NCBI RefSeq assembly: GCF_028714975.1
Contig: NZ_JAQTLH010000002.1
Span: 124,001 to 188,000, forward strand
DNA length: 64,000 bases
Origin: Sulfurimonas sp.
Lineage (GTDB): Bacteria; Campylobacterota; Campylobacteria; Campylobacterales; Sulfurimonadaceae
Reading direction: 5' to 3'
Shown: piece by piece, positions 1-64,000 of the stretch
Position numbering within the stretch: the first letter of the stretch is position 1
Layout: every line of letters starts with the position of its first letter
Made by a program: the position numbers and the translations under genes
The notes under the pieces: model-generated
The model's input: only the letters and a program-made list of their open reading frames with translations
Told to the model about the DNA's origin: nothing
Database searches by the model: none

Positions 1-862
1 ACATAAAGCTGCCTATAGCGGATTTTTTGAGTCTGTCTCTTTTGTTTTTGACGATAAAAAAATTTTACAAGAGTATGGATTTGAAACCCTTGATGAGAGC
101 AAAGAACTGCTTAATCCTATCGTAAATACGCTAGATACTCTAAGGTCTACACTCTTGAGTGGATTGCTTAGAGCTGCATCAAATAACTCTAAAAACGGAT
201 ACTCGTCGGTAAAACTTTTTGAAATTGGTTCCGTATTTAGCTCACAAAGAGAGGAATCTTTGAAGATGGCAATGCTCTTTAGCGGAGATAGAGAGTCTCA
301 AAGTTTGTCAAACTCCGGGAAACCTCTAAAAGTTGATTTTGGATTTTTTGCTCAAAAGGTTTCAAATATTATAGGAGAGTTTGAACTTCGTGAGTTTAAA
401 ACGAAACATTCGCTCTCACACCCATTTCAGTCTGCTGCCGTAGTAATGGAAGGTGAAGTAGTCGGAGAGCTTTTCCGTCTTCATCCAAATGTTGAAGATA
501 GTTATGATTTAGGTATAACATATATGTGTGAGCTTGATTTTGAAAAACTGCCGAGCGGTTTAAAAACTGCAAAAAAAACCTCAAAATATCAGGCATCATA
601 TAGAGATTTGAGTATTGTAATGCCAAAAGAGATGAGTTATGAAAAAGTAAAGAGTGTGATTGAAGAGTCTGCAACACTAGAGCTTGTTCGTTTTTATCCG
701 GTTGACAAATACAGTGATGAATCACTAGGTGAAAATATGAGTCTATCTATTCGTTTTGTTCTGCAGTCAAATGATAAAACACTTGAAGAAGAAGATATTA
801 CAAAAGCAATGGATTCTATCTTAAATGCACTTAATAATAAACTAGGAATTGGTATTAGATGA
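1..862 (+). CDS. pheT: Phenylalanine--tRNA ligase beta subunit, C-terminal part (5' end outside window)
   Basis: An open frame runs from base 2 to a stop at 860-862 and gives 286 residues, so this is roughly the last third of a subunit that is usually near 780 residues. The protein pairs with PheS to charge tRNA-Phe. The visible part covers the end of the core synthetase-like region and, in about the last 95 residues, the ferredoxin-fold anticodon-binding domain, including a YRDLS motif and a late segment of the form TLEEEDI. An internal ATG at 155 exists, but the frame is open upstream with protein that fits PheT, so it is not the start. The stop overlaps the aroA start (ATGA), which suggests co-transcription. 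Confidence 0.93.
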
Positions 863-2139
863 GCAGCGTAAAAGTTAGTAAAGCGGCAAAATTTTCACTT
901 CGTATTTCTGAGATAGCACCGGATAAATCAATATCTCACAGATGTGCAATGTTTGCTATGCTAGCAGACGGAACAAGTGAGATAACTAACTTTTTAAGAG
1001 CGGAAGATACGCTAAATTCTCTACAAATTGTAAAAAATCTAGGTGCAACCGTAGAAGATGACGGTATGACTATCAAGATAAGTTCCGACGGGATAAAAGA
1101 GAGTAGTGAAATTTTAGATTGTGGAAATTCAGGAACGGGAATGAGGCTTTTTTGCGGACTTTTGAGTTCGGCAGAGGGACATTTTGTTTTAACGGGAGAC
1201 GAATATCTTCGCCGTCGTCCTATGAAGCGGGTAACTGCTCCGCTTCGTGACATCGGTGCAAAGCTTGACGGCAGAAATAACGGTGATTTGGCACCGATTA
1301 GCATAAGGGGAGCATCTCTTAGAGCGTTTAATTATGAGAGCAAAATCGCTTCTGCACAAGTTAAGAGCGCTATGATTTTAGCGGCTCTTAGAGCTGATGG
1401 CGAATGTAGCTACAAGGAGCCTGAACTTAGCAGAGACCATACGGAGAGAATGTTAAAAGGTATGGGTGCGGAGATAGAAGTAGATGGTTTAACTACTAAA
1501 ATAAAACCGATGAAAAAACTTCTCTCACCTCTAAAAATAAGAGTTCCAGCTGACCCTTCAAGTGCATTTTTCTTTGGAGTTGCAGCTGCTATAACTCCAA
1601 ATTCCGATGTTGTTTTAGAGGGCGTTACGCTAAATCCGACACGCATTGAAGCATTTGAAGCACTGCGTAGAATGGGTGCTGATATAAGATATGAGACGAC
1701 GGATAATAAGTATGAACCTATCGGGAATATACATGTAAAGTACTCTTTGCTTAAAGCTATAACGGTTGAAGATAATATATCTTGGCTTATTGACGAACTT
1801 CCGGCACTCTCTATCGCTTTTGCGTGCGCAGAGGGTGTAAGTGTGGTAAAAAATGCAGAGGAACTTAGGGTTAAAGAGAGCGATAGAATCTCAACCGTAG
1901 TAAACGGACTTAGAGCTTGCGGGATTGAAGTAGATGAAGTTCATGACGGTTATAGCGTAAAAGGCTCAGAACTTAAAGCCTCTACTATCAACAGCCATGG
2001 AGATCACAGAATAGCTATGAGTTTTATGATAGCGGGTCTTAAGTGTGGAATGGAAGTAGAGGATGTTGAGTGCGTAAATACCTCTTTTCCAAACTTTTTT
2101 GAACTTTTACAAAAAATTACAAAAATACAAACAGTATGA
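859..2139 (+). CDS. aroA: 3-phosphoshikimate 1-carboxyvinyltransferase (EPSP synthase)
   Basis: Sixth step of the shikimate pathway: joins phosphoenolpyruvate to shikimate-3-phosphate in the cytoplasm. The 426-residue length is normal. Visible signatures are PDKSISHR at residues 21-28 (Lys23 and Arg28 line the active site), GNSGTGMR at 89-96, RRPMKR just after, and ELRVKESDR at 335-343. Gly92 keeps the glycine that binds PEP in ordinary enzymes. The RRPM segment looks closer to the Bacillus-type class than to the E. coli type, but this is by eye. It starts inside the pheT stop and ends in a four-base overlap with ispH, so the three genes are probably one transcript. Confidence 0.95.
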
Positions 2140-2969
2140 AAATTGAACTTGCCGAGAGTTACGGATTTTGTTTTGGGGTAAAGCGAGCTATAAAAATAGC
2201 AGAAGAGAATAAAAATTCTGCAACATACGGTCCGTTAATACATAACTCCAAAGAGATTGAGCGCTTAGAAAAAGATTTCAAAGTCGGTCTTACCGATGAT
2301 CATAAAAGTTTTGCTTCAGGTGATAAAGCAGTAATCAGAACACACGGAATACCCAAAAATGAGTTAGCCGAGTTAAAGGCAAATAATGTAAATGTTGTAG
2401 ATGCAACATGCCCCTATGTTACAAAACCGCAGCAAATTTGTCAGGAGATGAGTAAACAAGGGTATGAGATAATTATTTTCGGTGATGATGCTCATCCGGA
2501 GATTAAAGGCGTAAAAAGTTATGCCATGTACGGTGCGACGGTAGTTACATCACCAAAAGATCTTGAAAATCTAAAGTTAAAAGAGAAAATTGCTTTAGTT
2601 GCTCAAACAACAAGAAGAGTTGAAGATTATATGGAAATTGCAAACTATCTTATCCCAAGACATAAAGAAGTCAGGGTTTTTAACACGATATGTAATGCAA
2701 CTTTTGAAAATCAAGAGGCTGTTAGAAAAATTTCTGCTAAAGCCGATATCATGATAATCGTAGGCGGAAAAAATTCTTCAAATACTAAAGAACTTTTTAA
2801 AATATCTTGTGATAATTGCAGGGACAGCTATCATATAGAAGATGAAAAAGAACTTGATTTTTCTTGGTTTGACAATAAAGAGTTTTGCGGTATTAGTGCG
2901 GGTGCTTCAACGCCTGATTGGATTATACAAAATGTTGTTAATGCAATCGAAAATAATTTAAAAAATTAA
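2136..2969 (+). CDS. ispH: 4-hydroxy-3-methylbut-2-enyl diphosphate reductase
   Basis: Last enzyme of the non-mevalonate isoprenoid pathway; a [4Fe-4S] protein that reduces HMBPP to IPP and DMAPP. The three cluster cysteines are visible at Cys12 (GFCFGV), Cys92 (DATCPYV) and Cys186 (NTICNAT), and the catalytic Glu122 follows His120-Pro121. The 277-residue length fits the shorter form of the family. The start overlaps the aroA stop by four bases. An internal ribosome site for ispH is not obvious, so translational coupling to aroA is likely (inference). Confidence 0.96.
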
Positions 2970-3023
2970 AAAATAATCTGCTTTTTATAGTTCTATTTCT
3001 GCATAAATTAATCAATAATTAGG

Positions 3024-3029
3024 TATAAT
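3024..3029 (+). promoter_or_regulatory. Probable -10 box of rpsA
   Basis: TATAAT within TTAGGTATAATCACG, about 32 bases before the rpsA ATG in a 91-base AT-rich gap. There is no clear -35 box, which is usual for housekeeping promoters in Campylobacterota. A purine-rich AGAGGA lies 7 bases before the ATG at 3061. Confidence 0.7.
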
Positions 3030-3060
3030 CACGAAATTTTTATGTAACAGAGGATAGGTA

Positions 3061-4713
3061 ATGGCGTTCGATAACGAATCATTTGAAGAAGAGAATTTTG
3101 CAGAAATGTTTGCTGCAAGCGAGAAGCAGCAAGAGACAAGTCGCATTGTAGAGGGTGAAATTGTTGAAATCCAAATGGATGAAAATAGAGCATTAGTAGG
3201 TGTTGGCGATAAACTAGAGGGTATTCTTAGTTTAGACGAAATCAGCGAAAATGGTAAATTGAAATTCAATGTTGGTGATAAAATCAAAGTAATGGTTACG
3301 GGATACTATAATGAGCGTCCTAAAATATCATATAAAAAAGTTTTAGAGCAACAAAAAACTATTGATTTTATTGATCAACACAAAGAAAACTTCGAAGATA
3401 TAATTATTGATGGTGTTATTACTAAGAAAAATCGCGGCGGTTATGTAGTTGAAGCTGACGATGTGTCATTCTTTATGCCTCGTTCACTAGCTGCTTTTAA
3501 AGATAACGATGAAGTTGTCGGACGTAAAATCAAGGCTCAAGTAGTAAAGATAGATCCGGAACAAAATTCAATCGTTGTATCTCGCCGTAAACTTTTTAAC
3601 GATGAGCGCAAAAAGAAAAAAGAGATTATTGACAAACTAATGGAAAATGATGCTCTTGTTGAGGGTACTATCAAAAAAATCACTAGCTACGGTATGTTTG
3701 TAGATGTAGGCGGGGTTGACGGTTTAGTACACTACAACGAAATCAGTTACAAAGGTCCTGTTAATCCTTCTAAGCTTTATAAAGAAGGTGACAGCGTAAT
3801 GGTTAAAGCTATCTCTTACGATAAAGACAAAAGACACCTTTCATTATCTATTAAAGCTGTTCAATCTGATCCTTGGGCAGAAGTTGAAAGCGAGTTGGAT
3901 GAGGGTGACACTATTACCGTAACCGTTTCAAATGTTGAAGCTTACGGCGTGTTTGTTGACCTAGGAAACGATATTGAAGGTTTCTTGCATATATCTGAAA
4001 TTTCTTGGGACAAAAATGTTAAAAATCCTAGCGACTACTTAAAAGTCGGTCAAGAAATTGATGTAGAAGTAATTGAGATTAATCCAAAAACTCATAAACT
4101 TCGTGTTTCATTAAAAAGACTTTTACCAAAACCGTTTGATGAATTTATGAAAAATCACCATGAAGGTGATGTGATTTCAGGAACTGTTACATCTTTAACT
4201 GATTTTGGTGCATTCGTTCGTATTGACGGTGTTGAGGGTTTACTACACAATCAAGATATCTCTTGGGATAAAAATGTTAAGTGTAAAGACGTTTTAAAAG
4301 CAGGTGATAAAGTTGAAGTTAAGATTGCTAAAATCAATGCAGAAGATCAAAAAATATCATTAAACAGAAAAGCTCTTTTAGAGAGTCCGATAGATGCATT
4401 TGCAAAAGCTCACAAGTTAAATAGTGTTGTAACCGGAACGATTCGTGATATTAAAGATTTCGGTGTATTTGTATCTTTAGGAGAAGGTGTTGACGCACTT
4501 ATCCGTGATGAAGATCTTGCTCCGTTAGAAAAAAGCGATTTAGCAGTAGGTCAAAAAATAGAAGCTGCAATCGCAGTCGTAGATACTCGCCGTGATCGTA
4601 TTCGTCTATCTGTTAAAAAATTAGATTATATAAAAAGCCAAGCAATGCTTGAAGAGATTAATGATAATCACTCACACTCTTTAGGTGATTTAATTAAAGA
4701 CAAATTTAAGTAA
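3061..4713 (+). CDS. rpsA: 30S ribosomal protein S1
   Basis: RNA-binding protein that helps the 30S subunit capture mRNA. The 550 residues hold six S1 (OB-fold) domains starting near residues 28, 111, 198, 281, 368 and 453. Domains 3 to 6 show the classic pattern in which a G-x-F-V-D/R strand is followed by a G-L/F-L-H segment and an I-S end. Domains 1 and 2 are more diverged, as expected for the ribosome-docking part. It has its own -10 box at 3024-3029. The next gene begins 5 bases after the stop. Confidence 0.95.
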   Translation: MAFDNESFEEENFAEMFAASEKQQETSRIVEGEIVEIQMDENRALVGVGDKLEGILSLDEISENGKLKFNVGDKIKVMVTGYYNERPKISYKKVLEQQKTIDFIDQHKENFEDIIIDGVITKKNRGGYVVEADDVSFFMPRSLAAFKDNDEVVGRKIKAQVVKIDPEQNSIVVSRRKLFNDERKKKKEIIDKLMENDALVEGTIKKITSYGMFVDVGGVDGLVHYNEISYKGPVNPSKLYKEGDSVMVKAISYDKDKRHLSLSIKAVQSDPWAEVESELDEGDTITVTVSNVEAYGVFVDLGNDIEGFLHISEISWDKNVKNPSDYLKVGQEIDVEVIEINPKTHKLRVSLKRLLPKPFDEFMKNHHEGDVISGTVTSLTDFGAFVRIDGVEGLLHNQDISWDKNVKCKDVLKAGDKVEVKIAKINAEDQKISLNRKALLESPIDAFAKAHKLNSVVTGTIRDIKDFGVFVSLGEGVDALIRDEDLAPLEKSDLAVGQKIEAAIAVVDTRRDRIRLSVKKLDYIKSQAMLEEINDNHSHSLGDLIKDKFK

Positions 4714-4718
4714 AAATT

Positions 4719-5198
4719 GTGCGAAAGATTCTAAAATGGCTTACCCCACTTATTGCGGTGGGAGTGGCTATTTTTATCGTTATTTTTCTTATTTCAATTA
4801 ACTCAAACGAGACTTCTTTTAAATTAGCCCCTCTTGAGCATAAGAGTGAAACTGCTGTAAAAGAGCCTGAAAAAATTTGGTTAGACCATTTTTCAAAAAC
4901 TGAAAAATCTGGATATTTTTATCCGGTAAATGAAGTTTTGATTCAAGTTGATTTAAATGAGAAAATAGCAAACAGTACCGTATACAAACTCTCAGCTCCA
5001 CTGTTGGATCCATATCAGCTCTTCTGCTTAAAAGAGGAACTAAAACGACATCAATTAGAATATTATCTTAAAAAAGATAAGAGTGGAACGGAGTTGCTCA
5101 TTTACTCAAAAGACAGAGATAAGTTAAACTCTCTTGTTGAAGTGTTAAAAAATTATCAAATTTCAGCCAATGTCGGGCTATACAAAGAGGATATATAA
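4719..5198 (+). CDS. Unknown protein with one N-terminal membrane segment
   Basis: 159 residues, GTG start 5 bases after rpsA, ending in an overlap with the serA start (TAATG). Residues about 8-27 form a single hydrophobic helix, so the rest probably faces the periplasm. The last 70 residues alternate beta-like and helical stretches, with a pattern of glutamate/lysine-rich helix then TELLIYSKDRDKL; this is faintly reminiscent of a SPOR fold, but I do not claim membership. I do not recognise the family. Position between rpsA and serA looks like a conserved passenger of that operon. Confidence 0.7.
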   Translation: MRKILKWLTPLIAVGVAIFIVIFLISINSNETSFKLAPLEHKSETAVKEPEKIWLDHFSKTEKSGYFYPVNEVLIQVDLNEKIANSTVYKLSAPLLDPYQLFCLKEELKRHQLEYYLKKDKSGTELLIYSKDRDKLNSLVEVLKNYQISANVGLYKEDI

Positions 5199-6787
5199 TG
5201 CAAAAACATACCATAGTAGTTTGTGACCATATACATGAAGCCGGTTTAGAGATGCTTCGCAATGACGAAAGCATAAATTTTATAATGGCAGCCGATGAAG
5301 ATAAGGTAAAACTTTTAGATATTATCGAAAAAGCTGATGTTGCGATTACGAGAAGTTCAACAGATGTTGATGATAAGTTTATTGCGCATGCTAAAAATAT
5401 GAAAGCAATAGTTCGTGCAGGTGTCGGTGTTGACAATGTCGATATTCCGGGATGTTCAAAAGAGGGGATAATCGTAATGAATGTCCCGACTGCAAATACT
5501 ATTGCTGCGGTTGAACTTACGATGGCGCATATGCTCTCTTGTATGAGAATGTTTCCATATTCACACAACCACTTAAAAGAGCAAAGAGTCTGGAAAAGAG
5601 AAGATTGGTACGGATATGAGTTAAAGGGTAAAAAACTCGGAGTAATCGGTTTTGGTAACATCGGGAGCCGCGTAGCAAAAAGAGCTCAATCATTTGAGAT
5701 GGATATAGTTGCTTACGACCCGTATATCAATCCGTCAAAAGTTACCGACCTCAATATGGTTTACACTAAAAATTTTGAAGATATTTTAGCGTGCGATATT
5801 ATTACTATTCATACGCCTAAAAATAAAGAGACTGTAAATATAATTAATAGTGCAGAGATTGCCAAGATGAAAGACGGCGTGGTTCTAATCAACTGTGCAA
5901 GAGGCGGTCTTTATAACGAAGAAGCACTATATACAGGTTTAAAAAGCGGTAAAATTCGTTTTGCAGGTATTGATGTTTTTGTAAAAGAGCCGGCAACAAA
6001 CAATCCGCTTCTTGATCTTGATAATGTTACGGTTTCTCCTCATTTAGGGGCAAATACTTATGAATCTCAATACAATATCGGAGTTCAAGCTGCAGCAAAT
6101 GCTATAGCTGCAGCAAAAGGTATATCATATGCACATGCTATGAATCTGCCTATAGATGAGAGTAAAATACCGTCTTTTGTTAAACCGTTTTTAGAGATGG
6201 GACAAAAAATCGGTTTCTTAGAGTCTCAGCTTAATAAATCTCAAATTGTTGCTATAAAAGTTAGCGGACAAGGCGAGATAGCTAAATATGTAGATTCGCT
6301 TGCTACTTTTGTAGCGGTTGGCGCAATGAGCCAAATCAGCGACGATACGATTAACTATGTAAATGCTGATTTTATAGCAAAAGAGAAGGGTATTAAAATA
6401 GAGTTTGAAGCTCTAAACGACTCATCTGTTTATAAAAATTTAATCACTATAAAGTTGACTACCGCAGAGGGTGGAACTACAACGATTAGTGCTACAATTT
6501 TTGATGATAATGTTTTTAGAATTGTTTCAATCGATGGATTTGATATAGAAGTTGCGATTAAAGGCGATATGATAATACTTAAAAATCAAGATGTTCCGGG
6601 TGTTATCGGAAATATCGGTACGACTTTAGCAAAACATAATGTAAATATTGCCGATTTCTCATTAGCTAGAAATGATAAAAAACAAGCGCTTGCAGTTATC
6701 TTGGTTGATAGCATTATAAGTGATGCTACTCTAAGCGAACTTCTAAAAATTGATGCTTGTTCAAGCGTTCAGTACGCTAGACTTTAA
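5198..6787 (+). CDS. serA: D-3-phosphoglycerate dehydrogenase
   Basis: First step of serine synthesis: NAD-dependent oxidation of 3-phosphoglycerate. At 529 residues it is the long form: substrate domain, NAD domain with GFGNIG at residues 151-156, an intervening domain from about 325 to 450, and a C-terminal ACT domain (about 455-529) that in this family senses serine. The catalytic Arg lies in the NCARGG motif and the His in SPHLGANT. Start chosen at the ATG overlapping the previous stop. The ACT segment has the expected DVPGVIGNIG turn. Confidence 0.95.
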   Translation: MQKHTIVVCDHIHEAGLEMLRNDESINFIMAADEDKVKLLDIIEKADVAITRSSTDVDDKFIAHAKNMKAIVRAGVGVDNVDIPGCSKEGIIVMNVPTANTIAAVELTMAHMLSCMRMFPYSHNHLKEQRVWKREDWYGYELKGKKLGVIGFGNIGSRVAKRAQSFEMDIVAYDPYINPSKVTDLNMVYTKNFEDILACDIITIHTPKNKETVNIINSAEIAKMKDGVVLINCARGGLYNEEALYTGLKSGKIRFAGIDVFVKEPATNNPLLDLDNVTVSPHLGANTYESQYNIGVQAAANAIAAAKGISYAHAMNLPIDESKIPSFVKPFLEMGQKIGFLESQLNKSQIVAIKVSGQGEIAKYVDSLATFVAVGAMSQISDDTINYVNADFIAKEKGIKIEFEALNDSSVYKNLITIKLTTAEGGTTTISATIFDDNVFRIVSIDGFDIEVAIKGDMIILKNQDVPGVIGNIGTTLAKHNVNIADFSLARNDKKQALAVILVDSIISDATLSELLKIDACSSVQYARL

Positions 6788-6799
6788 GACTGCATAAAC

Positions 6800-6870
6800 T
6801 GGATTCTGGGTCAAGCCCAGAATGACGAAATTATACTATTTTCGTCACCCTGAATTCAATTCAGAGTCTA
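6800..6870. repeat. Nested palindromic repeat between convergent operons
   Basis: Two arms, 6800-6830 and 6840-6870, are imperfect inverted copies (20 of 31 positions match by hand alignment). They meet at a perfect inner inverted repeat, TGACGAAA...TTTCGTCA, around a short AT spacer. Each arm also folds on itself: CTGGG-TCAAG-CCCAG at 6806-6820 and CTGAATT-G-AATTCAG at 6850-6864. It lies between the stops of serA and the RND operon and could end transcription from both sides. The form resembles the extragenic palindromes ending in GAATGACG that are spread through many proteobacterial genomes. Confidence 0.75.
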
Positions 6871-6884
6871 ATATAAATTCTTTC

Positions 6885-8567
6885 CTACTTTAAATCAAAA
6901 TGTCTTTTTAAATCCGCATTATATAGAAGTATAGGAACGACTATCAACGATGCAACGACTGCTGCAATCGTTCCAAATATAAGAGCAACTCCAAGACCGC
7001 CAAATACTGCATCTCCTGCTAAAAGTGTTGAAGCCAGTATTATTGCCGCAGCAGTTAAGAAAATAGGTTTTGCACGCGTTGCCGTTGCATAAGCGATAGC
7101 TTCGGCTTTATTCATTTTGCCGTCTCTCATTAAAGAGGCCGTAAAGTCTATCAAAAGAAGCGAATTTCTTGAACTTATCCCTATAAGGGCGATAAAGCCT
7201 ATAAGCGAAGTAGCCGTTAAGAAGAATGTATCAGTGCTAAAGAGATTCATAATCCAGTGCCCTACAATGACACCTATAATCGATAAAAACGAACCTAAAA
7301 GTATAATTCCGCTTAGCGTATAGCTTTTATAGTATATTACCATTAGTAAAAATATAAGAACTAAAGCAGCTATAAATGCCGCACCTAACTCGACAAAAGT
7401 ATCAAGCGTTACTTTCATCTCTCCATCCCAAATTAACTTATATACATCTTTAGAATTTTTATCGGTAAGCATAAGGTTGAATAGCCCGATTTTTTCAATA
7501 TTATATCTGTCGCTAAATGTGTTTAAGATTATATTTCTTGCCTCCATAAGAGGGTAAACTTGTGAAACCATATCGGTCTCAGCCATGATATTTGTCATTT
7601 TATGCAGATTTTTGCTCATAATCATAGGATTTGATTTTTTAGGCACTATTTTTACCAGTTCCGTAATGGATGTCATCATTCCTGTATGACTCATAAGTTT
7701 TAATGATGAGAGTTTTGCTTTTATTGCATTTATATCTTTTGATGAAAATTTCTTAGATTCATGGCTTAAAGATAGATATATAGGGATTTGATCATTAACT
7801 ACATCGGAGTTTTTAACTGCAATCTGCATACCCTCAAACGCTAAGTAGAGTATGTCGTTTAACTGCTTTACATCTACGCCGGATAGTGCAACTTTGATGC
7901 TGTCTACTTCAACTTCAAATTTGTCGTAAATCTCATCTTGCATAACTTCTATATCTACTAAACCTTTAGTATTTTTAAATACACCCTCAACTCTAGATGA
8001 TAATTCTCTCATACCGTCTATATTGTCTCCATATACTTCTGCTACTATTGCTGCTAAAACAGGAGGTCCTGCAGGCGGTTCTACAAATGAGATTGTTGTT
8101 TTATCATGTAGCGAAGCACACTTTTGTACAATGTCTGGTCTCATTCTTTGTACCATTAAGTATGAGGGCTCTTTTCTATGATGTTTTTTTGATAGATTTA
8201 CTACCATTTCGGCTACATTTTCGGAATTTTTAAAGTGGGAACCTTTAATGAGCCCCGCAAAATCAAGAGGTGCTCCCATGCCTAAAAATACCTCAAAATC
8301 TTCGACTTCTTTCTCTTTTTTGATAAACTCTGCCACACACTCCGTCACTTCTTTTGTCTGCTCTATTGAGCTTCCTTCGGCTAATGTCGTATAAATTGTA
8401 AAAGTATCGTTGTTTTTTCCCGGCAGCATTTTTGCTAAAACCATCTTGCTTGGAGCTATCATAAGTACCGATAAAACAAAGGCAGCAAAAGTTGCCCCAA
8501 GAATTAGATTTCTCTTGGCAGGACTTTGGATACCGTTATAAACGGCATTTTGAAATTTTTTAAACAT
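6885..8567 (-). CDS. RND efflux pump, C-terminal half (separate gene)
   Basis: 560 residues that match the second half of an inner-membrane RND transporter: transmembrane helix 7 near residues 20-42, a large periplasmic loop with porter-domain features (a PPAGPPV segment near residue 165), then helices 8-12 from about 390. Helix 10 carries SRNSLLLIDF, at the place of the proton-relay lysine/arginine region. The start ATG overlaps the stop of the first half by one base (TAATG), with AAGGAG 8 bases upstream, so it has a proper ribosome site inside the end of its partner. The substrate cannot be told. Confidence 0.88.
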   Translation of the reverse strand: MFKKFQNAVYNGIQSPAKRNLILGATFAAFVLSVLMIAPSKMVLAKMLPGKNNDTFTIYTTLAEGSSIEQTKEVTECVAEFIKKEKEVEDFEVFLGMGAPLDFAGLIKGSHFKNSENVAEMVVNLSKKHHRKEPSYLMVQRMRPDIVQKCASLHDKTTISFVEPPAGPPVLAAIVAEVYGDNIDGMRELSSRVEGVFKNTKGLVDIEVMQDEIYDKFEVEVDSIKVALSGVDVKQLNDILYLAFEGMQIAVKNSDVVNDQIPIYLSLSHESKKFSSKDINAIKAKLSSLKLMSHTGMMTSITELVKIVPKKSNPMIMSKNLHKMTNIMAETDMVSQVYPLMEARNIILNTFSDRYNIEKIGLFNLMLTDKNSKDVYKLIWDGEMKVTLDTFVELGAAFIAALVLIFLLMVIYYKSYTLSGIILLGSFLSIIGVIVGHWIMNLFSTDTFFLTATSLIGFIALIGISSRNSLLLIDFTASLMRDGKMNKAEAIAYATATRAKPIFLTAAAIILASTLLAGDAVFGGLGVALIFGTIAAVVASLIVVPILLYNADLKRHFDLK

Positions 8568-10150
8568 TAATGTTTCTCCTTGTCATGGAAATCCGGTCTT
8601 TTTAACATTCTGGCTGCTAGATACGGTGTAAAAATGTACGCGACAAAAAGTGAAGCGATAAGAGCAACAGGGACATTCGCCGGAATCGGTTTCATAAACT
8701 GCCCCATCATCTGCCCGACAAAAGCCATAGGTATCATAGTCATAATAATCGCTAAAGTTGCGATATTTGTAGGCGGTCCAATTTCATCCGTTGCTTCAAC
8801 CATAATATCATCCACGCTTTTGTTCGCAGACTCTTTTGAATGGAAATGTCTATGGATATTTTCAATTACGATAATTGCCGCATCGACTAAAAGCCCGAGT
8901 GAGAGCAAAAATGCAAAGAGAGTTATACGATTTATGGTCTGTCCGGTTAGATAAGCGACAAAAAGCGTAATTGCAAGAATTGCCGGAACCGTAAATGTAA
9001 CGATAAGAGACTCTCTCCAGCCAAGAACTAAAACAAGCAGTATTGCAATAATTACGATAGATAAAAGAAGATGATAAACCAACTCATTAACGGCTTCATT
9101 TGCCCTCTCACCGTCATTTCTAGTAATAGCATAGTTAATTCCGTTGTTATGCAGATACTCTTTATAACTTTCAAGCTCCGTTTTAACGGCATTTGCTATA
9201 ACTACCGCATTTGTACCTTGAAGCTTTGATACGGTAAGTGTTACCTGATTTTGCAGAGGTGAAAAACTTCCGCTTTCATCTTTTTTGCTAATCGTTGCCG
9301 ATTTAAAGTTTTGTATATCGTGCGAGTACGCAATTTTTGCAACTTGTTTTAAGTAAATCGGTGAACCCATATACTGCGCAACTATAATATTGCCGATATC
9401 ATCCGCACTCTCTATCGCATTTTTAACACCGAGCATAATTATCTCATTATCTTTAGTTCTGTTTTTAACGGCGGGAACACTGTATGAGAGTGATTGAACG
9501 CCTTGGACTATTTGACCCATGGATATATTGTAACCTGAGAGTTTGTTTAAGTCTACTTCAACATTAAATTGATGTTTGTTTCCGCCTTTTAATTCGGTTA
9601 CCGCAACATTTTGCAGTCCGTTTATGCGGTGTTGTATATCTTTGACTTTATCATAGAGTTCTGTTTTGCTCATATTTTCGTCTTTAGAGTAAAACGCAAC
9701 GGAGACGACGGGAATATCTACATCAATGTCAAGAGGCTTGATGATCGGATTCATGGCTCCTTTTGGAAATATGTCGTAATTTTGCATAATCTTGTCATAA
9801 ACTTTAAGGTTGGAGTCCTCTTTTTTCTCTCCGATGAAAAATGCCGCATTGACGATTCCTACATTATCCATCGCCATAGACGAGATATTTTCTACACCTT
9901 TTACCTCTTTTAGTTTTCTCTCTAACGGTTTTACTATTACTTTTTCAATCTCTGCGGCACTGGCTCCCGGAAGTGCAACTATGACTGTCGATCCGCTTAC
10001 TACCATTTGAGGATTCTCTTCTCGCGGCATAATGCTTAGAGCTAGATAGCCGATGGAGAGTAAAAACACACCAAGAACAATAGTAAGGGGATTTCTTAAA
10101 AAACCTGCTGCCAGCTTTCCTGCAATATCTGTCGGTTTATAACTATTCAT
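8567..10150 (-). CDS. RND efflux pump, N-terminal half (separate gene)
   Basis: 527 residues covering helix 1 (about 21-40), the first periplasmic porter/docking domains, and helices 2-6 from about 335 on. Helix 4 reads GLLVDAAIIVIEN; the single Asp followed by Ala resembles heavy-metal pumps such as CusA, while drug pumps usually have two Asp, but the family cannot be settled on this alone. It stops after helix 6 in a charged tail. Together with the next gene the length is 1087 residues, normal for one RND pump. It lies 10 bases after the adaptor gene. Confidence 0.88.
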   Translation of the reverse strand: MNSYKPTDIAGKLAAGFLRNPLTIVLGVFLLSIGYLALSIMPREENPQMVVSGSTVIVALPGASAAEIEKVIVKPLERKLKEVKGVENISSMAMDNVGIVNAAFFIGEKKEDSNLKVYDKIMQNYDIFPKGAMNPIIKPLDIDVDIPVVSVAFYSKDENMSKTELYDKVKDIQHRINGLQNVAVTELKGGNKHQFNVEVDLNKLSGYNISMGQIVQGVQSLSYSVPAVKNRTKDNEIIMLGVKNAIESADDIGNIIVAQYMGSPIYLKQVAKIAYSHDIQNFKSATISKKDESGSFSPLQNQVTLTVSKLQGTNAVVIANAVKTELESYKEYLHNNGINYAITRNDGERANEAVNELVYHLLLSIVIIAILLVLVLGWRESLIVTFTVPAILAITLFVAYLTGQTINRITLFAFLLSLGLLVDAAIIVIENIHRHFHSKESANKSVDDIMVEATDEIGPPTNIATLAIIMTMIPMAFVGQMMGQFMKPIPANVPVALIASLFVAYIFTPYLAARMLKRPDFHDKEKH

Positions 10151-10160
10151 GCTTTAAACC

Positions 10161-10949
10161 TTACTCAATTACAACGGTAGCATACATACCCGGATAGATT
10201 GAGCTATATACATTTTTAAATGAAATTTTTATCTTAAACGAGTGTGTCATCGGATTTGAGCTAGGTATGATAGCGCTTATTGTTCCTGTCGTATTTATAT
10301 TTTGTGAAGGTATATTGATGACTACTTTTTTCCCCTCTTTTATGAGATTTAAATTATCCTCTGAGATTTCGGCAGATATTTTTAGGTTTGTTAAATCTGA
10401 CAGTTCAAGTGCAGGCATTCCCGGCATTGCCATTTCACCGACATTTATATTTTTACTTACGATTACACCGTCATTTGGTGCCGTAATATTTAAGTAGCGG
10501 TACTGATTTTTTACTTCCAGTAATCTAGTCTCTGCTTGAGCAACCTGTTTTTTTGCAATATCTATCATATTTGCTAAATTTTGCTCATTAAGAGAGAGGT
10601 TTTCTACTTCAAACTTTGAAACCATATCTTTTTCAAGCAATCTTTTATGTCGCTCAAGGTTTAGTTTGACATTTGAATATTGATTTTGATACATTTGAAG
10701 AGATAACTGAGCCTGTGAAATCCCCAATTCAACTTGAGTAAGGGCAGAATCAATCTCCTTAGAGTCAATCGTATAGAGTAAATCACCTTTTTTTACAAAA
10801 TCACCCTCAGAGACTTTTACATTTGTAACAAATCCCATAAAACGGCTTGTTATCATTTTTCTATTGTCGCTTATCACCGTACCCGATAGCGTTATGTTTT
10901 GTGCCATTAGCGAAGCTGTTAAAGCCAAAAGTGTTAATATTTTTTTCAT
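10161..10949 (-). CDS. Periplasmic adaptor (membrane fusion protein) of the RND pump
   Basis: 262 residues with a signal peptide (about 1-16, ending SLMAQ), a split biotinyl/lipoyl-like domain (FVTNVKVSEGDFVKKGD near residues 41-57 and its partner near 155-180), a coiled-coil hairpin between them (about 70-150), and a beta-barrel end. It bridges the inner-membrane pump to the TolC-type channel. It is short for the family, lacking most of the membrane-proximal domain. The start overlaps the stop of the upstream TolC gene by four bases, so the operon reads tolC-adaptor-pump N-pump C. Confidence 0.88.
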   Translation of the reverse strand: MKKILTLLALTASLMAQNITLSGTVISDNRKMITSRFMGFVTNVKVSEGDFVKKGDLLYTIDSKEIDSALTQVELGISQAQLSLQMYQNQYSNVKLNLERHKRLLEKDMVSKFEVENLSLNEQNLANMIDIAKKQVAQAETRLLEVKNQYRYLNITAPNDGVIVSKNINVGEMAMPGMPALELSDLTNLKISAEISEDNLNLIKEGKKVVINIPSQNINTTGTISAIIPSSNPMTHSFKIKISFKNVYSSIYPGMYATVVIE

Positions 10950-12316
10950 TGTTTTTCTCCGTTTGCTAGTTTTTCCAGTGCGAAAATTCTCTCATTTCGC
11001 TTGTTTATGGTTTGTTGCAGTTGTAAAATCTTTTGAATCTGCTCAGATTGTTTTATAATGACATCGCTCATTGAAGATAGCTTCTCTCTATATCTTGCTT
11101 CATAGTTGTTATATATCTCATCAGCAAGAGTAAGCTCTTTTTTTAGAGACTCGATATCCTTATTAAGGCTATCTATCTCAGTTCTAATCTTTTGTGTTTG
11201 AAGTTCGATTCCGCTGTTTGCGAGTTCAACTTGAGTCTTTGTTTTTATATACTCAAGCCGTGATTTTTCAACATTCGCATTGTCGATACCGCCGTTAAAT
11301 ATATTCCAAGTAACTCTTGCTCCGAGTGTATATGATTTATGATCGTTTGCATCGCCTAAAAATTTATCATCGGCGGTTGCAATCTCTGCAAAAGCTCCAA
11401 CCATCGGATAATACGAAGACTCTGCTACATTTATCATGCTTTTTTTCACAGCCAGTCCGCTGTTCGCTTTTTGAATATCTAAGTTGTTGTTAAGTATCTC
11501 GCTGTTTGAAACTAAGGGCATTGTTATCTCAAGAGAAGGCGTTTGAATCGATGTTACTTTTTGATTTAGTAAAAAACTTATATAGTGGTAAAGCAGCTCT
11601 TTGTTTGATTCCATTTGGGAGATAAGTCTCTCTACATTGCCTTTTTTTGCTTTAACTTCCAGCAAGTCGATTTTTTTTGCATAGCCGACTTCAATCATCT
11701 CTTTCGTCATAGCTTCTAAAGTGTTTATATTTTTTAATATGACATTTAAGTTTGAGATGGAATCCTCAAGCAGAGCCATATCATAAAAACTTTTTCTAGT
11801 TTCATATATTTTTTCATTGATAACTTGAGATTTTTCTAATTTTTTTATTTTTGTAACGGAGTTCATAATATCTTCATAGCTTGATATCTTAAAGCCTGTA
11901 AAAAGCGGGACTTCATACTTTAGTTTGCTTTGAAAATATTTTCTATCCTCCGGATAATTTAGGTTATGCGGCGGAGTAGTATAATTGGGACTTCCCGCCA
12001 TATAATTATCCATAAACTCTTTGGCTCCGAAATCTCCGAAATTTGCTTCACGTGAGCTTAGTTTAAAACCAAAGACATTGCCGGCATCGTTTGAAGTTGC
12101 AAAATCTTGGATGAAATCCAGTTTCCCATAATGATTGCCCGAAGCGCTTTTAGCATCTCTAAGTGCAGCTTCTATATCGGTTTGGGCACTTTTTATCTCT
12201 AAGTTTTGGGATTTTAATATCTCTATGGCTTTTTCTAAATCAATAGAATCCGCGGCACTAAGTGATGGGATATTTAGATATAAACTTATAAATATAAAAA
12301 TAAATATATTTTTCAT
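10946..12316 (-). CDS. TolC-family outer-membrane channel of the RND system
   Basis: 456 residues: a signal peptide (about 1-21, LSAAD) then two repeats of long helices, each with a short beta pair, as in TolC/CusC trimers. Residues about 30-70 and 345-450 are coiled-coil rich; a segment near 325-340 reads GARVTWNIFNGG, the usual strand pattern ending the second repeat. First gene of the efflux operon; a TATAAT box on the minus strand lies 33 bases upstream of the ATG. Confidence 0.88.
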   Translation of the reverse strand: MKNIFIFIFISLYLNIPSLSAADSIDLEKAIEILKSQNLEIKSAQTDIEAALRDAKSASGNHYGKLDFIQDFATSNDAGNVFGFKLSSREANFGDFGAKEFMDNYMAGSPNYTTPPHNLNYPEDRKYFQSKLKYEVPLFTGFKISSYEDIMNSVTKIKKLEKSQVINEKIYETRKSFYDMALLEDSISNLNVILKNINTLEAMTKEMIEVGYAKKIDLLEVKAKKGNVERLISQMESNKELLYHYISFLLNQKVTSIQTPSLEITMPLVSNSEILNNNLDIQKANSGLAVKKSMINVAESSYYPMVGAFAEIATADDKFLGDANDHKSYTLGARVTWNIFNGGIDNANVEKSRLEYIKTKTQVELANSGIELQTQKIRTEIDSLNKDIESLKKELTLADEIYNNYEARYREKLSSMSDVIIKQSEQIQKILQLQQTINKRNERIFALEKLANGEKQ

Positions 12317-12348
12317 AACTATCCTTATGTAAGATTAAATTATCTCTA

Positions 12349-12354
12349 ATTATA
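12349..12354 (-). promoter_or_regulatory. Probable -10 box of the efflux operon
   Basis: On the minus strand the sequence reads TTGTTATAATTAGAG, a TATAAT box about 33 bases before the TolC start. The surroundings are very AT rich and no specific operator is visible. Confidence 0.55.
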
Positions 12355-12394
12355 ACAACTATTTTGTTTTATTATATTTAAAAATAAAAATTTT

Positions 12395-13354
12395 TTACAA
12401 GAAAGATTTAAGAAAAATATTAAGATATTTTTGGTTGAATTTATTTACCATATCCGGATCGCGCATCATCATTTTTAAAGCGTTAAAAGTGGTGTAGTTT
12501 TGTCTGTGCGGTCTGTTATTGGTCAATGCGTCAAAAACATCGCATATAGCTAAAATAGAAGCAAAATTGCTTATCTCATCACCCGTCAATTGATTTGGAT
12601 AGCCGCTTCCGTCAAACCTCTCGTGATGGTGCATAACCGCATTTATGATGTACGGATCATGAATTTTGTTTTGATTTAATATGTCTACGCTGTATTGGCT
12701 GTGTTTTTGTATCAACTTCATCTCTTCTTGAGTTAGTTGAGCCTCTTTTTGGATGATAGCTTCGTCTATTTTTTTTAAACCGACATCATGCAGCAGTGCA
12801 GCTACGCCTATTTTAAGCAGATCATCATCATTAAATTTAAGCATATTGGCAAGTGAAAGAGCATACATAGCTACATGCAGGGAGTGGCTATATAGCACAT
12901 GGTCATTTTCAAAATATGGCATCGTATTTTTTAAAAATTTTTCATCATATTTTATTAGGTAGATGATTGATTTTATAATTAGCTCAACGCACTCTAAATG
13001 TATTATATTATCTTTGTTTGTTGCGTAAATATCAAAGAGCTGCTCACTGATTTTATAAAGAATCATGACCCTTTTTTGAGGATTATCCCTATTGTGCCTG
13101 ATATAATGCTTTAAACTTTCGCAAGACAGTATCTGTTTATCTTCATCTTTTTTAGATATATATAAACTTTCCTGATTTTTAAGTTTAGTGTATAAGCTCT
13201 CGGATATTAAAGTTCCCGCCTCTATGATAATGACGAAATCATCATCTTTTTTGATAAAAATATCAAATGGGGCGACACAGTCTATCTTTAAAAGATTTAT
13301 GTCTAACACTATATAAGAGTTTGAATAATTTAATTTTGTTTTTATGACTTTCAT
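12395..13354 (-). CDS. HD-GYP domain protein, probable cyclic-di-GMP phosphodiesterase
   Basis: 319 residues. The C-terminal half (about 145-310) is an HD-GYP domain with all signature residues: His189-Asp190, His218, His242-His243, GYP at 251-253 and Asp272. HD-GYP enzymes hydrolyse c-di-GMP with a two- or three-metal centre. The N-terminal 140 residues do not look like a receiver; they resemble the uncharacterised N-terminal parts of other HD-GYP proteins. No membrane segment or signal peptide is seen, so it is cytoplasmic. It is transcribed alone. Confidence 0.85.
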   Translation of the reverse strand: MKVIKTKLNYSNSYIVLDINLLKIDCVAPFDIFIKKDDDFVIIIEAGTLISESLYTKLKNQESLYISKKDEDKQILSCESLKHYIRHNRDNPQKRVMILYKISEQLFDIYATNKDNIIHLECVELIIKSIIYLIKYDEKFLKNTMPYFENDHVLYSHSLHVAMYALSLANMLKFNDDDLLKIGVAALLHDVGLKKIDEAIIQKEAQLTQEEMKLIQKHSQYSVDILNQNKIHDPYIINAVMHHHERFDGSGYPNQLTGDEISNFASILAICDVFDALTNNRPHRQNYTTFNALKMMMRDPDMVNKFNQKYLNIFLKSFL

Positions 13355-13440
13355 TGTCAGAATTATAACAAAATTTTTTTTTATAAATCTGTTACTAAAG
13401 AATTATTTTGCTAAAATATTTTTTTAAACAAAGGTTTGTG

Positions 13441-13761
13441 ATGCAGAGCGTAGTCGATTCTCTTAGAAAAAAAGGGAAGATTTATAAAAAGATGCTAGAA
13501 ATTGCGCCAAAAGAGCTTGGCGTGAGAAACAGAATAAAGATATATAAAGCCACTGATATAGCGGGCTATTTTTACTCCATTTTTGCAGTGAGCCAAAAAA
13601 GTAAACTGCTTATGAAAGATGTGCATAAATTTGAAGAGATATATGCAAAACTTGCTCTTTTTTGCGGACACAATTTTAAATATAAGATTATCTTTATAGA
13701 CGCGCCGCTATGCTCAAAAGCCAAAGAGGCTCTAATGCAGCAGGGTTGGAAAATTCAATAA
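13441..13761 (+). CDS. Unknown small basic protein upstream of coaX
   Basis: 106 residues from the ATG at 13441, which has AAGG six bases upstream; the frame could also start at GTG 13438 or TTG 13408. The N-terminal 35 residues are rich in lysine and arginine, the rest is a mixed alpha/beta sequence ending in an amphipathic helix with KAKEALMQQGW. No known motif. The stop overlaps the coaX start (TAATG), so the two are probably translated together. I do not recognise the family. Confidence 0.65.
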   Translation: MQSVVDSLRKKGKIYKKMLEIAPKELGVRNRIKIYKATDIAGYFYSIFAVSQKSKLLMKDVHKFEEIYAKLALFCGHNFKYKIIFIDAPLCSKAKEALMQQGWKIQ

Positions 13762-14378
13762 TGCTTTTGTGTGACATCGGAAATACCACATATCATTTTT
13801 TTGACGGGGATAAAGAGTATAGAAAAGATGTTAAACTTTTTAATCCATCATTCGTTAAAGATGAAGTTTTTTATATCTGTGTAAATCCGCAATTAAAAGA
13901 GGTTCTAAAATCTCTTAAAAATTGGGTAGATTTATCTGCTTATGTGGGTATCTCAAACTACTATGAAACCATGGGTATTGATAGAATTGCGGCATGCGAA
14001 GCGATAGAGAGCGGAGTGATTGTCGATGCGGGAAGTGCGATAACCGTCGATATAGTAAAAAAGGGCAAATTTGAGGGCGGTTTTATCTATCCCGGAGCAA
14101 AAGCAATGGGTGAATGTTACAAAAGTATATCGAGCGTACTTGCTTACTCATTTAACTTTGAGGTGGATTTGGGTAAAATGCCGAAAAATTCCTGTGATGC
14201 CATAAGCTATGGATACTTAAAATTGTTGCACAATGAAGTAAAATCATACGATATGGATATATACTTGACGGGCGGAGATGCCCAAAAGTTTGCAAAAATA
14301 TTTCCTGATGCATATGTGGATGAGATGTTGATATTTAAAGGAATGAAAAATATTATGAAAAAGGTCGGTATATGCTAA
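13761..14378 (+). CDS. coaX: Type III pantothenate kinase
   Basis: Phosphorylates pantothenate, the first committed step of coenzyme A synthesis. The start is placed at ATG 13761, where the protein begins MLLCDIGNT, the ATP-binding motif at the N-terminus of CoaX proteins; an upstream in-frame ATG at 13710 would add 17 residues inside the previous gene and spoil this. Further signs are GIDRIAACEA and the GSAITVD strand, which belong to the ASKHA fold, and GGDAQKF near the end. The 205-residue product is somewhat short, as in Helicobacter-type enzymes. It overlaps hisG by seven bases. Confidence 0.88.
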   Translation: MLLCDIGNTTYHFFDGDKEYRKDVKLFNPSFVKDEVFYICVNPQLKEVLKSLKNWVDLSAYVGISNYYETMGIDRIAACEAIESGVIVDAGSAITVDIVKKGKFEGGFIYPGAKAMGECYKSISSVLAYSFNFEVDLGKMPKNSCDAISYGYLKLLHNEVKSYDMDIYLTGGDAQKFAKIFPDAYVDEMLIFKGMKNIMKKVGIC

Positions 14379-14998
14379 GCGTTGCACTTCCAAAAGGTCG
14401 TATTGCGAAAGAGACACTAGAGATTTTTGAGACAATTTTCGGTGAGGGTTTTGCGTTTGACGATAGAAAACTCATTTTAGAGACGCCGAAGTTTCGTTTT
14501 TTACTTGTTAGAAATCAAGATGTTGCAACTTATGTATTTCATCAAGCTGCAGACATAGGCGTAGTAGGTCTTGATACGCTAGAAGAGCAGGGTTTGGATG
14601 TAATCCGTCTGCTAGATCTCAAACGCGGTATATGTAAAGTATCTATCGGTATGAAAAAAGGCGAAAAGTTTGACCTTGATAAACCGGAGATTAAAGTAGC
14701 GACAAAGATGGTAAACATCACTAAACGCTACTTTGAAGAGCGCGCGGTATCAGTTGATATCATCAAACTTTACGGTTCTATCGAGCTGGCTCCGCTTATC
14801 GGTCTTGCCGATATGATAGTAGATGTAGTTGAGACGGGTGCGACTATGAAGCAAAATGGTTTGGAAGTAGTTCAAGATATGATGACATCTTCAACCTACC
14901 TAATCGCTAACAAAAACAGTTATATTGCCAAAAAAGATGAAGTTTTAGATATATATGAGAAGATAAACGCCGTAATCAAAGCAGAGAAAAAATCATAA
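14372..14998 (+). CDS. hisG: ATP phosphoribosyltransferase, short form
   Basis: First step of histidine synthesis: joins ATP and PRPP. The 208 residues cover only the catalytic domains, starting at ALPKGRI and including the PRPP-binding region near DVVETGATMK. The C-terminal regulatory domain of the long form (about 290-300 residues) is absent, so by family rule it should need HisZ for activity and feedback control; no hisZ is in this window. It overlaps coaX upstream and the methyltransferase downstream by single codons. Confidence 0.93.
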   Translation: MLSVALPKGRIAKETLEIFETIFGEGFAFDDRKLILETPKFRFLLVRNQDVATYVFHQAADIGVVGLDTLEEQGLDVIRLLDLKRGICKVSIGMKKGEKFDLDKPEIKVATKMVNITKRYFEERAVSVDIIKLYGSIELAPLIGLADMIVDVVETGATMKQNGLEVVQDMMTSSTYLIANKNSYIAKKDEVLDIYEKINAVIKAEKKS

Positions 14999-15690
14999 TG
15001 ACAAATCTAGACCTTTACGCAAAAGCCGAGCATCTCTTAGGCATTGAAGAGGCTACCGAAGCGCTTTACGACTTGTACCGCTCAGAGCTTGAAGAGTATA
15101 AAATTAAAACACTTTTAGACATCGGTTGCGGTCGCGGCGGTTTTATGCACAGAATGATAAGCGACGGTGTTGCATGTAAAGGGATTGACCTTAGCGCAGT
15201 TATGGTTGCGGAGTGCAGGGAGCAGGGTCTTGATGCCGAGTGTGTCGATGTAAGCCAAGTTGGCGGTAAATATGACGCCGTTGTAGCTATTTTTGATGTG
15301 CTTAACTTTTTAAATCAAGACGAACTTTTAAAATTTTTGGATGCGGTTTCACAAAGACTAAACGATGACGGGATTTTTATAGCAGACATAAATACTCTTT
15401 ACGGCTTTAGCGATGTGGCTGAGGGTACAATGAGCAGTGAAAACGAGAAAGAGTTTTTGGTTGTCGATGCGGTGTTTGAAAATGATGAACTCCATACCAA
15501 GTTTACTCTTTTTGAAAAAAACAGAGACTGCAGTTACACAAAGTATCAAGATACGATAGTCCAATATTTTCATAAGGTTAAAACTTTTGAAAAGCTCTCT
15601 ACTTTAAAACTTATAGATAAACAGACTTTTTCGCTTTACGATACCAAAGACAAGACTCTGCTTATCTTTAAAAAAAGAGTTCTTGCATAA
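14998..15690 (+). CDS. Class I SAM-dependent methyltransferase
   Basis: 230 residues with the SAM-binding motif LLDIGCGRGGFM at 39-50 and an acidic second strand followed by a DVLNFLN segment typical of class I enzymes. The substrate cannot be told. The start ATG overlaps the hisG stop (TAATG). The stop codon lies inside the left arm of a hairpin (15682-15704), so the gene closes this operon. Confidence 0.82.
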   Translation: MTNLDLYAKAEHLLGIEEATEALYDLYRSELEEYKIKTLLDIGCGRGGFMHRMISDGVACKGIDLSAVMVAECREQGLDAECVDVSQVGGKYDAVVAIFDVLNFLNQDELLKFLDAVSQRLNDDGIFIADINTLYGFSDVAEGTMSSENEKEFLVVDAVFENDELHTKFTLFEKNRDCSYTKYQDTIVQYFHKVKTFEKLSTLKLIDKQTFSLYDTKDKTLLIFKKRVLA

Positions 15691-15728
15691 CAAAGTTATG
15701 CAAGAAGTTTTCTGCCCCGAAAGAGGCA
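15680..15728 (+). terminator. Tandem hairpin terminator after the methyltransferase gene
   Basis: Hairpin one: CTTGCATAAC (15682-15691), loop AAA, GTTATGCAAG (15695-15704), followed by a T-run in AAGTTTTCT. Its left arm includes the stop codon. Hairpin two: TGCC (15713-15716) with GGCA (15725-15728). A near-identical layout occurs after the 67-residue gene at 61611-61657. Confidence 0.75.
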
Positions 15729-15755
15729 AGCTTTAGTACCATAGCGGTTAGCGTA

Positions 15756-15785
15756 GCCAAAGGAATTACTTCCTTTGGCGTTTTA
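15756..15785 (+). terminator. Hairpin between convergent genes
   Basis: Perfect 9-base stem GCCAAAGGA (15756-15764) and TCCTTTGGC (15771-15779) around ATTACT, followed by GTTTT. It serves plus-strand transcripts that pass the first terminator and may slow minus-strand transcripts from the phosphoesterase gene. Confidence 0.7.
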
Positions 15786-15796
15786 AATTAATGTGA

Positions 15797-16915
15797 TTAA
15801 ACACCGCTAAGAAGTATTTGGGTGATTTCCGAACTCGCACCGAGTCTCATAGGCGGTCCCCAAAATCCCGTTCCTTTGTTTATGTAAATCTGTAAATTTT
15901 CATTATGCCTGTGCAGTCCGTTTACATAAGGCTGTTGAAGTCCTACTAAAAGTTTAAACGGGTAGAGCTGCCCTCCGTGTGTATGTCCGCTTAACATCAA
16001 ATCAACTCCGCTTGTTACCTCTTTGATGAATTTTGGTTGATGAGCTAAAAGTATGGTCGGCGACTCTTTTTTTCCAAGGAGTGCTTTTGGCAAATCGGGT
16101 ATATGTGTTTTGGTTCTATACCCAAATAAATCATAAACTCCAGCTAAATTAAAACCGCTGCCGTCCTCTCCTATGTAGACATTTTCATTTTCCAAAACTC
16201 TTATACCCAAATCTTTTACGGCACTTATGATTTTTTCTATTTCATGGAAATAGTCATGATTTCCGACTATATAGTATGTGCCGAACTTTGAGCTTATATT
16301 TGTCAACTCATCCAATACATCTTTTGCATTTAAAACATCCACATCTATCAAGTCACCTGTTATAACGACGATATCGGGATTAAGAGCGTTTACTTTTTGC
16401 ACGATATCTTTTATAAATGACGCATCTATCAGACCGCCGATGTGCAGATCGCTTATTTGAATAATCTTATACGGCTCTTTTAGGTTTTTAATTTTGATGT
16501 CTATACTCTCAACATTTATAAACCTAGCCTCATATAAAGAGCGAATACTAAGGGTTGACGCAACCGCCAACGATGAGATATCTAGGGATTTTTTTAAAAA
16601 TTTTCTTCTTGATTCTATTACGGGTGCAAATGAGAGTAAAACTATTGAAATATCGTAAATAACTGCGGTGCAAAAGAGTAAGAATAGTATTCCGATAGGG
16701 ATTGAGAAGAGAAAATAGAGCCAGTTTGGAATATTTACATAATACCTTGCAAGCATATAGCATACAATCCCGATGAGATTTGCAAAGAGAAAAATGTGAA
16801 AATAGTGTTTAGCTTTGTCGGAAATATCCAATTTTTTTATAAGTCGCTTAGATATGTACATATTTAGTAAGATAAAGACGCCCAAAAAGGCGCTAAAAAA
16901 GAGTATGTAATTCAT
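15797..16915 (-). CDS. Membrane-anchored metallophosphoesterase
   Basis: 372 residues. The first 110 hold three to four membrane helices; the catalytic calcineurin-like domain follows from about residue 140. All metal motifs are visible in order: SDLHIGG, GDLID, GNHDYF, and near the end AHQP and GHTHGGQ. This is the YkuE/YaeI-like group, some of which act on lipid pyrophosphates such as UDP-diacylglucosamine; the substrate here is not shown. It stands alone between two operons and diverges from the adhesin gene. Confidence 0.87.
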   Translation of the reverse strand: MNYILFFSAFLGVFILLNMYISKRLIKKLDISDKAKHYFHIFLFANLIGIVCYMLARYYVNIPNWLYFLFSIPIGILFLLFCTAVIYDISIVLLSFAPVIESRRKFLKKSLDISSLAVASTLSIRSLYEARFINVESIDIKIKNLKEPYKIIQISDLHIGGLIDASFIKDIVQKVNALNPDIVVITGDLIDVDVLNAKDVLDELTNISSKFGTYYIVGNHDYFHEIEKIISAVKDLGIRVLENENVYIGEDGSGFNLAGVYDLFGYRTKTHIPDLPKALLGKKESPTILLAHQPKFIKEVTSGVDLMLSGHTHGGQLYPFKLLVGLQQPYVNGLHRHNENLQIYINKGTGFWGPPMRLGASSEITQILLSGV

Positions 16916-16922
16916 AAGGCAA

Positions 16923-17010
16923 AGTATATTAGTAAAAAGAAAACGGTATGGTAAATCAATACCAAAGTACTATTTACTTATAGATTTGCATATGTTAATA
17001 TTTTTGCATA
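16923..17010. promoter_or_regulatory. Divergent control region of phosphoesterase and adhesin genes
   Basis: AT-rich 115-base gap. Visible elements: an inverted repeat GGTAT-N9-ATACC at 16945-16963; outer inverted arms TTAGTAAA (16929-16936) and TTTACTTA (16973-16980); and a direct repeat TTTGCATA at 16985-16992 and 17003-17010, spaced 18 bases. Any could be a regulator site, but none matches a site I know. The adhesin ATG follows a strong GGAGGTG. Confidence 0.35.
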
Positions 17011-17030
17011 ATTAAATTTGGAGGTGTGAA

Positions 17031-20000
17031 ATGGCTACTGGAAAAGTTATAGGGCAGATACAAGTTGCGCAAGGTAACGTGAAAGTTGTGAGTGTTGACG
17101 GTCTTGTTCGTGAGCCGAGTTATGATGGTTTTGTGTATGAAAACGAGCAAATCATAAGTGACGACCCGACTGCTTTATTTCAAATAAAGTTTTTGGCACT
17201 TCCTGAAGCGTCGGCATATGACGGTGCTTTTAGAATTTTAGCGGATGGTTCCGTTATTCACGGGAGAGATGCGATTGATAGCGTAGCAAGTGATGAGAGT
17301 TTGGTAAATATTTTAAAAGCGGCAGCGAGCGGGGATGTTGAAAATATAAAAACAGCGGCCGGTACGGATATCGGAGATTTAGAAACGGCAGCCGGTGAAG
17401 AGGGTGTGGTAGGAAGTTCTTCATTTACTGAAACCGATATAGTAGCAGAGTCAAGCGTGCTTGGCTTTAGCAGAGGAGCAAACGGTGCACTTGGGTTTGG
17501 GATAACTGATTTTGGCGGTAGAGCAGCTCCTGATTTTGCGCATACACCGCCGGCTATCTCATCTCCTAATGTTGTAGTTTATGATGAAAACGGTACGCAA
17601 CCGGTTATACAGGTTACAGCAACTGGTGAGAGTGCTATTACTTATAGTATCGGCGGTTTGGATAGCGATAAGTTTAGCATTGATTCGGGTACGGGCCTTT
17701 TAACTTTTAACAACTCTCCAGACTATGAAAATCCGCAAGATTTAAGCGGGGATAATGAATATAATATATATGTAACTGCAACTGATACAAGTGGGTATTA
17801 CACGACTCAACTCCTTTCAGTTTCAGTTAACAATGTTAATGAAGCGCCGACTGCTATGAATGATACCGTTGATGCAGTTGAGGATACCGTACTTAGCTCA
17901 ACGATTGATTTGGATGCTAACGACACGGATGTAGACGGTAGTGCGTTAAGTGTTATAGCAGGTACATATGCAACTGCACAAGGCGGAACTTTAGTTGTAG
18001 CAGCTGATGGCTCTTACACTTACACTCCGGCAGCTAATTTTCACGGAGTAGATACTGTAAACTATACGGTTACGGACGGAGAGTTTAGCGATGTAGGTAC
18101 ATTGACGATTAATGTAGCTTCCGTAAATGATGCGCCTGTTGCAGTCGATGATGCTGTTAGTGCGGTAGAAGATACGGTGCTTAGTTCTGTAATTGAGTTG
18201 GATGCTAACGATTATGATGTTGACGGTGATGCCCTAAGCGTTGTAGCAGGCACATTTGCAACGGCAAACGGTGGGCAGTTGGTTCTCGCATCCGACGGTA
18301 GTTACACATATACACCTGCAGCTAATTTCAACGGCGTTGATAGTGTTAATTATACTGTTACGGATGGAGAACTTACCGATGTCGGTACATTGACTATTAA
18401 TGTAGCTGCAGTGGATGATATAGTTACACCGCCGGCGAATAGTGCACCTGTTGCAAATGTAGATTTAGGAACGGTGGCAGAGGATGGAAGCGTTGTAGTT
18501 GATATTTTGGCAAACGATACGGACTTAGACGGAACTATTGATCCTACAACCGTAGTTATTACTACAAATCCGACAAACGGTAGCATAAGTGTAGATGCAC
18601 TAACAGGTGCAGTTACATATACGCCAAATGCAGATTATAATGGATCTGATAGTTTTGCTTATACGGTTCAAGATAATGAGGGGGCTATTTCATCTCCTGC
18701 GACTGTAAGTTTAACCGTTACTCCAGTAAATGATGCTCCAGTAGCAGTAGATGATTCCGTTACTACGCAAGAGGATACTGTACTTAGTTCTGTAATTGAT
18801 TTAGATGCTAATGATACAGATTTAGACGGTGATGCCCTAAGTGTTGTAGCAGGTACATTTGAGACAGTTCAAGGTGGGGAGATAGTTATAGCAGCTGATG
18901 GCTCGTATACTTATACTCCGCCTACTAACTTTAACGGAGAGGATAGTGTTGATTATACAGTAACGGATGGAGAACTTACAGATGTAGGTACACTGACAAT
19001 TAATGTGGTTTCTGTAAACGATGCTCCTGTCGCAGTCGATGATGAAGTTAATGCAGTGGAAGATACTATATTTACTTCGACAATTGATTTGGATGCAAAT
19101 GATACGGATGTGAGCGGTGATGCTCTAAGCGTTATACCGGGCACATTTGTAACTGCGCAAGGCGGCGAGATAGTTATAGCATCAGACGGTTCGTATACCT
19201 ACACTCCGCCGACCAATTTTAACGGAATAGATAGTGTTAACTATACGGTTACTGACGGTGCTTTAACCGATGAAGGTACATTAACGATTAATGTAGCTCC
19301 TGCAAATGATGCACCTGTTGCAAATGTAGATTCAGGAACAGCGGCAGAGGATGGAAGCGTTGTAATTGATGTAGTAGCAAATGATACTGATTTAGACGGG
19401 ACAATTGATCCTACAACCGTAACTATTACTACAGATCCGACAAACGGTATTGTAAGCGTAAACACAATAACTGGTGAAGTAACATATACGCCAAATGCAA
19501 ATTATGTTGGAGCTGATAGCTTTGCTTATACGGTTCAAGATAACGAGGGAGCTGTTTCATCTCCTGCGACTGTAAGTTTAAATGTAACTTCTGTAAACGA
19601 TGCACCTGTTGCGAATGACGATACTGCGGAGACACAAGAAGATACGGCAATAACTCTAACTGCATCAGATGTTTTAAGTAACGATACAGACGCAGATGGA
19701 GGAGTATTGACAATCACCGGAGTAAGTAATGCAGTAAACGGAAGTGTCGTGCTTAATCCTAATGGAACAATAACATTTACACCTGCTAGTAATTATCACG
19801 GTGACGGTGCGTCATTTGATTATACTATTACTGACGGGCAGGGTGGAACTAGTACGGCTACAGCTACGGTAAATGTAACGGTTAGTTCGGTGGATGATAC
19901 AACAACGCTTACAATTAATGCGGGTACGGTTACTGAAGATAGTTCGGTAGCGGGTGATGCGGTTGCAACATTTAGCGTTAGTGATATGGATGAAACTCCG

Positions 20001-21605
20001 TCAGTAGGTTTTACAAGCGGAACAAATACAAACGGTTACTATGGTATCAGCGGAAATAATATCATACTTACGCCTGCCGGTGAAGCATTTTTGGATGGAG
20101 GAGGGACCCTTCCTGCTATAAGTTTAACGACATCTGGAACTTCGACAGATATATCGGCAACTGCTACGCCGACTACAATTTTGGCAGCAGACCCGTTAGT
20201 TGTTTATTCTGAATTAGGTACTGTCGGAAATCCTCTGTTTAATTTAGCAGACTTTGAACTGGGCGATGATCCGGATTTTGTAAACGGTGTATCTAAAAGT
20301 TATAGTTCGAACGGTTTAGTTATAACATCTGATACTCCTCTTAATTTCAATCCTGGTCATGGACTAGGTGTTGATACTCCTACTGATAATACAGGTAGTG
20401 AGGCTATTAATATAGATGGAAGATATGGTGAAGAATTGAGTATTGATTTACCGAGTGCTGTATTTGCATTAAATATTGATTTAAAGCTTACAGGTGGGGA
20501 TTTAGTAGGTATTAAATTATATAACGAAAGCGGTGTAGAGATAACGACAGGAATAAGTTTTGAAAAAGGCAACGGTACACCGTTAACATTAACATCAGGT
20601 GGATATATTAATGGCGGTGACTTGAAGAACGGCGGTGATACTATCAGAATAATAAGTGATGTTAAATTTGATGCAATGGATATTAAAGATGCGAATGGCT
20701 CCGGTAGTCAAGATGGATTTACATTGGTAAATATTTATGATCCGATGTCTATTTCAGGTTTTTATACATATGAATACAATATGGATTTGAATCTACAAGA
20801 GTCTAATGAGGCTGTGCAAAGCGTAACTGTAAGCGGTTTTGATCCTAGTATAGTTACTAAACTTGTATTTACATATGATGATGGTACTCATGATGAGTTT
20901 TCTTCAGATTCTACAGGAACAATAACTATTACAGATTCTAGTTTACTTGCTCTTCTTTCAAATGGTGATGATGGAGATGTGGTTATTACAATAGCTTCAC
21001 AAAATGAAATAGCGGATGGTTTTCAACCGATATTTGATGCCGTTACTGTAGAAACAAGTGACCCAAGTTTAGCGGTTTCACATACGATTTTAGGCGGAAC
21101 TGCCGGCGATGTTTTAACAGGTGGAGAGGGTAATGATTATATTGAAGGTCGCGACGGAAATGATACGATAAACGGTAGTGCAGGAAACGATACAATAAAC
21201 GGCGGTGCCGGAGCAGATACGGTATACGGCGGTGCAGGCAATGACACGATAGTTTACGATATCGCAGATATCGAAATAGACGGAGGAGCGGGAACAGATA
21301 CGCTAGTAGCAAATTCAGGGGCTGTTAATCTTTCTAATATCTCTAATATAAATATTATTCAGTTGGGCTCAGGTGCAACGGTAGTCGGCAGCGGAGTTGA
21401 TGGAATTAATCCTAGTGATGTCATAAATGCAACGGATGACGGTACGCTGATAATCCAATCCGTTGATAATGTTTCTAATCAAGTTAATGTAGATACAACT
21501 TTATTTGCTGAGGTTGGAAATATAATTATTGACGGTATTGAGTATGCTCAATATACCGGTGCCGGAGCAACGCTATTAATAGAAGAGACTATTACGGTAG
21601 ATTGA
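17031..21605 (+). CDS. Large LapA-type RTX adhesin with N-terminal retention module
   Basis: 1524 residues, no Sec signal peptide, as expected for type I export. Residues about 1-105 look like the LapA retention module, which plugs the TolC channel and holds the adhesin on the cell. They are followed by TAAG at 108-111 and again at 119-122; in Pseudomonas LapA the periplasmic protease LapG cuts inside such a TAAG. Then come a cadherin-like domain (about 183-270), seven tandem Ig/cadherin-like repeats of about 97 residues (272-957), two less regular beta domains, and glycine-aspartate RTX repeats (about 1355-1425) that bind calcium, with the C-terminal secretion signal after them. The start has GGAGGTG at good spacing. 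The secretion genes lie convergent downstream. LapG and LapD are not in the window. Confidence 0.9.
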   Translation: MATGKVIGQIQVAQGNVKVVSVDGLVREPSYDGFVYENEQIISDDPTALFQIKFLALPEASAYDGAFRILADGSVIHGRDAIDSVASDESLVNILKAAASGDVENIKTAAGTDIGDLETAAGEEGVVGSSSFTETDIVAESSVLGFSRGANGALGFGITDFGGRAAPDFAHTPPAISSPNVVVYDENGTQPVIQVTATGESAITYSIGGLDSDKFSIDSGTGLLTFNNSPDYENPQDLSGDNEYNIYVTATDTSGYYTTQLLSVSVNNVNEAPTAMNDTVDAVEDTVLSSTIDLDANDTDVDGSALSVIAGTYATAQGGTLVVAADGSYTYTPAANFHGVDTVNYTVTDGEFSDVGTLTINVASVNDAPVAVDDAVSAVEDTVLSSVIELDANDYDVDGDALSVVAGTFATANGGQLVLASDGSYTYTPAANFNGVDSVNYTVTDGELTDVGTLTINVAAVDDIVTPPANSAPVANVDLGTVAEDGSVVVDILANDTDLDGTIDPTTVVITTNPTNGSISVDALTGAVTYTPNADYNGSDSFAYTVQDNEGAISSPATVSLTVTPVNDAPVAVDDSVTTQEDTVLSSVIDLDANDTDLDGDALSVVAGTFETVQGGEIVIAADGSYTYTPPTNFNGEDSVDYTVTDGELTDVGTLTINVVSVNDAPVAVDDEVNAVEDTIFTSTIDLDANDTDVSGDALSVIPGTFVTAQGGEIVIASDGSYTYTPPTNFNGIDSVNYTVTDGALTDEGTLTINVAPANDAPVANVDSGTAAEDGSVVIDVVANDTDLDGTIDPTTVTITTDPTNGIVSVNTITGEVTYTPNANYVGADSFAYTVQDNEGAVSSPATVSLNVTSVNDAPVANDDTAETQEDTAITLTASDVLSNDTDADGGVLTITGVSNAVNGSVVLNPNGTITFTPASNYHGDGASFDYTITDGQGGTSTATATVNVTVSSVDDTTTLTINAGTVTEDSSVAGDAVATFSVSDMDETPSVGFTSGTNTNGYYGISGNNIILTPAGEAFLDGGGTLPAISLTTSGTSTDISATATPTTILAADPLVVYSELGTVGNPLFNLADFELGDDPDFVNGVSKSYSSNGLVITSDTPLNFNPGHGLGVDTPTDNTGSEAINIDGRYGEELSIDLPSAVFALNIDLKLTGGDLVGIKLYNESGVEITTGISFEKGNGTPLTLTSGGYINGGDLKNGGDTIRIISDVKFDAMDIKDANGSGSQDGFTLVNIYDPMSISGFYTYEYNMDLNLQESNEAVQSVTVSGFDPSIVTKLVFTYDDGTHDEFSSDSTGTITITDSSLLALLSNGDDGDVVITIASQNEIADGFQPIFDAVTVETSDPSLAVSHTILGGTAGDVLTGGEGNDYIEGRDGNDTINGSAGNDTINGGAGADTVYGGAGNDTIVYDIADIEIDGGAGTDTLVANSGAVNLSNISNINIIQLGSGATVVGSGVDGINPSDVINATDDGTLIIQSVDNVSNQVNVDTTLFAEVGNIIIDGIEYAQYTGAGATLLIEETITVD
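17844..19899 (+). repeat. Seven in-gene tandem repeats of the adhesin
   Basis: Units begin at 17844, 18132, 18444, 18735, 19023, 19311 and 19602, each 288-312 bases. Most start with the codons for APVA. By sequence they fall in two kinds plus a tail: A (EDTVLSS...LDAND), A, B (AEDGSVV...NDTDLDGTIDP), A, A, B, C. The A-A-B triplet thus occurs twice, which suggests growth by duplication of a three-unit block. Confidence 0.85.
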
Positions 21606-21616
21606 AGATTAATATC

Positions 21617-21648
21617 TTAACTTGCAGCCAAAATCGGTTGCAAGTTAA
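21617..21648. terminator. Bidirectional hairpin between adhesin and its secretion operon
   Basis: A 13-base-pair stem (one G-U pair): TTAACTTGCAGCC at 21617-21629 with GGTTGCAAGTTAA at 21636-21648, loop AAAATC. It lies in the 56-base gap between convergent genes and is followed by CTTCTTCT on the plus strand. Confidence 0.7.
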
Positions 21649-21661
21649 CTTCTTCTGTCTG

Positions 21662-22273
21662 CTACTTAAACTTTAACGCTAAAGAGATTCTGTCCGTTAC
21701 ATTCGCTTTTTCAAAGATATGATGGATATGTCCTTTGACGGTTGAGAGTGCAATCTTTTCTCTTTGTGAAATCTCTTTATTGCTAAGTCCGTTAGCGACC
21801 ATAAGAGCTATACTTTTCTCTTTTTCAGTTAAAAATGACATAAACTCCGGTTCATCTATATTTTTGTTTTGCATATATTTGTTAACGATAAAGTAGGTTA
21901 AATCGGCAAAAAGCCAGTTGTGACCATCTTCGACGGCTTGGAGCATTTTTAGTAAATTTTCTTTGTTTATATAAGAATTTTCATACCCTTTTATACCGCT
22001 GCCAAGCAGAGTTGATGCATGGTGAAGTTCCGGTACTGCATTAAAAAGCAAAACAGTAGCATGAGGGTACTCTTTTAACTTTTGCAGTGCATCCTCGATA
22101 TGCGAAATACTCATCTCATCAAACATGACGATAATTTTTGCACTATGTTTTTTTAGATAATGAGTCAGTTCATCAAACTCCTCAATGACTACGGGTTTAT
22201 ATGAATTTTTTAAAGCACTTTCCCAATGTTTTTTGATAGAGGACATATTTGTAAATAGCACAATCTTTTTCAT
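21662..22273 (-). CDS. LuxR-type transcriptional regulator with degenerate receiver-like domain
   Basis: 203 residues. The C-terminal 65 are a LuxR (NarL/FixJ) helix-turn-helix: LTEKEK, then GLSNKEIS and the recognition helix STVKGHIHHIFEK. The N-terminal 120 have the length and strand order of a receiver domain. Asp52 stands where the phosphate acceptor would be, but the acidic pair after strand 1 is missing (Asn9 there) and the usual Thr is replaced, so phosphorylation is doubtful. It is the last gene of the type I secretion operon, two bases after the HlyD gene, and may control the operon or the adhesin (inference). Confidence 0.83.
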   Translation of the reverse strand: MKKIVLFTNMSSIKKHWESALKNSYKPVVIEEFDELTHYLKKHSAKIIVMFDEMSISHIEDALQKLKEYPHATVLLFNAVPELHHASTLLGSGIKGYENSYINKENLLKMLQAVEDGHNWLFADLTYFIVNKYMQNKNIDEPEFMSFLTEKEKSIALMVANGLSNKEISQREKIALSTVKGHIHHIFEKANVTDRISLALKFK

Positions 22274-22275
22274 AG

Positions 22276-23658
22276 TTACCTTTCGCTTAGTACATTTTCC
22301 CTTGCACGGAGTATCGGTTTTAGAACATAGTCCAACACTGTTTTTTTGCCGGTTATGATATCAACATCCGCCGTCATACCGACCATAATGTTAAGTTTTT
22401 TCTCTTCGCTGCCTAAGTAATTTTTATCAGTCTTTATACGAACAAGATAGTAATTTTGTCTGCTGACTTCATCATAAATCGTATCGGCGCTTATATGTGT
22501 AACTGTTCCATGTATTGAGCCGTATATGGCAAAGTCATAAGCAGAAAATTTTACAATGCCACGTTGCCCCGGAAATAAAAAAGCGATATCTGCAGGTTTG
22601 ATTTTTGCTTCGACAAGCAGGTTGTCTTGAGTTGGAACTACTTCGATAATATTCATCCCCGGTTTTACAACACCCCCTACCGTATTTACCAATAACTGTT
22701 TTATTGTTCCGTCTACGGGAGATCGGACAAATGTGCGTTTCACCTTGTCTTCTCTGGCTATATTGGCACTCTCGATTCGCGACATTTCAGCTTTTGCTTC
22801 GTTGAACTTCTCTTTGGCAATATTGCGGAATTTGAAATCAAGTTCCATAATATTGTTTTTTTGTTCCTCTATAATAGAAGTAAGACGAGGAATAGAGAGT
22901 TTCGTTGATTTCATTTGACCCTCAATGGCGCTTGCTTCTCTTTGAAGTTTTAAGTACTCTACTTCGGCTACGATACCCTTGTCAACTAGCGGTTTATTTA
23001 GCTGCAGCTCTTTTAAAATTAGTTCATAACTTTTATCAAGGTTAGCTAGTCTTGCCTGAGCTTCTTTAAGTTCATCTCTTTTTTGTTCTAAACGGCGCTC
23101 ATAAATGAGTATACTGTTTTCTAACTGCTCTTTATTGCTAAGATATAAAGACTCTTCATATTTAATAAGTTCCGGTGAACTTTTTCTAACTGTTTCACTA
23201 GCTTTAAAAGGGCTGCCTGTCGATTCGGCTAAAAGTCGAATAGTTTTTGCTTGAAGTTCGTTATAGCGGAGTTGACTCTCTATGAAATTACTTACAAAAC
23301 CCGTATCGTCAATTTTTATAAGAATATCGCCTTTTTTTACCGCTTCTCCGTCTTCAACAAGAATTTCACTAACAATCCCGCCTTCAAGATTTTGTATGAC
23401 TTGAACTTGATTGGAAGGAATCACCTTGCCTTGACCACGTGTAAGTGCGTCAATTTCGGCATTGTGTGCCCAGAAAATAAGCCAAATAATAAAAAAGGCA
23501 CTAATCCATAACATAATCTTAGTACCGAGTGAGCTGTTCATCAGCATTGCGGCACTCACGGAGTTCATATACTCTAAATCTTCACTGTTTTTTATACGAA
23601 GATTTTTAATATCTTTTTTTCTATAAGAGTACTCTTCAAATTTATCTTCAAGACCCAT
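22276..23658 (-). CDS. Type I secretion adaptor, HlyD/LapC family
   Basis: 460 residues: cytoplasmic N-terminus of about 50, one membrane helix near 50-68, a lipoyl half (VIQNLEGGIVSEILVEDGE, about 87-105), long coiled coil (about 165-305), the second lipoyl half (VKRTFVRSPVDGTIKQL) and a beta-barrel C-terminus ending in the VMVGMTADVDIITGKKTV stretch common to HlyD proteins. It joins the ABC transporter to TolC for export of the adhesin. The start overlaps the stop of the ABC gene by one base. Confidence 0.92.
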   Translation of the reverse strand: MGLEDKFEEYSYRKKDIKNLRIKNSEDLEYMNSVSAAMLMNSSLGTKIMLWISAFFIIWLIFWAHNAEIDALTRGQGKVIPSNQVQVIQNLEGGIVSEILVEDGEAVKKGDILIKIDDTGFVSNFIESQLRYNELQAKTIRLLAESTGSPFKASETVRKSSPELIKYEESLYLSNKEQLENSILIYERRLEQKRDELKEAQARLANLDKSYELILKELQLNKPLVDKGIVAEVEYLKLQREASAIEGQMKSTKLSIPRLTSIIEEQKNNIMELDFKFRNIAKEKFNEAKAEMSRIESANIAREDKVKRTFVRSPVDGTIKQLLVNTVGGVVKPGMNIIEVVPTQDNLLVEAKIKPADIAFLFPGQRGIVKFSAYDFAIYGSIHGTVTHISADTIYDEVSRQNYYLVRIKTDKNYLGSEEKKLNIMVGMTADVDIITGKKTVLDYVLKPILRARENVLSER

Positions 23659-25832
23659 TAATTACTCTTTCTCGGTGTTTGTAATTGTTTAACTACATCA
23701 TCATGCGCACCGTCTAAAATGACTTTGCCTCTGTCTAGTAAAATCAGTCTTTGCGTCAGTGCCAACAAGATATTTTTATGTGATATCAAAAGCATTGTAT
23801 GATCTTTTTTATAATCATTTAGAGCTCGGATGAAGTGACTTTCATGCGTGCTATCCATAGAGTTAGTAGGTTCATCAAGCAGAATAATCGGTGCTTGATG
23901 TATAAAAGCCCGTGCAATAGATATGGACTGTTTTTGTCCTCCCGAGAGTCCGTCGCCTCTTTCACCGATAGGCATGTCGTACCCCATCGGATGTATATCA
24001 ACAAAGTCATTTACTCCGCTTAATTTAGCTACACTTAAAATATCCTCATCGCTTGCACCCGGAGAGCGTAAGACGATATTCTCTTTTAGCGTCCCTTGAA
24101 ACAGTATGATATCCTGAGGCACATATGAGATATTTTGTCTCAAATCAGCCGGATCAATCTGTTTTATGTCAATACCGTCAATTAAGATAGAACCCTCCGT
24201 CGGTTCATAAAGACCGAGGACAAGTTTTTCGATAGTGGTTTTTCCTGAACCGTTGGTGCCTATGATGCCGACAGACTCTCCCGGATTGATAATAAAACTT
24301 ACATTGTCCAAGATTTTATTGTCAGTATTTGGATAGATAAAACTTACATGTCTAAACTCTATCTTGCCTTTAAAAGAGGGGCGCTGAACAAAATTTTTCG
24401 CCTCTTCGCGTTCAACTGCGAGTTTCATAATGTTGTTAATAGCATCATATGCCGTTTTTGTTTGTTGAAAATTTGCAATTAGTGCTGCAACTTGACCAAG
24501 AGGGGCTAGCATTCTTGAACCCAGCATAACGACTGCTATCAATCCGCCCATAGTTAGAGATTTTTCACCTATCGCATAAACTCCGCCGATAACAAGAGCT
24601 ACCGAGTTTAACTGAATTATAAAATTGACAAATGTTGAGATAGAGTTGGATAAAATTTTAGATCTTAGACCTTTTTGTGCAACATCGCCTGTAGCTTCTT
24701 CCCATTTCCACTGATACTGTCCGCTAATTCCTAAAGCCTTAATAGTCTCTAATGCGGTTAAAGATTCGATTAAAACAGAGTTCTTATGAGCGGATGCTTC
24801 ATAAGTGCTCTGAACGCTGTGTCTCATCGGTTTTTCAATAATTACGCTGTAGATAATAATAACCAACGCGCTCATTATAGGAATGGCTATAAGCCAACCG
24901 CCTATGATATATGTTATAAATAAAAAGATAATCGTAAAAGGCAAATCAATAATAGTTGCAATTGATGAGGAGGTAAAAAAACCTCTTATAGAGTCAAAAT
25001 CTTTTAAATTGCTAGCAAAAGAGCCGACAGAGCGTGGTTTTGAGGCTATTTTTAGATTAAGTACATGTTCATATATCATTGATGACATAATGACATCGCT
25101 TTTTTTGGCGGCATTTTCAAGAAAATAGGAGCGAAGAAATTTTAAAACTATATCAAATATATAGATGACGATAATACCCGTAGCAAATACCCATAGCGTA
25201 TCCGTTGCATTGTTGGGAACAACTCTGTCATATACATTTAAGGTAAAAATAGGGGTTGCCATAACAAAAAGATTTATTAAAAATGAAGCAACAACCACAT
25301 CTATATAGACGCCTGAAAAGTAGCTAAGCGTTCCCCAAAACCAGTGATGATTTTCGTGTTTTAATAGACGGTTGTGGGTATCTTTGTACTCATGATTGTG
25401 TTTAAGTAAAAATGCGAAATTAATATATTCATCTTCTAAAAATTCTGTTTTGACCCAATTTTCACCCTCATCGACTTCAGGGAGTATGATTTTTGCATAT
25501 TTTCTATCAGGACTTATTTCCGTTAAGATGCAAGCTTTTTGGCTCTCTTTATCGCCTTTTAAAACTAATATGACAGGTAAAAGCAGAGGAGATATATCTT
25601 TAAATGAGTAATTTACTAACTTAGAGCTAAATCCTGCACGCTGCGCCGCTCTGTGAAAAGCGGATTTTGAGTCTTTAGAGTCTAGTGAAAAAAGTTCAGG
25701 AGTAGTTCTTCCCGGAGGAACCGGCAGATCGGCAACTAATGCCTCTGCGCTGTATGGACGATTGTAGAGCTTGGTAAAAATTACCAAGCACTCCAATAAT
25801 GGATTCTCAACCTCGTTATTCAACACCGACAC
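23658..25832 (-). CDS. Type I secretion ABC transporter with C39-like domain, LapB type
   Basis: 724 residues in three parts. Residues 1-150 are a C39-like domain without the catalytic QxxxxDCG motif, so it should bind but not cut the substrate, as in HlyB and LapB. Six membrane helices fill about 165-455. The nucleotide-binding domain has Walker A GTNGSGKTT (525-533), signature LSGGQ (629-633) and Walker B ILLDEP (650-655). It powers export of the adhesin. It overlaps the TolC gene by 17 bases upstream. Confidence 0.93.
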   Translation of the reverse strand: MSVLNNEVENPLLECLVIFTKLYNRPYSAEALVADLPVPPGRTTPELFSLDSKDSKSAFHRAAQRAGFSSKLVNYSFKDISPLLLPVILVLKGDKESQKACILTEISPDRKYAKIILPEVDEGENWVKTEFLEDEYINFAFLLKHNHEYKDTHNRLLKHENHHWFWGTLSYFSGVYIDVVVASFLINLFVMATPIFTLNVYDRVVPNNATDTLWVFATGIIVIYIFDIVLKFLRSYFLENAAKKSDVIMSSMIYEHVLNLKIASKPRSVGSFASNLKDFDSIRGFFTSSSIATIIDLPFTIIFLFITYIIGGWLIAIPIMSALVIIIYSVIIEKPMRHSVQSTYEASAHKNSVLIESLTALETIKALGISGQYQWKWEEATGDVAQKGLRSKILSNSISTFVNFIIQLNSVALVIGGVYAIGEKSLTMGGLIAVVMLGSRMLAPLGQVAALIANFQQTKTAYDAINNIMKLAVEREEAKNFVQRPSFKGKIEFRHVSFIYPNTDNKILDNVSFIINPGESVGIIGTNGSGKTTIEKLVLGLYEPTEGSILIDGIDIKQIDPADLRQNISYVPQDIILFQGTLKENIVLRSPGASDEDILSVAKLSGVNDFVDIHPMGYDMPIGERGDGLSGGQKQSISIARAFIHQAPIILLDEPTNSMDSTHESHFIRALNDYKKDHTMLLISHKNILLALTQRLILLDRGKVILDGAHDDVVKQLQTPRKSN

Positions 25833-27126
25833 CCATCTCTTCTAATATTTTGCCGCTATAAGATAAAATCTGATAGTAAGCGATTAAGCGATCATATTCA
25901 GCCGTAGTTTTGCGATTTTTTGCACTATTGTACTCAAGTTCTATATTTAAAAGGTCAATGATGCTTCTTCTTCCAAGTTCATGCTCTTTTTGATAATCTG
26001 CTACCGTCTCGCCGCTTGATTTTATAGTATTGTCCAAATGAACCAACTGCTCTTTAGTAGATTCAAATGTTTGCCATGCGATTTCAGTATATGCCTGAAT
26101 ATAGCGTTTTGCATCTGCAAGTGTGCTGTTTTTGTTAAGTAGTCTGTGTTGGTTTGCTTGTTTGTTTGCAGAATCTGCAAAACCGTTAAATAGGTTATAT
26201 TTTACAACTAAAAGAGCGTTATACCCGGAGTCTTCCTCAAATAAGCTTGGATTTGGGTTAGTTATATCGGTAGAGACACCGTGTACATTTTTGTTCCAGT
26301 AAGATTCTGCTTTAATATCAACTCTCGGATAATAAGGCGCATCAGCACGTTTAAGAGCGGCAGTTGCAACTTGAATATCCGCTTGTGAAACATGTATTTT
26401 TGGGTTGTTTTGCATAGCAATTTTAACTAAAGTATCCAAATCATTAGCAGGAACATTGCCGATTTTCGGTTTTTCTAAATCTTTTGCAGTTATATTGCCA
26501 GGCAATATACGCTCAAAGCTAGATATCGCATTAACATAATTTTGTTCCGCCAAATATTGGATACTTAGAGCGTTCTCATAACGAGCAAGAGTCTGTTTAT
26601 AATCAGAACTGCGTCCGACTCCGGCTTTTACTTTCTCGTCTATCTGAGAGAGATATTTTTTATGTACTGCTACATTCTCTTTAGAGATTTGAAACAACTC
26701 ATAAGTTCTGAGTACCTCTATGTAGTATGTGGCAGTTGCCAAAGCCAACTCGTTTGCACTCTCTTTAACGGTATCGCTGGCAGATAAAATAAGCGCTTTT
26801 TGCTGCTTAACTCCATACTCTGTATCAAAACCGGCAAAGAGGTTTTGCGTTAATGTAGCAGAAGCGTCTTGTCGCGTTAAATTTTCGCGTTCTCTGCCGT
26901 TATTTATAGTTCTTGTTACTTCAGGACCTACCGAGTAAGAGAGATCTAGAGACGGTAAATAACCTGCCTTTGCACGATCTAGCAATTCTCTTTGTGTATT
27001 GCGATCCTCTTTTTTCATTTCAATCTGAGGGTGCGTTTGAACTGATTTCTGAACCGCGTCGGTAATTGACATTGCGCTTACAAGCATCGGTATTAAAACC
27101 ACTGATAATATCGTTAACTGTTTCAT
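25816..27126 (-). CDS. TolC-family outer-membrane protein of the adhesin secretion system, LapE type
   Basis: 436 residues with a signal peptide (about 1-18, LVSAM) and the two helical repeats of TolC, with the repeat-closing motif VKYNLFNGFADSANK near 305-320. LapA adhesins of the retention-module kind are thought to stay threaded through this channel. First gene of the secretion operon; the order TolC-ABC-HlyD-regulator is typical of LapA-like loci. It differs clearly from the other TolC gene at 10946. Confidence 0.9.
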   Translation of the reverse strand: MKQLTILSVVLIPMLVSAMSITDAVQKSVQTHPQIEMKKEDRNTQRELLDRAKAGYLPSLDLSYSVGPEVTRTINNGRERENLTRQDASATLTQNLFAGFDTEYGVKQQKALILSASDTVKESANELALATATYYIEVLRTYELFQISKENVAVHKKYLSQIDEKVKAGVGRSSDYKQTLARYENALSIQYLAEQNYVNAISSFERILPGNITAKDLEKPKIGNVPANDLDTLVKIAMQNNPKIHVSQADIQVATAALKRADAPYYPRVDIKAESYWNKNVHGVSTDITNPNPSLFEEDSGYNALLVVKYNLFNGFADSANKQANQHRLLNKNSTLADAKRYIQAYTEIAWQTFESTKEQLVHLDNTIKSSGETVADYQKEHELGRRSIIDLLNIELEYNSAKNRKTTAEYDRLIAYYQILSYSGKILEEMGVGVE

Positions 27127-27143
27127 CTGATATCCTTTTATAA

Positions 27144-27168
27144 TATACTACTTGACGAGTATACTACT
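27144..27168 (-). promoter_or_regulatory. Direct repeat in the promoter region of the secretion operon
   Basis: TATACTACT occurs at 27144-27152 and 27160-27168 (plus-strand reading), 16 bases apart, 18 to 42 bases upstream of the TolC start. On the minus strand this reads AGTAGTATA twice and overlaps likely -10 sequence. It could be a regulator site. Confidence 0.4.
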
Positions 27169-27196
27169 GAAAATATTAAGTAATTCTTAATTTTAA

Positions 27197-27634
27197 TTAT
27201 CCGCAGCACTTCTTATATTTTTTGCCGCTTCCGCATGGACAAGCTATATTGCGCTCTATTTTTGAGTTTAAAAGCAGACCGCCTTTGTAAAGCCACATAC
27301 CGTCCTCTTTTACAAAATTGCTTTTTTCATGTTGAACTTTTATGCCCTCTGCATCTCTATAGTAGGCTTTAAACTCGACCATAGCATCTTTTGCTTGCAA
27401 TACCTCAAGATTTAGCCAGATAACACTTTTGGCATACTCTTTTATAAGTTCTATGTCATCTTCGTAACGATTCTCTTTTACCGTAGTTTTTACTATATAT
27501 TCGCCGTCGCCTAAAACATAAGCGCTATATCTGCTTCTCATAAGCTGCTTTGGAGTGGATGGTTTTGATTTGTTGCTTAGATACGCTTCGCAGCATTCGC
27601 TAAACTCTTTTTTACTATTGCAATAACAGTGCAT
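27197..27634 (-). CDS. YchJ-like protein with SEC-C zinc-binding motif
   Basis: 145 residues. An N-terminal cysteine cluster (CYC...CC near 3-15) and a C-terminal SEC-C motif CPCGSGKKYKKCC flank an NTF2-like central domain (about 30-125). This is the YchJ (UPF0225) layout; the molecular role is not known. The motif is a zinc ligand set also found at the end of SecA. It follows the AEC transporter gene by eight bases and is probably co-transcribed with it. Confidence 0.85.
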   Translation of the reverse strand: MHCYCNSKKEFSECCEAYLSNKSKPSTPKQLMRSRYSAYVLGDGEYIVKTTVKENRYEDDIELIKEYAKSVIWLNLEVLQAKDAMVEFKAYYRDAEGIKVQHEKSNFVKEDGMWLYKGGLLLNSKIERNIACPCGSGKKYKKCCG

Positions 27635-27642
27635 AAAACTCC

Positions 27643-28542
27643 TTAATTTATAAAATTATATACAATCCATGTAGTTAAAAATGATAGAATGATTCCATAA
27701 CCTACGATGGCAGAGCTTAACCGTGGTGCAAGACCTGCCATAGAAGCAACTGCCGCCGCTGTTATCATCGGTGCCATTGCCGCTTCCATAATGGAGATAA
27801 GAGCCGCTTTAGAGTTCCATGAAAAGAGATAGCATATAGAGATGGCTATAATCGGTGCTAAGATAAGCTTAATGCCAAGAGCAACTCCAAAAGGTTTTAA
27901 ATCCTCCGATGGAAGTCTGAATTTGAGTTGGAGCCCTACAGCAACAAGCGCAAGCGGAATAATAGTGCCGGCAAGAGAAGCAAGTACACTTTCTACTATG
28001 GGATGAAAAGATGTACCTATAAAAAAGAGCGCAACAAGTAGAGCTAAAAAGGGCGGGAATGTCGCTATTTTTATAGAGAGGGCTTTTATATTTATTTTTT
28101 GTGAACTAGAGTAGTAGACCGATATAAATGTTCCATAGGTAGAGAGTGCGATGAATGAGCCAAGTTGATCATATATCATAACATATCCGAGTGCTTCTTC
28201 TCCAAAGTATGCTTGAATTATAGGAATACCAAGATACGAGGTGTTTCCCAAAACTGCTACAAGCATCAAAGAACCTGTAACTTCTCTTGAAAATGTAAGC
28301 AGTTTTGAGAGATAAAAAATAGCTAAAGCACTTATGCTCATAACAACCCAAGCTATAAAAGCAGGGATGATTACATCATAAGAGAGGCTAAGTTTGGGAA
28401 CTTTGAGAAGTACCATCGCAGGAGCCGAGATATAGAGGATAAATTGGTTTAAAATAAGAGGCGTATCTTTTGGAAAAACATTCATTTTGTTTATAATATA
28501 TCCGATAAAAATAGCTACAAATATAAGTGCGAAATTTTCCAT
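27643..28542 (-). CDS. AEC-family transporter
   Basis: 299 residues, nearly all membrane: about ten helices in two bundles of five, with the interrupted helix motif around LGNTSYLGIPI that is typical of auxin-efflux-carrier/malate permease proteins. The substrate is probably a carboxylate or amino acid, not determined. It diverges from the nitroreductase gene with a 66-base gap between starts. Confidence 0.85.
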   Translation of the reverse strand: MENFALIFVAIFIGYIINKMNVFPKDTPLILNQFILYISAPAMVLLKVPKLSLSYDVIIPAFIAWVVMSISALAIFYLSKLLTFSREVTGSLMLVAVLGNTSYLGIPIIQAYFGEEALGYVMIYDQLGSFIALSTYGTFISVYYSSSQKINIKALSIKIATFPPFLALLVALFFIGTSFHPIVESVLASLAGTIIPLALVAVGLQLKFRLPSEDLKPFGVALGIKLILAPIIAISICYLFSWNSKAALISIMEAAMAPMITAAAVASMAGLAPRLSSAIVGYGIILSFLTTWIVYNFIN

Positions 28543-28571
28543 AATTAACTTTGTGTTTTTGATTGGAAGTA

Positions 28572-28577
28572 TATAAT
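28572..28577 (+). promoter_or_regulatory. Probable -10 box of the nitroreductase gene
   Basis: TATAAT within AAGTATATAATC, 31 bases before the ATG, with a TAGGGGAT ribosome site following. No clear -35. Confidence 0.6.
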
Positions 28578-28608
28578 CTTTTTTTTAAACTTTGATAGGG
28601 GATAGTTC

Positions 28609-29238
28609 ATGAGTAAAACATTTAATGAAGCGATGGATTTTAGACATGCATGCAAGATTTTTGATGAAGCAAAAAAAATATCAGATGAAGATATGAGAGA
28701 GATACTTGAAGCAGGGCGAAAATCTCCATCTTCTTTTGGTATGGAGCCGTGGAAATTTTTAGTTATCACAAATGAAGAACTAAAAGCAAAATTAAGACCT
28801 TTTTGCTGGGATCAGATTCAAATCACCTCATGCTCTCATTTAGTAGTTATTCTTGCTGCGATTGAGAGTGCAAAACCCGAATCAGGCAAACCGCTTGCTA
28901 TGCTCTCAAGAAGAGGAATGAGCCAAGAGAAGTTGGATTTTTATATCAATTTATATAAAAGCCATTTAGAAAAAACTCTAAGCAGTGATGAAAATATATT
29001 TTGCTGGAGTGCGCGCCAAACTTATATAGCGGCTGCAAATATGATGACATGCGCGGCAATGTTTGGGATAGATAGCTGTGCCATAGAGGGATTTGAAAAA
29101 GAGAGAGTTGAGGAGATTTTAGAACTTGATACTAAAAAATATCAATTATCATTAGTGCTTCCTTTCGGGTATAGAGTAAAAGAGCAGCCAAAGCAGTTGA
29201 GACTTGGCTTTAACGATGTGGTTGAGTTTATTAATTAA
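28609..29238 (+). CDS. Nitroreductase-family protein
   Basis: 209 residues of an FMN-dependent oxidoreductase. The N-terminus has the FMN phosphate-binding run RHACKIFD and then AGRKSPSSFGMEPWKF, a family signature; the C-terminal LPFGYR matches the usual end of the fold. It uses NAD(P)H to reduce nitro or quinone compounds; the true substrate is unknown. The stop codon shares two bases with the stop of the convergent EEP gene, so there is no gap between them. Confidence 0.87.
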   Translation: MSKTFNEAMDFRHACKIFDEAKKISDEDMREILEAGRKSPSSFGMEPWKFLVITNEELKAKLRPFCWDQIQITSCSHLVVILAAIESAKPESGKPLAMLSRRGMSQEKLDFYINLYKSHLEKTLSSDENIFCWSARQTYIAAANMMTCAAMFGIDSCAIEGFEKERVEEILELDTKKYQLSLVLPFGYRVKEQPKQLRLGFNDVVEFIN

Positions 29239-29966
29239 TATCTAAATTTCGCGATGATAGGGTTATGGTCTGAAATTTTTTTACTATCTATTACTTCTGC
29301 GTAGGTTACATCCAACTCTCTGTAAAAGATATAATCAATAGAGTTTGTAAAAACTTTTTTTAGATTCGATTCATCGCTAAACTCTACTTTTTTTAAGCCT
29401 AAATCGTCTGCAAACCCTTTTAAATACTGCACTCTTTTTAGATTCCAAGTATTAAAATCACCCGCGACTATCATCGCTCCGTAATGAGATTTGATAATCA
29501 AATGTATATAATCCAGCTCATTTTTAAAATCACTGTTGCGTACAAAGTTTATAGCGTGGAGATTGACTATAAGAAGCGTTTTGTTGTTTGAAAACTTATG
29601 ATGCGTAATGAGTGAGATTTTATGGGTTGCGTAGCTAAACTCCTGCTTTTTTGTAAGCAAAGAGAGCTCATTTTCGCAAGATGCCCTAAAAGCGCTCAAA
29701 ACCCCGAAAATATGTTTTTTCGTCTCAATATTCGGTGATAAAATATATGAGTAGTCATGTAAATATAGCTCATTCGATAGACTTTTTTTAACCTCTTGAA
29801 GAAGTAAAATATCCAAATCGTAGTTTTGTATAAGAGTGTCTATAAATTTTTTATATGAGTTGTTTAGCGTGAGTTTTGCAACATTCCAACACAAGATACT
29901 AAATTCGTTCTTGAGTACTTCCTCTTGATGTTTGAGCAATTTTATAAGACAATTCGGTTTAAACAT
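29235..29966 (-). CDS. Endonuclease/exonuclease/phosphatase family protein
   Basis: 243 residues with the metal and catalytic motifs of the fold in order: CWNVAK, LLQEVK, GDFNTW and a final SDHNPI. Such enzymes cut phosphodiesters in DNA, RNA or lipids. There is no signal peptide in the chosen frame, so it is probably cytoplasmic. It starts 2 bases after the cardiolipin synthase gene, which could hint at lipid metabolism, but this is weak inference. Confidence 0.82.
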   Translation of the reverse strand: MFKPNCLIKLLKHQEEVLKNEFSILCWNVAKLTLNNSYKKFIDTLIQNYDLDILLLQEVKKSLSNELYLHDYSYILSPNIETKKHIFGVLSAFRASCENELSLLTKKQEFSYATHKISLITHHKFSNNKTLLIVNLHAINFVRNSDFKNELDYIHLIIKSHYGAMIVAGDFNTWNLKRVQYLKGFADDLGLKKVEFSDESNLKKVFTNSIDYIFYRELDVTYAEVIDSKKISDHNPIIAKFRY

Positions 29967-29968
29967 AA

Positions 29969-31369
29969 TTAAAGCTGCGGCGCTAATATTCGCATCATAT
30001 TTTCAAAAACTCTTTTCATACCAGATACCCTTTTTGTTCCAAAAGAGGAGTTGGATATTAATCCCTTAGTCCACTTCTCTATCTCCTTAATGACCTTGGC
30101 GGAGTAAACAAAAGTAGCAACTTCATAGTTTAAAAATAGGCTTCTGTTGTCAAAATTTACACTTCCGAGTACAACGCAACTGCTATCAAAAAGTATAGCT
30201 TTGGCATGGAGCATCGAGCCGTTATAGAGATAGATTTTTATGCCGGCTTCTTCAAGTTCTCTCATGTAAGAACTTCTAACAAGATTTACTATGATGTGAT
30301 TAGCCTCTTTTGGCGTGATAAGCTTAACATCAACACCTTTGTGATGTGCAATAATAAGTGCTTGAATAAGCGCATTATTGGGTATAAAGTAAGGAGTGAT
30401 TATGAAAATTTTCTCTTTTGCGCCGTATATAGCAGATAAAAGCACTTCATAAAGAGTATCTTTATTCATGTCGGGACCTGAGGGAACAACCTGTAAAAAA
30501 ATATCGCCTTGAATCTCTTTATCGTATTGTTTAAACTCTAATTTCTCTTGTGAAGCATAAAACCAATCTGAAGCAAATATCTCAAAAAATTGCTCTACCG
30601 AGGAGCCCTCTATGAGAAACATAATATCTTCCCATCTCTTTTTGCCGTACGCTTCTCCTAGATACTCATTTGAGAGGTTCGCCCCGCCGCTTAAAACTTT
30701 TTCATTGTCAAAAATATAGATTTTTCTATGGTTTCTAAGATTTATATAGTTTCTAAATGGCATTTCAAATAGCGGCATAAAAAATTCAACTTTTGCACCC
30801 GCATCTCTTAACTCTTTAAGTCTGTGTTGAAGTAGATATAGAGTAATGGAGCCTAAAGAGTCAATCAATATTTTTATCTCAACTCCCTCTTTTGCTTTTT
30901 TTACGAGGGCTTTTAAAATCTCTTTTGTAACTGTGTCATACTCAAAAATATAGACGCTTAGATAGATGGATTTTTTTGCATCGTTGATACAATTCAAGAG
31001 TTCATTATATGTTTGCGCCGCATTAAAAAGAAGTTTAAACTCTCTGTTTTTTGAAGCATCTGCAATCCCGTAATCTCTTAAAACTCTATCTATGCTGTTT
31101 TGTATGTTATTGTTCGTTGTTCGATTTTTAAGAATTAAGTTACTTTTTTTGTATCTATTTTTTCTCTTTCTTGAACCGATAATGAAGTACAGAGGCATTG
31201 AAATATACGGAACAAGAACGATGGATAGAAGCCAAGCGATGATACTGCTTGGAGTTCGTCTGTGATAAAGCATATGGATAAGTACAAGCAGTGTCAAAAG
31301 GGCGCCGAATATTACTAAACTATAATAAAAGAATATATCGGTCAAGTTGTTATTTATCTGCTCGTTCAT
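29969..31369 (-). CDS. cls: Cardiolipin synthase (phospholipase D type)
   Basis: 466 residues. Two membrane helices near 13-32 and 42-62, then two PLD catalytic motifs: NHRKIYIFDNEKVLSGG in the first half and HAKAILFD-x4-LGS-x-NFD in the second. Makes cardiolipin from two phosphatidylglycerols at the inner membrane. Length and layout fit ClsA-type enzymes. It reads away from ppaC, with a 70-base gap. Confidence 0.92.
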   Translation of the reverse strand: MNEQINNNLTDIFFYYSLVIFGALLTLLVLIHMLYHRRTPSSIIAWLLSIVLVPYISMPLYFIIGSRKRKNRYKKSNLILKNRTTNNNIQNSIDRVLRDYGIADASKNREFKLLFNAAQTYNELLNCINDAKKSIYLSVYIFEYDTVTKEILKALVKKAKEGVEIKILIDSLGSITLYLLQHRLKELRDAGAKVEFFMPLFEMPFRNYINLRNHRKIYIFDNEKVLSGGANLSNEYLGEAYGKKRWEDIMFLIEGSSVEQFFEIFASDWFYASQEKLEFKQYDKEIQGDIFLQVVPSGPDMNKDTLYEVLLSAIYGAKEKIFIITPYFIPNNALIQALIIAHHKGVDVKLITPKEANHIIVNLVRSSYMRELEEAGIKIYLYNGSMLHAKAILFDSSCVVLGSVNFDNRSLFLNYEVATFVYSAKVIKEIEKWTKGLISNSSFGTKRVSGMKRVFENMMRILAPQL

Positions 31370-31407
31370 CCGAAAATTATATCATCTTTGTTTTAAATTT
31401 CTTTAAG

Positions 31408-31413
31408 TATAAT
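31408..31413 (+). promoter_or_regulatory. Probable -10 box of ppaC
   Basis: TATAAT within TTAAGTATAATTAC, 26 bases before the ATG at 31440; AAAGG serves as ribosome site. Confidence 0.65.
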
Positions 31414-31439
31414 TACAAAAAAAATTAAAGGTAATTTAC

Positions 31440-32357
31440 ATGTCAACATATATTTTCGGTCATACAAATCCAGACTCCGATTCTATCGTTGGAGCTATAT
31501 CTCTAGCTTATCTTAAAAATCAACTCGGCGAAGATTGTGTTGCTACTCGTCAAGGCGATATCTCTCCTGAGACGGAGTTTATACTTAACAAGTTCGGTGT
31601 AGGTGCGCCTGAGCTTAAAACTTCTTATGCGGGTGAAAAAGTTTATTTGGTTGATTTTTCAGACCTTGCCCAAGCTCCAAAAGATATTAAAGAAGCGACT
31701 ATTTTAGGAATAGTAGACCATCATAAGCTAGGCGATATTACGACTGATACTCCGCTTGAGTGCTGGATACGCCCTATCGGTTGTTCAAATACGGTTATAA
31801 AAGAGATGTTTGACCATTATAAAATTGAGATTCCAAAAGATATAGCAGGGATGATGATGTGTACGATTTTAAGCGACACGGTAATTTTCAAATCCCCGAC
31901 TTGTACAAAAGCCGACACAAAAGCTGTAAAAGAGCTCTCAGAGATTTGCGGTATAGTGGATTATAAAGCGCTTGCAATGGAGATGTTTATAGCAAAATCG
32001 GCAGTAGAGGGTGCAAGTGCAAGAAACTTAAATACAAGAGATTATAAAGCTTTTGATATGAACGGCACTAAAGTAGGAGTAGGGCAACTTGAGATGGTTG
32101 ATATCTCCGTGCTTGAGAATAGAATCGATGATCTTTTTGCCGATATGAAACTGATGAAAGAAGAGGACGGACTTCATACTATCGTGATACTCTTAACTGA
32201 CATCATGAAAGAGGGATCGCAACTTTTGGCTCTAAGCGATGATATAAGCAAAGTCGAAGCTGCATTTAGTGTAAAACTTCAAAATAATCAAGCATGGCTA
32301 GACGGTGTACTTAGCCGTAAAAAACAGGTCATCCCGTTTCTTCAACCGCAGTTTTAA
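31440..32357 (+). CDS. ppaC: Manganese-dependent inorganic pyrophosphatase
   Basis: 305 residues of the DHH family (class II pyrophosphatase). Metal motifs are plain: GHTNPDSDS near the start, the VDFSD strand, and the DHH triad in VDHHKLGD. The C-terminal DHHA2 domain ends with SRKKQ. It drives biosynthesis by removing pyrophosphate in the cytoplasm. It is a single-gene unit with its own -10 box, and an inverted repeat follows the stop. Confidence 0.95.
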   Translation: MSTYIFGHTNPDSDSIVGAISLAYLKNQLGEDCVATRQGDISPETEFILNKFGVGAPELKTSYAGEKVYLVDFSDLAQAPKDIKEATILGIVDHHKLGDITTDTPLECWIRPIGCSNTVIKEMFDHYKIEIPKDIAGMMMCTILSDTVIFKSPTCTKADTKAVKELSEICGIVDYKALAMEMFIAKSAVEGASARNLNTRDYKAFDMNGTKVGVGQLEMVDISVLENRIDDLFADMKLMKEEDGLHTIVILLTDIMKEGSQLLALSDDISKVEAAFSVKLQNNQAWLDGVLSRKKQVIPFLQPQF

Positions 32358-32368
32358 TTTTTCAAAAT

Positions 32369-32396
32369 AATAAGTGCGGCTTTTAGCGCATTTATT
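32369..32396. terminator. Hairpin after ppaC
   Basis: Ten-base-pair stem (one G-U): AATAAGTGCG at 32369-32378 and CGCATTTATT at 32387-32396, loop GCTTTTAG. No T-run follows on the plus strand, so it may act as a Rho-assisted stop or transcript end protector. The rest of the 222-base gap up to pelC is AT-rich and presumably holds the pel promoter, for which I find no convincing box. Confidence 0.5.
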
Positions 32397-32579
32397 AAAA
32401 AAATTACACTTAAACTGTTGTTGTTGAATTTTTTTAATTTACCCTTTATTACTGTTATGATAACATCACTTTTATTTCTGTAAAAGAGCCTTAATTGCGC
32501 GGTTTGTCATAGCAAGATTATATTTAAAAGTGTTTATTTATATGATTTTATTAAATTAAAAAAATTAAAGGGTTTAGTA

Positions 32580-33089
32580 ATGAGGGTTATTCTTTTAAGT
32601 GCGCTACTTTTTTTTCTATTTTTGGGGTGTAGTGCAATAGTAAAAGCAAACAATAGTCTTCCGCCTCCTTATGTAGATGTTGACGGATCTGCTCAGGTTA
32701 AAAAAAATACAAAAATAACATTATTGCCGTTGAATAATTATACCGATACATCCCAAGCCGGTATGAGAGCATCAAATATTATAGAAGGTTTACTGTTAAG
32801 CAAAGGATATATAATAAAGAGTCATATTTCAATCGATAAATATGATTTACAAAAAGCTATCGAATTGGCAAGGCAGGACGGTTCAGACTATCTAATGTAC
32901 GGCGGTGTTAGCGAGTGGAGATATAAGACGGGAATAGACGGAGAGGCTGCCGTTAGCATACAATGTGCGTTAGTTGATATAAAAACATCTTTAGTCGTAT
33001 GGAGCTCTATAGGTTCAAACAGCGGTTGGGCGAGTAGTTCTATTGGTGAAACGGCGCAAAATTTGATAAAATCAATGCTTTTTAATTAG
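32580..33089 (+). CDS. pelC: Pel polysaccharide export lipoprotein PelC
   Basis: 169 residues, close to the 172 of Pseudomonas PelC. A lipoprotein signal ends LFLGC with the lipidated Cys at residue 17. The mature part shows the PelC pattern: TLLPLNNYTD, a DYLMYG strand, and near the end VWSSIGSNSGW. PelC forms a periplasmic ring under the outer membrane that funnels the polymer. First gene of the pel operon, with AAAGGG as ribosome site. Nine bases separate it from pelD. Confidence 0.85.
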   Translation: MRVILLSALLFFLFLGCSAIVKANNSLPPPYVDVDGSAQVKKNTKITLLPLNNYTDTSQAGMRASNIIEGLLLSKGYIIKSHISIDKYDLQKAIELARQDGSDYLMYGGVSEWRYKTGIDGEAAVSIQCALVDIKTSLVVWSSIGSNSGWASSSIGETAQNLIKSMLFN

Positions 33090-33098
33090 TAAAAATAT

Positions 33099-34379
33099 AT
33101 GAAAATCGTTCATAAGCGAATTAAAGAAAAAACAAAATTAGCCGCAATAACTAAAAAATTGCACGATTACGCTTATTTTGAAACGATAGTCATAGTTTCT
33201 TTATATTTAGTCGTAGGATATATTATAGATTCCAACGATATCTGCATGACAGCCGGCAACATACCTTATATGTTGATTCTATTGGCTGTTATTACCCTGT
33301 TCCACGGTTTTGAAAGCGGTATGATTGCTACCGGCATTTTAGCTTCCGCAATGTGGTATTTTTACCCTGTATTTTTGTATGTTGATTTTTTAATCTCTTT
33401 GATGATGACATTAATATTTAGTGAATTCCACTATTATTGGACAAAACGCATAAGAGAAGCACAGACTAATTCACAATATTATGAGATAAAATTAAATGAA
33501 CTCTCAAAAGCATTTTATACGCTAAAAACATCTCATGATCAGTTAGAAAAAAATTATGTAATCAAGCCTATGAGTTTGCGGCATTCTATTAGAATTATAA
33601 AAGAATCAAATATCATTCAAGAAGATAAATATGAAAATTTTCTAAAGCTTTTAGAGACATCGTATAATGTCTCTATTGCAACAATAGTTTATAAACAAGA
33701 TATAGGCGATAACTTTAAAATTATCTCTAAAACCGTTGATACGATAGAAGATATCAATTTTAAGGATTTATTGATTATAGATGCGTTAGAAAAACGCAAA
33801 CCTGTCTACATAAGTGACGAAGCAACCAAAAAAAGTAAATATATTGCCGTAATACCGGCTCTTTATATGGAAGAAATTGTAGGCTTGCTGCTTATTGAAA
33901 AAATGCCTTTCATGTCTTTTAACAAGGAAAATTTGACATCGGTATCAATCCTGTTTGAATATTTTTCAAATGAGATGCGCAAGCAAAAAATATTGATAGA
34001 ACACACCGATTTAGGCGTTATAACCGATGATGAATTTAGATTTGAGTACTTTCGTTTATATGATTTGTATAAACATTATAGAATTGATTCTATATCGTTT
34101 GTTTTTAAAATAAAAGACCCTTTGCTTGTTGAGAGATTGTACACTACAACCCAAAAATTATTGCGTTCTCTTGATATTGTAACATTGGTTAAGCAAGAAA
34201 AATATCAGTATGTCGTTTTATTGTTTCCTTTTGCAGATAAAGCTTCTGCGTTTGGTTTTATGAATCGTCTTTTAAATAGACTCGGCGATGTTAAAGAAAA
34301 AGATTTTGAATATATGACATTTGATTTTTCAAAAATGAATTTATTGGAAAAATATTTAAATGTACGATATGTTGAATAA
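33099..34379 (+). CDS. pelD: PelD, cyclic-di-GMP receptor of Pel synthesis
   Basis: 426 residues (Pseudomonas PelD has 455). About four membrane helices between 27 and 110, a short coiled coil (about 120-152), a GAF-like domain (about 170-300) and a degenerate GGDEF domain to the end. The inhibitory-site motif RxxD is present as Arg356-Ser-Leu-Asp359, and Arg390/Arg394 lie about 35 residues on, matching the second arginine of the PelD ligand site. The GGDEF catalytic motif is absent, as in PelD. c-di-GMP binding here should switch on polymer synthesis. Confidence 0.83.
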   Translation: MKIVHKRIKEKTKLAAITKKLHDYAYFETIVIVSLYLVVGYIIDSNDICMTAGNIPYMLILLAVITLFHGFESGMIATGILASAMWYFYPVFLYVDFLISLMMTLIFSEFHYYWTKRIREAQTNSQYYEIKLNELSKAFYTLKTSHDQLEKNYVIKPMSLRHSIRIIKESNIIQEDKYENFLKLLETSYNVSIATIVYKQDIGDNFKIISKTVDTIEDINFKDLLIIDALEKRKPVYISDEATKKSKYIAVIPALYMEEIVGLLLIEKMPFMSFNKENLTSVSILFEYFSNEMRKQKILIEHTDLGVITDDEFRFEYFRLYDLYKHYRIDSISFVFKIKDPLLVERLYTTTQKLLRSLDIVTLVKQEKYQYVVLLFPFADKASAFGFMNRLLNRLGDVKEKDFEYMTFDFSKMNLLEKYLNVRYVE

Positions 34380-35310
34380 TAATTTACTGTTTTATGATGA
34401 ATATATCAAAATATTTTATATTTTTCATATAATTATTACTACTATCATCAGTCTTATTTCGGCTAGATATATGCAAAAAAGGTTTTTTGATTCTAAAAAA
34501 AGAGCTTTTATCTTTATGTTTCTTTTTAATATATCTTTACCTGTAATAGGATATTTTTTCTCTTATTGGATATCTTATTATTTAAAAAATGTTAAGTATG
34601 AGGATGTATTAGATAATGTACATGTTATAGATCTTGATGAGTTTGAAAACTATTTTATAAATGTAGAACGTGCTTTTGGAGAGAGTTCTATGTATGAGCT
34701 TATGCAAAATGACTATGCATCTACATCTTTAAAAATCAAAGCACTTGTTTCTATGTCGGATAATATTTCACAAAAAAATATAAATATTATAAAATATACG
34801 CTATCTAGTAATAATGATGAGGTTAGACTATTTAGTTTTGCAATCATAGATAAAATTGAAAGAGGAATTAACGGTAAGATACATCAAAATCTTGAAAAAT
34901 TTAAACAAGAGAGTGATGAAAAAAGAAAAGCATTGATAGCAAAAGAACTTGCAGCACTCTATTGGGAGATGATTTATTATGAACTTTCAGAGAGCTCTTT
35001 AAAAGATTATTATTTAAGTGAAGTCTTAAAATATATAAAATTTGCCGCTCTTAGCTATCCGTATGATTTGAAATTAAATCTGATGCTGGGAAGAGTTTAT
35101 ATGTTACAGAAAAATTATGACAGGGCGGCAACGGAGTTTTCCTATATATGTGAGATGAATCTAGAAGAAAATCAATTTGTTGGACCTTACCTGGCGGAGA
35201 TAAATTTTAATGCAGGCAATTACAGAACTGCAAAATCAATAATATCCGAATTAAACAGTTTGCAGTTAAATAGTACGCTATATCCGATTTTTGAACAGTG
35301 GAGAGCCTAG
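34360..35310 (+). CDS. pelE: PelE, inner-membrane Pel subunit with TPR-like helices
   Basis: 316 residues. Two membrane helices in the first 70 residues, then helical repeats that read as TPRs toward the end (LGRVYMLQKNYDRAATEF near 245). It occupies the pelE place between pelD and pelF, and has the PelE layout (two helices plus TPRs). It overlaps pelD by 20 bases; ATG 34369 is an alternative start. The identification rests on position and layout more than on direct sequence signatures. Confidence 0.75.
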   Translation: MYDMLNNNLLFYDEYIKIFYIFHIIITTIISLISARYMQKRFFDSKKRAFIFMFLFNISLPVIGYFFSYWISYYLKNVKYEDVLDNVHVIDLDEFENYFINVERAFGESSMYELMQNDYASTSLKIKALVSMSDNISQKNINIIKYTLSSNNDEVRLFSFAIIDKIERGINGKIHQNLEKFKQESDEKRKALIAKELAALYWEMIYYELSESSLKDYYLSEVLKYIKFAALSYPYDLKLNLMLGRVYMLQKNYDRAATEFSYICEMNLEENQFVGPYLAEINFNAGNYRTAKSIISELNSLQLNSTLYPIFEQWRA

Positions 35311-36821
35311 TGGGCAGATATATAAGACAAAGTAAAGATGTCGATGTAATGCTTTTGGCAGAGGGAACTTATCCATATATCAGAGGCGGCGTTTCATCTT
35401 GGATAGCTCAACTTCTAGCCGGATTGCCGGATATAAGATTCGGAATTTGCTTTGTAGGTTCTCAAGAGAGTGAATACGGTGAAATGAGATATGAACTCCC
35501 TGATAATTTGGTTCATTTAGAAGTTCATTATATGTTTGGAGATGATAATCCGCCGGTTAAAAAAATAAAAGCAGATAAAAAAAGTTTTGAAGCTCTTAGA
35601 GAGCTTCACAAATCATTTTCACAAAAAAATGCCGATATTCCGGATATGATGAAAGATATAAATTTTTATATGAGAGATGTGACTTTTGAACATTTTTTAT
35701 ATTCAGATCTCTCTTGGGAGTTCTTAAATGAAAGTTATATGAAAAATTGCCCTGACATCCCTTTTATAGACTATTTTTGGACGTTGAGAAATATACACAG
35801 ACCGATTTGGATACTTGCTAAAATTGTTCAGAACTTTCCGTCTATAAAACTTTTTCACTCCCCCTCAACAGGGTATGCCGGTTTTTTAGGAGCATTAGGC
35901 TCATATACTAAAAATGTTCCGTATATTTTGACTGAGCACGGAATTTATACAAGAGAGAGAAAAATAGATATGTTGACTGCCGACTGGGTCAGTTTTAAGA
36001 AATCACCTCTTTTAAAACAGCCCGAAGAGTTTAACTATATTAAAAAAATGTGGGTAAATTTCTTTGAAAAAATAGGAGAGTTTTCATATAAAAGAGCAAA
36101 TACGATTTTGTCCTTATATCCAGGAGCACAAAAGATTCAAATTGCATTCGGTGCGGATGAATCCAAAACAAAAGTTATTCCAAACGGGGTTGATGTTGAC
36201 GGATTAAATGCAACTATGGTTAAAAGACAAAATCCTCCTAAGCCGATTATTACGCTTATAGGTCGTGTAGTTTCTATTAAAGATATTAAAACTTTTATTC
36301 GTGCTATTAGAATAACTCTAAATGAAATTCCCGATGTTGAAGCTTGGGTAGTCGGTCCGACGGATGAAGATCCGGAATATTTTGCCGAGTGTGAATATAT
36401 GGTCGAATCTTTAGGTTTAAAAAACAATATGAAGTTTTTAGGATTTCAAAATATTAAAAATATTCTTCCGCAATCTGCGCTTCAAACGTTAACATCCATA
36501 AGCGAGGGTATGCCGCTTGTCATACTAGAGGGTTATGCTGCCGGAGTTCCGTGTGTTGCGACTGACGTCGGTAGTTGTAGGGATTTAATATACGGCGGTT
36601 TGGATGATGAAGATATAGCACTCGGTGCTGCCGGTGCTATAACCAATATTGCAAACCCGTCCGAATTGGCAAAACAGTATATCCATTTTTTATCAGACTA
36701 TGATGCTTGGAAGAGGGCTCAGGAAGTTGCTTTGTTAAGAGTAGAAAAATATTACAGACAAGAGATGTTTTTAAAACAATATAATGATATATATTTAAAA
36801 GCTATGGACGGTAAATTGTAA
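35310..36821 (+). CDS. pelF: PelF, GT4-family glycosyltransferase of Pel synthesis
   Basis: 503 residues. Polymerises the Pel chain from UDP-sugar in the cytoplasm. The N-terminus shows AEGTYPYIRGGVSSW, very characteristic of PelF; the donor-binding half has IGRVVSIKDIKTFI and the E-x7-E element in SEGMPLVILEGY. GTG 35310 is preferred because GGAG lies six bases upstream and it overlaps the pelE stop (TAGTG); GTG 35298 would add four residues. It ends one base into pelG. Confidence 0.93.
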   Translation: MGRYIRQSKDVDVMLLAEGTYPYIRGGVSSWIAQLLAGLPDIRFGICFVGSQESEYGEMRYELPDNLVHLEVHYMFGDDNPPVKKIKADKKSFEALRELHKSFSQKNADIPDMMKDINFYMRDVTFEHFLYSDLSWEFLNESYMKNCPDIPFIDYFWTLRNIHRPIWILAKIVQNFPSIKLFHSPSTGYAGFLGALGSYTKNVPYILTEHGIYTRERKIDMLTADWVSFKKSPLLKQPEEFNYIKKMWVNFFEKIGEFSYKRANTILSLYPGAQKIQIAFGADESKTKVIPNGVDVDGLNATMVKRQNPPKPIITLIGRVVSIKDIKTFIRAIRITLNEIPDVEAWVVGPTDEDPEYFAECEYMVESLGLKNNMKFLGFQNIKNILPQSALQTLTSISEGMPLVILEGYAAGVPCVATDVGSCRDLIYGGLDDEDIALGAAGAITNIANPSELAKQYIHFLSDYDAWKRAQEVALLRVEKYYRQEMFLKQYNDIYLKAMDGKL

Positions 36822-38194
36822 TGGCCGGAATAGGTTTTGAGCTTCGCAGAATTTTAAAAAAAGATAGATTGTTATCTCTTGCTAAAGTTTATAGTTACTC
36901 TGCAGTTCTTAGTTCAGGACCTTGGGTTATATCTATCGTAGCTATTATTTTAGTCGGATTTGTAAATATTTCAACTATGGGCGCGATGAGTCAAGCCGCT
37001 AAATTTCAAATAGTTATAACTTATGCTATAGCTTTAGCTTCCAGTCTTGTAGTTACGGGGGTATTGCAGCTCCCTTTTACCAGATATGTGGCTGATTTGA
37101 TATTTGAGAAGAGAGAAGATGAAGTTCTTCCGTCATATTTCGGTGCAATTTTTCTCTCATGGTTAATCGGTCTGCCATTTGTTATTCCTTTGGTTTTTTA
37201 TATATTTGATACACAAAATCTTCTGTTTTTAATTGGAGTAATATCAATATTTTTAATTTTATGCGGAGTTTGGATATCTAGTATATTAGCTGCCAGTTTA
37301 AAATATTATATCGGTGTAGTATGGGCATATTTTGCTTCTTATGCTTTTATTGTTTTGTTCTCATATCTTTTTGGTGATAGTATAGAAGCTTTGATGTTTA
37401 TATTTTTTATAGGAAATTCAATACTATTCGTAATCTTGATGACGCTTATTATCAAATCATACAATTCGTCAATATTTATGAAGATAGATTTCTTTTTTGC
37501 CCCAAATTTTTACTGGTCTTTAGGTATCGCGGGACTTGCTTATAATCTAGGTGCATGGGTAGATAAATTTATATTTTGGTATCATCCTTTAACAGGAAAT
37601 GCAGTTATTGGAAAACTAAATGCATCGGTTGTCTACGATATACCGATATTTTTAGCCTATCTATCTATACTTCCCGGTATGGCAATTTTCTTTTATCGTT
37701 TAGAAGCCGATTTCGCAGAGAAGTACGAATTATATTATGATTCCGTAAGAAACGGCGGAACATTGGATACCATTAGAAGATATAGAAATGATATGGTTGA
37801 TGTGATTCGCCATGCAATACGTGAAATTATTATGATACAGGGTGTTTTAAATATTTTGCTGTTTTTGACGGCTCCGTCTATATTTAAAGTATTAAATATT
37901 CCACAGTTATATTTGGGATTGTTATATATTTTAACAATCGGAGCAATGCTTCAGGTTAGTTTTATGTCAGTCTTAGCGATACTTTATTATCTTGATAGAA
38001 AATTGGTGGCCATGTGGCTTTGTATAGCCTTTTTTGTTTCAAACGGAGTTTTGACTTATATATCTATCGATATGGGGCCTGCTATGTTTGGGTACGGTTA
38101 TGCTTCGTCTTTATTGTTGGTTTTTACTGCCAGTGTTATAGTTATTAGAAATGAGATGAATAGGTTGGATTATGAAACATTTATGCTGCAGTAA
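36821..38194 (+). CDS. pelG: PelG, Wzx-like inner-membrane transporter of Pel
   Basis: 457 residues with about twelve membrane helices, beginning MAGIGFELRRIL, a stretch typical of PelG. PelG belongs to the MOP/PST superfamily and is thought to move the polymer across the inner membrane with PelD, PelE and PelF. The start overlaps the pelF stop by one base, and the end overlaps pelA by 23 bases. Confidence 0.92.
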   Translation: MAGIGFELRRILKKDRLLSLAKVYSYSAVLSSGPWVISIVAIILVGFVNISTMGAMSQAAKFQIVITYAIALASSLVVTGVLQLPFTRYVADLIFEKREDEVLPSYFGAIFLSWLIGLPFVIPLVFYIFDTQNLLFLIGVISIFLILCGVWISSILAASLKYYIGVVWAYFASYAFIVLFSYLFGDSIEALMFIFFIGNSILFVILMTLIIKSYNSSIFMKIDFFFAPNFYWSLGIAGLAYNLGAWVDKFIFWYHPLTGNAVIGKLNASVVYDIPIFLAYLSILPGMAIFFYRLEADFAEKYELYYDSVRNGGTLDTIRRYRNDMVDVIRHAIREIIMIQGVLNILLFLTAPSIFKVLNIPQLYLGLLYILTIGAMLQVSFMSVLAILYYLDRKLVAMWLCIAFFVSNGVLTYISIDMGPAMFGYGYASSLLLVFTASVIVIRNEMNRLDYETFMLQ

Positions 38195-40922
38195 ATTTTT
38201 ATTTATTTTATTTGTTATTGTTACTTCTTTAAGCGGATCACTTAAGGACAAAAGCGAAATTGTTTTTTATGCAGATTATATATCATATCCAACGATAGGG
38301 ATTCACGACTACATAATAGTTCAGCCTCAAAATATAGATACAAATACGCACGGTTTTTCTATTTACAAAGATAAAATGTATGCTTATGTAAGCATATTGG
38401 AAGTAAATAAAGATACTAAAGAGTATAAAAAAATAGATCCAAAATGGATTATAGGAGAAAATAGCAGCTGGAATAGCGCGGTTTTAGATATTAGAAATAA
38501 AGATTATCAAAAATTTTTATTTGAAGAAATAATAGAAATAAAAATAAAAGAGGGGCATATAAACTTTTTTTTCGATACGCTTGACTCTTATCAAATGTAT
38601 GCAAAAACTACTGAGCAATCAAAAGAGTATGAAGATGCTTTGGTTGAGTTTATAAGCACTTTTCATAAAAAATTTCCGCATTCCAAGCTTGTTATAAATC
38701 GCGGATTTGAGATTATCGAGAGGGTTCATAAATTTGTTGAAGCGGTTTTATTTGAATCTTATCATTATGGTATAAATTCTAAGGATTTAACATATAAAAA
38801 AGTCTCTTTGGAAGATAAAAAGTGGTTAGATTCTTATATCGATAAAATCAAATCTTACGGTTTGGATTTAATAGCGGTAGATTATTTGCCTCAAAATGAA
38901 TCTGACAAGATAGATGAGTCTATAAACATTATAAAATCAAGAGGAATGATTCCGTATGTATCAATTCCTAAATTGGATATTTACGGAAAATCTTCTAAAA
39001 ATGCTCTAAAGAGAGAGATTTTGTTTCTTATAGATGAGGGTAAAAAAGATAGAAGTGTTTTGGGATCGCATATGTACGGTGCACTTCCTTTGGAGTATCT
39101 GGGGTATATACAAGAACTATATGAGATAAACCAAGGATTGCCGAAGATTGAAAATATGGGACATTATGCCGGTGTAGTAGTATGGCTGGAGCAGCCGTAT
39201 AAAGATCCAAAAAGTTTGACAAAATGGGTAACCAAGCTTCATTCGCTAGGAATAAAGGTTGTGTTTATCGATAATTTCGGTACTTTTATAAAGAGTACGG
39301 CTTTGGACTCTTTGGGTATTGAAACCATAGATGCAGAAGAGAGTATCTCGGATAAAAAAACTATAATATTTAAAGATGATATGATTGGTTATGAAGTACA
39401 GCCGCCTCTGTCTATAGGTGATAGATATTTAAAACCAAGAGATTCAAAACCACTGATTATTTATGAAGATGAACATAAAAAACAATCGGTTCATGCGGCG
39501 ATAACCCCGTGGGGCGGCTATGCTTTAGATGAAGTTGCTATAATAGAGATCAATAAAGAAAATCTTTGGGTTATTAACCCTTTTGAATTTTTTCGACAAG
39601 CTTTGAGATTAAAACCTTTGGCAGTTCCCGATACGACTACGCAGAATGCAAACCGTTTATTGTTTTCGCATATAGACGGCGATGGAATTATGAATAGAGC
39701 AGAGTGGAATCCTGAACTGTTTTCAGGTGATATAATTTTAGAAAATATTTTAAAAGTGTATAAAATTCCACATACCGTATCTGTAATAGGTGCCGAGATA
39801 AATCCGGAGGGACTTTATCCCGATATTTCGCAAAAGATGATAAATATAGCAAAGCGGATTTATAGTTTGGATAATGTCGAAGGAGCTACACATACATATA
39901 CGCATCCGTTTTCTTGGGGTAAAATAGTAGACGGAAATCTTGATGAAGAGTATAGACTGAAAGTGAAAAATTATAAATTTTCATTGGAGAGAGAGTTTAA
40001 AGTATCCCTAGATGATATAAGCACAAAGCTGCAACCGCCAAATAAACCGCGTGCGAATATTGTTTTTTGGAGCGGTTCGTGCGACCCTAGAGAGGATGTT
40101 TTAAAATATATATATAAAAATAGGTTTTTAAATATAAACGGCGGCTATACAACGATAACAAATACATCTCCATGGCTTTCAAATGTAGCGCCGATCGGTT
40201 TAAAAAGAGGAGATTATTATCAAATTTATACAGGCGCTCAAAATGAAAATGTATATACTAATAACTGGCTTGAATCTTTTTGGGGATTTAAAAAAGTCGT
40301 ACAGACATTTAAGTTAACCGATACTCCAAAAAGGCTTAAACCGATAGATATCTATTATCATCTATATTCCGGTTCAAAAAGAGCTTCTTTAAATGCTCTA
40401 AAGTATGTTTTTGATTGGGCATTGGAGCAGGATGTTTTTCCTATATTTACATCTGAGTATATTTATAACGCGATGGATTATTATGTCGTATCCATAGCAA
40501 ATGAGTCGGATGAATGGCTTGTTGAGGGAACTAAATCATTAAAAACTCTTCGTTTTGAAAAACCTGATTTGAGTGTTGATATAAAAAATTCTAAAGGGGT
40601 TGTCGGATTTAAAACCATCCAAAACAGAACATATATACACCTAGATGAAAGTCAAAAACAACTTTTAACTTTAAAAGAAAATGCGGTAAATAAAAAAGCT
40701 TATCTCATAGATGCGAATGCTAAAGTAACCAACTACACCACAAGCGATAAAGAACAGATATTTTCGTTTAGCGGTCACACAGATTTAAAGCTTAGTTTTT
40801 ATCTTCCAAGCAACTGTACACTCAAATCATCTTCGCAAGCTCTAACAAAAAAGGATAAAAATAAGATATCTTTAGAGTATAAAAATATAAATAAAGTAAA
40901 TATAAATGTCACATGTCAATGA
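38172..40922 (+). CDS. pelA: PelA, Pel glycoside hydrolase and deacetylase
   Basis: 916 residues (Pseudomonas PelA 948). Signal peptide about 1-21. The hydrolase domain (about 30-270, GH166 type) has Glu195 in VLFES at the place of the catalytic glutamate. The deacetylase domain starts near residue 495 with SHIDGDG, whose aspartates bind metal, and continues with THTYTHPF near 572, whose histidines complete the site. A beta-rich end follows. The periplasmic enzyme trims and deacetylates the GalNAc-rich polymer. Start overlaps pelG. Confidence 0.92.
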   Translation: MKHLCCSKFLFILFVIVTSLSGSLKDKSEIVFYADYISYPTIGIHDYIIVQPQNIDTNTHGFSIYKDKMYAYVSILEVNKDTKEYKKIDPKWIIGENSSWNSAVLDIRNKDYQKFLFEEIIEIKIKEGHINFFFDTLDSYQMYAKTTEQSKEYEDALVEFISTFHKKFPHSKLVINRGFEIIERVHKFVEAVLFESYHYGINSKDLTYKKVSLEDKKWLDSYIDKIKSYGLDLIAVDYLPQNESDKIDESINIIKSRGMIPYVSIPKLDIYGKSSKNALKREILFLIDEGKKDRSVLGSHMYGALPLEYLGYIQELYEINQGLPKIENMGHYAGVVVWLEQPYKDPKSLTKWVTKLHSLGIKVVFIDNFGTFIKSTALDSLGIETIDAEESISDKKTIIFKDDMIGYEVQPPLSIGDRYLKPRDSKPLIIYEDEHKKQSVHAAITPWGGYALDEVAIIEINKENLWVINPFEFFRQALRLKPLAVPDTTTQNANRLLFSHIDGDGIMNRAEWNPELFSGDIILENILKVYKIPHTVSVIGAEINPEGLYPDISQKMINIAKRIYSLDNVEGATHTYTHPFSWGKIVDGNLDEEYRLKVKNYKFSLEREFKVSLDDISTKLQPPNKPRANIVFWSGSCDPREDVLKYIYKNRFLNINGGYTTITNTSPWLSNVAPIGLKRGDYYQIYTGAQNENVYTNNWLESFWGFKKVVQTFKLTDTPKRLKPIDIYYHLYSGSKRASLNALKYVFDWALEQDVFPIFTSEYIYNAMDYYVVSIANESDEWLVEGTKSLKTLRFEKPDLSVDIKNSKGVVGFKTIQNRTYIHLDESQKQLLTLKENAVNKKAYLIDANAKVTNYTTSDKEQIFSFSGHTDLKLSFYLPSNCTLKSSSQALTKKDKNKISLEYKNINKVNINVTCQ

Positions 40923-41937
40923 AGATAGACTTCAAGTAGCAACATATAAAGAGATAGCTATCGTATTTGCTACATTTGTTGTTATTTTATTTTTTTTATA
41001 TCCAAAAGAGTTGATAAAAGATCAAATATTACGAGAAGACTCCAACTATGATTTGAGCATGCTCTATCTAAAAAATATGTTAAAGCATGACCCTAAAAAT
41101 GAGTCATTGATGTTGACATTGGCTAAGGTGGGTTTACAATCCGGTAAAAAGGATATCTCGTTGAGATTGGTTGAGTTATTGCACTCAAGCAGTGATGAAA
41201 AAATAAAAAAAGAGGCATATACATTGGGTTATACTCTGCATAAAGAAAATTATTATCTAGTTGATACCCAAGAACAAAAAGAACAAATTATTAAAAAACT
41301 AAAAAGTATATTTTTAAATATAGTCGAAGACAATCTTTATGATGTACAAGATTTGGATATATGGTACGAAGAGGCCATTTTTTTGAACGACTATTTAAGT
41401 GCACATAATCTATTGTTAAAAAAATTAAAACAAAACGATAATGATATACAATCACTAGAGCGTATTTATTACCTTTTAAATAAAATGGGTAAAGACTCAT
41501 TGCCGTATCTGCAACAATTGCAAAAAAAAGACAAAGCCAATGCGTTAAAATGGATAATGGCCGAATACTATCTTCTGATGGATAAGCAAAAGTATACTGA
41601 GGCAGAAATACTTTTGAAAAAACACTCTTTAAATTCAGACTCTTTTGTAAAAGAGCTGGCACATTTTTACAACTATACTAAACAATACGGCAAGGCTTCC
41701 CAAGCTTATATAGAGATTTATAATAAATCAAAAGATAAAGAATATCTTATAAAGGCTATAGAGTCTCTACAAGCTGGAAATTATTTAAAAGAATCGGTAG
41801 AATTGGCTCAAAAATATGAAAACTTTTATATAAACGATAAAGAATTTAGAATTTTTTTGTTAAAAGTTTATTTGGCAGGCGGAGATGTAAAGCTGGCGTC
41901 AAAATTGGCTAAAAAAATAATGGACTTAGAAAAATGA
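40906..41937 (+). CDS. PelB-like inner part: membrane anchor plus TPRs
   Basis: 343 residues: one membrane helix near 15-32 (followed by YPKELI), then helical repeats of TPR type, for example near 45-70, 195-230 and 255-275. In Pseudomonas one protein, PelB (1193 residues), carries an N-terminal membrane helix, a long TPR array and a C-terminal barrel; this gene matches its first part. It overlaps pelA by 17 bases and the next gene by four. No signal cleavage site is evident, so it probably stays in the inner membrane and reaches into the periplasm. Confidence 0.75.
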   Translation: MSHVNEDRLQVATYKEIAIVFATFVVILFFLYPKELIKDQILREDSNYDLSMLYLKNMLKHDPKNESLMLTLAKVGLQSGKKDISLRLVELLHSSSDEKIKKEAYTLGYTLHKENYYLVDTQEQKEQIIKKLKSIFLNIVEDNLYDVQDLDIWYEEAIFLNDYLSAHNLLLKKLKQNDNDIQSLERIYYLLNKMGKDSLPYLQQLQKKDKANALKWIMAEYYLLMDKQKYTEAEILLKKHSLNSDSFVKELAHFYNYTKQYGKASQAYIEIYNKSKDKEYLIKAIESLQAGNYLKESVELAQKYENFYINDKEFRIFLLKVYLAGGDVKLASKLAKKIMDLEK

Positions 41938-44735
41938 AAATATATATTTTAATATTTTTAAGTCTTATTTTTTTATTTGCCGATGATATTGCCAAAAGTG
42001 CTAAAGTTGATGTAAACAACTCATTTGTTGATAAAAAGGATGAAGAATTAAGATTGCTTTTGCAGGTATTTTTATATGACAATGACATTGAAAATGCCTA
42101 TAAAGCCGCTAAACTAGGTTATAAAAGAGATCCGAACTCTATATATTGGAATCAGAAAATGGCCGAAACATCTAAATGGAGCGGGCGCAATAATGAAGCT
42201 ATAAAATATATGTTTTTTATATATGAGAAAACTAAAGATCAAGAGGTTAAACAAAATCTTATTAATTACGGGCTGCAAACTTATCAATATGAGAGTATTG
42301 AAGATTTGGTAGTCTCTAATGCTTTGAGTAAACCGACAAAAGAGAATATAGACTTAATGGAATTTGTCTATTCTGAGATAGGATTTCCTGAAAAATCGGC
42401 AGCTATTTTAGAAGCAGAGTATAACAAAGAGAGTTCAAAGATTGACTATTTGTCGCGTGCGCTTCGGATATATACGGATATCGGTGATTTAACAAATGCT
42501 TCAAGAATCGTTAATATTTTAGAAAAAAATAAGCTCTATACAAAAGAGACTGCTATACAAATAACTTACTTTTACTATACGCAAAAAAATATGGATTTAG
42601 CGTATGAAAAACTGCTGATAGCTAAAAAATTTATTGATGATGAAGATATAAAGTATTTGCAGTTGTTGAGTGATCTTGGATGGTATATGCAAGATTATTC
42701 AAATGGTGCAGAAGTTATCAAAAAACTGATGTCATTAGACAATGCCCGCATAGTTGATTATGAGAGGGTTATTCAGTTTTACCAAGGTAAGGATTTAGAT
42801 TTTGTTTTAAAAGCATGTAAAGAAGCTTATAAAAAACATCAGGCATCCTATCTTTTTTATTACTATGCAAACAATGCGGTAAAATTAAATCGCTATGATG
42901 ATTTAAAAGATTTTATGACAGAGATAGACAATGATGACACGTATATAAAAAATGAAGCACTTTACTGGGTGATAAAAGCTCAAGTTTTTAAATATTATAA
43001 AGATTTAGAGATGTCTAAAAGTGCTTTAAAAGTAGCGCAAAGTTTAGATTTGGGTAATTTAAATATGAAATTGACGCTTTTTTGGTTTTATATAGAAAAT
43101 CATTTTGACGAAGAGTTAAAAACTGTTTTAAAAGATCTTGAAGAGACTCAAAATATAAGTGATGAGTATTATATGCCTATGGCATCTGCATATTTTTATT
43201 TGCAAGATATCGACAGAGCGTCATACTATTTACAACAGCTTACAGATACAAATCATTACAGTGTAAATAGTTTGGATTTTAAGTTTTTAAAAGCATATAT
43301 ATATAAAGCTCAAAACGATGAAGACTCTTTTAATAGTAGCATAAAAACTATTTTAAAAGAGTTGGAGGAAAACGGCAGAGGAGATAGCTCGCTATTAAAA
43401 AACGATACATACTTAAATAGATATCTTCGTGCTTCTTTATATACATTGAGTGCAGATGAATTTCAAAAAAAACTTTTTGAATCAAAAGAGTATCTATTAA
43501 AGAAAAATTATGATGAAATTTCTTACTCTTTTGCAATAGATAACGGTGCATACGAAGATAGTGGTTTGATATATCAAAATATTCAAAATAAAGAGATATG
43601 GCATAGATTTAACAATGCCGTGATTTTCCAAAATCGCAGTGAAATTGAAGATATGCTAGAACTTTATCTAGCAAGTTTACCAGTTGATGATGCATCTTCA
43701 GAAGCAAAAAAAGATGGTCAAATAGCGCTCTCTCAGACATTAGCTTATGATAGTTTAGATAAAAACAGTTATTCAGAAAATAGCTATATTCAACATCTCT
43801 CTTTATCAAAAGATTATGCGAATAAGTTTGATGCAAAATTCTCGCATTATAAAAGAGACGAGCTTTTGCAAAAATCTTTACAACTGAATAACAAAATTTA
43901 TATATTAAACGGTTGGTATCTCTTTAATGAAGTTGATTATGTAAAAAACTCAATCTTAGATGAAAATCTTTTTAACCAAATCCCAAAAGATACGATAAAA
44001 GCCGGTATGGAACTAAGAAAGATTTATGACAAAGTTTATTTTGATTTCGGTTTGGCTTATCATGAATCTATGAAAAATTATTTATCATATAAAATAGATG
44101 CTTCTTATCAGATGAGTAAAAATTTAAAAACAGATATCTCTTATGAAAAAAATAAAGAAGCCAAAGAGAGTATCGGACTGCTGCTTGGCGGTAAAAAAAC
44201 TTCATACGATTTTAAAATTAATTGGAATGTACTAAACTCTACTTCGTTAAATATTCTATACGAATTAAACGATTATAGCTCACAAGATGATGTGGAATTA
44301 ACAAAAGGCAGTTATGCTCGTATATCGGCTAGTAAAGCATATAGACTTGGATATCCTGATATATCTGTTGAAGCCTTTTATGATTACGGCGCTTACTCGG
44401 CAGGCAGTAACTCCTTAAATGGCACAATAGATATGTTGTATAAAAAACCCACTTTAGCCGTGCCGAAAGATTTTTATAACATAGGAGCAGTTTTTAATTA
44501 CGGTATGGTAAATAGTAACTCATATACAAGGGTTTGGAGACCTTTCTTTTCATTTAGTCCTTACTATAACGGTCAATCAAACTCATTTAATTTTGGATTT
44601 GACGGGGGGATGGGCGGAAAAATATTTAATCAAGATCATCTAGTTTTTGGTTTAAATTACTCAGAATCCGTAAATGGAGTTTCCGCTAAGGCTATGGAAT
44701 TTTATATAAAGTATCATTTTTTATATGCTAAATAA
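41934..44735 (+). CDS. pelB: PelB-like outer part: TPRs plus outer-membrane barrel
   Basis: 933 residues. A signal peptide-like start (about 1-17, LFADD), then TPR-like helical repeats to about 600 (WNQKMAETSKWSGRNNEA near 57 is a clear one), then a C-terminal third of alternating beta strands that should form the export barrel. PelB makes the outer-membrane pore for Pel, with TPRs that guide the deacetylase. With the previous gene the total is 1276 residues. It ends 16 bases from the convergent galE stop. Confidence 0.83.
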   Translation: MKIYILIFLSLIFLFADDIAKSAKVDVNNSFVDKKDEELRLLLQVFLYDNDIENAYKAAKLGYKRDPNSIYWNQKMAETSKWSGRNNEAIKYMFFIYEKTKDQEVKQNLINYGLQTYQYESIEDLVVSNALSKPTKENIDLMEFVYSEIGFPEKSAAILEAEYNKESSKIDYLSRALRIYTDIGDLTNASRIVNILEKNKLYTKETAIQITYFYYTQKNMDLAYEKLLIAKKFIDDEDIKYLQLLSDLGWYMQDYSNGAEVIKKLMSLDNARIVDYERVIQFYQGKDLDFVLKACKEAYKKHQASYLFYYYANNAVKLNRYDDLKDFMTEIDNDDTYIKNEALYWVIKAQVFKYYKDLEMSKSALKVAQSLDLGNLNMKLTLFWFYIENHFDEELKTVLKDLEETQNISDEYYMPMASAYFYLQDIDRASYYLQQLTDTNHYSVNSLDFKFLKAYIYKAQNDEDSFNSSIKTILKELEENGRGDSSLLKNDTYLNRYLRASLYTLSADEFQKKLFESKEYLLKKNYDEISYSFAIDNGAYEDSGLIYQNIQNKEIWHRFNNAVIFQNRSEIEDMLELYLASLPVDDASSEAKKDGQIALSQTLAYDSLDKNSYSENSYIQHLSLSKDYANKFDAKFSHYKRDELLQKSLQLNNKIYILNGWYLFNEVDYVKNSILDENLFNQIPKDTIKAGMELRKIYDKVYFDFGLAYHESMKNYLSYKIDASYQMSKNLKTDISYEKNKEAKESIGLLLGGKKTSYDFKINWNVLNSTSLNILYELNDYSSQDDVELTKGSYARISASKAYRLGYPDISVEAFYDYGAYSAGSNSLNGTIDMLYKKPTLAVPKDFYNIGAVFNYGMVNSNSYTRVWRPFFSFSPYYNGQSNSFNFGFDGGMGGKIFNQDHLVFGLNYSESVNGVSAKAMEFYIKYHFLYAK

Positions 44736-44751
44736 AAGTTAAGGGTGTGCT

Positions 44752-45759
44752 TTAGTTGTATCCGTTTGGATTTTTTGATTGCCAGCGCCAAGCGTCTTCA
44801 CACATTTCGTCAATTCCTTTAGCAGCGCTCCAATCTATAATCTTTTTTGCAAAACTAGCATCTGCAAAACATTTAGCAACATCACCGGATCTCCTCGGAG
44901 CAAATTTATAAGGAACTTTTTTTCCTGAAGCTTTTTCAAAAGCTTTTACCATATCTAAAACAGAGTAGCCGCAACCCGTACCTAGATTGACTACTAAAAT
45001 CTCTTTTATATCATCTAGCTTTTTTAAAGCTTTTACATGTCCTAGTGAGAGATCCACTACATGTATATAATCTCTAACGCCTGTTCCGTCGTGAGTGTCG
45101 TAATCATCACCGAAAACGCTCAAAAACTCTCTTTTTCCTATGGCGGTTTGAGATATAAAAGGCATAAGATTGTTTGGGATACCGCGCGGATCTTCTCCGA
45201 TTAATCCTGATTCATGCGCTCCGATAGGATTAAAATACCTAAGTATTGCTATTTTATAACTATTGTCGGATGCGAAAAGATCATGCAAAATCTCTTCTAT
45301 AAAAAGCTTGGTCTTACCGTAAGGATTGGTAGCGCTAAGTGGAAAATCCTCTTTTATAGGGGTTGTATGCGGAATTCCGTAAACGGTCGCTGATGAGCTA
45401 AATATAATTTTTTTACATCCAAACTCTTGCATAACCTGACATAATGCTATAGTTCCGTTTACATTGTTATCGTAGTAATCAAGCGGTTTTTGTATAGACT
45501 CGCCGACGGCTTTAAGACCTGCAAAATGAATGACTGCATCAATACTGTAGTTTTTGAAAACTTTTCGCAGATCCGACTTTTTTCTTATGTCGCCGTGGCA
45601 CAAGTTAATAGTGGCAGAAGTGATTTTTTCAACTCTTTTTATACTCTCTTCTGAAGAGTTGGAAAAATTATCAAAAACTACAACTTCATAACCGGCTTTT
45701 ATAAGTTCTACACATGTGTGTGAGCCGATATATCCTGCTCCGCCGGTTACCAAAATCAT
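44752..45759 (-). CDS. galE: UDP-glucose/UDP-N-acetylglucosamine 4-epimerase (GalE type)
   Basis: 335 residues of the short-chain dehydrogenase fold: GGAGYIG NAD motif at 6-12, SSSATVYG near 121-128, and the catalytic Tyr147-x3-Lys151. Interconverts UDP-glucose and UDP-galactose. The residue aligned with E. coli Tyr299 is Cys297 (KCFADAS; codon at 44869-44871), the same kind of residue as in human GALE and the bifunctional Campylobacter enzyme, which also take N-acetylated sugars. Convergent to pel; likely supplies UDP-GalNAc for it (inference). Own promoter region, AGGAAAG ribosome site. Confidence 0.92.
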   Translation of the reverse strand: MILVTGGAGYIGSHTCVELIKAGYEVVVFDNFSNSSEESIKRVEKITSATINLCHGDIRKKSDLRKVFKNYSIDAVIHFAGLKAVGESIQKPLDYYDNNVNGTIALCQVMQEFGCKKIIFSSSATVYGIPHTTPIKEDFPLSATNPYGKTKLFIEEILHDLFASDNSYKIAILRYFNPIGAHESGLIGEDPRGIPNNLMPFISQTAIGKREFLSVFGDDYDTHDGTGVRDYIHVVDLSLGHVKALKKLDDIKEILVVNLGTGCGYSVLDMVKAFEKASGKKVPYKFAPRRSGDVAKCFADASFAKKIIDWSAAKGIDEMCEDAWRWQSKNPNGYN

Positions 45760-45946
45760 TATTCTTTCCTAAAAATAAAATATAACCAAATTGTACTTTT
45801 ATATTAATATGAATGTGCTTAACGGGCTCCTGAAATTGTGCTTTTTAGAGGCTTCAATTGCTTCCAACGCAAAAAATGTTCCAACTCTTACATTCTTTTC
45901 AGTTTCAATACTCTACAATACAAAAAACATTATATTGCGGGTGTAA

Positions 45947-46195
45947 ATGAGAATAGATAAATTTTTAAATTCTGTAAATATTACAAAGAGACGCTCAGTG
46001 TCACAAGATATGATAGCAAGCGGCGTTGTGCTTATAAACGGCATAGTTGCAAAGGCTAGCAAAAATGTTGAAGTCGGCTCAATTATTACGATTAACTATC
46101 TTGAATCTTCAAAAAAATATAAAGTTCTTAAAATTCCAACCGCAAAATCAACACCGAAGAGTTTGCAAAGTGAGTATTTTGAGGAGATTTTATGA
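45947..46195 (+). CDS. S4-domain RNA-binding protein
   Basis: 82 residues, almost wholly an S4 domain: MRIDKFL at the start, then KRRSVSQDMIASGVVLINGIVAKASKNV, which is the helix-turn-strand RNA-binding face. It is the size of the small Hsp15/YlmH-like S4 proteins thought to act on ribosomal RNA or stalled 50S subunits; the precise role is open. It overlaps trpD by four bases. The 187-base gap upstream (45760-45946) shows no gene or clear repeat. Confidence 0.85.
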   Translation: MRIDKFLNSVNITKRRSVSQDMIASGVVLINGIVAKASKNVEVGSIITINYLESSKKYKVLKIPTAKSTPKSLQSEYFEEIL

Positions 46196-47178
46196 GTTAT
46201 GAAGAGGCAAAAAAATCTTTTACTTCTCTCTTTAATCATGAAATGAACGATGATGAGATGAGAGAATTTTTATTGAGCGTGAAGCTTGACGAAAATACTC
46301 CTGTTCAAACCATTGCCGCCGCTGCCGAGGTTATGCGCTCCTACGCGATTCCTCTTCCTATATCTGATGATTTGCGCTTAAGAGCAATAGATATCGTAGG
46401 GACGGGCGGAGATAAAATAGGGAGTTTTAATATCTCTTCTACGGTAGCGATTCTTGGGGCATCTTGCGGGAGTGTGGTTGCAAAGCATGGAAGCCGTTCT
46501 GTTACTTCAAAATCGGGGAGTGCGGATATGTTTGAAGAACTAGGCATCAGGCTTGATTTGAACATACAAAATAGTGCCAGACTTTTAGAAGAGACGGGGT
46601 TTACTTTTATGTTTGCGGCAAATCACCACCCTGCTATGAAGTTTATTATGCCTGTTAGAAAAACGATACCCGATAAGACGATATTTAATATTTTAGGACC
46701 TCTTACAAATCCTGCGGGGGTGAAAAAATCTCTTCTTGGAGTTTTTAACAAATCATTCGTTGCCAAAATGGCGGAGGCGTTAAAGATAAACGGTGCAACT
46801 TCCGCAATGGTCGTAAGTTCGGCAGAGGGGATGGATGAGATAAGTATAAGCGATATTACTTACGCATCAAGGCTTAAAGACGGCATGGTAAACGAGTTTA
46901 TAGTCGACCCGCAAGAGCATGGCATAAAAAGAGCCCCTCTAAGTGCGATTGTCGGCGGTGACGGAAGAGAAAACGCACTCATATTACATAATATTTTTGA
47001 TAGTAAATCAACGGATGCACAAAGAGATATCGTACTTATAAATTGCGCCTCTGCTTTAATGGTTGATGGTTTGGCAAGAGACATTCAAGACGGATTGGAG
47101 ATGGCAAGAGAGGCGATTGAGAGCAAAAAAGCCAAAGAGAAGCTAAAACAAATAATAGAGATATCGAATAAACTATGA
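46192..47178 (+). CDS. trpD: Anthranilate phosphoribosyltransferase
   Basis: 328 residues. Second step of tryptophan synthesis: joins anthranilate to PRPP. The PRPP motif GTGGD (about 66-70) and the following NISST, and the AKHGSRSVTSKSGSAD stretch, are family signatures. No other trp gene is nearby, so the pathway is scattered here. Overlaps of four bases with both the S4 gene and tsaE place it in one operon with them. Confidence 0.95.
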   Translation: MSYEEAKKSFTSLFNHEMNDDEMREFLLSVKLDENTPVQTIAAAAEVMRSYAIPLPISDDLRLRAIDIVGTGGDKIGSFNISSTVAILGASCGSVVAKHGSRSVTSKSGSADMFEELGIRLDLNIQNSARLLEETGFTFMFAANHHPAMKFIMPVRKTIPDKTIFNILGPLTNPAGVKKSLLGVFNKSFVAKMAEALKINGATSAMVVSSAEGMDEISISDITYASRLKDGMVNEFIVDPQEHGIKRAPLSAIVGGDGRENALILHNIFDSKSTDAQRDIVLINCASALMVDGLARDIQDGLEMAREAIESKKAKEKLKQIIEISNKL

Positions 47179-47591
47179 AAAAAACCTTTTTGCTTGGATT
47201 GGACGAAATAGATATTTTGGCAGAGTGGATTGCTAAAAATTTCACAAACGGCGTAATTGTTTTGCGTGGAGATTTGGCGGCAGGAAAGACAACCTTAGTA
47301 AAAAAAACGGTTAAGTTTTTAGGAGTTGAGGAGGAAGTGACTTCGCCTACATTTTCGCTTCAGCACCGCTACGGGGATAGGGTTTTTCATTACGATATGT
47401 ACAATCACGGACTTGATCATTTTATCTCTTTGGGGATGCTTGAGGAGTTGGAGAAGGACGGGCTTCATTTTGTGGAGTGGGGTGATGACGAGTTGGTTAA
47501 AATTTTAAATTCAGCCTCAATTGAGACTATGACGATAGATATAAAAAAAATTTCCGATAACAAAAGAGAGTATGAAGTATGCACACACTAA
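47175..47591 (+). CDS. tsaE: tRNA threonylcarbamoyladenosine biosynthesis ATPase TsaE
   Basis: 138 residues with the P-loop GDLAAGKTTL, followed by TSPTFSLQHRY, a conserved TsaE segment, and FVEWGDDE near residue 95. TsaE powers the TsaB-TsaD complex that makes t6A in tRNAs reading ANN codons. The usual GDLGAGKTT has Ala in place of the third glycine here, which does not touch the Lys-Thr core. It overlaps trpD by four and lptB by 13 bases. Confidence 0.92.
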   Translation: MKKTFLLGLDEIDILAEWIAKNFTNGVIVLRGDLAAGKTTLVKKTVKFLGVEEEVTSPTFSLQHRYGDRVFHYDMYNHGLDHFISLGMLEELEKDGLHFVEWGDDELVKILNSASIETMTIDIKKISDNKREYEVCTH

Positions 47592-48301
47592 AAGCGGTAG
47601 ATTTAAAGAAGAAGATAAAAGATTTAGAGATAGTAAAAGGGATGAGTCTTGAAGTTAAAAGCGGTGAGGTTGTAGGACTTTTAGGACCAAACGGAGCAGG
47701 CAAGACAACTACATTTTATATGATTTGCGGACTTGTTGAAGCAAGCGGGGGAGAGGTTTTTTTTGATGATGAAAATCTATCCGGTATGCCTCTGCACGAA
47801 AGAGCATTAAAAGGTATCGGTTATCTTCCTCAAGAGGCTTCGATATTTAAGGATTTGAGCGTTGAGGATAATCTTCTCATCGCCGCAGAGGTAAAAATAA
47901 AAGATAAAAAAGCTCAAGAAAAGAGGATTTTAGAACTGCTTGATATGTTCAACATAGAGCCGATCCGCTATCGCAAAGGAGTAAGTCTAAGCGGCGGAGA
48001 GCGTCGCCGTGTCGAGATTGCCCGTGCTTTGGTGAATGAGCCGAAATTTTTACTTCTTGACGAGCCTTTTGCAGGAGTCGACCCCATAGCGGTTATGGAT
48101 ATTCAAACGGTTATAAAACAGCTTGTCTCTTACGGAATCGGCGTACTTATTACAGACCATAATGTTCGTGAGACTTTAGATGTTTGCGACAGGGCTTATG
48201 TTATAAAATCAGGCTCTCTTTTAGCTAGCGGTACAAGCAAAGAGATAGGGCAAAATGCCGATGTTCGCAAGCACTATTTAGGCGAGGAGTTTAAGCTCTA
48301 A
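47579..48301 (+). CDS. lptB: LPS export ABC transporter ATP-binding protein LptB
   Basis: 240 residues. Walker A GPNGAGKTT, Q-loop in LPQEASIF, signature LSGGERRR and Walker B LLLDEPFAGVDP match LptB very closely. It powers extraction of LPS from the inner membrane with LptF/LptG. Placement just before rpoN is shared with many proteobacteria. The start lies within tsaE, so translation is likely coupled. Confidence 0.95.
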   Translation: MHTLKAVDLKKKIKDLEIVKGMSLEVKSGEVVGLLGPNGAGKTTTFYMICGLVEASGGEVFFDDENLSGMPLHERALKGIGYLPQEASIFKDLSVEDNLLIAAEVKIKDKKAQEKRILELLDMFNIEPIRYRKGVSLSGGERRRVEIARALVNEPKFLLLDEPFAGVDPIAVMDIQTVIKQLVSYGIGVLITDHNVRETLDVCDRAYVIKSGSLLASGTSKEIGQNADVRKHYLGEEFKL

Positions 48302-48313
48302 GGCTTAAAAAAT

Positions 48314-49582
48314 ATGGGAGCACTCAAGCAGACGCAGAGCGTAGAAAATAAGCACAAACTTTCAAATACTTTGCGTAATTGGCTGCCGATTTTGCACTCT
48401 AGCTTGAGTGATTTGAGCGAAGCGATGTCCCCGTTTGTTGAGGCAAATCCGCTTGTAGAAGTGACTTCCGGATTTGAAGAGAGTTTTGAGAAGTTTATTC
48501 CAAAAAAAATCATAAGCAACTCCGTGAGCAACACAAGAACAGAACAGATAGAAGCGCTGACAATTGCAAGCCGTTCACTCTACGATGTTTTGGATGAACA
48601 GATAGAAGCTCCGCTTTTTCCGACTCCGCTCTCACAAAAAATCGCCTCTTTCGTAGTAGCAAATCTTGATGAAAACGGCTACTATGAGGGTGATAGCGAA
48701 GCTTTTTGTATTAAAGAAAATATTGACATCTCGGAATTTGAAAAAATTCGTCTAAGATTTGCATATATAGAGCCTGTCGGAATCGCTGCAAAAAATCTCT
48801 CGGAATCATTTTTGTTTCAGCTGGATAGCTCGGATGTAAGTGATGAGGCGTATCCGCTGGCTCTAAAAGTTATAAAAGATATAGAAAATATTTATGCCTA
48901 CTCGGATGAGAAAAATTTTGCTGAAGTTATGCGAGTTCTGGGCACTTTTAAAAATCCTCCCGCCATCGAATACTTAGAAGAGTCATCTCAAGTAATCCCT
49001 GATTTGATGATTTACTTTAATGATGATGAATCCATAGAGGTAAAACTCAACGATGCTTACTATCCAACCATAAATATCGATACAAACTACGGTGTTGAAC
49101 ATGATTATGTGTCTCAAAAAATCAAAGAGGCAAAAGGTTTAGTCGATGCTCTTGATATGAGAAAAGCAACGCTTTATAAAGTGGGGTTGATGATAGTCGA
49201 GTATCAGTATGAGTTTTTTACCGGCGGAGCGATTATGCCCCTTACGCTTAAGACTTTAGCCGATGAGTTTGGACATAACCCATCAACCATATCAAGAGCC
49301 ATAGCAAACAAATACATAGCCTGCAACAGAGGCGTATACGCCATGAAAGATTTTTTTACAACTGCTATTGATGAAGATGTCTCAAACGCTGCCATAAAAG
49401 AGTTTGTTGTAAATCTGGTCAAAAACGAAAATAGAAAAAAACCGCTAAGCGACATGAAACTTTTAGAGTTAATCCAAGATAAATTCAAAGTCCAAATGGT
49501 AAGACGCACTATCGCAAAGTATAGAAAACAGCTAAACATAGCAGGTTCAAGCGAGAGGAAAAAGCTTTATCATTTACATTAA
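48314..49582 (+). CDS. rpoN: RNA polymerase sigma-54 factor
   Basis: 422 residues. The N-terminal activator-binding region is reduced (the usual glutamine-rich start is short, with KQTQSV at 5-10), followed by the core-binding domain and the C-terminal RpoN box VRRTIAKYRKQLNI, which reads the -24 element. In Campylobacterota sigma-54 mainly drives class 2 flagellar genes. It begins 12 bases after lptB. Confidence 0.95.
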   Translation: MGALKQTQSVENKHKLSNTLRNWLPILHSSLSDLSEAMSPFVEANPLVEVTSGFEESFEKFIPKKIISNSVSNTRTEQIEALTIASRSLYDVLDEQIEAPLFPTPLSQKIASFVVANLDENGYYEGDSEAFCIKENIDISEFEKIRLRFAYIEPVGIAAKNLSESFLFQLDSSDVSDEAYPLALKVIKDIENIYAYSDEKNFAEVMRVLGTFKNPPAIEYLEESSQVIPDLMIYFNDDESIEVKLNDAYYPTINIDTNYGVEHDYVSQKIKEAKGLVDALDMRKATLYKVGLMIVEYQYEFFTGGAIMPLTLKTLADEFGHNPSTISRAIANKYIACNRGVYAMKDFFTTAIDEDVSNAAIKEFVVNLVKNENRKKPLSDMKLLELIQDKFKVQMVRRTIAKYRKQLNIAGSSERKKLYHLH

Positions 49583-49597
49583 AAAAAGAGGTGTTGT

Positions 49598-50128
49598 ATG
49601 TTGCGTTATATGATAGTGGTCGTTTTTTTAATTGGTTTGTTATCTCCATTGATGGCTAAAGATACAGATACAAAGTTGGGATGTGTCGGAATTGATAAAT
49701 TAAAAAGTTCCGTTACCCCTGTTGATTTGGCTGTTGGGGTGATGGAGTGTATAAAAAATGATAAATATAGAGAAGGTGTAGAGATGTATATGTTGTTTGG
49801 TGCTTATGGACAATTTGATACTCGAAGAGTTATTGATACATCTGCACATCAAGCTATACCTGCGCTAAAGATGTATATTTCCAATACGGTAACTGAAGCA
49901 AAAAGAGAAAAATGGTTACAAGCGGTAGATACTGTTGTAGATGATAAAAATATAGGTAAACTATGTACTAAAATAAAACAAATCGGTATGCCTTCGTATT
50001 ATCCGGAATATATGATAGCGCATGGACTTCAAGCATTTAATGGTGGAGGCAAGAGTGGAGTATATGCCGATTTTCATGCAAAAGAGACTTGGGAAGGTAT
50101 ACTTGAAGGATATGTGCGTTGCAAATAA
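49598..50128 (+). CDS. Unknown secreted protein with four cysteines
   Basis: 176 residues with a Sec signal peptide (about 1-20, LLSPLMA). The mature part has four cysteines, one near each quarter (in LGCVG, MECIK, KLCTK and the penultimate residue), which could form two disulfides. It is mostly helical and has no membrane segment. A strong AGAGGTG precedes the ATG. It sits between rpoN and a TIGR02757-type gene, overlapping the latter by ten bases. I do not recognise the family. Confidence 0.75.
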   Translation: MLRYMIVVVFLIGLLSPLMAKDTDTKLGCVGIDKLKSSVTPVDLAVGVMECIKNDKYREGVEMYMLFGAYGQFDTRRVIDTSAHQAIPALKMYISNTVTEAKREKWLQAVDTVVDDKNIGKLCTKIKQIGMPSYYPEYMIAHGLQAFNGGGKSGVYADFHAKETWEGILEGYVRCK

Positions 50129-50865
50129 AAAAACTACTTGACGCAGAAGTTGCCAAACGCAACTGTGAAGGCGAAGTTTGCGAAGAGCGGCTAGACCCGA
50201 TAATGGTTGCACACCGTTACTATGACCCGACCATCTCGCTTATATGCGCTTTTTTTGCATACGGAAATGTAAAGCAGATAGTGAAATTTTTAAACTCGCT
50301 TGATTTTTCGCTTCTGCAAAAAAGCGACGATGAGATAAGAGAGGGTTTAAAAAACCACTACTATCGATTTCAAAAAAGCGAGGACGTTATAGCTCTTTTT
50401 ATCGCTCTAAAACGCCTAAACGAAAAAACAACGCTTGAAGAGGTTTTTAAGAGAGGTTATCTTAAAAACAGAAGCGTTATAGAGGGTATAAACTCTCTTA
50501 TAAAAACTTTGCAGGAGATTTATCCGCACTCAACCATGGGATATAACTTTTTAATCTCTCAAGTAACCTTAAAAACAAAGGGAGCAGGGGCGCTTAAGCG
50601 ATGGATGATGTACTTGCGCTGGATGGTAAGAAGTGACAATATCGACATGGGTTTATGGAACGGAGTCCATAAGTGCGACCTCATCATTCCGCTTGATACT
50701 CACACTTTTAATGTCTCTAAAAAGCTTGGACTACTTGGCAGAAAAAGCTATGATTTAGAAGCCGCAATTGAGCTGACATCTAAGCTCAAAGAGTTTGATG
50801 AACAAGACCCTTTGAAATATGACTTTGCACTCTACCGCATTGGGCAAGAGAAGCTTTTGGTATAA
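50119..50865 (+). CDS. TIGR02757 / DUF2400 family protein
   Basis: 248 residues; TTG start inside the previous gene's end. The protein has the family layout: DPIMVAHRYYDP then a FAYGN segment near residue 50, RWMMYLRWMVR in the middle and the late LIPLDTHTFNVSKKLGLL, which resembles the helix-hairpin region of HhH-GPD-like folds. Function is not established. It is convergent with dgkA. Confidence 0.85.
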   Translation: MQIKKLLDAEVAKRNCEGEVCEERLDPIMVAHRYYDPTISLICAFFAYGNVKQIVKFLNSLDFSLLQKSDDEIREGLKNHYYRFQKSEDVIALFIALKRLNEKTTLEEVFKRGYLKNRSVIEGINSLIKTLQEIYPHSTMGYNFLISQVTLKTKGAGALKRWMMYLRWMVRSDNIDMGLWNGVHKCDLIIPLDTHTFNVSKKLGLLGRKSYDLEAAIELTSKLKEFDEQDPLKYDFALYRIGQEKLLV

Positions 50866-50882
50866 TTAATCAGAGAGTTAAA

Positions 50883-51248
50883 TTAGTTAACGAATACCTT
50901 CAGCAAAACTGCTGCCCAAGTTATTACAAATACAAAAATGCTTAAAAAAACGACGGTGCTTCCGACATCTTTGGCACGACCCGCCATGTGATGATGATCT
51001 AGCGTAACTAAGTCGACTACTCTCTCTATAGCACTGTTAATAGCCTCTGCTATTAGCATACCCATAAGTGATGTAAACATCAAAATTTTATAGACTAAAG
51101 TCGTGTCTATAAATATAATAACCGGCAGTAAAATCATGGTTAAAATAAGCTCAATTTTAAAAGATGTTTCTGTTTGAACTAAATCTTTTAATCCATTTAG
51201 CGCATAACTCGTGTTTTTGAAAAAATTATATTTCGGTTGATTTCTCAA
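50883..51248 (-). CDS. dgkA: Diacylglycerol kinase
   Basis: 121 residues, three membrane helices. The catalytic signature EAINSAIERVVDL and then HHMAGRAKDVGSTVVFL is complete, including the key Glu and the Asp-Val-Gly-Ser turn. It phosphorylates diacylglycerol to phosphatidate for re-use. It follows an LtaS-like transferase gene on the same strand, whose likely by-product is diacylglycerol. Confidence 0.94.
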   Translation of the reverse strand: MRNQPKYNFFKNTSYALNGLKDLVQTETSFKIELILTMILLPVIIFIDTTLVYKILMFTSLMGMLIAEAINSAIERVVDLVTLDHHHMAGRAKDVGSTVVFLSIFVFVITWAAVLLKVFVN

Positions 51249-51283
51249 TTGGTTGTTTCCTTTTTTTATTTATTGATGTTACG

Positions 51284-51398
51284 CACAAATAGGAGCAAAG
51301 CCCCTATTTGTGGCAGGGACACTTCTGCCCCTTGCAACCCCCTAAAGCTACCAGCAAATGCGGGAGAGTAGAGGTTTTTACGCACTTTCAGTGCGTAA
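51284..51398. repeat. Cluster of hairpins in the gap between dgkA and the LtaS-like gene
   Basis: Three inverted repeats lie in this 156-base gap: a perfect 10-base stem CACAAATAGG (51284-51293) / CCTATTTGTG (51303-51312); GGCAG (51312-51316) / CTGCC (51325-51329); and TTACGCAC (51378-51385) / GTGCGTAA (51391-51398). TTACGCAC also occurs at 51279-51286. The region is more G+C rich than the genes around it. They may end the LtaS-like transcript or be remnants of a small repeat. Confidence 0.6.
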
Positions 51399-51404
51399 GG
51401 TCAA

Positions 51405-53327
51405 TTATTTATACAGTTTTTTTTCATATAAATGGTCTAATGTTATAATAAAAGCCAATGCATCTTTTTCTAACTCTTTATCATCATCAATAGGAGTTAA
51501 ATGGTTGTCTTTATCCAAATATGTAGCCGGATTTTTGTAAATAAATGTAGACGGCTTTTTATTTGGACTAATAACCGTAACTTTGTCATCTACTCTTAGG
51601 GCATACGATGTATGAAACTGCATAAGCGAAATGTTTTGTTTTTTATCGCTAAATATAGAGTGCCCCATTATAGGATATGTTAAATCTAAACCTATTAAAT
51701 CAAGTGCTGTAGCAAGTACATCCGGCTGAGTTGCAATTTTATCATAAATTAGAGGTTTAATATCTGCTCCGAGTATAAGTGCCGGTATATGAAACATATC
51801 TACGGGAACTAAATCATTACCGTAAACTCTTACATTATGGTCTGCAACTATAACAAAAACGGTATCTTTGTAGTAAGGCTCTTTTTTTGCAAGTTCAATA
51901 AGTTTACCGATAGCATGGTCTGCATATTTAACGGCATTTTTAACATTGTTAGCAGGCACATCTTTTAGTAGTTCGATTTTTTCGTAAGGAAACTCAAACG
52001 GAGAGTGATTTGACTGCGAAAACATAACAGTGGCAAATTTCTGATTTTTGGCATGCATTTTTTTGAACTCTTCATTTGCCTTCTCAACTAGATCTCCATC
52101 ACAAACTCCCCATGGAGCTACAAATGTTGGATTTTCAAAGCAAGGCTGATCTATGATTTCATCAAATCCGTTGCCAAGATACCAACTTCGCATATTGTCA
52201 AACCTGCTTTCTCCACCATACATAAAAGTTGTATGATAATTAAATGGCTTTAGTGCTGATGCAATTGTAAAGAAGTCGCTTTGAGATTTGTTTCTTTTTA
52301 ATACTCCCTCACCCGGAACGGCATAGTTTCCTGCGGAGACTCCGGCAAGTCCTCGAATGCTTCTTGTGCCGTTTGAGTATAAATCTTTAAATAAAATACC
52401 CTCTTGGCTTAATTTATTTAAATTTGGCGTTATCCCCTTTTCTCCGCCGACGGATTCTACAAACTGATAACCTAAGCTCTCTTGTACAAAAATAACAAGA
52501 TTTTTTGGTTTATCCGTTTTAAAATGACTCTCTTCAACTCTTGTAAGAGGGAGAGCATCATCTATATTTTGAATATTTAATCTTTTTCTAACACGTTCAA
52601 GCGCTTCTTTAGTATCCATTTTTCCATACTGCGCTATCATCTTTTGGCTGCCGTTTCTTGTATTGTCATATACGGCATAAACAATATTATAAATAGAATT
52701 TTTTGTTATCTCATTTACCATTCTGTTTGTGGTGTACATTGCATCGGACGTGTTGGCAGGTCTATGTCCGAATGAGGAGCGCACACCGATAAAGAGCAGT
52801 AATAACAGCGGTATAAACAGAAGCAAGCGTTTTTTATAACTTGTTTCAAACATTTCGATAACACTATCTTTAACATATTTTAAATAGAGATAGATAAAAG
52901 TGCCTATCATACTAAAAGCTACAAAGAGCTCTAGTTTGTAATCGGCAAATATCATAGAAAAAACTTCTCTCGGATAGACTAGATACTCTACAAAAAGGTA
53001 GTTAGGTCGTACATCGTACTGGGCAATAAACGGGAAAGTTGCATTTTCTATGTAAATAATTATTGATAAAATTACTAAAAAGTAGTATTTTAGAAATTTA
53101 TTTATAAAATATTTAAACTTAGAGGGACTTAGAGTTAAAAGAATTAGCGGTATAAGCAGAAAAACAGATGCAGTTATGGTATCCATTCTTAGCCCATAAA
53201 TAAAAGTCAACCAATAATCTACACCGCTATCTTTGAAATTATCAAAATAGAGTATAAACAGTAGCAATCTACCGATAAAAAATAGAGACACCATATATAG
53301 ATAATATTTAAGCAGGTGTTTGAACAT
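51405..53327 (-). CDS. LtaS-like membrane sulfatase-fold phosphoglycerol transferase
   Basis: 640 residues: about five membrane helices in the first 190, then an extracytoplasmic sulfatase-fold domain from about 260. The nucleophile Thr is in SNGTRSIRG, the metal Glu in FVQESLG, and the later ADHNVR supplies Asp-His ligands. In Gram-positives LtaS builds lipoteichoic acid; in Gram-negatives such enzymes move phosphoglycerol or phosphoethanolamine to glycans. The exact substrate is not known. Its diacylglycerol by-product would be handled by the next gene, dgkA. Confidence 0.85.
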   Translation of the reverse strand: MFKHLLKYYLYMVSLFFIGRLLLFILYFDNFKDSGVDYWLTFIYGLRMDTITASVFLLIPLILLTLSPSKFKYFINKFLKYYFLVILSIIIYIENATFPFIAQYDVRPNYLFVEYLVYPREVFSMIFADYKLELFVAFSMIGTFIYLYLKYVKDSVIEMFETSYKKRLLLFIPLLLLLFIGVRSSFGHRPANTSDAMYTTNRMVNEITKNSIYNIVYAVYDNTRNGSQKMIAQYGKMDTKEALERVRKRLNIQNIDDALPLTRVEESHFKTDKPKNLVIFVQESLGYQFVESVGGEKGITPNLNKLSQEGILFKDLYSNGTRSIRGLAGVSAGNYAVPGEGVLKRNKSQSDFFTIASALKPFNYHTTFMYGGESRFDNMRSWYLGNGFDEIIDQPCFENPTFVAPWGVCDGDLVEKANEEFKKMHAKNQKFATVMFSQSNHSPFEFPYEKIELLKDVPANNVKNAVKYADHAIGKLIELAKKEPYYKDTVFVIVADHNVRVYGNDLVPVDMFHIPALILGADIKPLIYDKIATQPDVLATALDLIGLDLTYPIMGHSIFSDKKQNISLMQFHTSYALRVDDKVTVISPNKKPSTFIYKNPATYLDKDNHLTPIDDDKELEKDALAFIITLDHLYEKKLYK

Positions 53328-53427
53328 GTGGATTTTTGCCTCGCTGATGTATTTTAAATTTGAATTTAATATTAATGAAACTATATAATAAAATTAAAAA
53401 TCTATAGTAACAACAATATAAGTTGGT

Positions 53428-53433
53428 TATAAT
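53428..53433 (+). promoter_or_regulatory. Probable -10 box before the CoA-binding protein gene
   Basis: TATAAT within TTGGTTATAATTAC, 25 bases before the chosen start at 53458. Confidence 0.6.
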
Positions 53434-53457
53434 TACTAAAAAAAGCAAGGGATGTTT

Positions 53458-53883
53458 ATGGAGTGCGAATTTCCGACAATTAATTCTAACAAGCAAGAAA
53501 TACAAGAAATTTTTAATATTACTAAAACTATAGCTATCTTAGGTCTCTCACCGGATGAGAGCAAAGCAAGTCACAGAGTAGCAAAATATCTTCAAGAACA
53601 AGGCTTTAAAATAGTTCCGATTTATCCGAAAGAGGAGACGATTCTTGGAGAAAAGGTATATCGCTCACTTTTAGAAATCCCTTTTGAAATCGATATGGTA
53701 GATATATTTAGAAAACCGGATGCTCTTCATATGGTTGCCGATGCTTGTATACAAAGAGGCGATGTAAAAGTTTTTTGGGCTCAAAAAGAGATAGTAAATA
53801 ATGAAGCGGCTAAGAAAGCAAAAGATGCAGGTATGATGGTAGTTCAAAATATGTGTACGATGGTAGAACATCGTGCTTTATAA
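53458..53883 (+). CDS. CoA-binding domain protein
   Basis: 141 residues from ATG 53458; ATG 53452 is in frame but lies directly on the AAGGGA ribosome site, so 53458 is preferred. A Rossmann-like CoA_binding_2 domain fills the protein: TIAILGLSPDESKASHRVAKYL, then IVPIYPK, IDMVDIFRKPD and VFWAQKEI. Function of these YccU-like proteins is unknown. Twelve bases separate it from ilvA. Confidence 0.85.
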   Translation: MECEFPTINSNKQEIQEIFNITKTIAILGLSPDESKASHRVAKYLQEQGFKIVPIYPKEETILGEKVYRSLLEIPFEIDMVDIFRKPDALHMVADACIQRGDVKVFWAQKEIVNNEAAKKAKDAGMMVVQNMCTMVEHRAL

Positions 53884-53895
53884 AAAGGGTTTTTA

Positions 53896-55098
53896 TTGTT
53901 AGATATACATAAAATTTACGAAGCAAGAGAGAGAATAAAAGGCATCGTAGTAGATACGCCGCTCTCTTATGCACCGTACTTAAGTCATCTAAGCGGGTGT
54001 GAAGCCTACTTAAAGAAAGAGAATCTTCAAGTTACGGGCGCTTTTAAGATAAGAGGCGCATATAATAAAATCGCAACTCTAAGCGATGTGCAAAGAGCGT
54101 GCGGAGTTATAGCTGCCAGTGCCGGAAATCACGCTCAGGGAGTCGCACTCTCTGCTTCAAAATTTGGGATAAAAGCCGTGATAGTTATGCCGGAGTCTAC
54201 GCCTCTTACAAAAGTCAACGGTGTAAAGCATTACGGAGCAGAGGTAATACTTGCAGGAGCAAACTACGATGAGGCGTATGCTTATGCCCTAAAATACGGC
54301 AAAAAAAACTCTTTGACTTTCGTTCATCCGTTTGAAGACGATGAGGTTATGGCTGGTCAGGGAACTTTAGCGCTTGATATACTAGATAGCTGTAAAGATT
54401 TAGATGCCGTAATAGTTCCCGTCGGAGGCGGCGGACTCATTTGTGGTATGGCGTGTGCCTTTAAGAGTATAAATCCAAATATTGAGGTAATAGGCGTTAG
54501 CGCAAAAGGCGCTCCGGCGCTTAAAAACTCATTTGATTTAAAAACGCCTGTTGACAGTTTAAGTGTTAGAACGATTGCGGACGGGATCGCCGTTCGTGAT
54601 ACTTCGCCGATAACATTAAACTATATGCTTAGTAGTGTAGATAAGTTTATAAGCGTGGATGATGAAGAGATAGCAAGTGCGATTTTATTTCTGCTAGAGA
54701 AGCAAAAACTTGTCGTAGAGGGTGCCGGAGCTGTTGGTGTTGCCGCACTTTTACACAATAAGCTTGAACACTTAAAAGGTAAAAAAGTAGCGGTCGTTCT
54801 AAGCGGCGGAAATATGGATGTAACGCTTTTATCCGTCATAATAGAAAAAGGTTTGTTAAAATCCGGCAGAAAGATGAAACTTACGGTAACACTAATCGAC
54901 AAACCCGGTTCATTGATGCGTTTTACAGAGATACTTCAGCAGCTAAATGCAAATATAGTTCATATAGCCTATGACAGAACCTCTATTTCGCTTGACTACG
55001 GCGATGCAAATGTAACAGTGCATGTAGAGACGAAGGGCGAAGAGCATCAAAGAGCTATTTACAAGGTGCTAAAAGAAGAAAATTATATAAGAGATTAA
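53896..55098 (+). CDS. ilvA: Threonine ammonia-lyase
   Basis: 400 residues; TTG start with AAGGG seven bases upstream. PLP enzyme that makes 2-oxobutanoate from threonine for isoleucine synthesis. The PLP lysine is in GAFKIRGA, the phosphate loop is PVGGGGLICG, and a single ACT-like domain ends the protein (from about 325). The short form with one regulatory domain is common to catabolic-type enzymes, but ilvB and ilvN lie just downstream, which supports the biosynthetic role. Confidence 0.92.
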   Translation: MLDIHKIYEARERIKGIVVDTPLSYAPYLSHLSGCEAYLKKENLQVTGAFKIRGAYNKIATLSDVQRACGVIAASAGNHAQGVALSASKFGIKAVIVMPESTPLTKVNGVKHYGAEVILAGANYDEAYAYALKYGKKNSLTFVHPFEDDEVMAGQGTLALDILDSCKDLDAVIVPVGGGGLICGMACAFKSINPNIEVIGVSAKGAPALKNSFDLKTPVDSLSVRTIADGIAVRDTSPITLNYMLSSVDKFISVDDEEIASAILFLLEKQKLVVEGAGAVGVAALLHNKLEHLKGKKVAVVLSGGNMDVTLLSVIIEKGLLKSGRKMKLTVTLIDKPGSLMRFTEILQQLNANIVHIAYDRTSISLDYGDANVTVHVETKGEEHQRAIYKVLKEENYIRD

Positions 55099-55105
55099 AC
55101 AAACT

Positions 55106-57232
55106 ATGAATCCGACAAAAAAAAGTAATTTTGATGAAGCGATTGTTTATACGCAAATTTTAAACGCTAGATTGCTTTTAGTGGTCGATGCCCTTACGAC
55201 TTTACGACTTTTAAATATAAATAGTCTTGAAGTAGAAAATGAATTTAAAATTGCCAATCTCCATATTGCATACTCGACAAAAGTTATCTCCTTTACTTCA
55301 AATGCAAGATACTTTGCTATGATAAGCCAAGACACCAAAGAATCAAGACTTTATGAAACAAAAAGCAAAAAAATTATTGCTACGGTAAGCAGACACTTAG
55401 GTGGAGCCTCTTGTATCGGAATTGATCCAAAAGATAGATATATGTTTTCATGCGGTGATGACGGAATAACATTCGGAGTAGATATTAAGAACGGACAACT
55501 TGCATTTACTCTTCCAAGACATAAAGACACTCTTCTTGATATAGCTTTTAGCGATAACGGTAAATGGGTTGCAACTGCTAGTTATGATAAAAATATATTT
55601 TTATCTGATTTAAGTACGATGACGCTGGCAGCTAAATTAAAAGCCCATTCGGCTCCCGTGATGAAATTACAATTTTTAAGTGATAACAGACTCTTTAGTA
55701 TAGATAAAAACGGCGGTGCAGTTATATGGAATCTAAATAATTTTAAAGTAATTACCAGACTTAAAAACGTACATGACGATGTTACCGCGATTGTGGTCGG
55801 CGATGTTGATATGTTTCTTTTCTTGGGCACAAAACTCGGATATGTTTTAGTTTATGATTTAACTACCTATGAGCAAATTTCAAGAAAATATATAAAACTT
55901 GATAATGCGATTACAGCTTTAAATTTTAATGAAACGGATAAAGAGCTTATCGTTGCAACTGATCGTGGAGAGCTATTTTTTTACGATATATTTAACGGTG
56001 AAGATCAGTTTGATGAGTTGTTAAAGCAGAAAAAATATAAGTTGATGCATAGCCATATAGAAAAAAATCCGCTATTAAATTATACGAAAGCTTCTAAAAT
56101 TTTTGCAGTTTTATGGGAAAAAACGGTGCAAAAAGCAAAAGAACTTCTTGAAAACAGCGAAAAAGACAAAGCCATAGAAGTTTTTAAAAATTTTATGGAA
56201 ATTCCGTCTAAAAAACAGTTTGCGCAAAAACTTATTCAAGAATATGCGGAGTATGATAAATTTTTACATTTTGTAAAAAACAGAAAAATTGCTTTGGCTT
56301 ATGCTATTACAAATATTCACCCCCTATATAAAGAGACGAAAATTTACAAATCTATGGAGTTAGAGTGGGAAAAATCATTCGAACTGGCAAAAAAATATTT
56401 TCTTGATCCAAAACTAAGTCATAAAGTTCAAGAAATTTTAGCTCCATATAGAGGAATAAGCGATAAAACAAAACTTATTCAAGAGCTCACCTTAAATGGG
56501 CAGGTTTATAAAAGATTTAGGGATGCAGTAGTACAAAAAGATTTTAAGTTGTCGTTTGAACTTGTTAAACAAAACCCATTTTTAAAAGAGTATTCCGAGT
56601 ACAAAGCTTTGATGAAATATTCCGATACTCTTTATATGAAAGCTCAAGTTTTACTGGGTAACGGCGATACTCACGCAGCGATAAAAATCTTTCGTATTTT
56701 ACTAGATTTTGAAGATTTTAAGGATGAAGCAAAAGAGAGTATAGTTCGTATTGAAAATAGGCAAAAGTTTTTTAATGCTATAAAAGAAGAAGATATAGTT
56801 TTAGCTTACAATCTTTTAGATGAATTTTCCGATTTACAAGAGAGCCAAGAGGGTAAGGAGCTTCAAATGCTTTGGGAGAGTGATCTGCTAAAAGCCAATG
56901 AGTCCGCTTTTTGTGCAGATATACTTGGGATAAAAATCGTTTTAGATAAATATATGAAAATAAAGTCAAAAAATATTGCAATCGCTAATGTTTTGTCAAG
57001 ATATTACATAACGCAGCTTGAGAACGCTCTTAAAGAAAATATAGATCAAAAAATTATAGAAAACGGTATTAAAAACTATATTTTATATTATGGATTGACG
57101 GAAGAAATTGAATTTTTCTTTGATGATTTTAAAGTACGATATCCTGATTCAAAATTAAATATAAAATCGCAAATAGAGGGTTCTTTAAGCAGTTGGAGAC
57201 CTTCAATGATAGTTAAATCCATATTAGATTAA
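55106..57232 (+). CDS. WD40 repeat protein with an 84-residue helical repeat array
   Basis: 708 residues. The first 300 contain about six or seven weak WD40 blades, e.g. FSCGDDGITFGVDIKNG and TASYDKNIFLSDLST, which should make a beta-propeller. From residue 302 a helical repeat follows in four copies starting at Phe302, Phe386, Phe471 and Phe555 (spacing 84, 85, 84), with the pattern F-x(9-11)-L-A/S-Y/F, then P-L and a Y/W-x-K-A region. No signal peptide or membrane segment, so probably a cytoplasmic scaffold. Starts seven bases after ilvA. The role is unknown. Confidence 0.8.
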   Translation: MNPTKKSNFDEAIVYTQILNARLLLVVDALTTLRLLNINSLEVENEFKIANLHIAYSTKVISFTSNARYFAMISQDTKESRLYETKSKKIIATVSRHLGGASCIGIDPKDRYMFSCGDDGITFGVDIKNGQLAFTLPRHKDTLLDIAFSDNGKWVATASYDKNIFLSDLSTMTLAAKLKAHSAPVMKLQFLSDNRLFSIDKNGGAVIWNLNNFKVITRLKNVHDDVTAIVVGDVDMFLFLGTKLGYVLVYDLTTYEQISRKYIKLDNAITALNFNETDKELIVATDRGELFFYDIFNGEDQFDELLKQKKYKLMHSHIEKNPLLNYTKASKIFAVLWEKTVQKAKELLENSEKDKAIEVFKNFMEIPSKKQFAQKLIQEYAEYDKFLHFVKNRKIALAYAITNIHPLYKETKIYKSMELEWEKSFELAKKYFLDPKLSHKVQEILAPYRGISDKTKLIQELTLNGQVYKRFRDAVVQKDFKLSFELVKQNPFLKEYSEYKALMKYSDTLYMKAQVLLGNGDTHAAIKIFRILLDFEDFKDEAKESIVRIENRQKFFNAIKEEDIVLAYNLLDEFSDLQESQEGKELQMLWESDLLKANESAFCADILGIKIVLDKYMKIKSKNIAIANVLSRYYITQLENALKENIDQKIIENGIKNYILYYGLTEEIEFFFDDFKVRYPDSKLNIKSQIEGSLSSWRPSMIVKSILD

Positions 57233-57264
57233 AATTTTTAACTTGTAATATAGTTCATTTTTTA

Positions 57265-57270
57265 TATAAT
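57265..57270 (+). promoter_or_regulatory. Probable -10 box of ilvB
   Basis: TATAAT within TTTTATATAATTAGCG, 30 bases before the ATG; TAGGAG is the ribosome site. I see no leader peptide or attenuator. Confidence 0.65.
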
Positions 57271-57300
57271 TAGCGAATTTTTTACGATAGGAGACTTTTC

Positions 57301-58998
57301 ATGCAGATAAGTGGCGCGCAGATGGTCATTGAAGCTTTAATTGCAGAGGGTGTAGATACCGTCTTTGGCTACCCCGGCGGAGCAATTATGAATGTCTATG
57401 ATGAGATTTATAAGCAAAATAGTTTTCACCATATTTTAACTAGACATGAACAAGCTGCCGTACATGCTGCCGAGGGTTACTCAAAAGCAAGCGGAAAAGT
57501 CGGTGTTGCCCTCATTACAAGCGGTCCGGGGTTTACAAATGCAGTTACGGGACTAGCTGATGCTTATATGGACTCAATTCCGTTAGTCGTTATAAGCGGG
57601 CAGGTTCCTATGAGCCTCATCGGAACGGATGCATTTCAAGAGATAGATGCCGTCGGGATTAGCCGTTCTTGTACGAAACACAACTACCTTGTAACGGATG
57701 CTTCGGATTTACCGCGCATACTAAAAGAGGCGTTTTATATAGCAGCAAGCGGTCGTCCCGGTCCGGTTCATGTGGATATCCCAAAAGATGTAACTGCTCA
57801 AATTGCCGAGTTTGACTACTCGATTGAGTTAAATCTTGAAACTTATAAACCGCATGTAAAGGGCAACCCTCGTCAAATTAAAAAAGCGATGGAAGCGATT
57901 GCTAAAGCAAAAAGACCTATTTTTTATTTAGGCGGCGGTATTGTAAACTCGAATGCGGCTTATGAAGTTAGAGATTTGGTTCATGCTACGGGTATTCCTG
58001 CGGTTGAGACATTTATGGCTAGAGGCGTCTTAAGTCATGATGATGATTTGCTAATCTCTATGCTCGGTATGCACGGTTCATACGCTGCAAATATGGCTAT
58101 GAGCGAGACGGATTTGGTTATCGGCTTGGGTGCCAGATTTGACGACCGCGTAACGGGAAAACTCTCCGAGTTTGCAAAAAATGCAGGCGTTATACATGTA
58201 GATATAGATCCGGCTAGTATCTCAAAGCTTGTAAAGGCCGATTTTCCGATTGTCGGCGATGTTAAAAATGTCGTAAAAGAGATGTTGGAATCAGTATCGT
58301 TAATCAATCCGACAAAGTATGAAGCTTGGAGAGAGACTATAAGAAATTTTGAGGAGCTTCATCCGTTAACTTATCATGAAGACAGTGACAGATTGAAACC
58401 TCAATGGGTTATACAAAGAGTGGGTGAGTTGTTAGGCGACGGTGCAAATATCTCTACGGATGTAGGGCAGCATCAGATGTGGACGGCACAATTTTATCCG
58501 TTTACCCGCCCTCGCCAGTGGATAAGCTCCGGCGGTCTTGGAACAATGGGATTTGGTTTTCCGGCGGCTATGGGTGTAAAAGTAGCTTCACCCGATAAGA
58601 TAAGTATAAACTTTACGGGAGACGGTTCTATTTTGATGAATTGTCAGGAGTTAATGACTGCGGTTGAGAAAAAAATACCGGTAATTAACATCATACTAAA
58701 CAATAACTATCTTGGAATGGTTCGTCAGTGGCAAACACTTTTTTACAACAAAAGACATAGCCAAACAGATCTAAGCGTTCAACCTGATTTCGTAAAACTT
58801 GCAGAGGCATTCGGCGGTATCGGATATAGAGTCCATACGAAAGAGGAGTTTGATGCGGCACTAAGAGATGCTGTAGAGAAAAACATAGTTACTTTTATAG
58901 AAGTTATTGTAGAGAGATTAGAAAATGTTATGCCTATGGTACCTGCGGGCGGATCACTGTTTAATATGATGCTATTAGAGAAAAAGGAGAAAAAATAA
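57301..58998 (+). CDS. ilvB: Acetolactate synthase, large (catalytic) subunit
   Basis: 565 residues, ThDP enzyme for the first common step of branched-chain amino acid synthesis. The ThDP-activating Glu50 lies in RHEQAAVHAAEGY; the ThDP-Mg site is GDGSILMNCQEL...NNNYLG near 430-470; FAD-binding middle domain GLGARFDDRV. The stop overlaps the ilvN start region by one base. It has its own -10 box at 57265. Confidence 0.96.
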   Translation: MQISGAQMVIEALIAEGVDTVFGYPGGAIMNVYDEIYKQNSFHHILTRHEQAAVHAAEGYSKASGKVGVALITSGPGFTNAVTGLADAYMDSIPLVVISGQVPMSLIGTDAFQEIDAVGISRSCTKHNYLVTDASDLPRILKEAFYIAASGRPGPVHVDIPKDVTAQIAEFDYSIELNLETYKPHVKGNPRQIKKAMEAIAKAKRPIFYLGGGIVNSNAAYEVRDLVHATGIPAVETFMARGVLSHDDDLLISMLGMHGSYAANMAMSETDLVIGLGARFDDRVTGKLSEFAKNAGVIHVDIDPASISKLVKADFPIVGDVKNVVKEMLESVSLINPTKYEAWRETIRNFEELHPLTYHEDSDRLKPQWVIQRVGELLGDGANISTDVGQHQMWTAQFYPFTRPRQWISSGGLGTMGFGFPAAMGVKVASPDKISINFTGDGSILMNCQELMTAVEKKIPVINIILNNNYLGMVRQWQTLFYNKRHSQTDLSVQPDFVKLAEAFGGIGYRVHTKEEFDAALRDAVEKNIVTFIEVIVERLENVMPMVPAGGSLFNMMLLEKKEKK

Positions 58999-59474
58999 TG
59001 CAAGATGAAAGTGCAAGAAGAGTTATCTCTGTAATCGTCGTAAATGAAGCAAGCGTGCTCTCTCGTATTACGGATCTTTTTTCGGGTCGCGGTTACAATA
59101 TCACATCTTTGACTGTTGCTCCGATTCCAGATAGTAGATATTCAAGGCTTACGATAGTAACTTCGGGCTCTATTAGAGTGATAGAACAGATAACGAAACA
59201 GCTTCATAAGCTAATACCTGTTTTAAAAGTTTACGAGCATGCCGATTTGGTTGAAAAAGAGATGGCTTTAATGAAGTTTCCTATATCTGAAAACATCACT
59301 GATATCGCTACTTTATGTGCAGCTTACAACGGTAAAATCGTTAATGTGGGAGATAATGTATTTATAGCAATGGTTGCAGACGAGCCAAAGAGAGTTGAAA
59401 ACCTACTCAAAATAATTAGCAAGTACAATCCAAAAGAGATTGTAAGAAGCGGTGCCGTAGCACTAGAGAGATAA
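58998..59474 (+). CDS. ilvN: Acetolactate synthase, small (regulatory) subunit
   Basis: 158 residues: an N-terminal ACT domain (about 8-80) with NEASVLSRITDLFSGRGYNI, the valine-sensing motif, and a C-terminal ACT-like domain. Activates and gives feedback control to IlvB. The ATG overlaps the ilvB stop (TAATG). The gene could equally be called ilvH. Confidence 0.95.
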   Translation: MQDESARRVISVIVVNEASVLSRITDLFSGRGYNITSLTVAPIPDSRYSRLTIVTSGSIRVIEQITKQLHKLIPVLKVYEHADLVEKEMALMKFPISENITDIATLCAAYNGKIVNVGDNVFIAMVADEPKRVENLLKIISKYNPKEIVRSGAVALER

Positions 59475-59479
59475 AGAAA

Positions 59480-60430
59480 GTGCTATTTAGCGATGTTGCT
59501 TCGCATCTAAAACTACAATATTTCGGTGAAGATTTAGAGATAGACTCCATGAATGAGCTAGATTTATCTTCACCCTCACAGCTGACTTTTGCAGTTCATA
59601 AAAAATATGCTTCCAAATTATTATCTTCAAGGGCAAAAGCATATCTCATAACCGATACTTTAGTGGAGTTTCTTCCAAAAGACTCCTCGTACATAGTTTG
59701 TGACGATGTATCAATCTCAATGGCTTATGCAACAAAACTCTTTTACAAAAAACCCATAGAACCGCAACTTCCGCAAGCCGTAGTAGGTAAAAACAGTTAT
59801 ATAGACACTATGGCAAAGGTGGAAAACGGTGTTATTATAGGTTCAAATGTAACCGTTATGGCCGGTGCATATATCGGTACAAATACGGTTATAAATGATA
59901 ATACGATTATTTATCCGAATGTAACTGTTTATAGAGACTGCATTATAGGAAGAGATTGCATTATTCATGCAGGAACGGTTGTCGGAGGCGATGGATTTGG
60001 CTTTTCTCATACAAAAGAGGGCGAGCATATCAAAATATACCAAAACGGAAATGTCATCATAGAAGATAGCGTAGAGATTGGTGCAAACTGTGCAATAGAC
60101 AGGGCAGTTTTTAACTCCACTATAATCAGAAAAGGGACAAAGATAGACAACTTTATTCATATTGCACATAACTGCGATATCGGTGAGCATTGTATCTTTG
60201 TAGCGCAAACAGGGGTAGGCGGTTCGACTAAACTGGGTCGCAACTGTGTCGTAAGCGGACAGAGTGCTTTTAGCGACCATATAGATATAGCGCCGTTTTC
60301 TACTTTTACAGCCAGAAGCGGTGTTACAAAAAGCATCTTAGAGAGCGGAGGGGTTTACAGCGGTTATCCGCTTATGAATCATAGAGATTGGAAAAGGCTT
60401 CAAGCAAGGATAGGGAAGTTACAGGAGTAA
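59480..60430 (+). CDS. lpxD: UDP-3-O-(R-3-hydroxyacyl)glucosamine N-acyltransferase, first copy
   Basis: 316 residues. Adds the second acyl chain to lipid A precursor. The N-terminal uridine-binding domain (about 1-95) is followed by a left-handed beta-helix of hexapeptide repeats (about 100-280) and a short helical end. The catalytic His lies in HIAHNCDIG and the second key His in FSDHIDIA. The start is GTG 59480, with AAGAAAG upstream. A second lpxD follows one base after the stop. This copy is more diverged in the loop between the two His residues. Confidence 0.93.
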   Translation: MLFSDVASHLKLQYFGEDLEIDSMNELDLSSPSQLTFAVHKKYASKLLSSRAKAYLITDTLVEFLPKDSSYIVCDDVSISMAYATKLFYKKPIEPQLPQAVVGKNSYIDTMAKVENGVIIGSNVTVMAGAYIGTNTVINDNTIIYPNVTVYRDCIIGRDCIIHAGTVVGGDGFGFSHTKEGEHIKIYQNGNVIIEDSVEIGANCAIDRAVFNSTIIRKGTKIDNFIHIAHNCDIGEHCIFVAQTGVGGSTKLGRNCVVSGQSAFSDHIDIAPFSTFTARSGVTKSILESGGVYSGYPLMNHRDWKRLQARIGKLQE

Positions 60431-60431
60431 A

Positions 60432-61385
60432 ATGATGGATTTAAGAGAGTGTGCGAAAATAATAAACAGTGATTTTATGGGTGAGAGTTTTGAAGTAACA
60501 AAGATGAATACTTTAAGAGATGCCTCAAAGAGTGAGATATCTTTTGTTGCAAACTCAAAATATATAAAAGATATTCAAAATTCAAATGCCGGCGCTATAA
60601 TAGTCGATAAACAGACAAAAGAGTTTGTTCCTGAGGGTTGTATTGCTTTAGTGGTTGAGAGTCCTTACTGGGAGATGGCAACGCTCTCAAAATATTTCGC
60701 TCCGCCTATTGAAGATGCTACTCTTGCCAAACCTCAAATAGGCGAAGGCACGATTGTCTCACCAAAAGCCGAGATTGCAAAAGGTGCGGTAATCGGCAAA
60801 AATTGTACGATTATGGCGCATGTTTACATCGGTGCAAATACCCAAATCGGCGATAACACGATACTATACCCGAGCGTAACTATCTACAGAGATTGCAGAA
60901 TCGGGAGTGATTGCATCATCCATGCAAATACTACAATCGGAAGTGACGGTTTTGGTTTTGCGACAAATAGACTCGGTGAGCATAGAAAAATTTATCAAAA
61001 CGGCAATGTCGTAGTAGAAGATAATGTTGAAATAGGCAGTTCAACTACGATAGACAGAGCCGTTTTTGGAACAACGCTCATAAAACACGGCGTTAGAATC
61101 GACAATCTTGTTCAAGTCGGACATAACTGTGTCATCGGAGAACACTCCGTTCTTGTCGCTCAAGCAGGAATTTCAGGTTCGACTACGATGGGAAGAAATG
61201 TAGTTATGGGCGGGCAGAGTGCTACTGCAGGTCATTTAAGCATAGCTCCTTTTACGACTATGGCCGCTAGAAGCGGAGTGACAAAGAGTATCAATCAAAG
61301 CGGATTGACATTTGCGGGATTTCCTTTGGTCGAACACAAAATATGGCTTAAACTTCAGGCAAAAATTGCTAGACTAATCAAATAA
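60432..61385 (+). CDS. lpxD: UDP-3-O-(R-3-hydroxyacyl)glucosamine N-acyltransferase, second copy
   Basis: 317 residues, same layout as the copy upstream, with His in QVGHNCVIG and TAGHLSIA. Roughly half the residues match its neighbour by eye, most strongly in DGFGF, KIYQNGNV and RSGVTKS, so it is an old duplication. Both copies keep the catalytic residues. The start is ATG 60432, one base after the first copy's stop; the next codon is also ATG. The two may prefer different acyl chains or work under different conditions (inference). Confidence 0.93.
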   Translation: MMDLRECAKIINSDFMGESFEVTKMNTLRDASKSEISFVANSKYIKDIQNSNAGAIIVDKQTKEFVPEGCIALVVESPYWEMATLSKYFAPPIEDATLAKPQIGEGTIVSPKAEIAKGAVIGKNCTIMAHVYIGANTQIGDNTILYPSVTIYRDCRIGSDCIIHANTTIGSDGFGFATNRLGEHRKIYQNGNVVVEDNVEIGSSTTIDRAVFGTTLIKHGVRIDNLVQVGHNCVIGEHSVLVAQAGISGSTTMGRNVVMGGQSATAGHLSIAPFTTMAARSGVTKSINQSGLTFAGFPLVEHKIWLKLQAKIARLIK

Positions 61386-61404
61386 AAAAAAGAGGTGGTT
61401 TTGT

Positions 61405-61608
61405 ATGCCAAAAACAATTTTGCTAAAGGGAACTAAAAAAGGCGTTATTTCCGTAATTAAAATAGATGAGCCTTACGGTAAGGGCAGTCATAGTGTTGCG
61501 AGCATAGGAGTGTCTTTAGTCGGAGATGAGAATGAACCGGAGTGGAAAGTTCATATTCCGTTGGAAAATTTAGATGAAGTTATAGAGGCTCTTAAGGAGT
61601 TAAAATAG
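61405..61608 (+). CDS. Small unknown protein
   Basis: 67 residues with AAAGAGGTGG upstream of its ATG. The sequence is beta-rich (GTKKGVISVIKIDEPYG, then SIGVSLVGD) and ends in a charged helix with LDEVIEALKELK. No signal peptide, cysteine or membrane helix. It lies between lpxD and tamA and is followed by a tandem terminator. I do not recognise the family; the strong ribosome site and good codon pattern support a real gene. Confidence 0.75.
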   Translation: MPKTILLKGTKKGVISVIKIDEPYGKGSHSVASIGVSLVGDENEPEWKVHIPLENLDEVIEALKELK

Positions 61609-61610
61609 AC

Positions 61611-61657
61611 TTCTTGCAGTTTTGCAAGAAATTTTTTGCCTAGAATAGGGCGTTTTT
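61611..61657 (+). terminator. Tandem hairpin terminator
   Basis: Hairpin one TTCTTGCA (61611-61618) / TGCAAGAA (61623-61630) with loop GTTT, then ATTTTTT. Hairpin two GCC TA (61638-61642) / TA-GGGC (61646-61651, one bulge) then GTTTTT. The same order, with a 15 of 17 base match in the GCAAGAA...TGCC junction, occurs at 15700-15716. Confidence 0.75.
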
Positions 61658-61670
61658 GAATGGAGTGTAG

Positions 61671-63365
61671 TTGAAAAAGAAGCTATTTCTCTTTTTTTTG
61701 TTTTCTACACTTCTTTTTGCCCAAAATACTTTGCTTTTTTTTGGCGGAAACAGAGCACTGACATCAAGAGAACTTTATGACGCACTAGAGATTCATAAGC
61801 CGCGTTTTTATGAGTTTTATGCCGATAAGCCTTCCATCGAATTAAAAGATATCGAGTTAATTAAAGAGACCCTCAAAAATTACTACAAATCCAGAGGTTT
61901 TTATCACGCAGAGATACTTCATATAAATAATGAAAACAGCATCACAATCATCATTGAAGAAAATGACCCGATTATCGTAAAGAGCGTAGCCAAAACATCA
62001 AGCTTAGATATCGGTAAAAAAATACCCTTTAAAGAGGGCGATATATTTGACGCAAATAAATTTACTCAGAGTAAAAAAGATATAAAACTTCTATATGCAA
62101 ATAACCATTTCTGCGATATTTCTATAAATGCAAAAGCATGGGTTGATATAGAGCAAAACAGCGCTTATCTGACATACGATGTATTGCAAAACGAGAGGTG
62201 TCATTTTGGAAAAATAGATGTAAAGCCGACTGAAAATATTGATGCAGATATATTAAAATCTATATTATATATAAAAGAAGGCGAATTATTTACAACAGAT
62301 AAGATAACAAAAAGTTATGAAAGTATCTATGGATACGAGGGTGTCTCAAAAGCTATAATAGATACAAATACGGATAAAAACGGCAGTGTCAATGTTACTT
62401 TAAGTGTATTTGAAAATGAAAAATCGATTCGCACCCAAGCAGGAGCAGGTGTTAGCAGTGATGAGGGAGCTATGCTTTTACTAGGAGCAAAGCACAGAAA
62501 TTTTTTAGGCAATCTAAAAACAATCGGGATTGAAACGAGATTGACTCAAATCAAGCAGACAATTAAAACTAATTTTGATATGCCTCTTTTAAACAAAAAT
62601 TTTACCGGTTTTGAAGTCGGATACGAGAATGAAGAATTTACGACTTTTAAAGAAAACAGAATTTCGGCAAATATTTTTTTAAAGCAAAATTTTTTACCTC
62701 ATACATTTAAGGAGAGTCTGGTTTTTGATAAATCCAGAACATACGATAGCAACGATGAAACGCTGTTTCCTAAGAGTTCTCTATTTTTAGTATCTCCAAA
62801 ACTTGAGTGGAATTATGATACGAGAGATAAGATACTAGAAGCAACAAGCGGATATTTTGTAAATTCTCAGATTATGGGTTCGTTAAAAAGCAGTGTCTCG
62901 GATGCGTCTTATTATAAGTTTAAATTAAACGGCGGATATATTTTCCCCATAGATGATTATATTTTTGGATTAAAGGCGACTTTCGGCTCACTCGGTGTAA
63001 GTGACGGGTATATCCCCTCATCTTATCGTTTTTTTGCCGGCGGAATGTACAGCAATCGCGCCTACGGTTATAGAAAACTCGGTCCGACAAATAGCCAAAA
63101 CGACCCAATCGGTTCGGATTCTATTTTAGAAGCGACTGCCGAGATGAGATTTGACATTTACGGCAGTTTAAGAGGAGTCCTCTTTAGCGATAATACATAT
63201 TTGGGAAACGGCAGCGTACCGAGTTATGACAACGGATATTATAGTGCAGGTTTCGGACTTCGCTATAAAACCCCGATTGGACCGATTGCTATAGATTTTG
63301 GTTTTGATATAGCAGACCCGACAAAACAGTACGCTATTCATTTTCATATCGGAGAGCTGTTTTGA
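61671..63365 (+). CDS. tamA: TamA-like outer-membrane protein (Omp85 family)
   Basis: 564 residues, TTG start. Signal peptide about 1-18 (LLFAQ). Three POTRA-like domains (about 20-260), then an Omp85 barrel with the characteristic FFAGGMYSNRAYGYR segment near 460 (the RGY/RAYG element) and the last strand ending with Phe. Length fits TamA (577) better than BamA (about 800). It works with TamB, the next gene, to move proteins or lipids to the outer membrane. It overlaps tamB by four bases. Confidence 0.9.
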   Translation: MKKKLFLFFLFSTLLFAQNTLLFFGGNRALTSRELYDALEIHKPRFYEFYADKPSIELKDIELIKETLKNYYKSRGFYHAEILHINNENSITIIIEENDPIIVKSVAKTSSLDIGKKIPFKEGDIFDANKFTQSKKDIKLLYANNHFCDISINAKAWVDIEQNSAYLTYDVLQNERCHFGKIDVKPTENIDADILKSILYIKEGELFTTDKITKSYESIYGYEGVSKAIIDTNTDKNGSVNVTLSVFENEKSIRTQAGAGVSSDEGAMLLLGAKHRNFLGNLKTIGIETRLTQIKQTIKTNFDMPLLNKNFTGFEVGYENEEFTTFKENRISANIFLKQNFLPHTFKESLVFDKSRTYDSNDETLFPKSSLFLVSPKLEWNYDTRDKILEATSGYFVNSQIMGSLKSSVSDASYYKFKLNGGYIFPIDDYIFGLKATFGSLGVSDGYIPSSYRFFAGGMYSNRAYGYRKLGPTNSQNDPIGSDSILEATAEMRFDIYGSLRGVLFSDNTYLGNGSVPSYDNGYYSAGFGLRYKTPIGPIAIDFGFDIADPTKQYAIHFHIGELF

Positions 63366-64000
63366 TAAAAAAAATCTATCTTTTTTTTTCAAATATATTA
63401 AAATCTCTGATTTTTTTAGCAGCGGTAGGATTTTTTATTCTATTTCAAGAGGATATCGCCGTATATTTGGCAAAACAGCAGCTAGAGGAGTACTCTATCG
63501 AGTATAAATCTATCGAGGGCAGACTCTTTGACGGAGTTGTAGTAAAAGAGTTGAAATATAAAGATATCGTAAAAATAGACGAACTAAAAATCAATTATAA
63601 TTTTCTTATGCTTCTAACACCGACTCCAAGGTTAAAATCTCTCAGTGCCGAGGGGGTTTATGTGGACGCCGACAAGGCTTTAAAGCTATCAAGCACTCAA
63701 ACTACGCCGTTAATCTTTGCTCTAAACATCTCAAATATTGATTTAAAAAATGGGAAAGTTAGATATAAAGAGGAGCTTTACTCTTTTGATTTAATCGGTT
63801 CTGATTTGAGTATCAGAGATAAAATAGACTTTGAAAATATTGTGCTAGATTTAAATACATCCTATGGTAAAGCATTTATAGAGGGCAATATTAAAGCAAA
63901 TCATCTAAGAGGTAAATCTGTTCTTTTAGTAGATAAAAAGATAGAAGAGAGGTATCTTGGTTTTTTGGCATATACACCGAAAAAATTGGATGTAGATTTG
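63362..64000 (+). CDS. tamB: TamB-like inner-membrane/periplasmic protein, 5' part (cut by window end)
   Basis: An open frame from TTG 63362 to the window end gives 213 residues without a stop. Residues about 8-28 form a membrane anchor (IFLAAVGFFILF); after it comes a region of AsmA/TamB-like repeating beta strands, starting YSIEYKSIEGRLFDG. TamB spans the periplasm from the inner membrane to TamA. The overlap with tamA and the domain start make the call firm although the conserved C-terminus is outside. Confidence 0.87.
   Translation, partial: MIKKIYLFFSNILKSLIFLAAVGFFILFQEDIAVYLAKQQLEEYSIEYKSIEGRLFDGVVVKELKYKDIVKIDELKINYNFLMLLTPTPRLKSLSAEGVYVDADKALKLSSTQTTPLIFALNISNIDLKNGKVRYKEELYSFDLIGSDLSIRDKIDFENIVLDLNTSYGKAFIEGNIKANHLRGKSVLLVDKKIEERYLGFLAYTPKKLDVDL

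Follow-up and report, generated by a model that had tools for sequence, protein, structure and literature searches.

A Pel operon of a Sulfurimonas-like bacterium in which PelB is encoded as two proteins, with the break conserved among relatives

INTRODUCTION

Pel is a biofilm polysaccharide, a partially deacetylated alpha-1,4 GalNAc polymer. Its exporter in Pseudomonas aeruginosa, PelB (PaPelB), has an inner-membrane helix and binds PelA through TPRs 9-14 (PMC12022489), with residues 332-436 given as the PelA-binding stretch (PMC12141448). A published AF3 model kinks after TPR 8, and in the route proposed with it Pel follows TPRs 1-9 until it reaches PelA, which sits on TPRs 9-15 (PMC12022489). 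It has been proposed that the one PelB chain possibly bridges both membranes and guides Pel through the periplasm (PMC12141448, PMC12022489). A divided PelB has been mentioned as 'pelB fission', a mere phrase in the legend to Fig. 5iii of PMC7112194, where nothing is said of a breakpoint, a signal peptide, the topology, the spread or the polarity; the main text of that paper does not name Epsilonproteobacteria. Our literature searches for a split PelB in Campylobacterota or Aquificota gave nothing beyond PMC7112194, and no description of the breakpoint, a second signal peptide, the spread or a three-gene form was found in them.

RESULTS

A complete pel operon

The DNA analyzed here, called the window, is a stretch of 64,000 nucleotides on contig C2 of the 2.06-Mb genome of a Sulfurimonas-like bacterium of the sulfur-vent type. 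Its plus strand carries a pel operon at 32580-44735, with the gene order pelC-D-E-F-G-A-pelB-N-pelB-C and with neighboring genes that overlap or almost touch in the list of open reading frames (Table 1). All of the genes by which a gram-negative Pel operon is recognized, i.e. pelF and pelG together with pelD, pelA, pelB, pelC and pelE, were found. The matches of PelF, PelG, PelD and the PelB barrel lay above curated cut-offs and those of PelA, PelC and PelE were weaker or generic, the identities of the latter three being hardly in doubt considering the gene order and the conservation in relatives. According to the PelG scan and a PelF+PelG tree, the nearest pel relatives of the window are found in Sulfurimonas-type Campylobacterota. 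A promoter scan gave barely more matches than shuffled sequences did.

Convergent to the operon lies a galE-type NAD epimerase gene (44752-45759), and galE-like genes also adjoin pel in several relatives (L017, L019 and L020); an epimerase of this type could supply UDP-GalNAc and is an indirect pointer to Pel as the product. Also close to pel, at 17031-27126, the window encodes a 1524-residue cadherin/Big-repeat RTX adhesin and, beside it, a type I secretion set (TolC-like protein, ABC exporter and HlyD) with a LuxR-type regulator. Together with pel, this adhesin and secretion region looks like a biofilm region.

Table 1. Features of the pel operon, in coordinates of the window
Feature	Position	Strand	Basis
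pelC-like lipoprotein, first operon gene	32580..33089	+	Lipobox FLGC; LpoB/DUF4823-type matches; position; conserved in relatives
pelD, c-di-GMP receptor family	33099..34379	+	PF16963, E 2e-9
pelE-like membrane and TPR protein	34360..35310	+	Weak TPR matches; position; kept in relatives
pelF, glycosyltransferase	35298..36821	+	NF038011, E 3e-187
pelG, transporter	36821..38194	+	PF16933, E 5e-127
pelA, hydrolase/deacetylase	38172..40922	+	GH114-type match, E 7e-10; full length kept in relatives
pelB-N, inner-membrane half of PelB, 343 aa	40906..41937	+	ORF; AF2; TPR fold matches; profile; HMM
Membrane helix of PelB-N, residues 14-31, then YPK; predicted uncleaved anchor	40945..40998	+	AF2 helix 14-31
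ATGA start-stop overlap coupling pelB-N and pelB-C	41934..41937	+	Sequence; -4 or -1 spacing in most split loci
pelB-C, 933 aa, outer-membrane half of PelB with signal peptide, TPR array and barrel	41934..44735	+	ORF; Pfam; AF2; PDB match
Predicted signal peptide of PelB-C, residues 1-16, with a presumed cleavage site behind LFA	41934..41981	+	Sequence; like leaders in split PelB-C
Periplasmic TPR/alpha-rich scaffold of PelB-C, residues 34-628	42033..43817	+	AF2 helices; aligns to PaPelB 299-730
Part of PelB-C that aligns with PaPelB 332-436, the PelA-binding stretch	42174..42488	+	Alignment offset; PaPelB interval from PMC12141448
16-strand outer-membrane barrel, residues 630-931	43821..44726	+	PF24604 at 632-928; AF2 strands

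Anatomy of the two PelB chains

The pelB-N gene starts within the 3' end of pelA. The AF2 model of its product was all helical (pLDDT 89.7), with 18 helices predicted to form nine hairpins after the membrane helix, in which no cleavage-like site was seen by eye; the N-terminal inner-membrane helix of a PelB, predicted to be uncleaved, is found here on a separate chain of 343 residues. Foldseek matched the model to TPR superhelices (probability 1.00, E 4e-7) at low TM-scores of about 0.3, as one would expect on comparing whole superhelices of different curvature. Pfam gave a weak TPR_19 match, under its cut-off (E 1.7e-4), and a profile of PelB-N aligned with PaPelB (9h80_M) at residues 54-97 and 175-240, i.e. 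with N-terminal repeats, at E 8.5e-6.

PelB-C has an N-terminus reading MKIYILIFLSLIFLFA/DD, a plausible signal peptide. Its AF2 model (pLDDT 88.8) consisted of helices at residues 34-628 and of 16 strands at 630-931, and its sequence matched TPR_15 (E 6e-30) and the PelB barrel family PF24604 (E 4e-34, 118.9 bits compared to a cut-off of 31). The top match in the PDB was 9h80_M, the P. aeruginosa PelB of the PelBC complex (TMt 0.83, rmsd 3.3, 401 columns), with BcsC (9b8a) also ranking high, and the PelB-C profile aligned with PaPelB 299-730 and 808-1178 at E 6.6e-82. A C-terminal PelB barrel was thereby recognized through both PF24604 and 9h80_M, and a periplasmic TPR scaffold through TPR_15 and the predicted folds of both chains. 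The segment aligned with PaPelB 332-436 falls entirely inside PelB-C, where PelA binding is predicted from the alignment. These results bore out a preliminary description of the locus, with respect to both the coordinates and lengths of the two reading frames and the assignment of a helix with the first TPRs to the smaller gene and of its own signal peptide, TPRs and a barrel to the larger; a small chain lacking a TPR fold, or a large one lacking a barrel, had there been named as evidence to the contrary, and neither was seen in the models.

The pelB-N and pelB-C frames differ by -1. Helix, TPRs and barrel, expected in one polypeptide, were found in two genes having two starts and two leaders, and since all parts of PelB are present although in two chains, we class this as a split PelB, a variant of the known exporter. 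As PelB-C maps to PaPelB from residue 299 onwards and PelB-N to the N-terminal repeats, the break lies at about PaPelB residue 285-297, just ahead of the PelA-binding repeats. This is at most one or two repeats away from the kink after TPR 8 in the published AF3 model, and close to the boundary between TPRs 1-9 and the PelA-binding TPRs of the PMC12022489 model.

Spread of split and fused PelB

A PF24604 search over 397 genomes of the phylum gave 20 with a match, 19 of these above the cut-off. Loci were collected by a PelG-alignment scan of genome contigs (80 named loci) and by searches around Alloalcanivorax and Geobacteraceae; being drawn by PelG similarity to the window, the sample is biased towards near PelGs, is not an unbiased census, and holds no Aquificota. 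With duplicates removed, PelB was encoded by two genes at 43 loci, by three at two loci and by one at 42. A check in relatives had been proposed in the preliminary description, and with 45 split and 42 fused loci the arrangement is clearly not unique to this genome. Split forms comprised nearly all Campylobacterota, all six loci of Desulfobacterota/Myxococcota, two loci of Elusimicrobiota, five of gammaproteobacteria (Moraxellaceae, Alloalcanivorax and kin) and one betaproteobacterium, and fused forms almost all betaproteobacteria, the other gammaproteobacteria and three campylobacterotal loci (L016, L061 and L146). Most split loci showed ATGA or TAATG coupling, i.e. a 4- or 1-base overlap, the spacings found being -4, -1, 0, 2, 3, 4, 10 and 92. 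Split PelB-C proteins open with a hydrophobic leader, predicted to be a signal peptide, and a hydrophobic segment followed by [YFH]P was present in 44 of 45 split N halves and in 39 of 42 fused PelBs.

An HMM built from the split N halves alone scored 30-220 bits on 41 of the 42 fused chains and at most 20 bits on two of 47 split outer-membrane halves. Matching fused chains and hardly any outer-membrane halves, it does not reflect a general TPR reaction, and it confirmed the small chain as the N-part of PelB, as had been claimed; with this control we rejected the idea of an unrelated TPR protein lying ahead of PelB-C. When the split halves were concatenated and aligned with the fused chains, all junctions fell at one column, plus or minus one. 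In fused PelBs of Campylobacterota and gammaproteobacteria this seam is 3-8 residues long. In betaproteobacterial fused PelBs there is nearly always a long, variable, low-complexity linker exactly at the break, mostly of 34-136 residues, with one of 12 and one of about 350; the linker is internal, although in GC-rich genes the start codons are not certain. The chain can thus be either divided or flexibly joined at the seam, and this speaks against a single rigid superhelix being required.

Some loci departed from these patterns. At the two three-gene loci (L018:3094-7537 and L144:3075-7404), one gene encodes the anchor and TPRs, another encodes TPRs, and the third encodes the barrel together with a short YSIQL module; the second and third products each have their own leader. 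In L017, L019, L020, L024, L033, L035-L041, L043, L046 and L053, the PelB-C signal peptide is followed by an extra module of about 90 residues, which also precedes a Porin_O_P protein (L024:16547-18346). This module starts with C-[YTN]-[TS]-[VI]-Q, has conserved cysteines and is SPOR-like by eye, with a weak Pfam SPOR match in two of 15 members (best E 0.1) and no match in the PDB; PelB-C of the window is without it. Two pelA genes flank pelB in L017, L020, L024, L033, L035, L036, L041, L141 and L142, one of about 855 residues, with no GH114 match in the tested member L020, and the other of about 910 residues with GH114, the two perhaps representing separate deacetylase and hydrolase forms. 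In Azospirillum thermophilum (L030:1579-6301) two TPR genes were seen, the second (526 residues) with a weak PelB barrel match (E 1e-4), and this is possibly another, different split. A campylobacterotal pel locus (L069:7081-9066) encodes a 661-residue anchor and TPR protein without a barrel; a barrel gene may follow, as the contig ends soon after.

Direction of change

On the PelF+PelG tree, PelB must have switched between the split and the fused state no fewer than six times, and constraining all fused rows to one clade was rejected (AU p 0.000167). Split forms were basal on both sides of the tree under either a midpoint or a Fusobacterium root, the polarity resting on the midpoint or on a root close to the Fusobacterium and Azospirillum branches, which are long. 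The fused L016 and L061+L146 sat inside split clades, and three split groups (L104; L066/L074; L107/L149/L152) were nested among fused beta- and gammaproteobacteria, where there was perhaps some re-splitting at the same site or operon transfer. With fused forms polyphyletic and split forms basal on both sides, the two-chain PelB is probably the older, single-chain forms having arisen several times by fusion. In this respect the tree points away from the preliminary description, which had treated the single chain of Pseudomonas as the norm.

DISCUSSION

We consider it likely, with a probability of about 0.8, that the Pel system of the window is complete and of the gram-negative kind, with a PelB made up of two co-translated proteins that dock non-covalently, the two-chain form probably being the older one. 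It may fairly be concluded from the two separate chains that the inner and outer membranes are joined via protein contacts only. The working that we infer, including docking, stoichiometry, hand-over and Pel as the product, would be as follows. PelB-N would be anchored in the inner membrane by its uncleaved helix, would present its TPRs beside the PelDEFG synthase and would there receive Pel, and PelB-C, exported by its own signal peptide, would dock PelA with its TPRs, enter the PelC ring with them and provide the exit with its barrel. With the halves docked at the break, the TPRs of PelB-N would pass Pel on to PelA bound to PelB-C, and after deacetylation Pel would leave through the barrel. 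In most betaproteobacteria, fusion would have come with a linker, long and flexible, at the break. Between the N half and the C half, net charge declines in split chains (+3.2, +0.8 and -0.6 per 100 residues) as well as in fused ones, with kinship ignored in both cases; this correlative drop is in line with Pel turning cationic at PelA.

Other explanations of the two reading frames are less convincing. A sequencing or assembly frameshift in one genome has nothing but the adjacency of the frames in its favor, and we discarded it as having a negligible probability, since 45 non-redundant loci, isolates and single-contig genomes among them, are broken at this place, each with a leader on the second chain; the same 45 loci exclude chance. 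The leaders on split outer-membrane halves, together with a break conserved over several phyla, instead speak for an organized split, as had been argued in the preliminary description. Programmed -1 frameshifting, by which the frames would be joined to yield also a single-chain PelB, would agree with the -1 relation of the frames and with the overlap GAA AAA TGA / ATG, where a lysine tRNA could slip. The spacing varies in relatives, however, and the frame relation is therefore not kept, with the signal peptide opening the second chain being conserved instead, and we rejected this as highly improbable.

PelB-N could also be a separate, PelE-like inner-membrane TPR adaptor that acts with the synthase and never touches PelB-C, given that PelE likewise has membrane and TPR parts and that the long linkers of fused betaproteobacterial PelBs suggest rigid continuity to be unnecessary. 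Its homology with the N-part of fused PelBs, in the same order and with the same anchor, and the recurrence of fused forms, which speaks for functional coupling, make us regard such an adaptor as improbable. Somewhat less so, albeit still unlikely, is a fission of a single-chain PelB in this lineage, with the split form derived. That would conform to the term used in PMC7112194 and to the nested split groups of beta- and gammaproteobacteria, for which fission is as cheap as repeated fusion, but split forms are basal and dominant in Campylobacterota and relatives, Desulfobacterota and Elusimicrobiota, the fused campylobacterotal loci lie within split clades, and fission would have to recur at one fixed place with a signal peptide gained each time.

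If we return to the probably older two-chain PelB, it seems that no single chain has to run from one membrane to the other, since the two-gene form occurs in several phyla and is maybe the older design. We lean, with some reserve, towards the wider reading of an ancestral two-chain PelB forming a non-covalent, perhaps dynamic bridge, with repeated derived fusion as in Pseudomonas, and of covalent inter-membrane continuity as dispensable for Pel export. The split form marks a natural cut site between the repeats thought to take Pel from the synthase and those holding PelA, and its two separable proteins open tests of the hand-over, the docking and the permanence of the bridge. It also shows a natural end point for expression constructs of the N-terminal TPRs, for which we found no solved structure that resolves them.

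The split PelB is thus part of a machine already known and was touched upon in earlier work, being not new as a phenomenon, while its breadth, fixed breakpoint and polarity appear undescribed. In PaPelB (1193 residues; PDB 9h80 and 5wft), the inner-membrane helix is likewise followed by a TPR scaffold, an alpha-rich stalk and the barrel, and both halves of the split form are homologous to it, the difference being one chain there and two here. With the 'pelB fission' of aquatic thermophiles (PMC7112194) the split PelB of the window shares a split pelB, found there in a rearranged pel operon. BcsC and PgaA, the exporters of cellulose and PNAG, resemble PelB-C alone in having periplasmic TPRs followed by an outer-membrane barrel. 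To our knowledge, neither has an inner-membrane half. They need no additional lipoproteins (PMC12141448). In the alginate system, the TPR scaffold and the barrel are also separate proteins, AlgK and AlgE. Of these, AlgK is a lipoprotein, and the barrel is cut off from the TPRs, a division also seen in L018 and L144 with their three genes, and not within the TPRs as in the PelB of the window.
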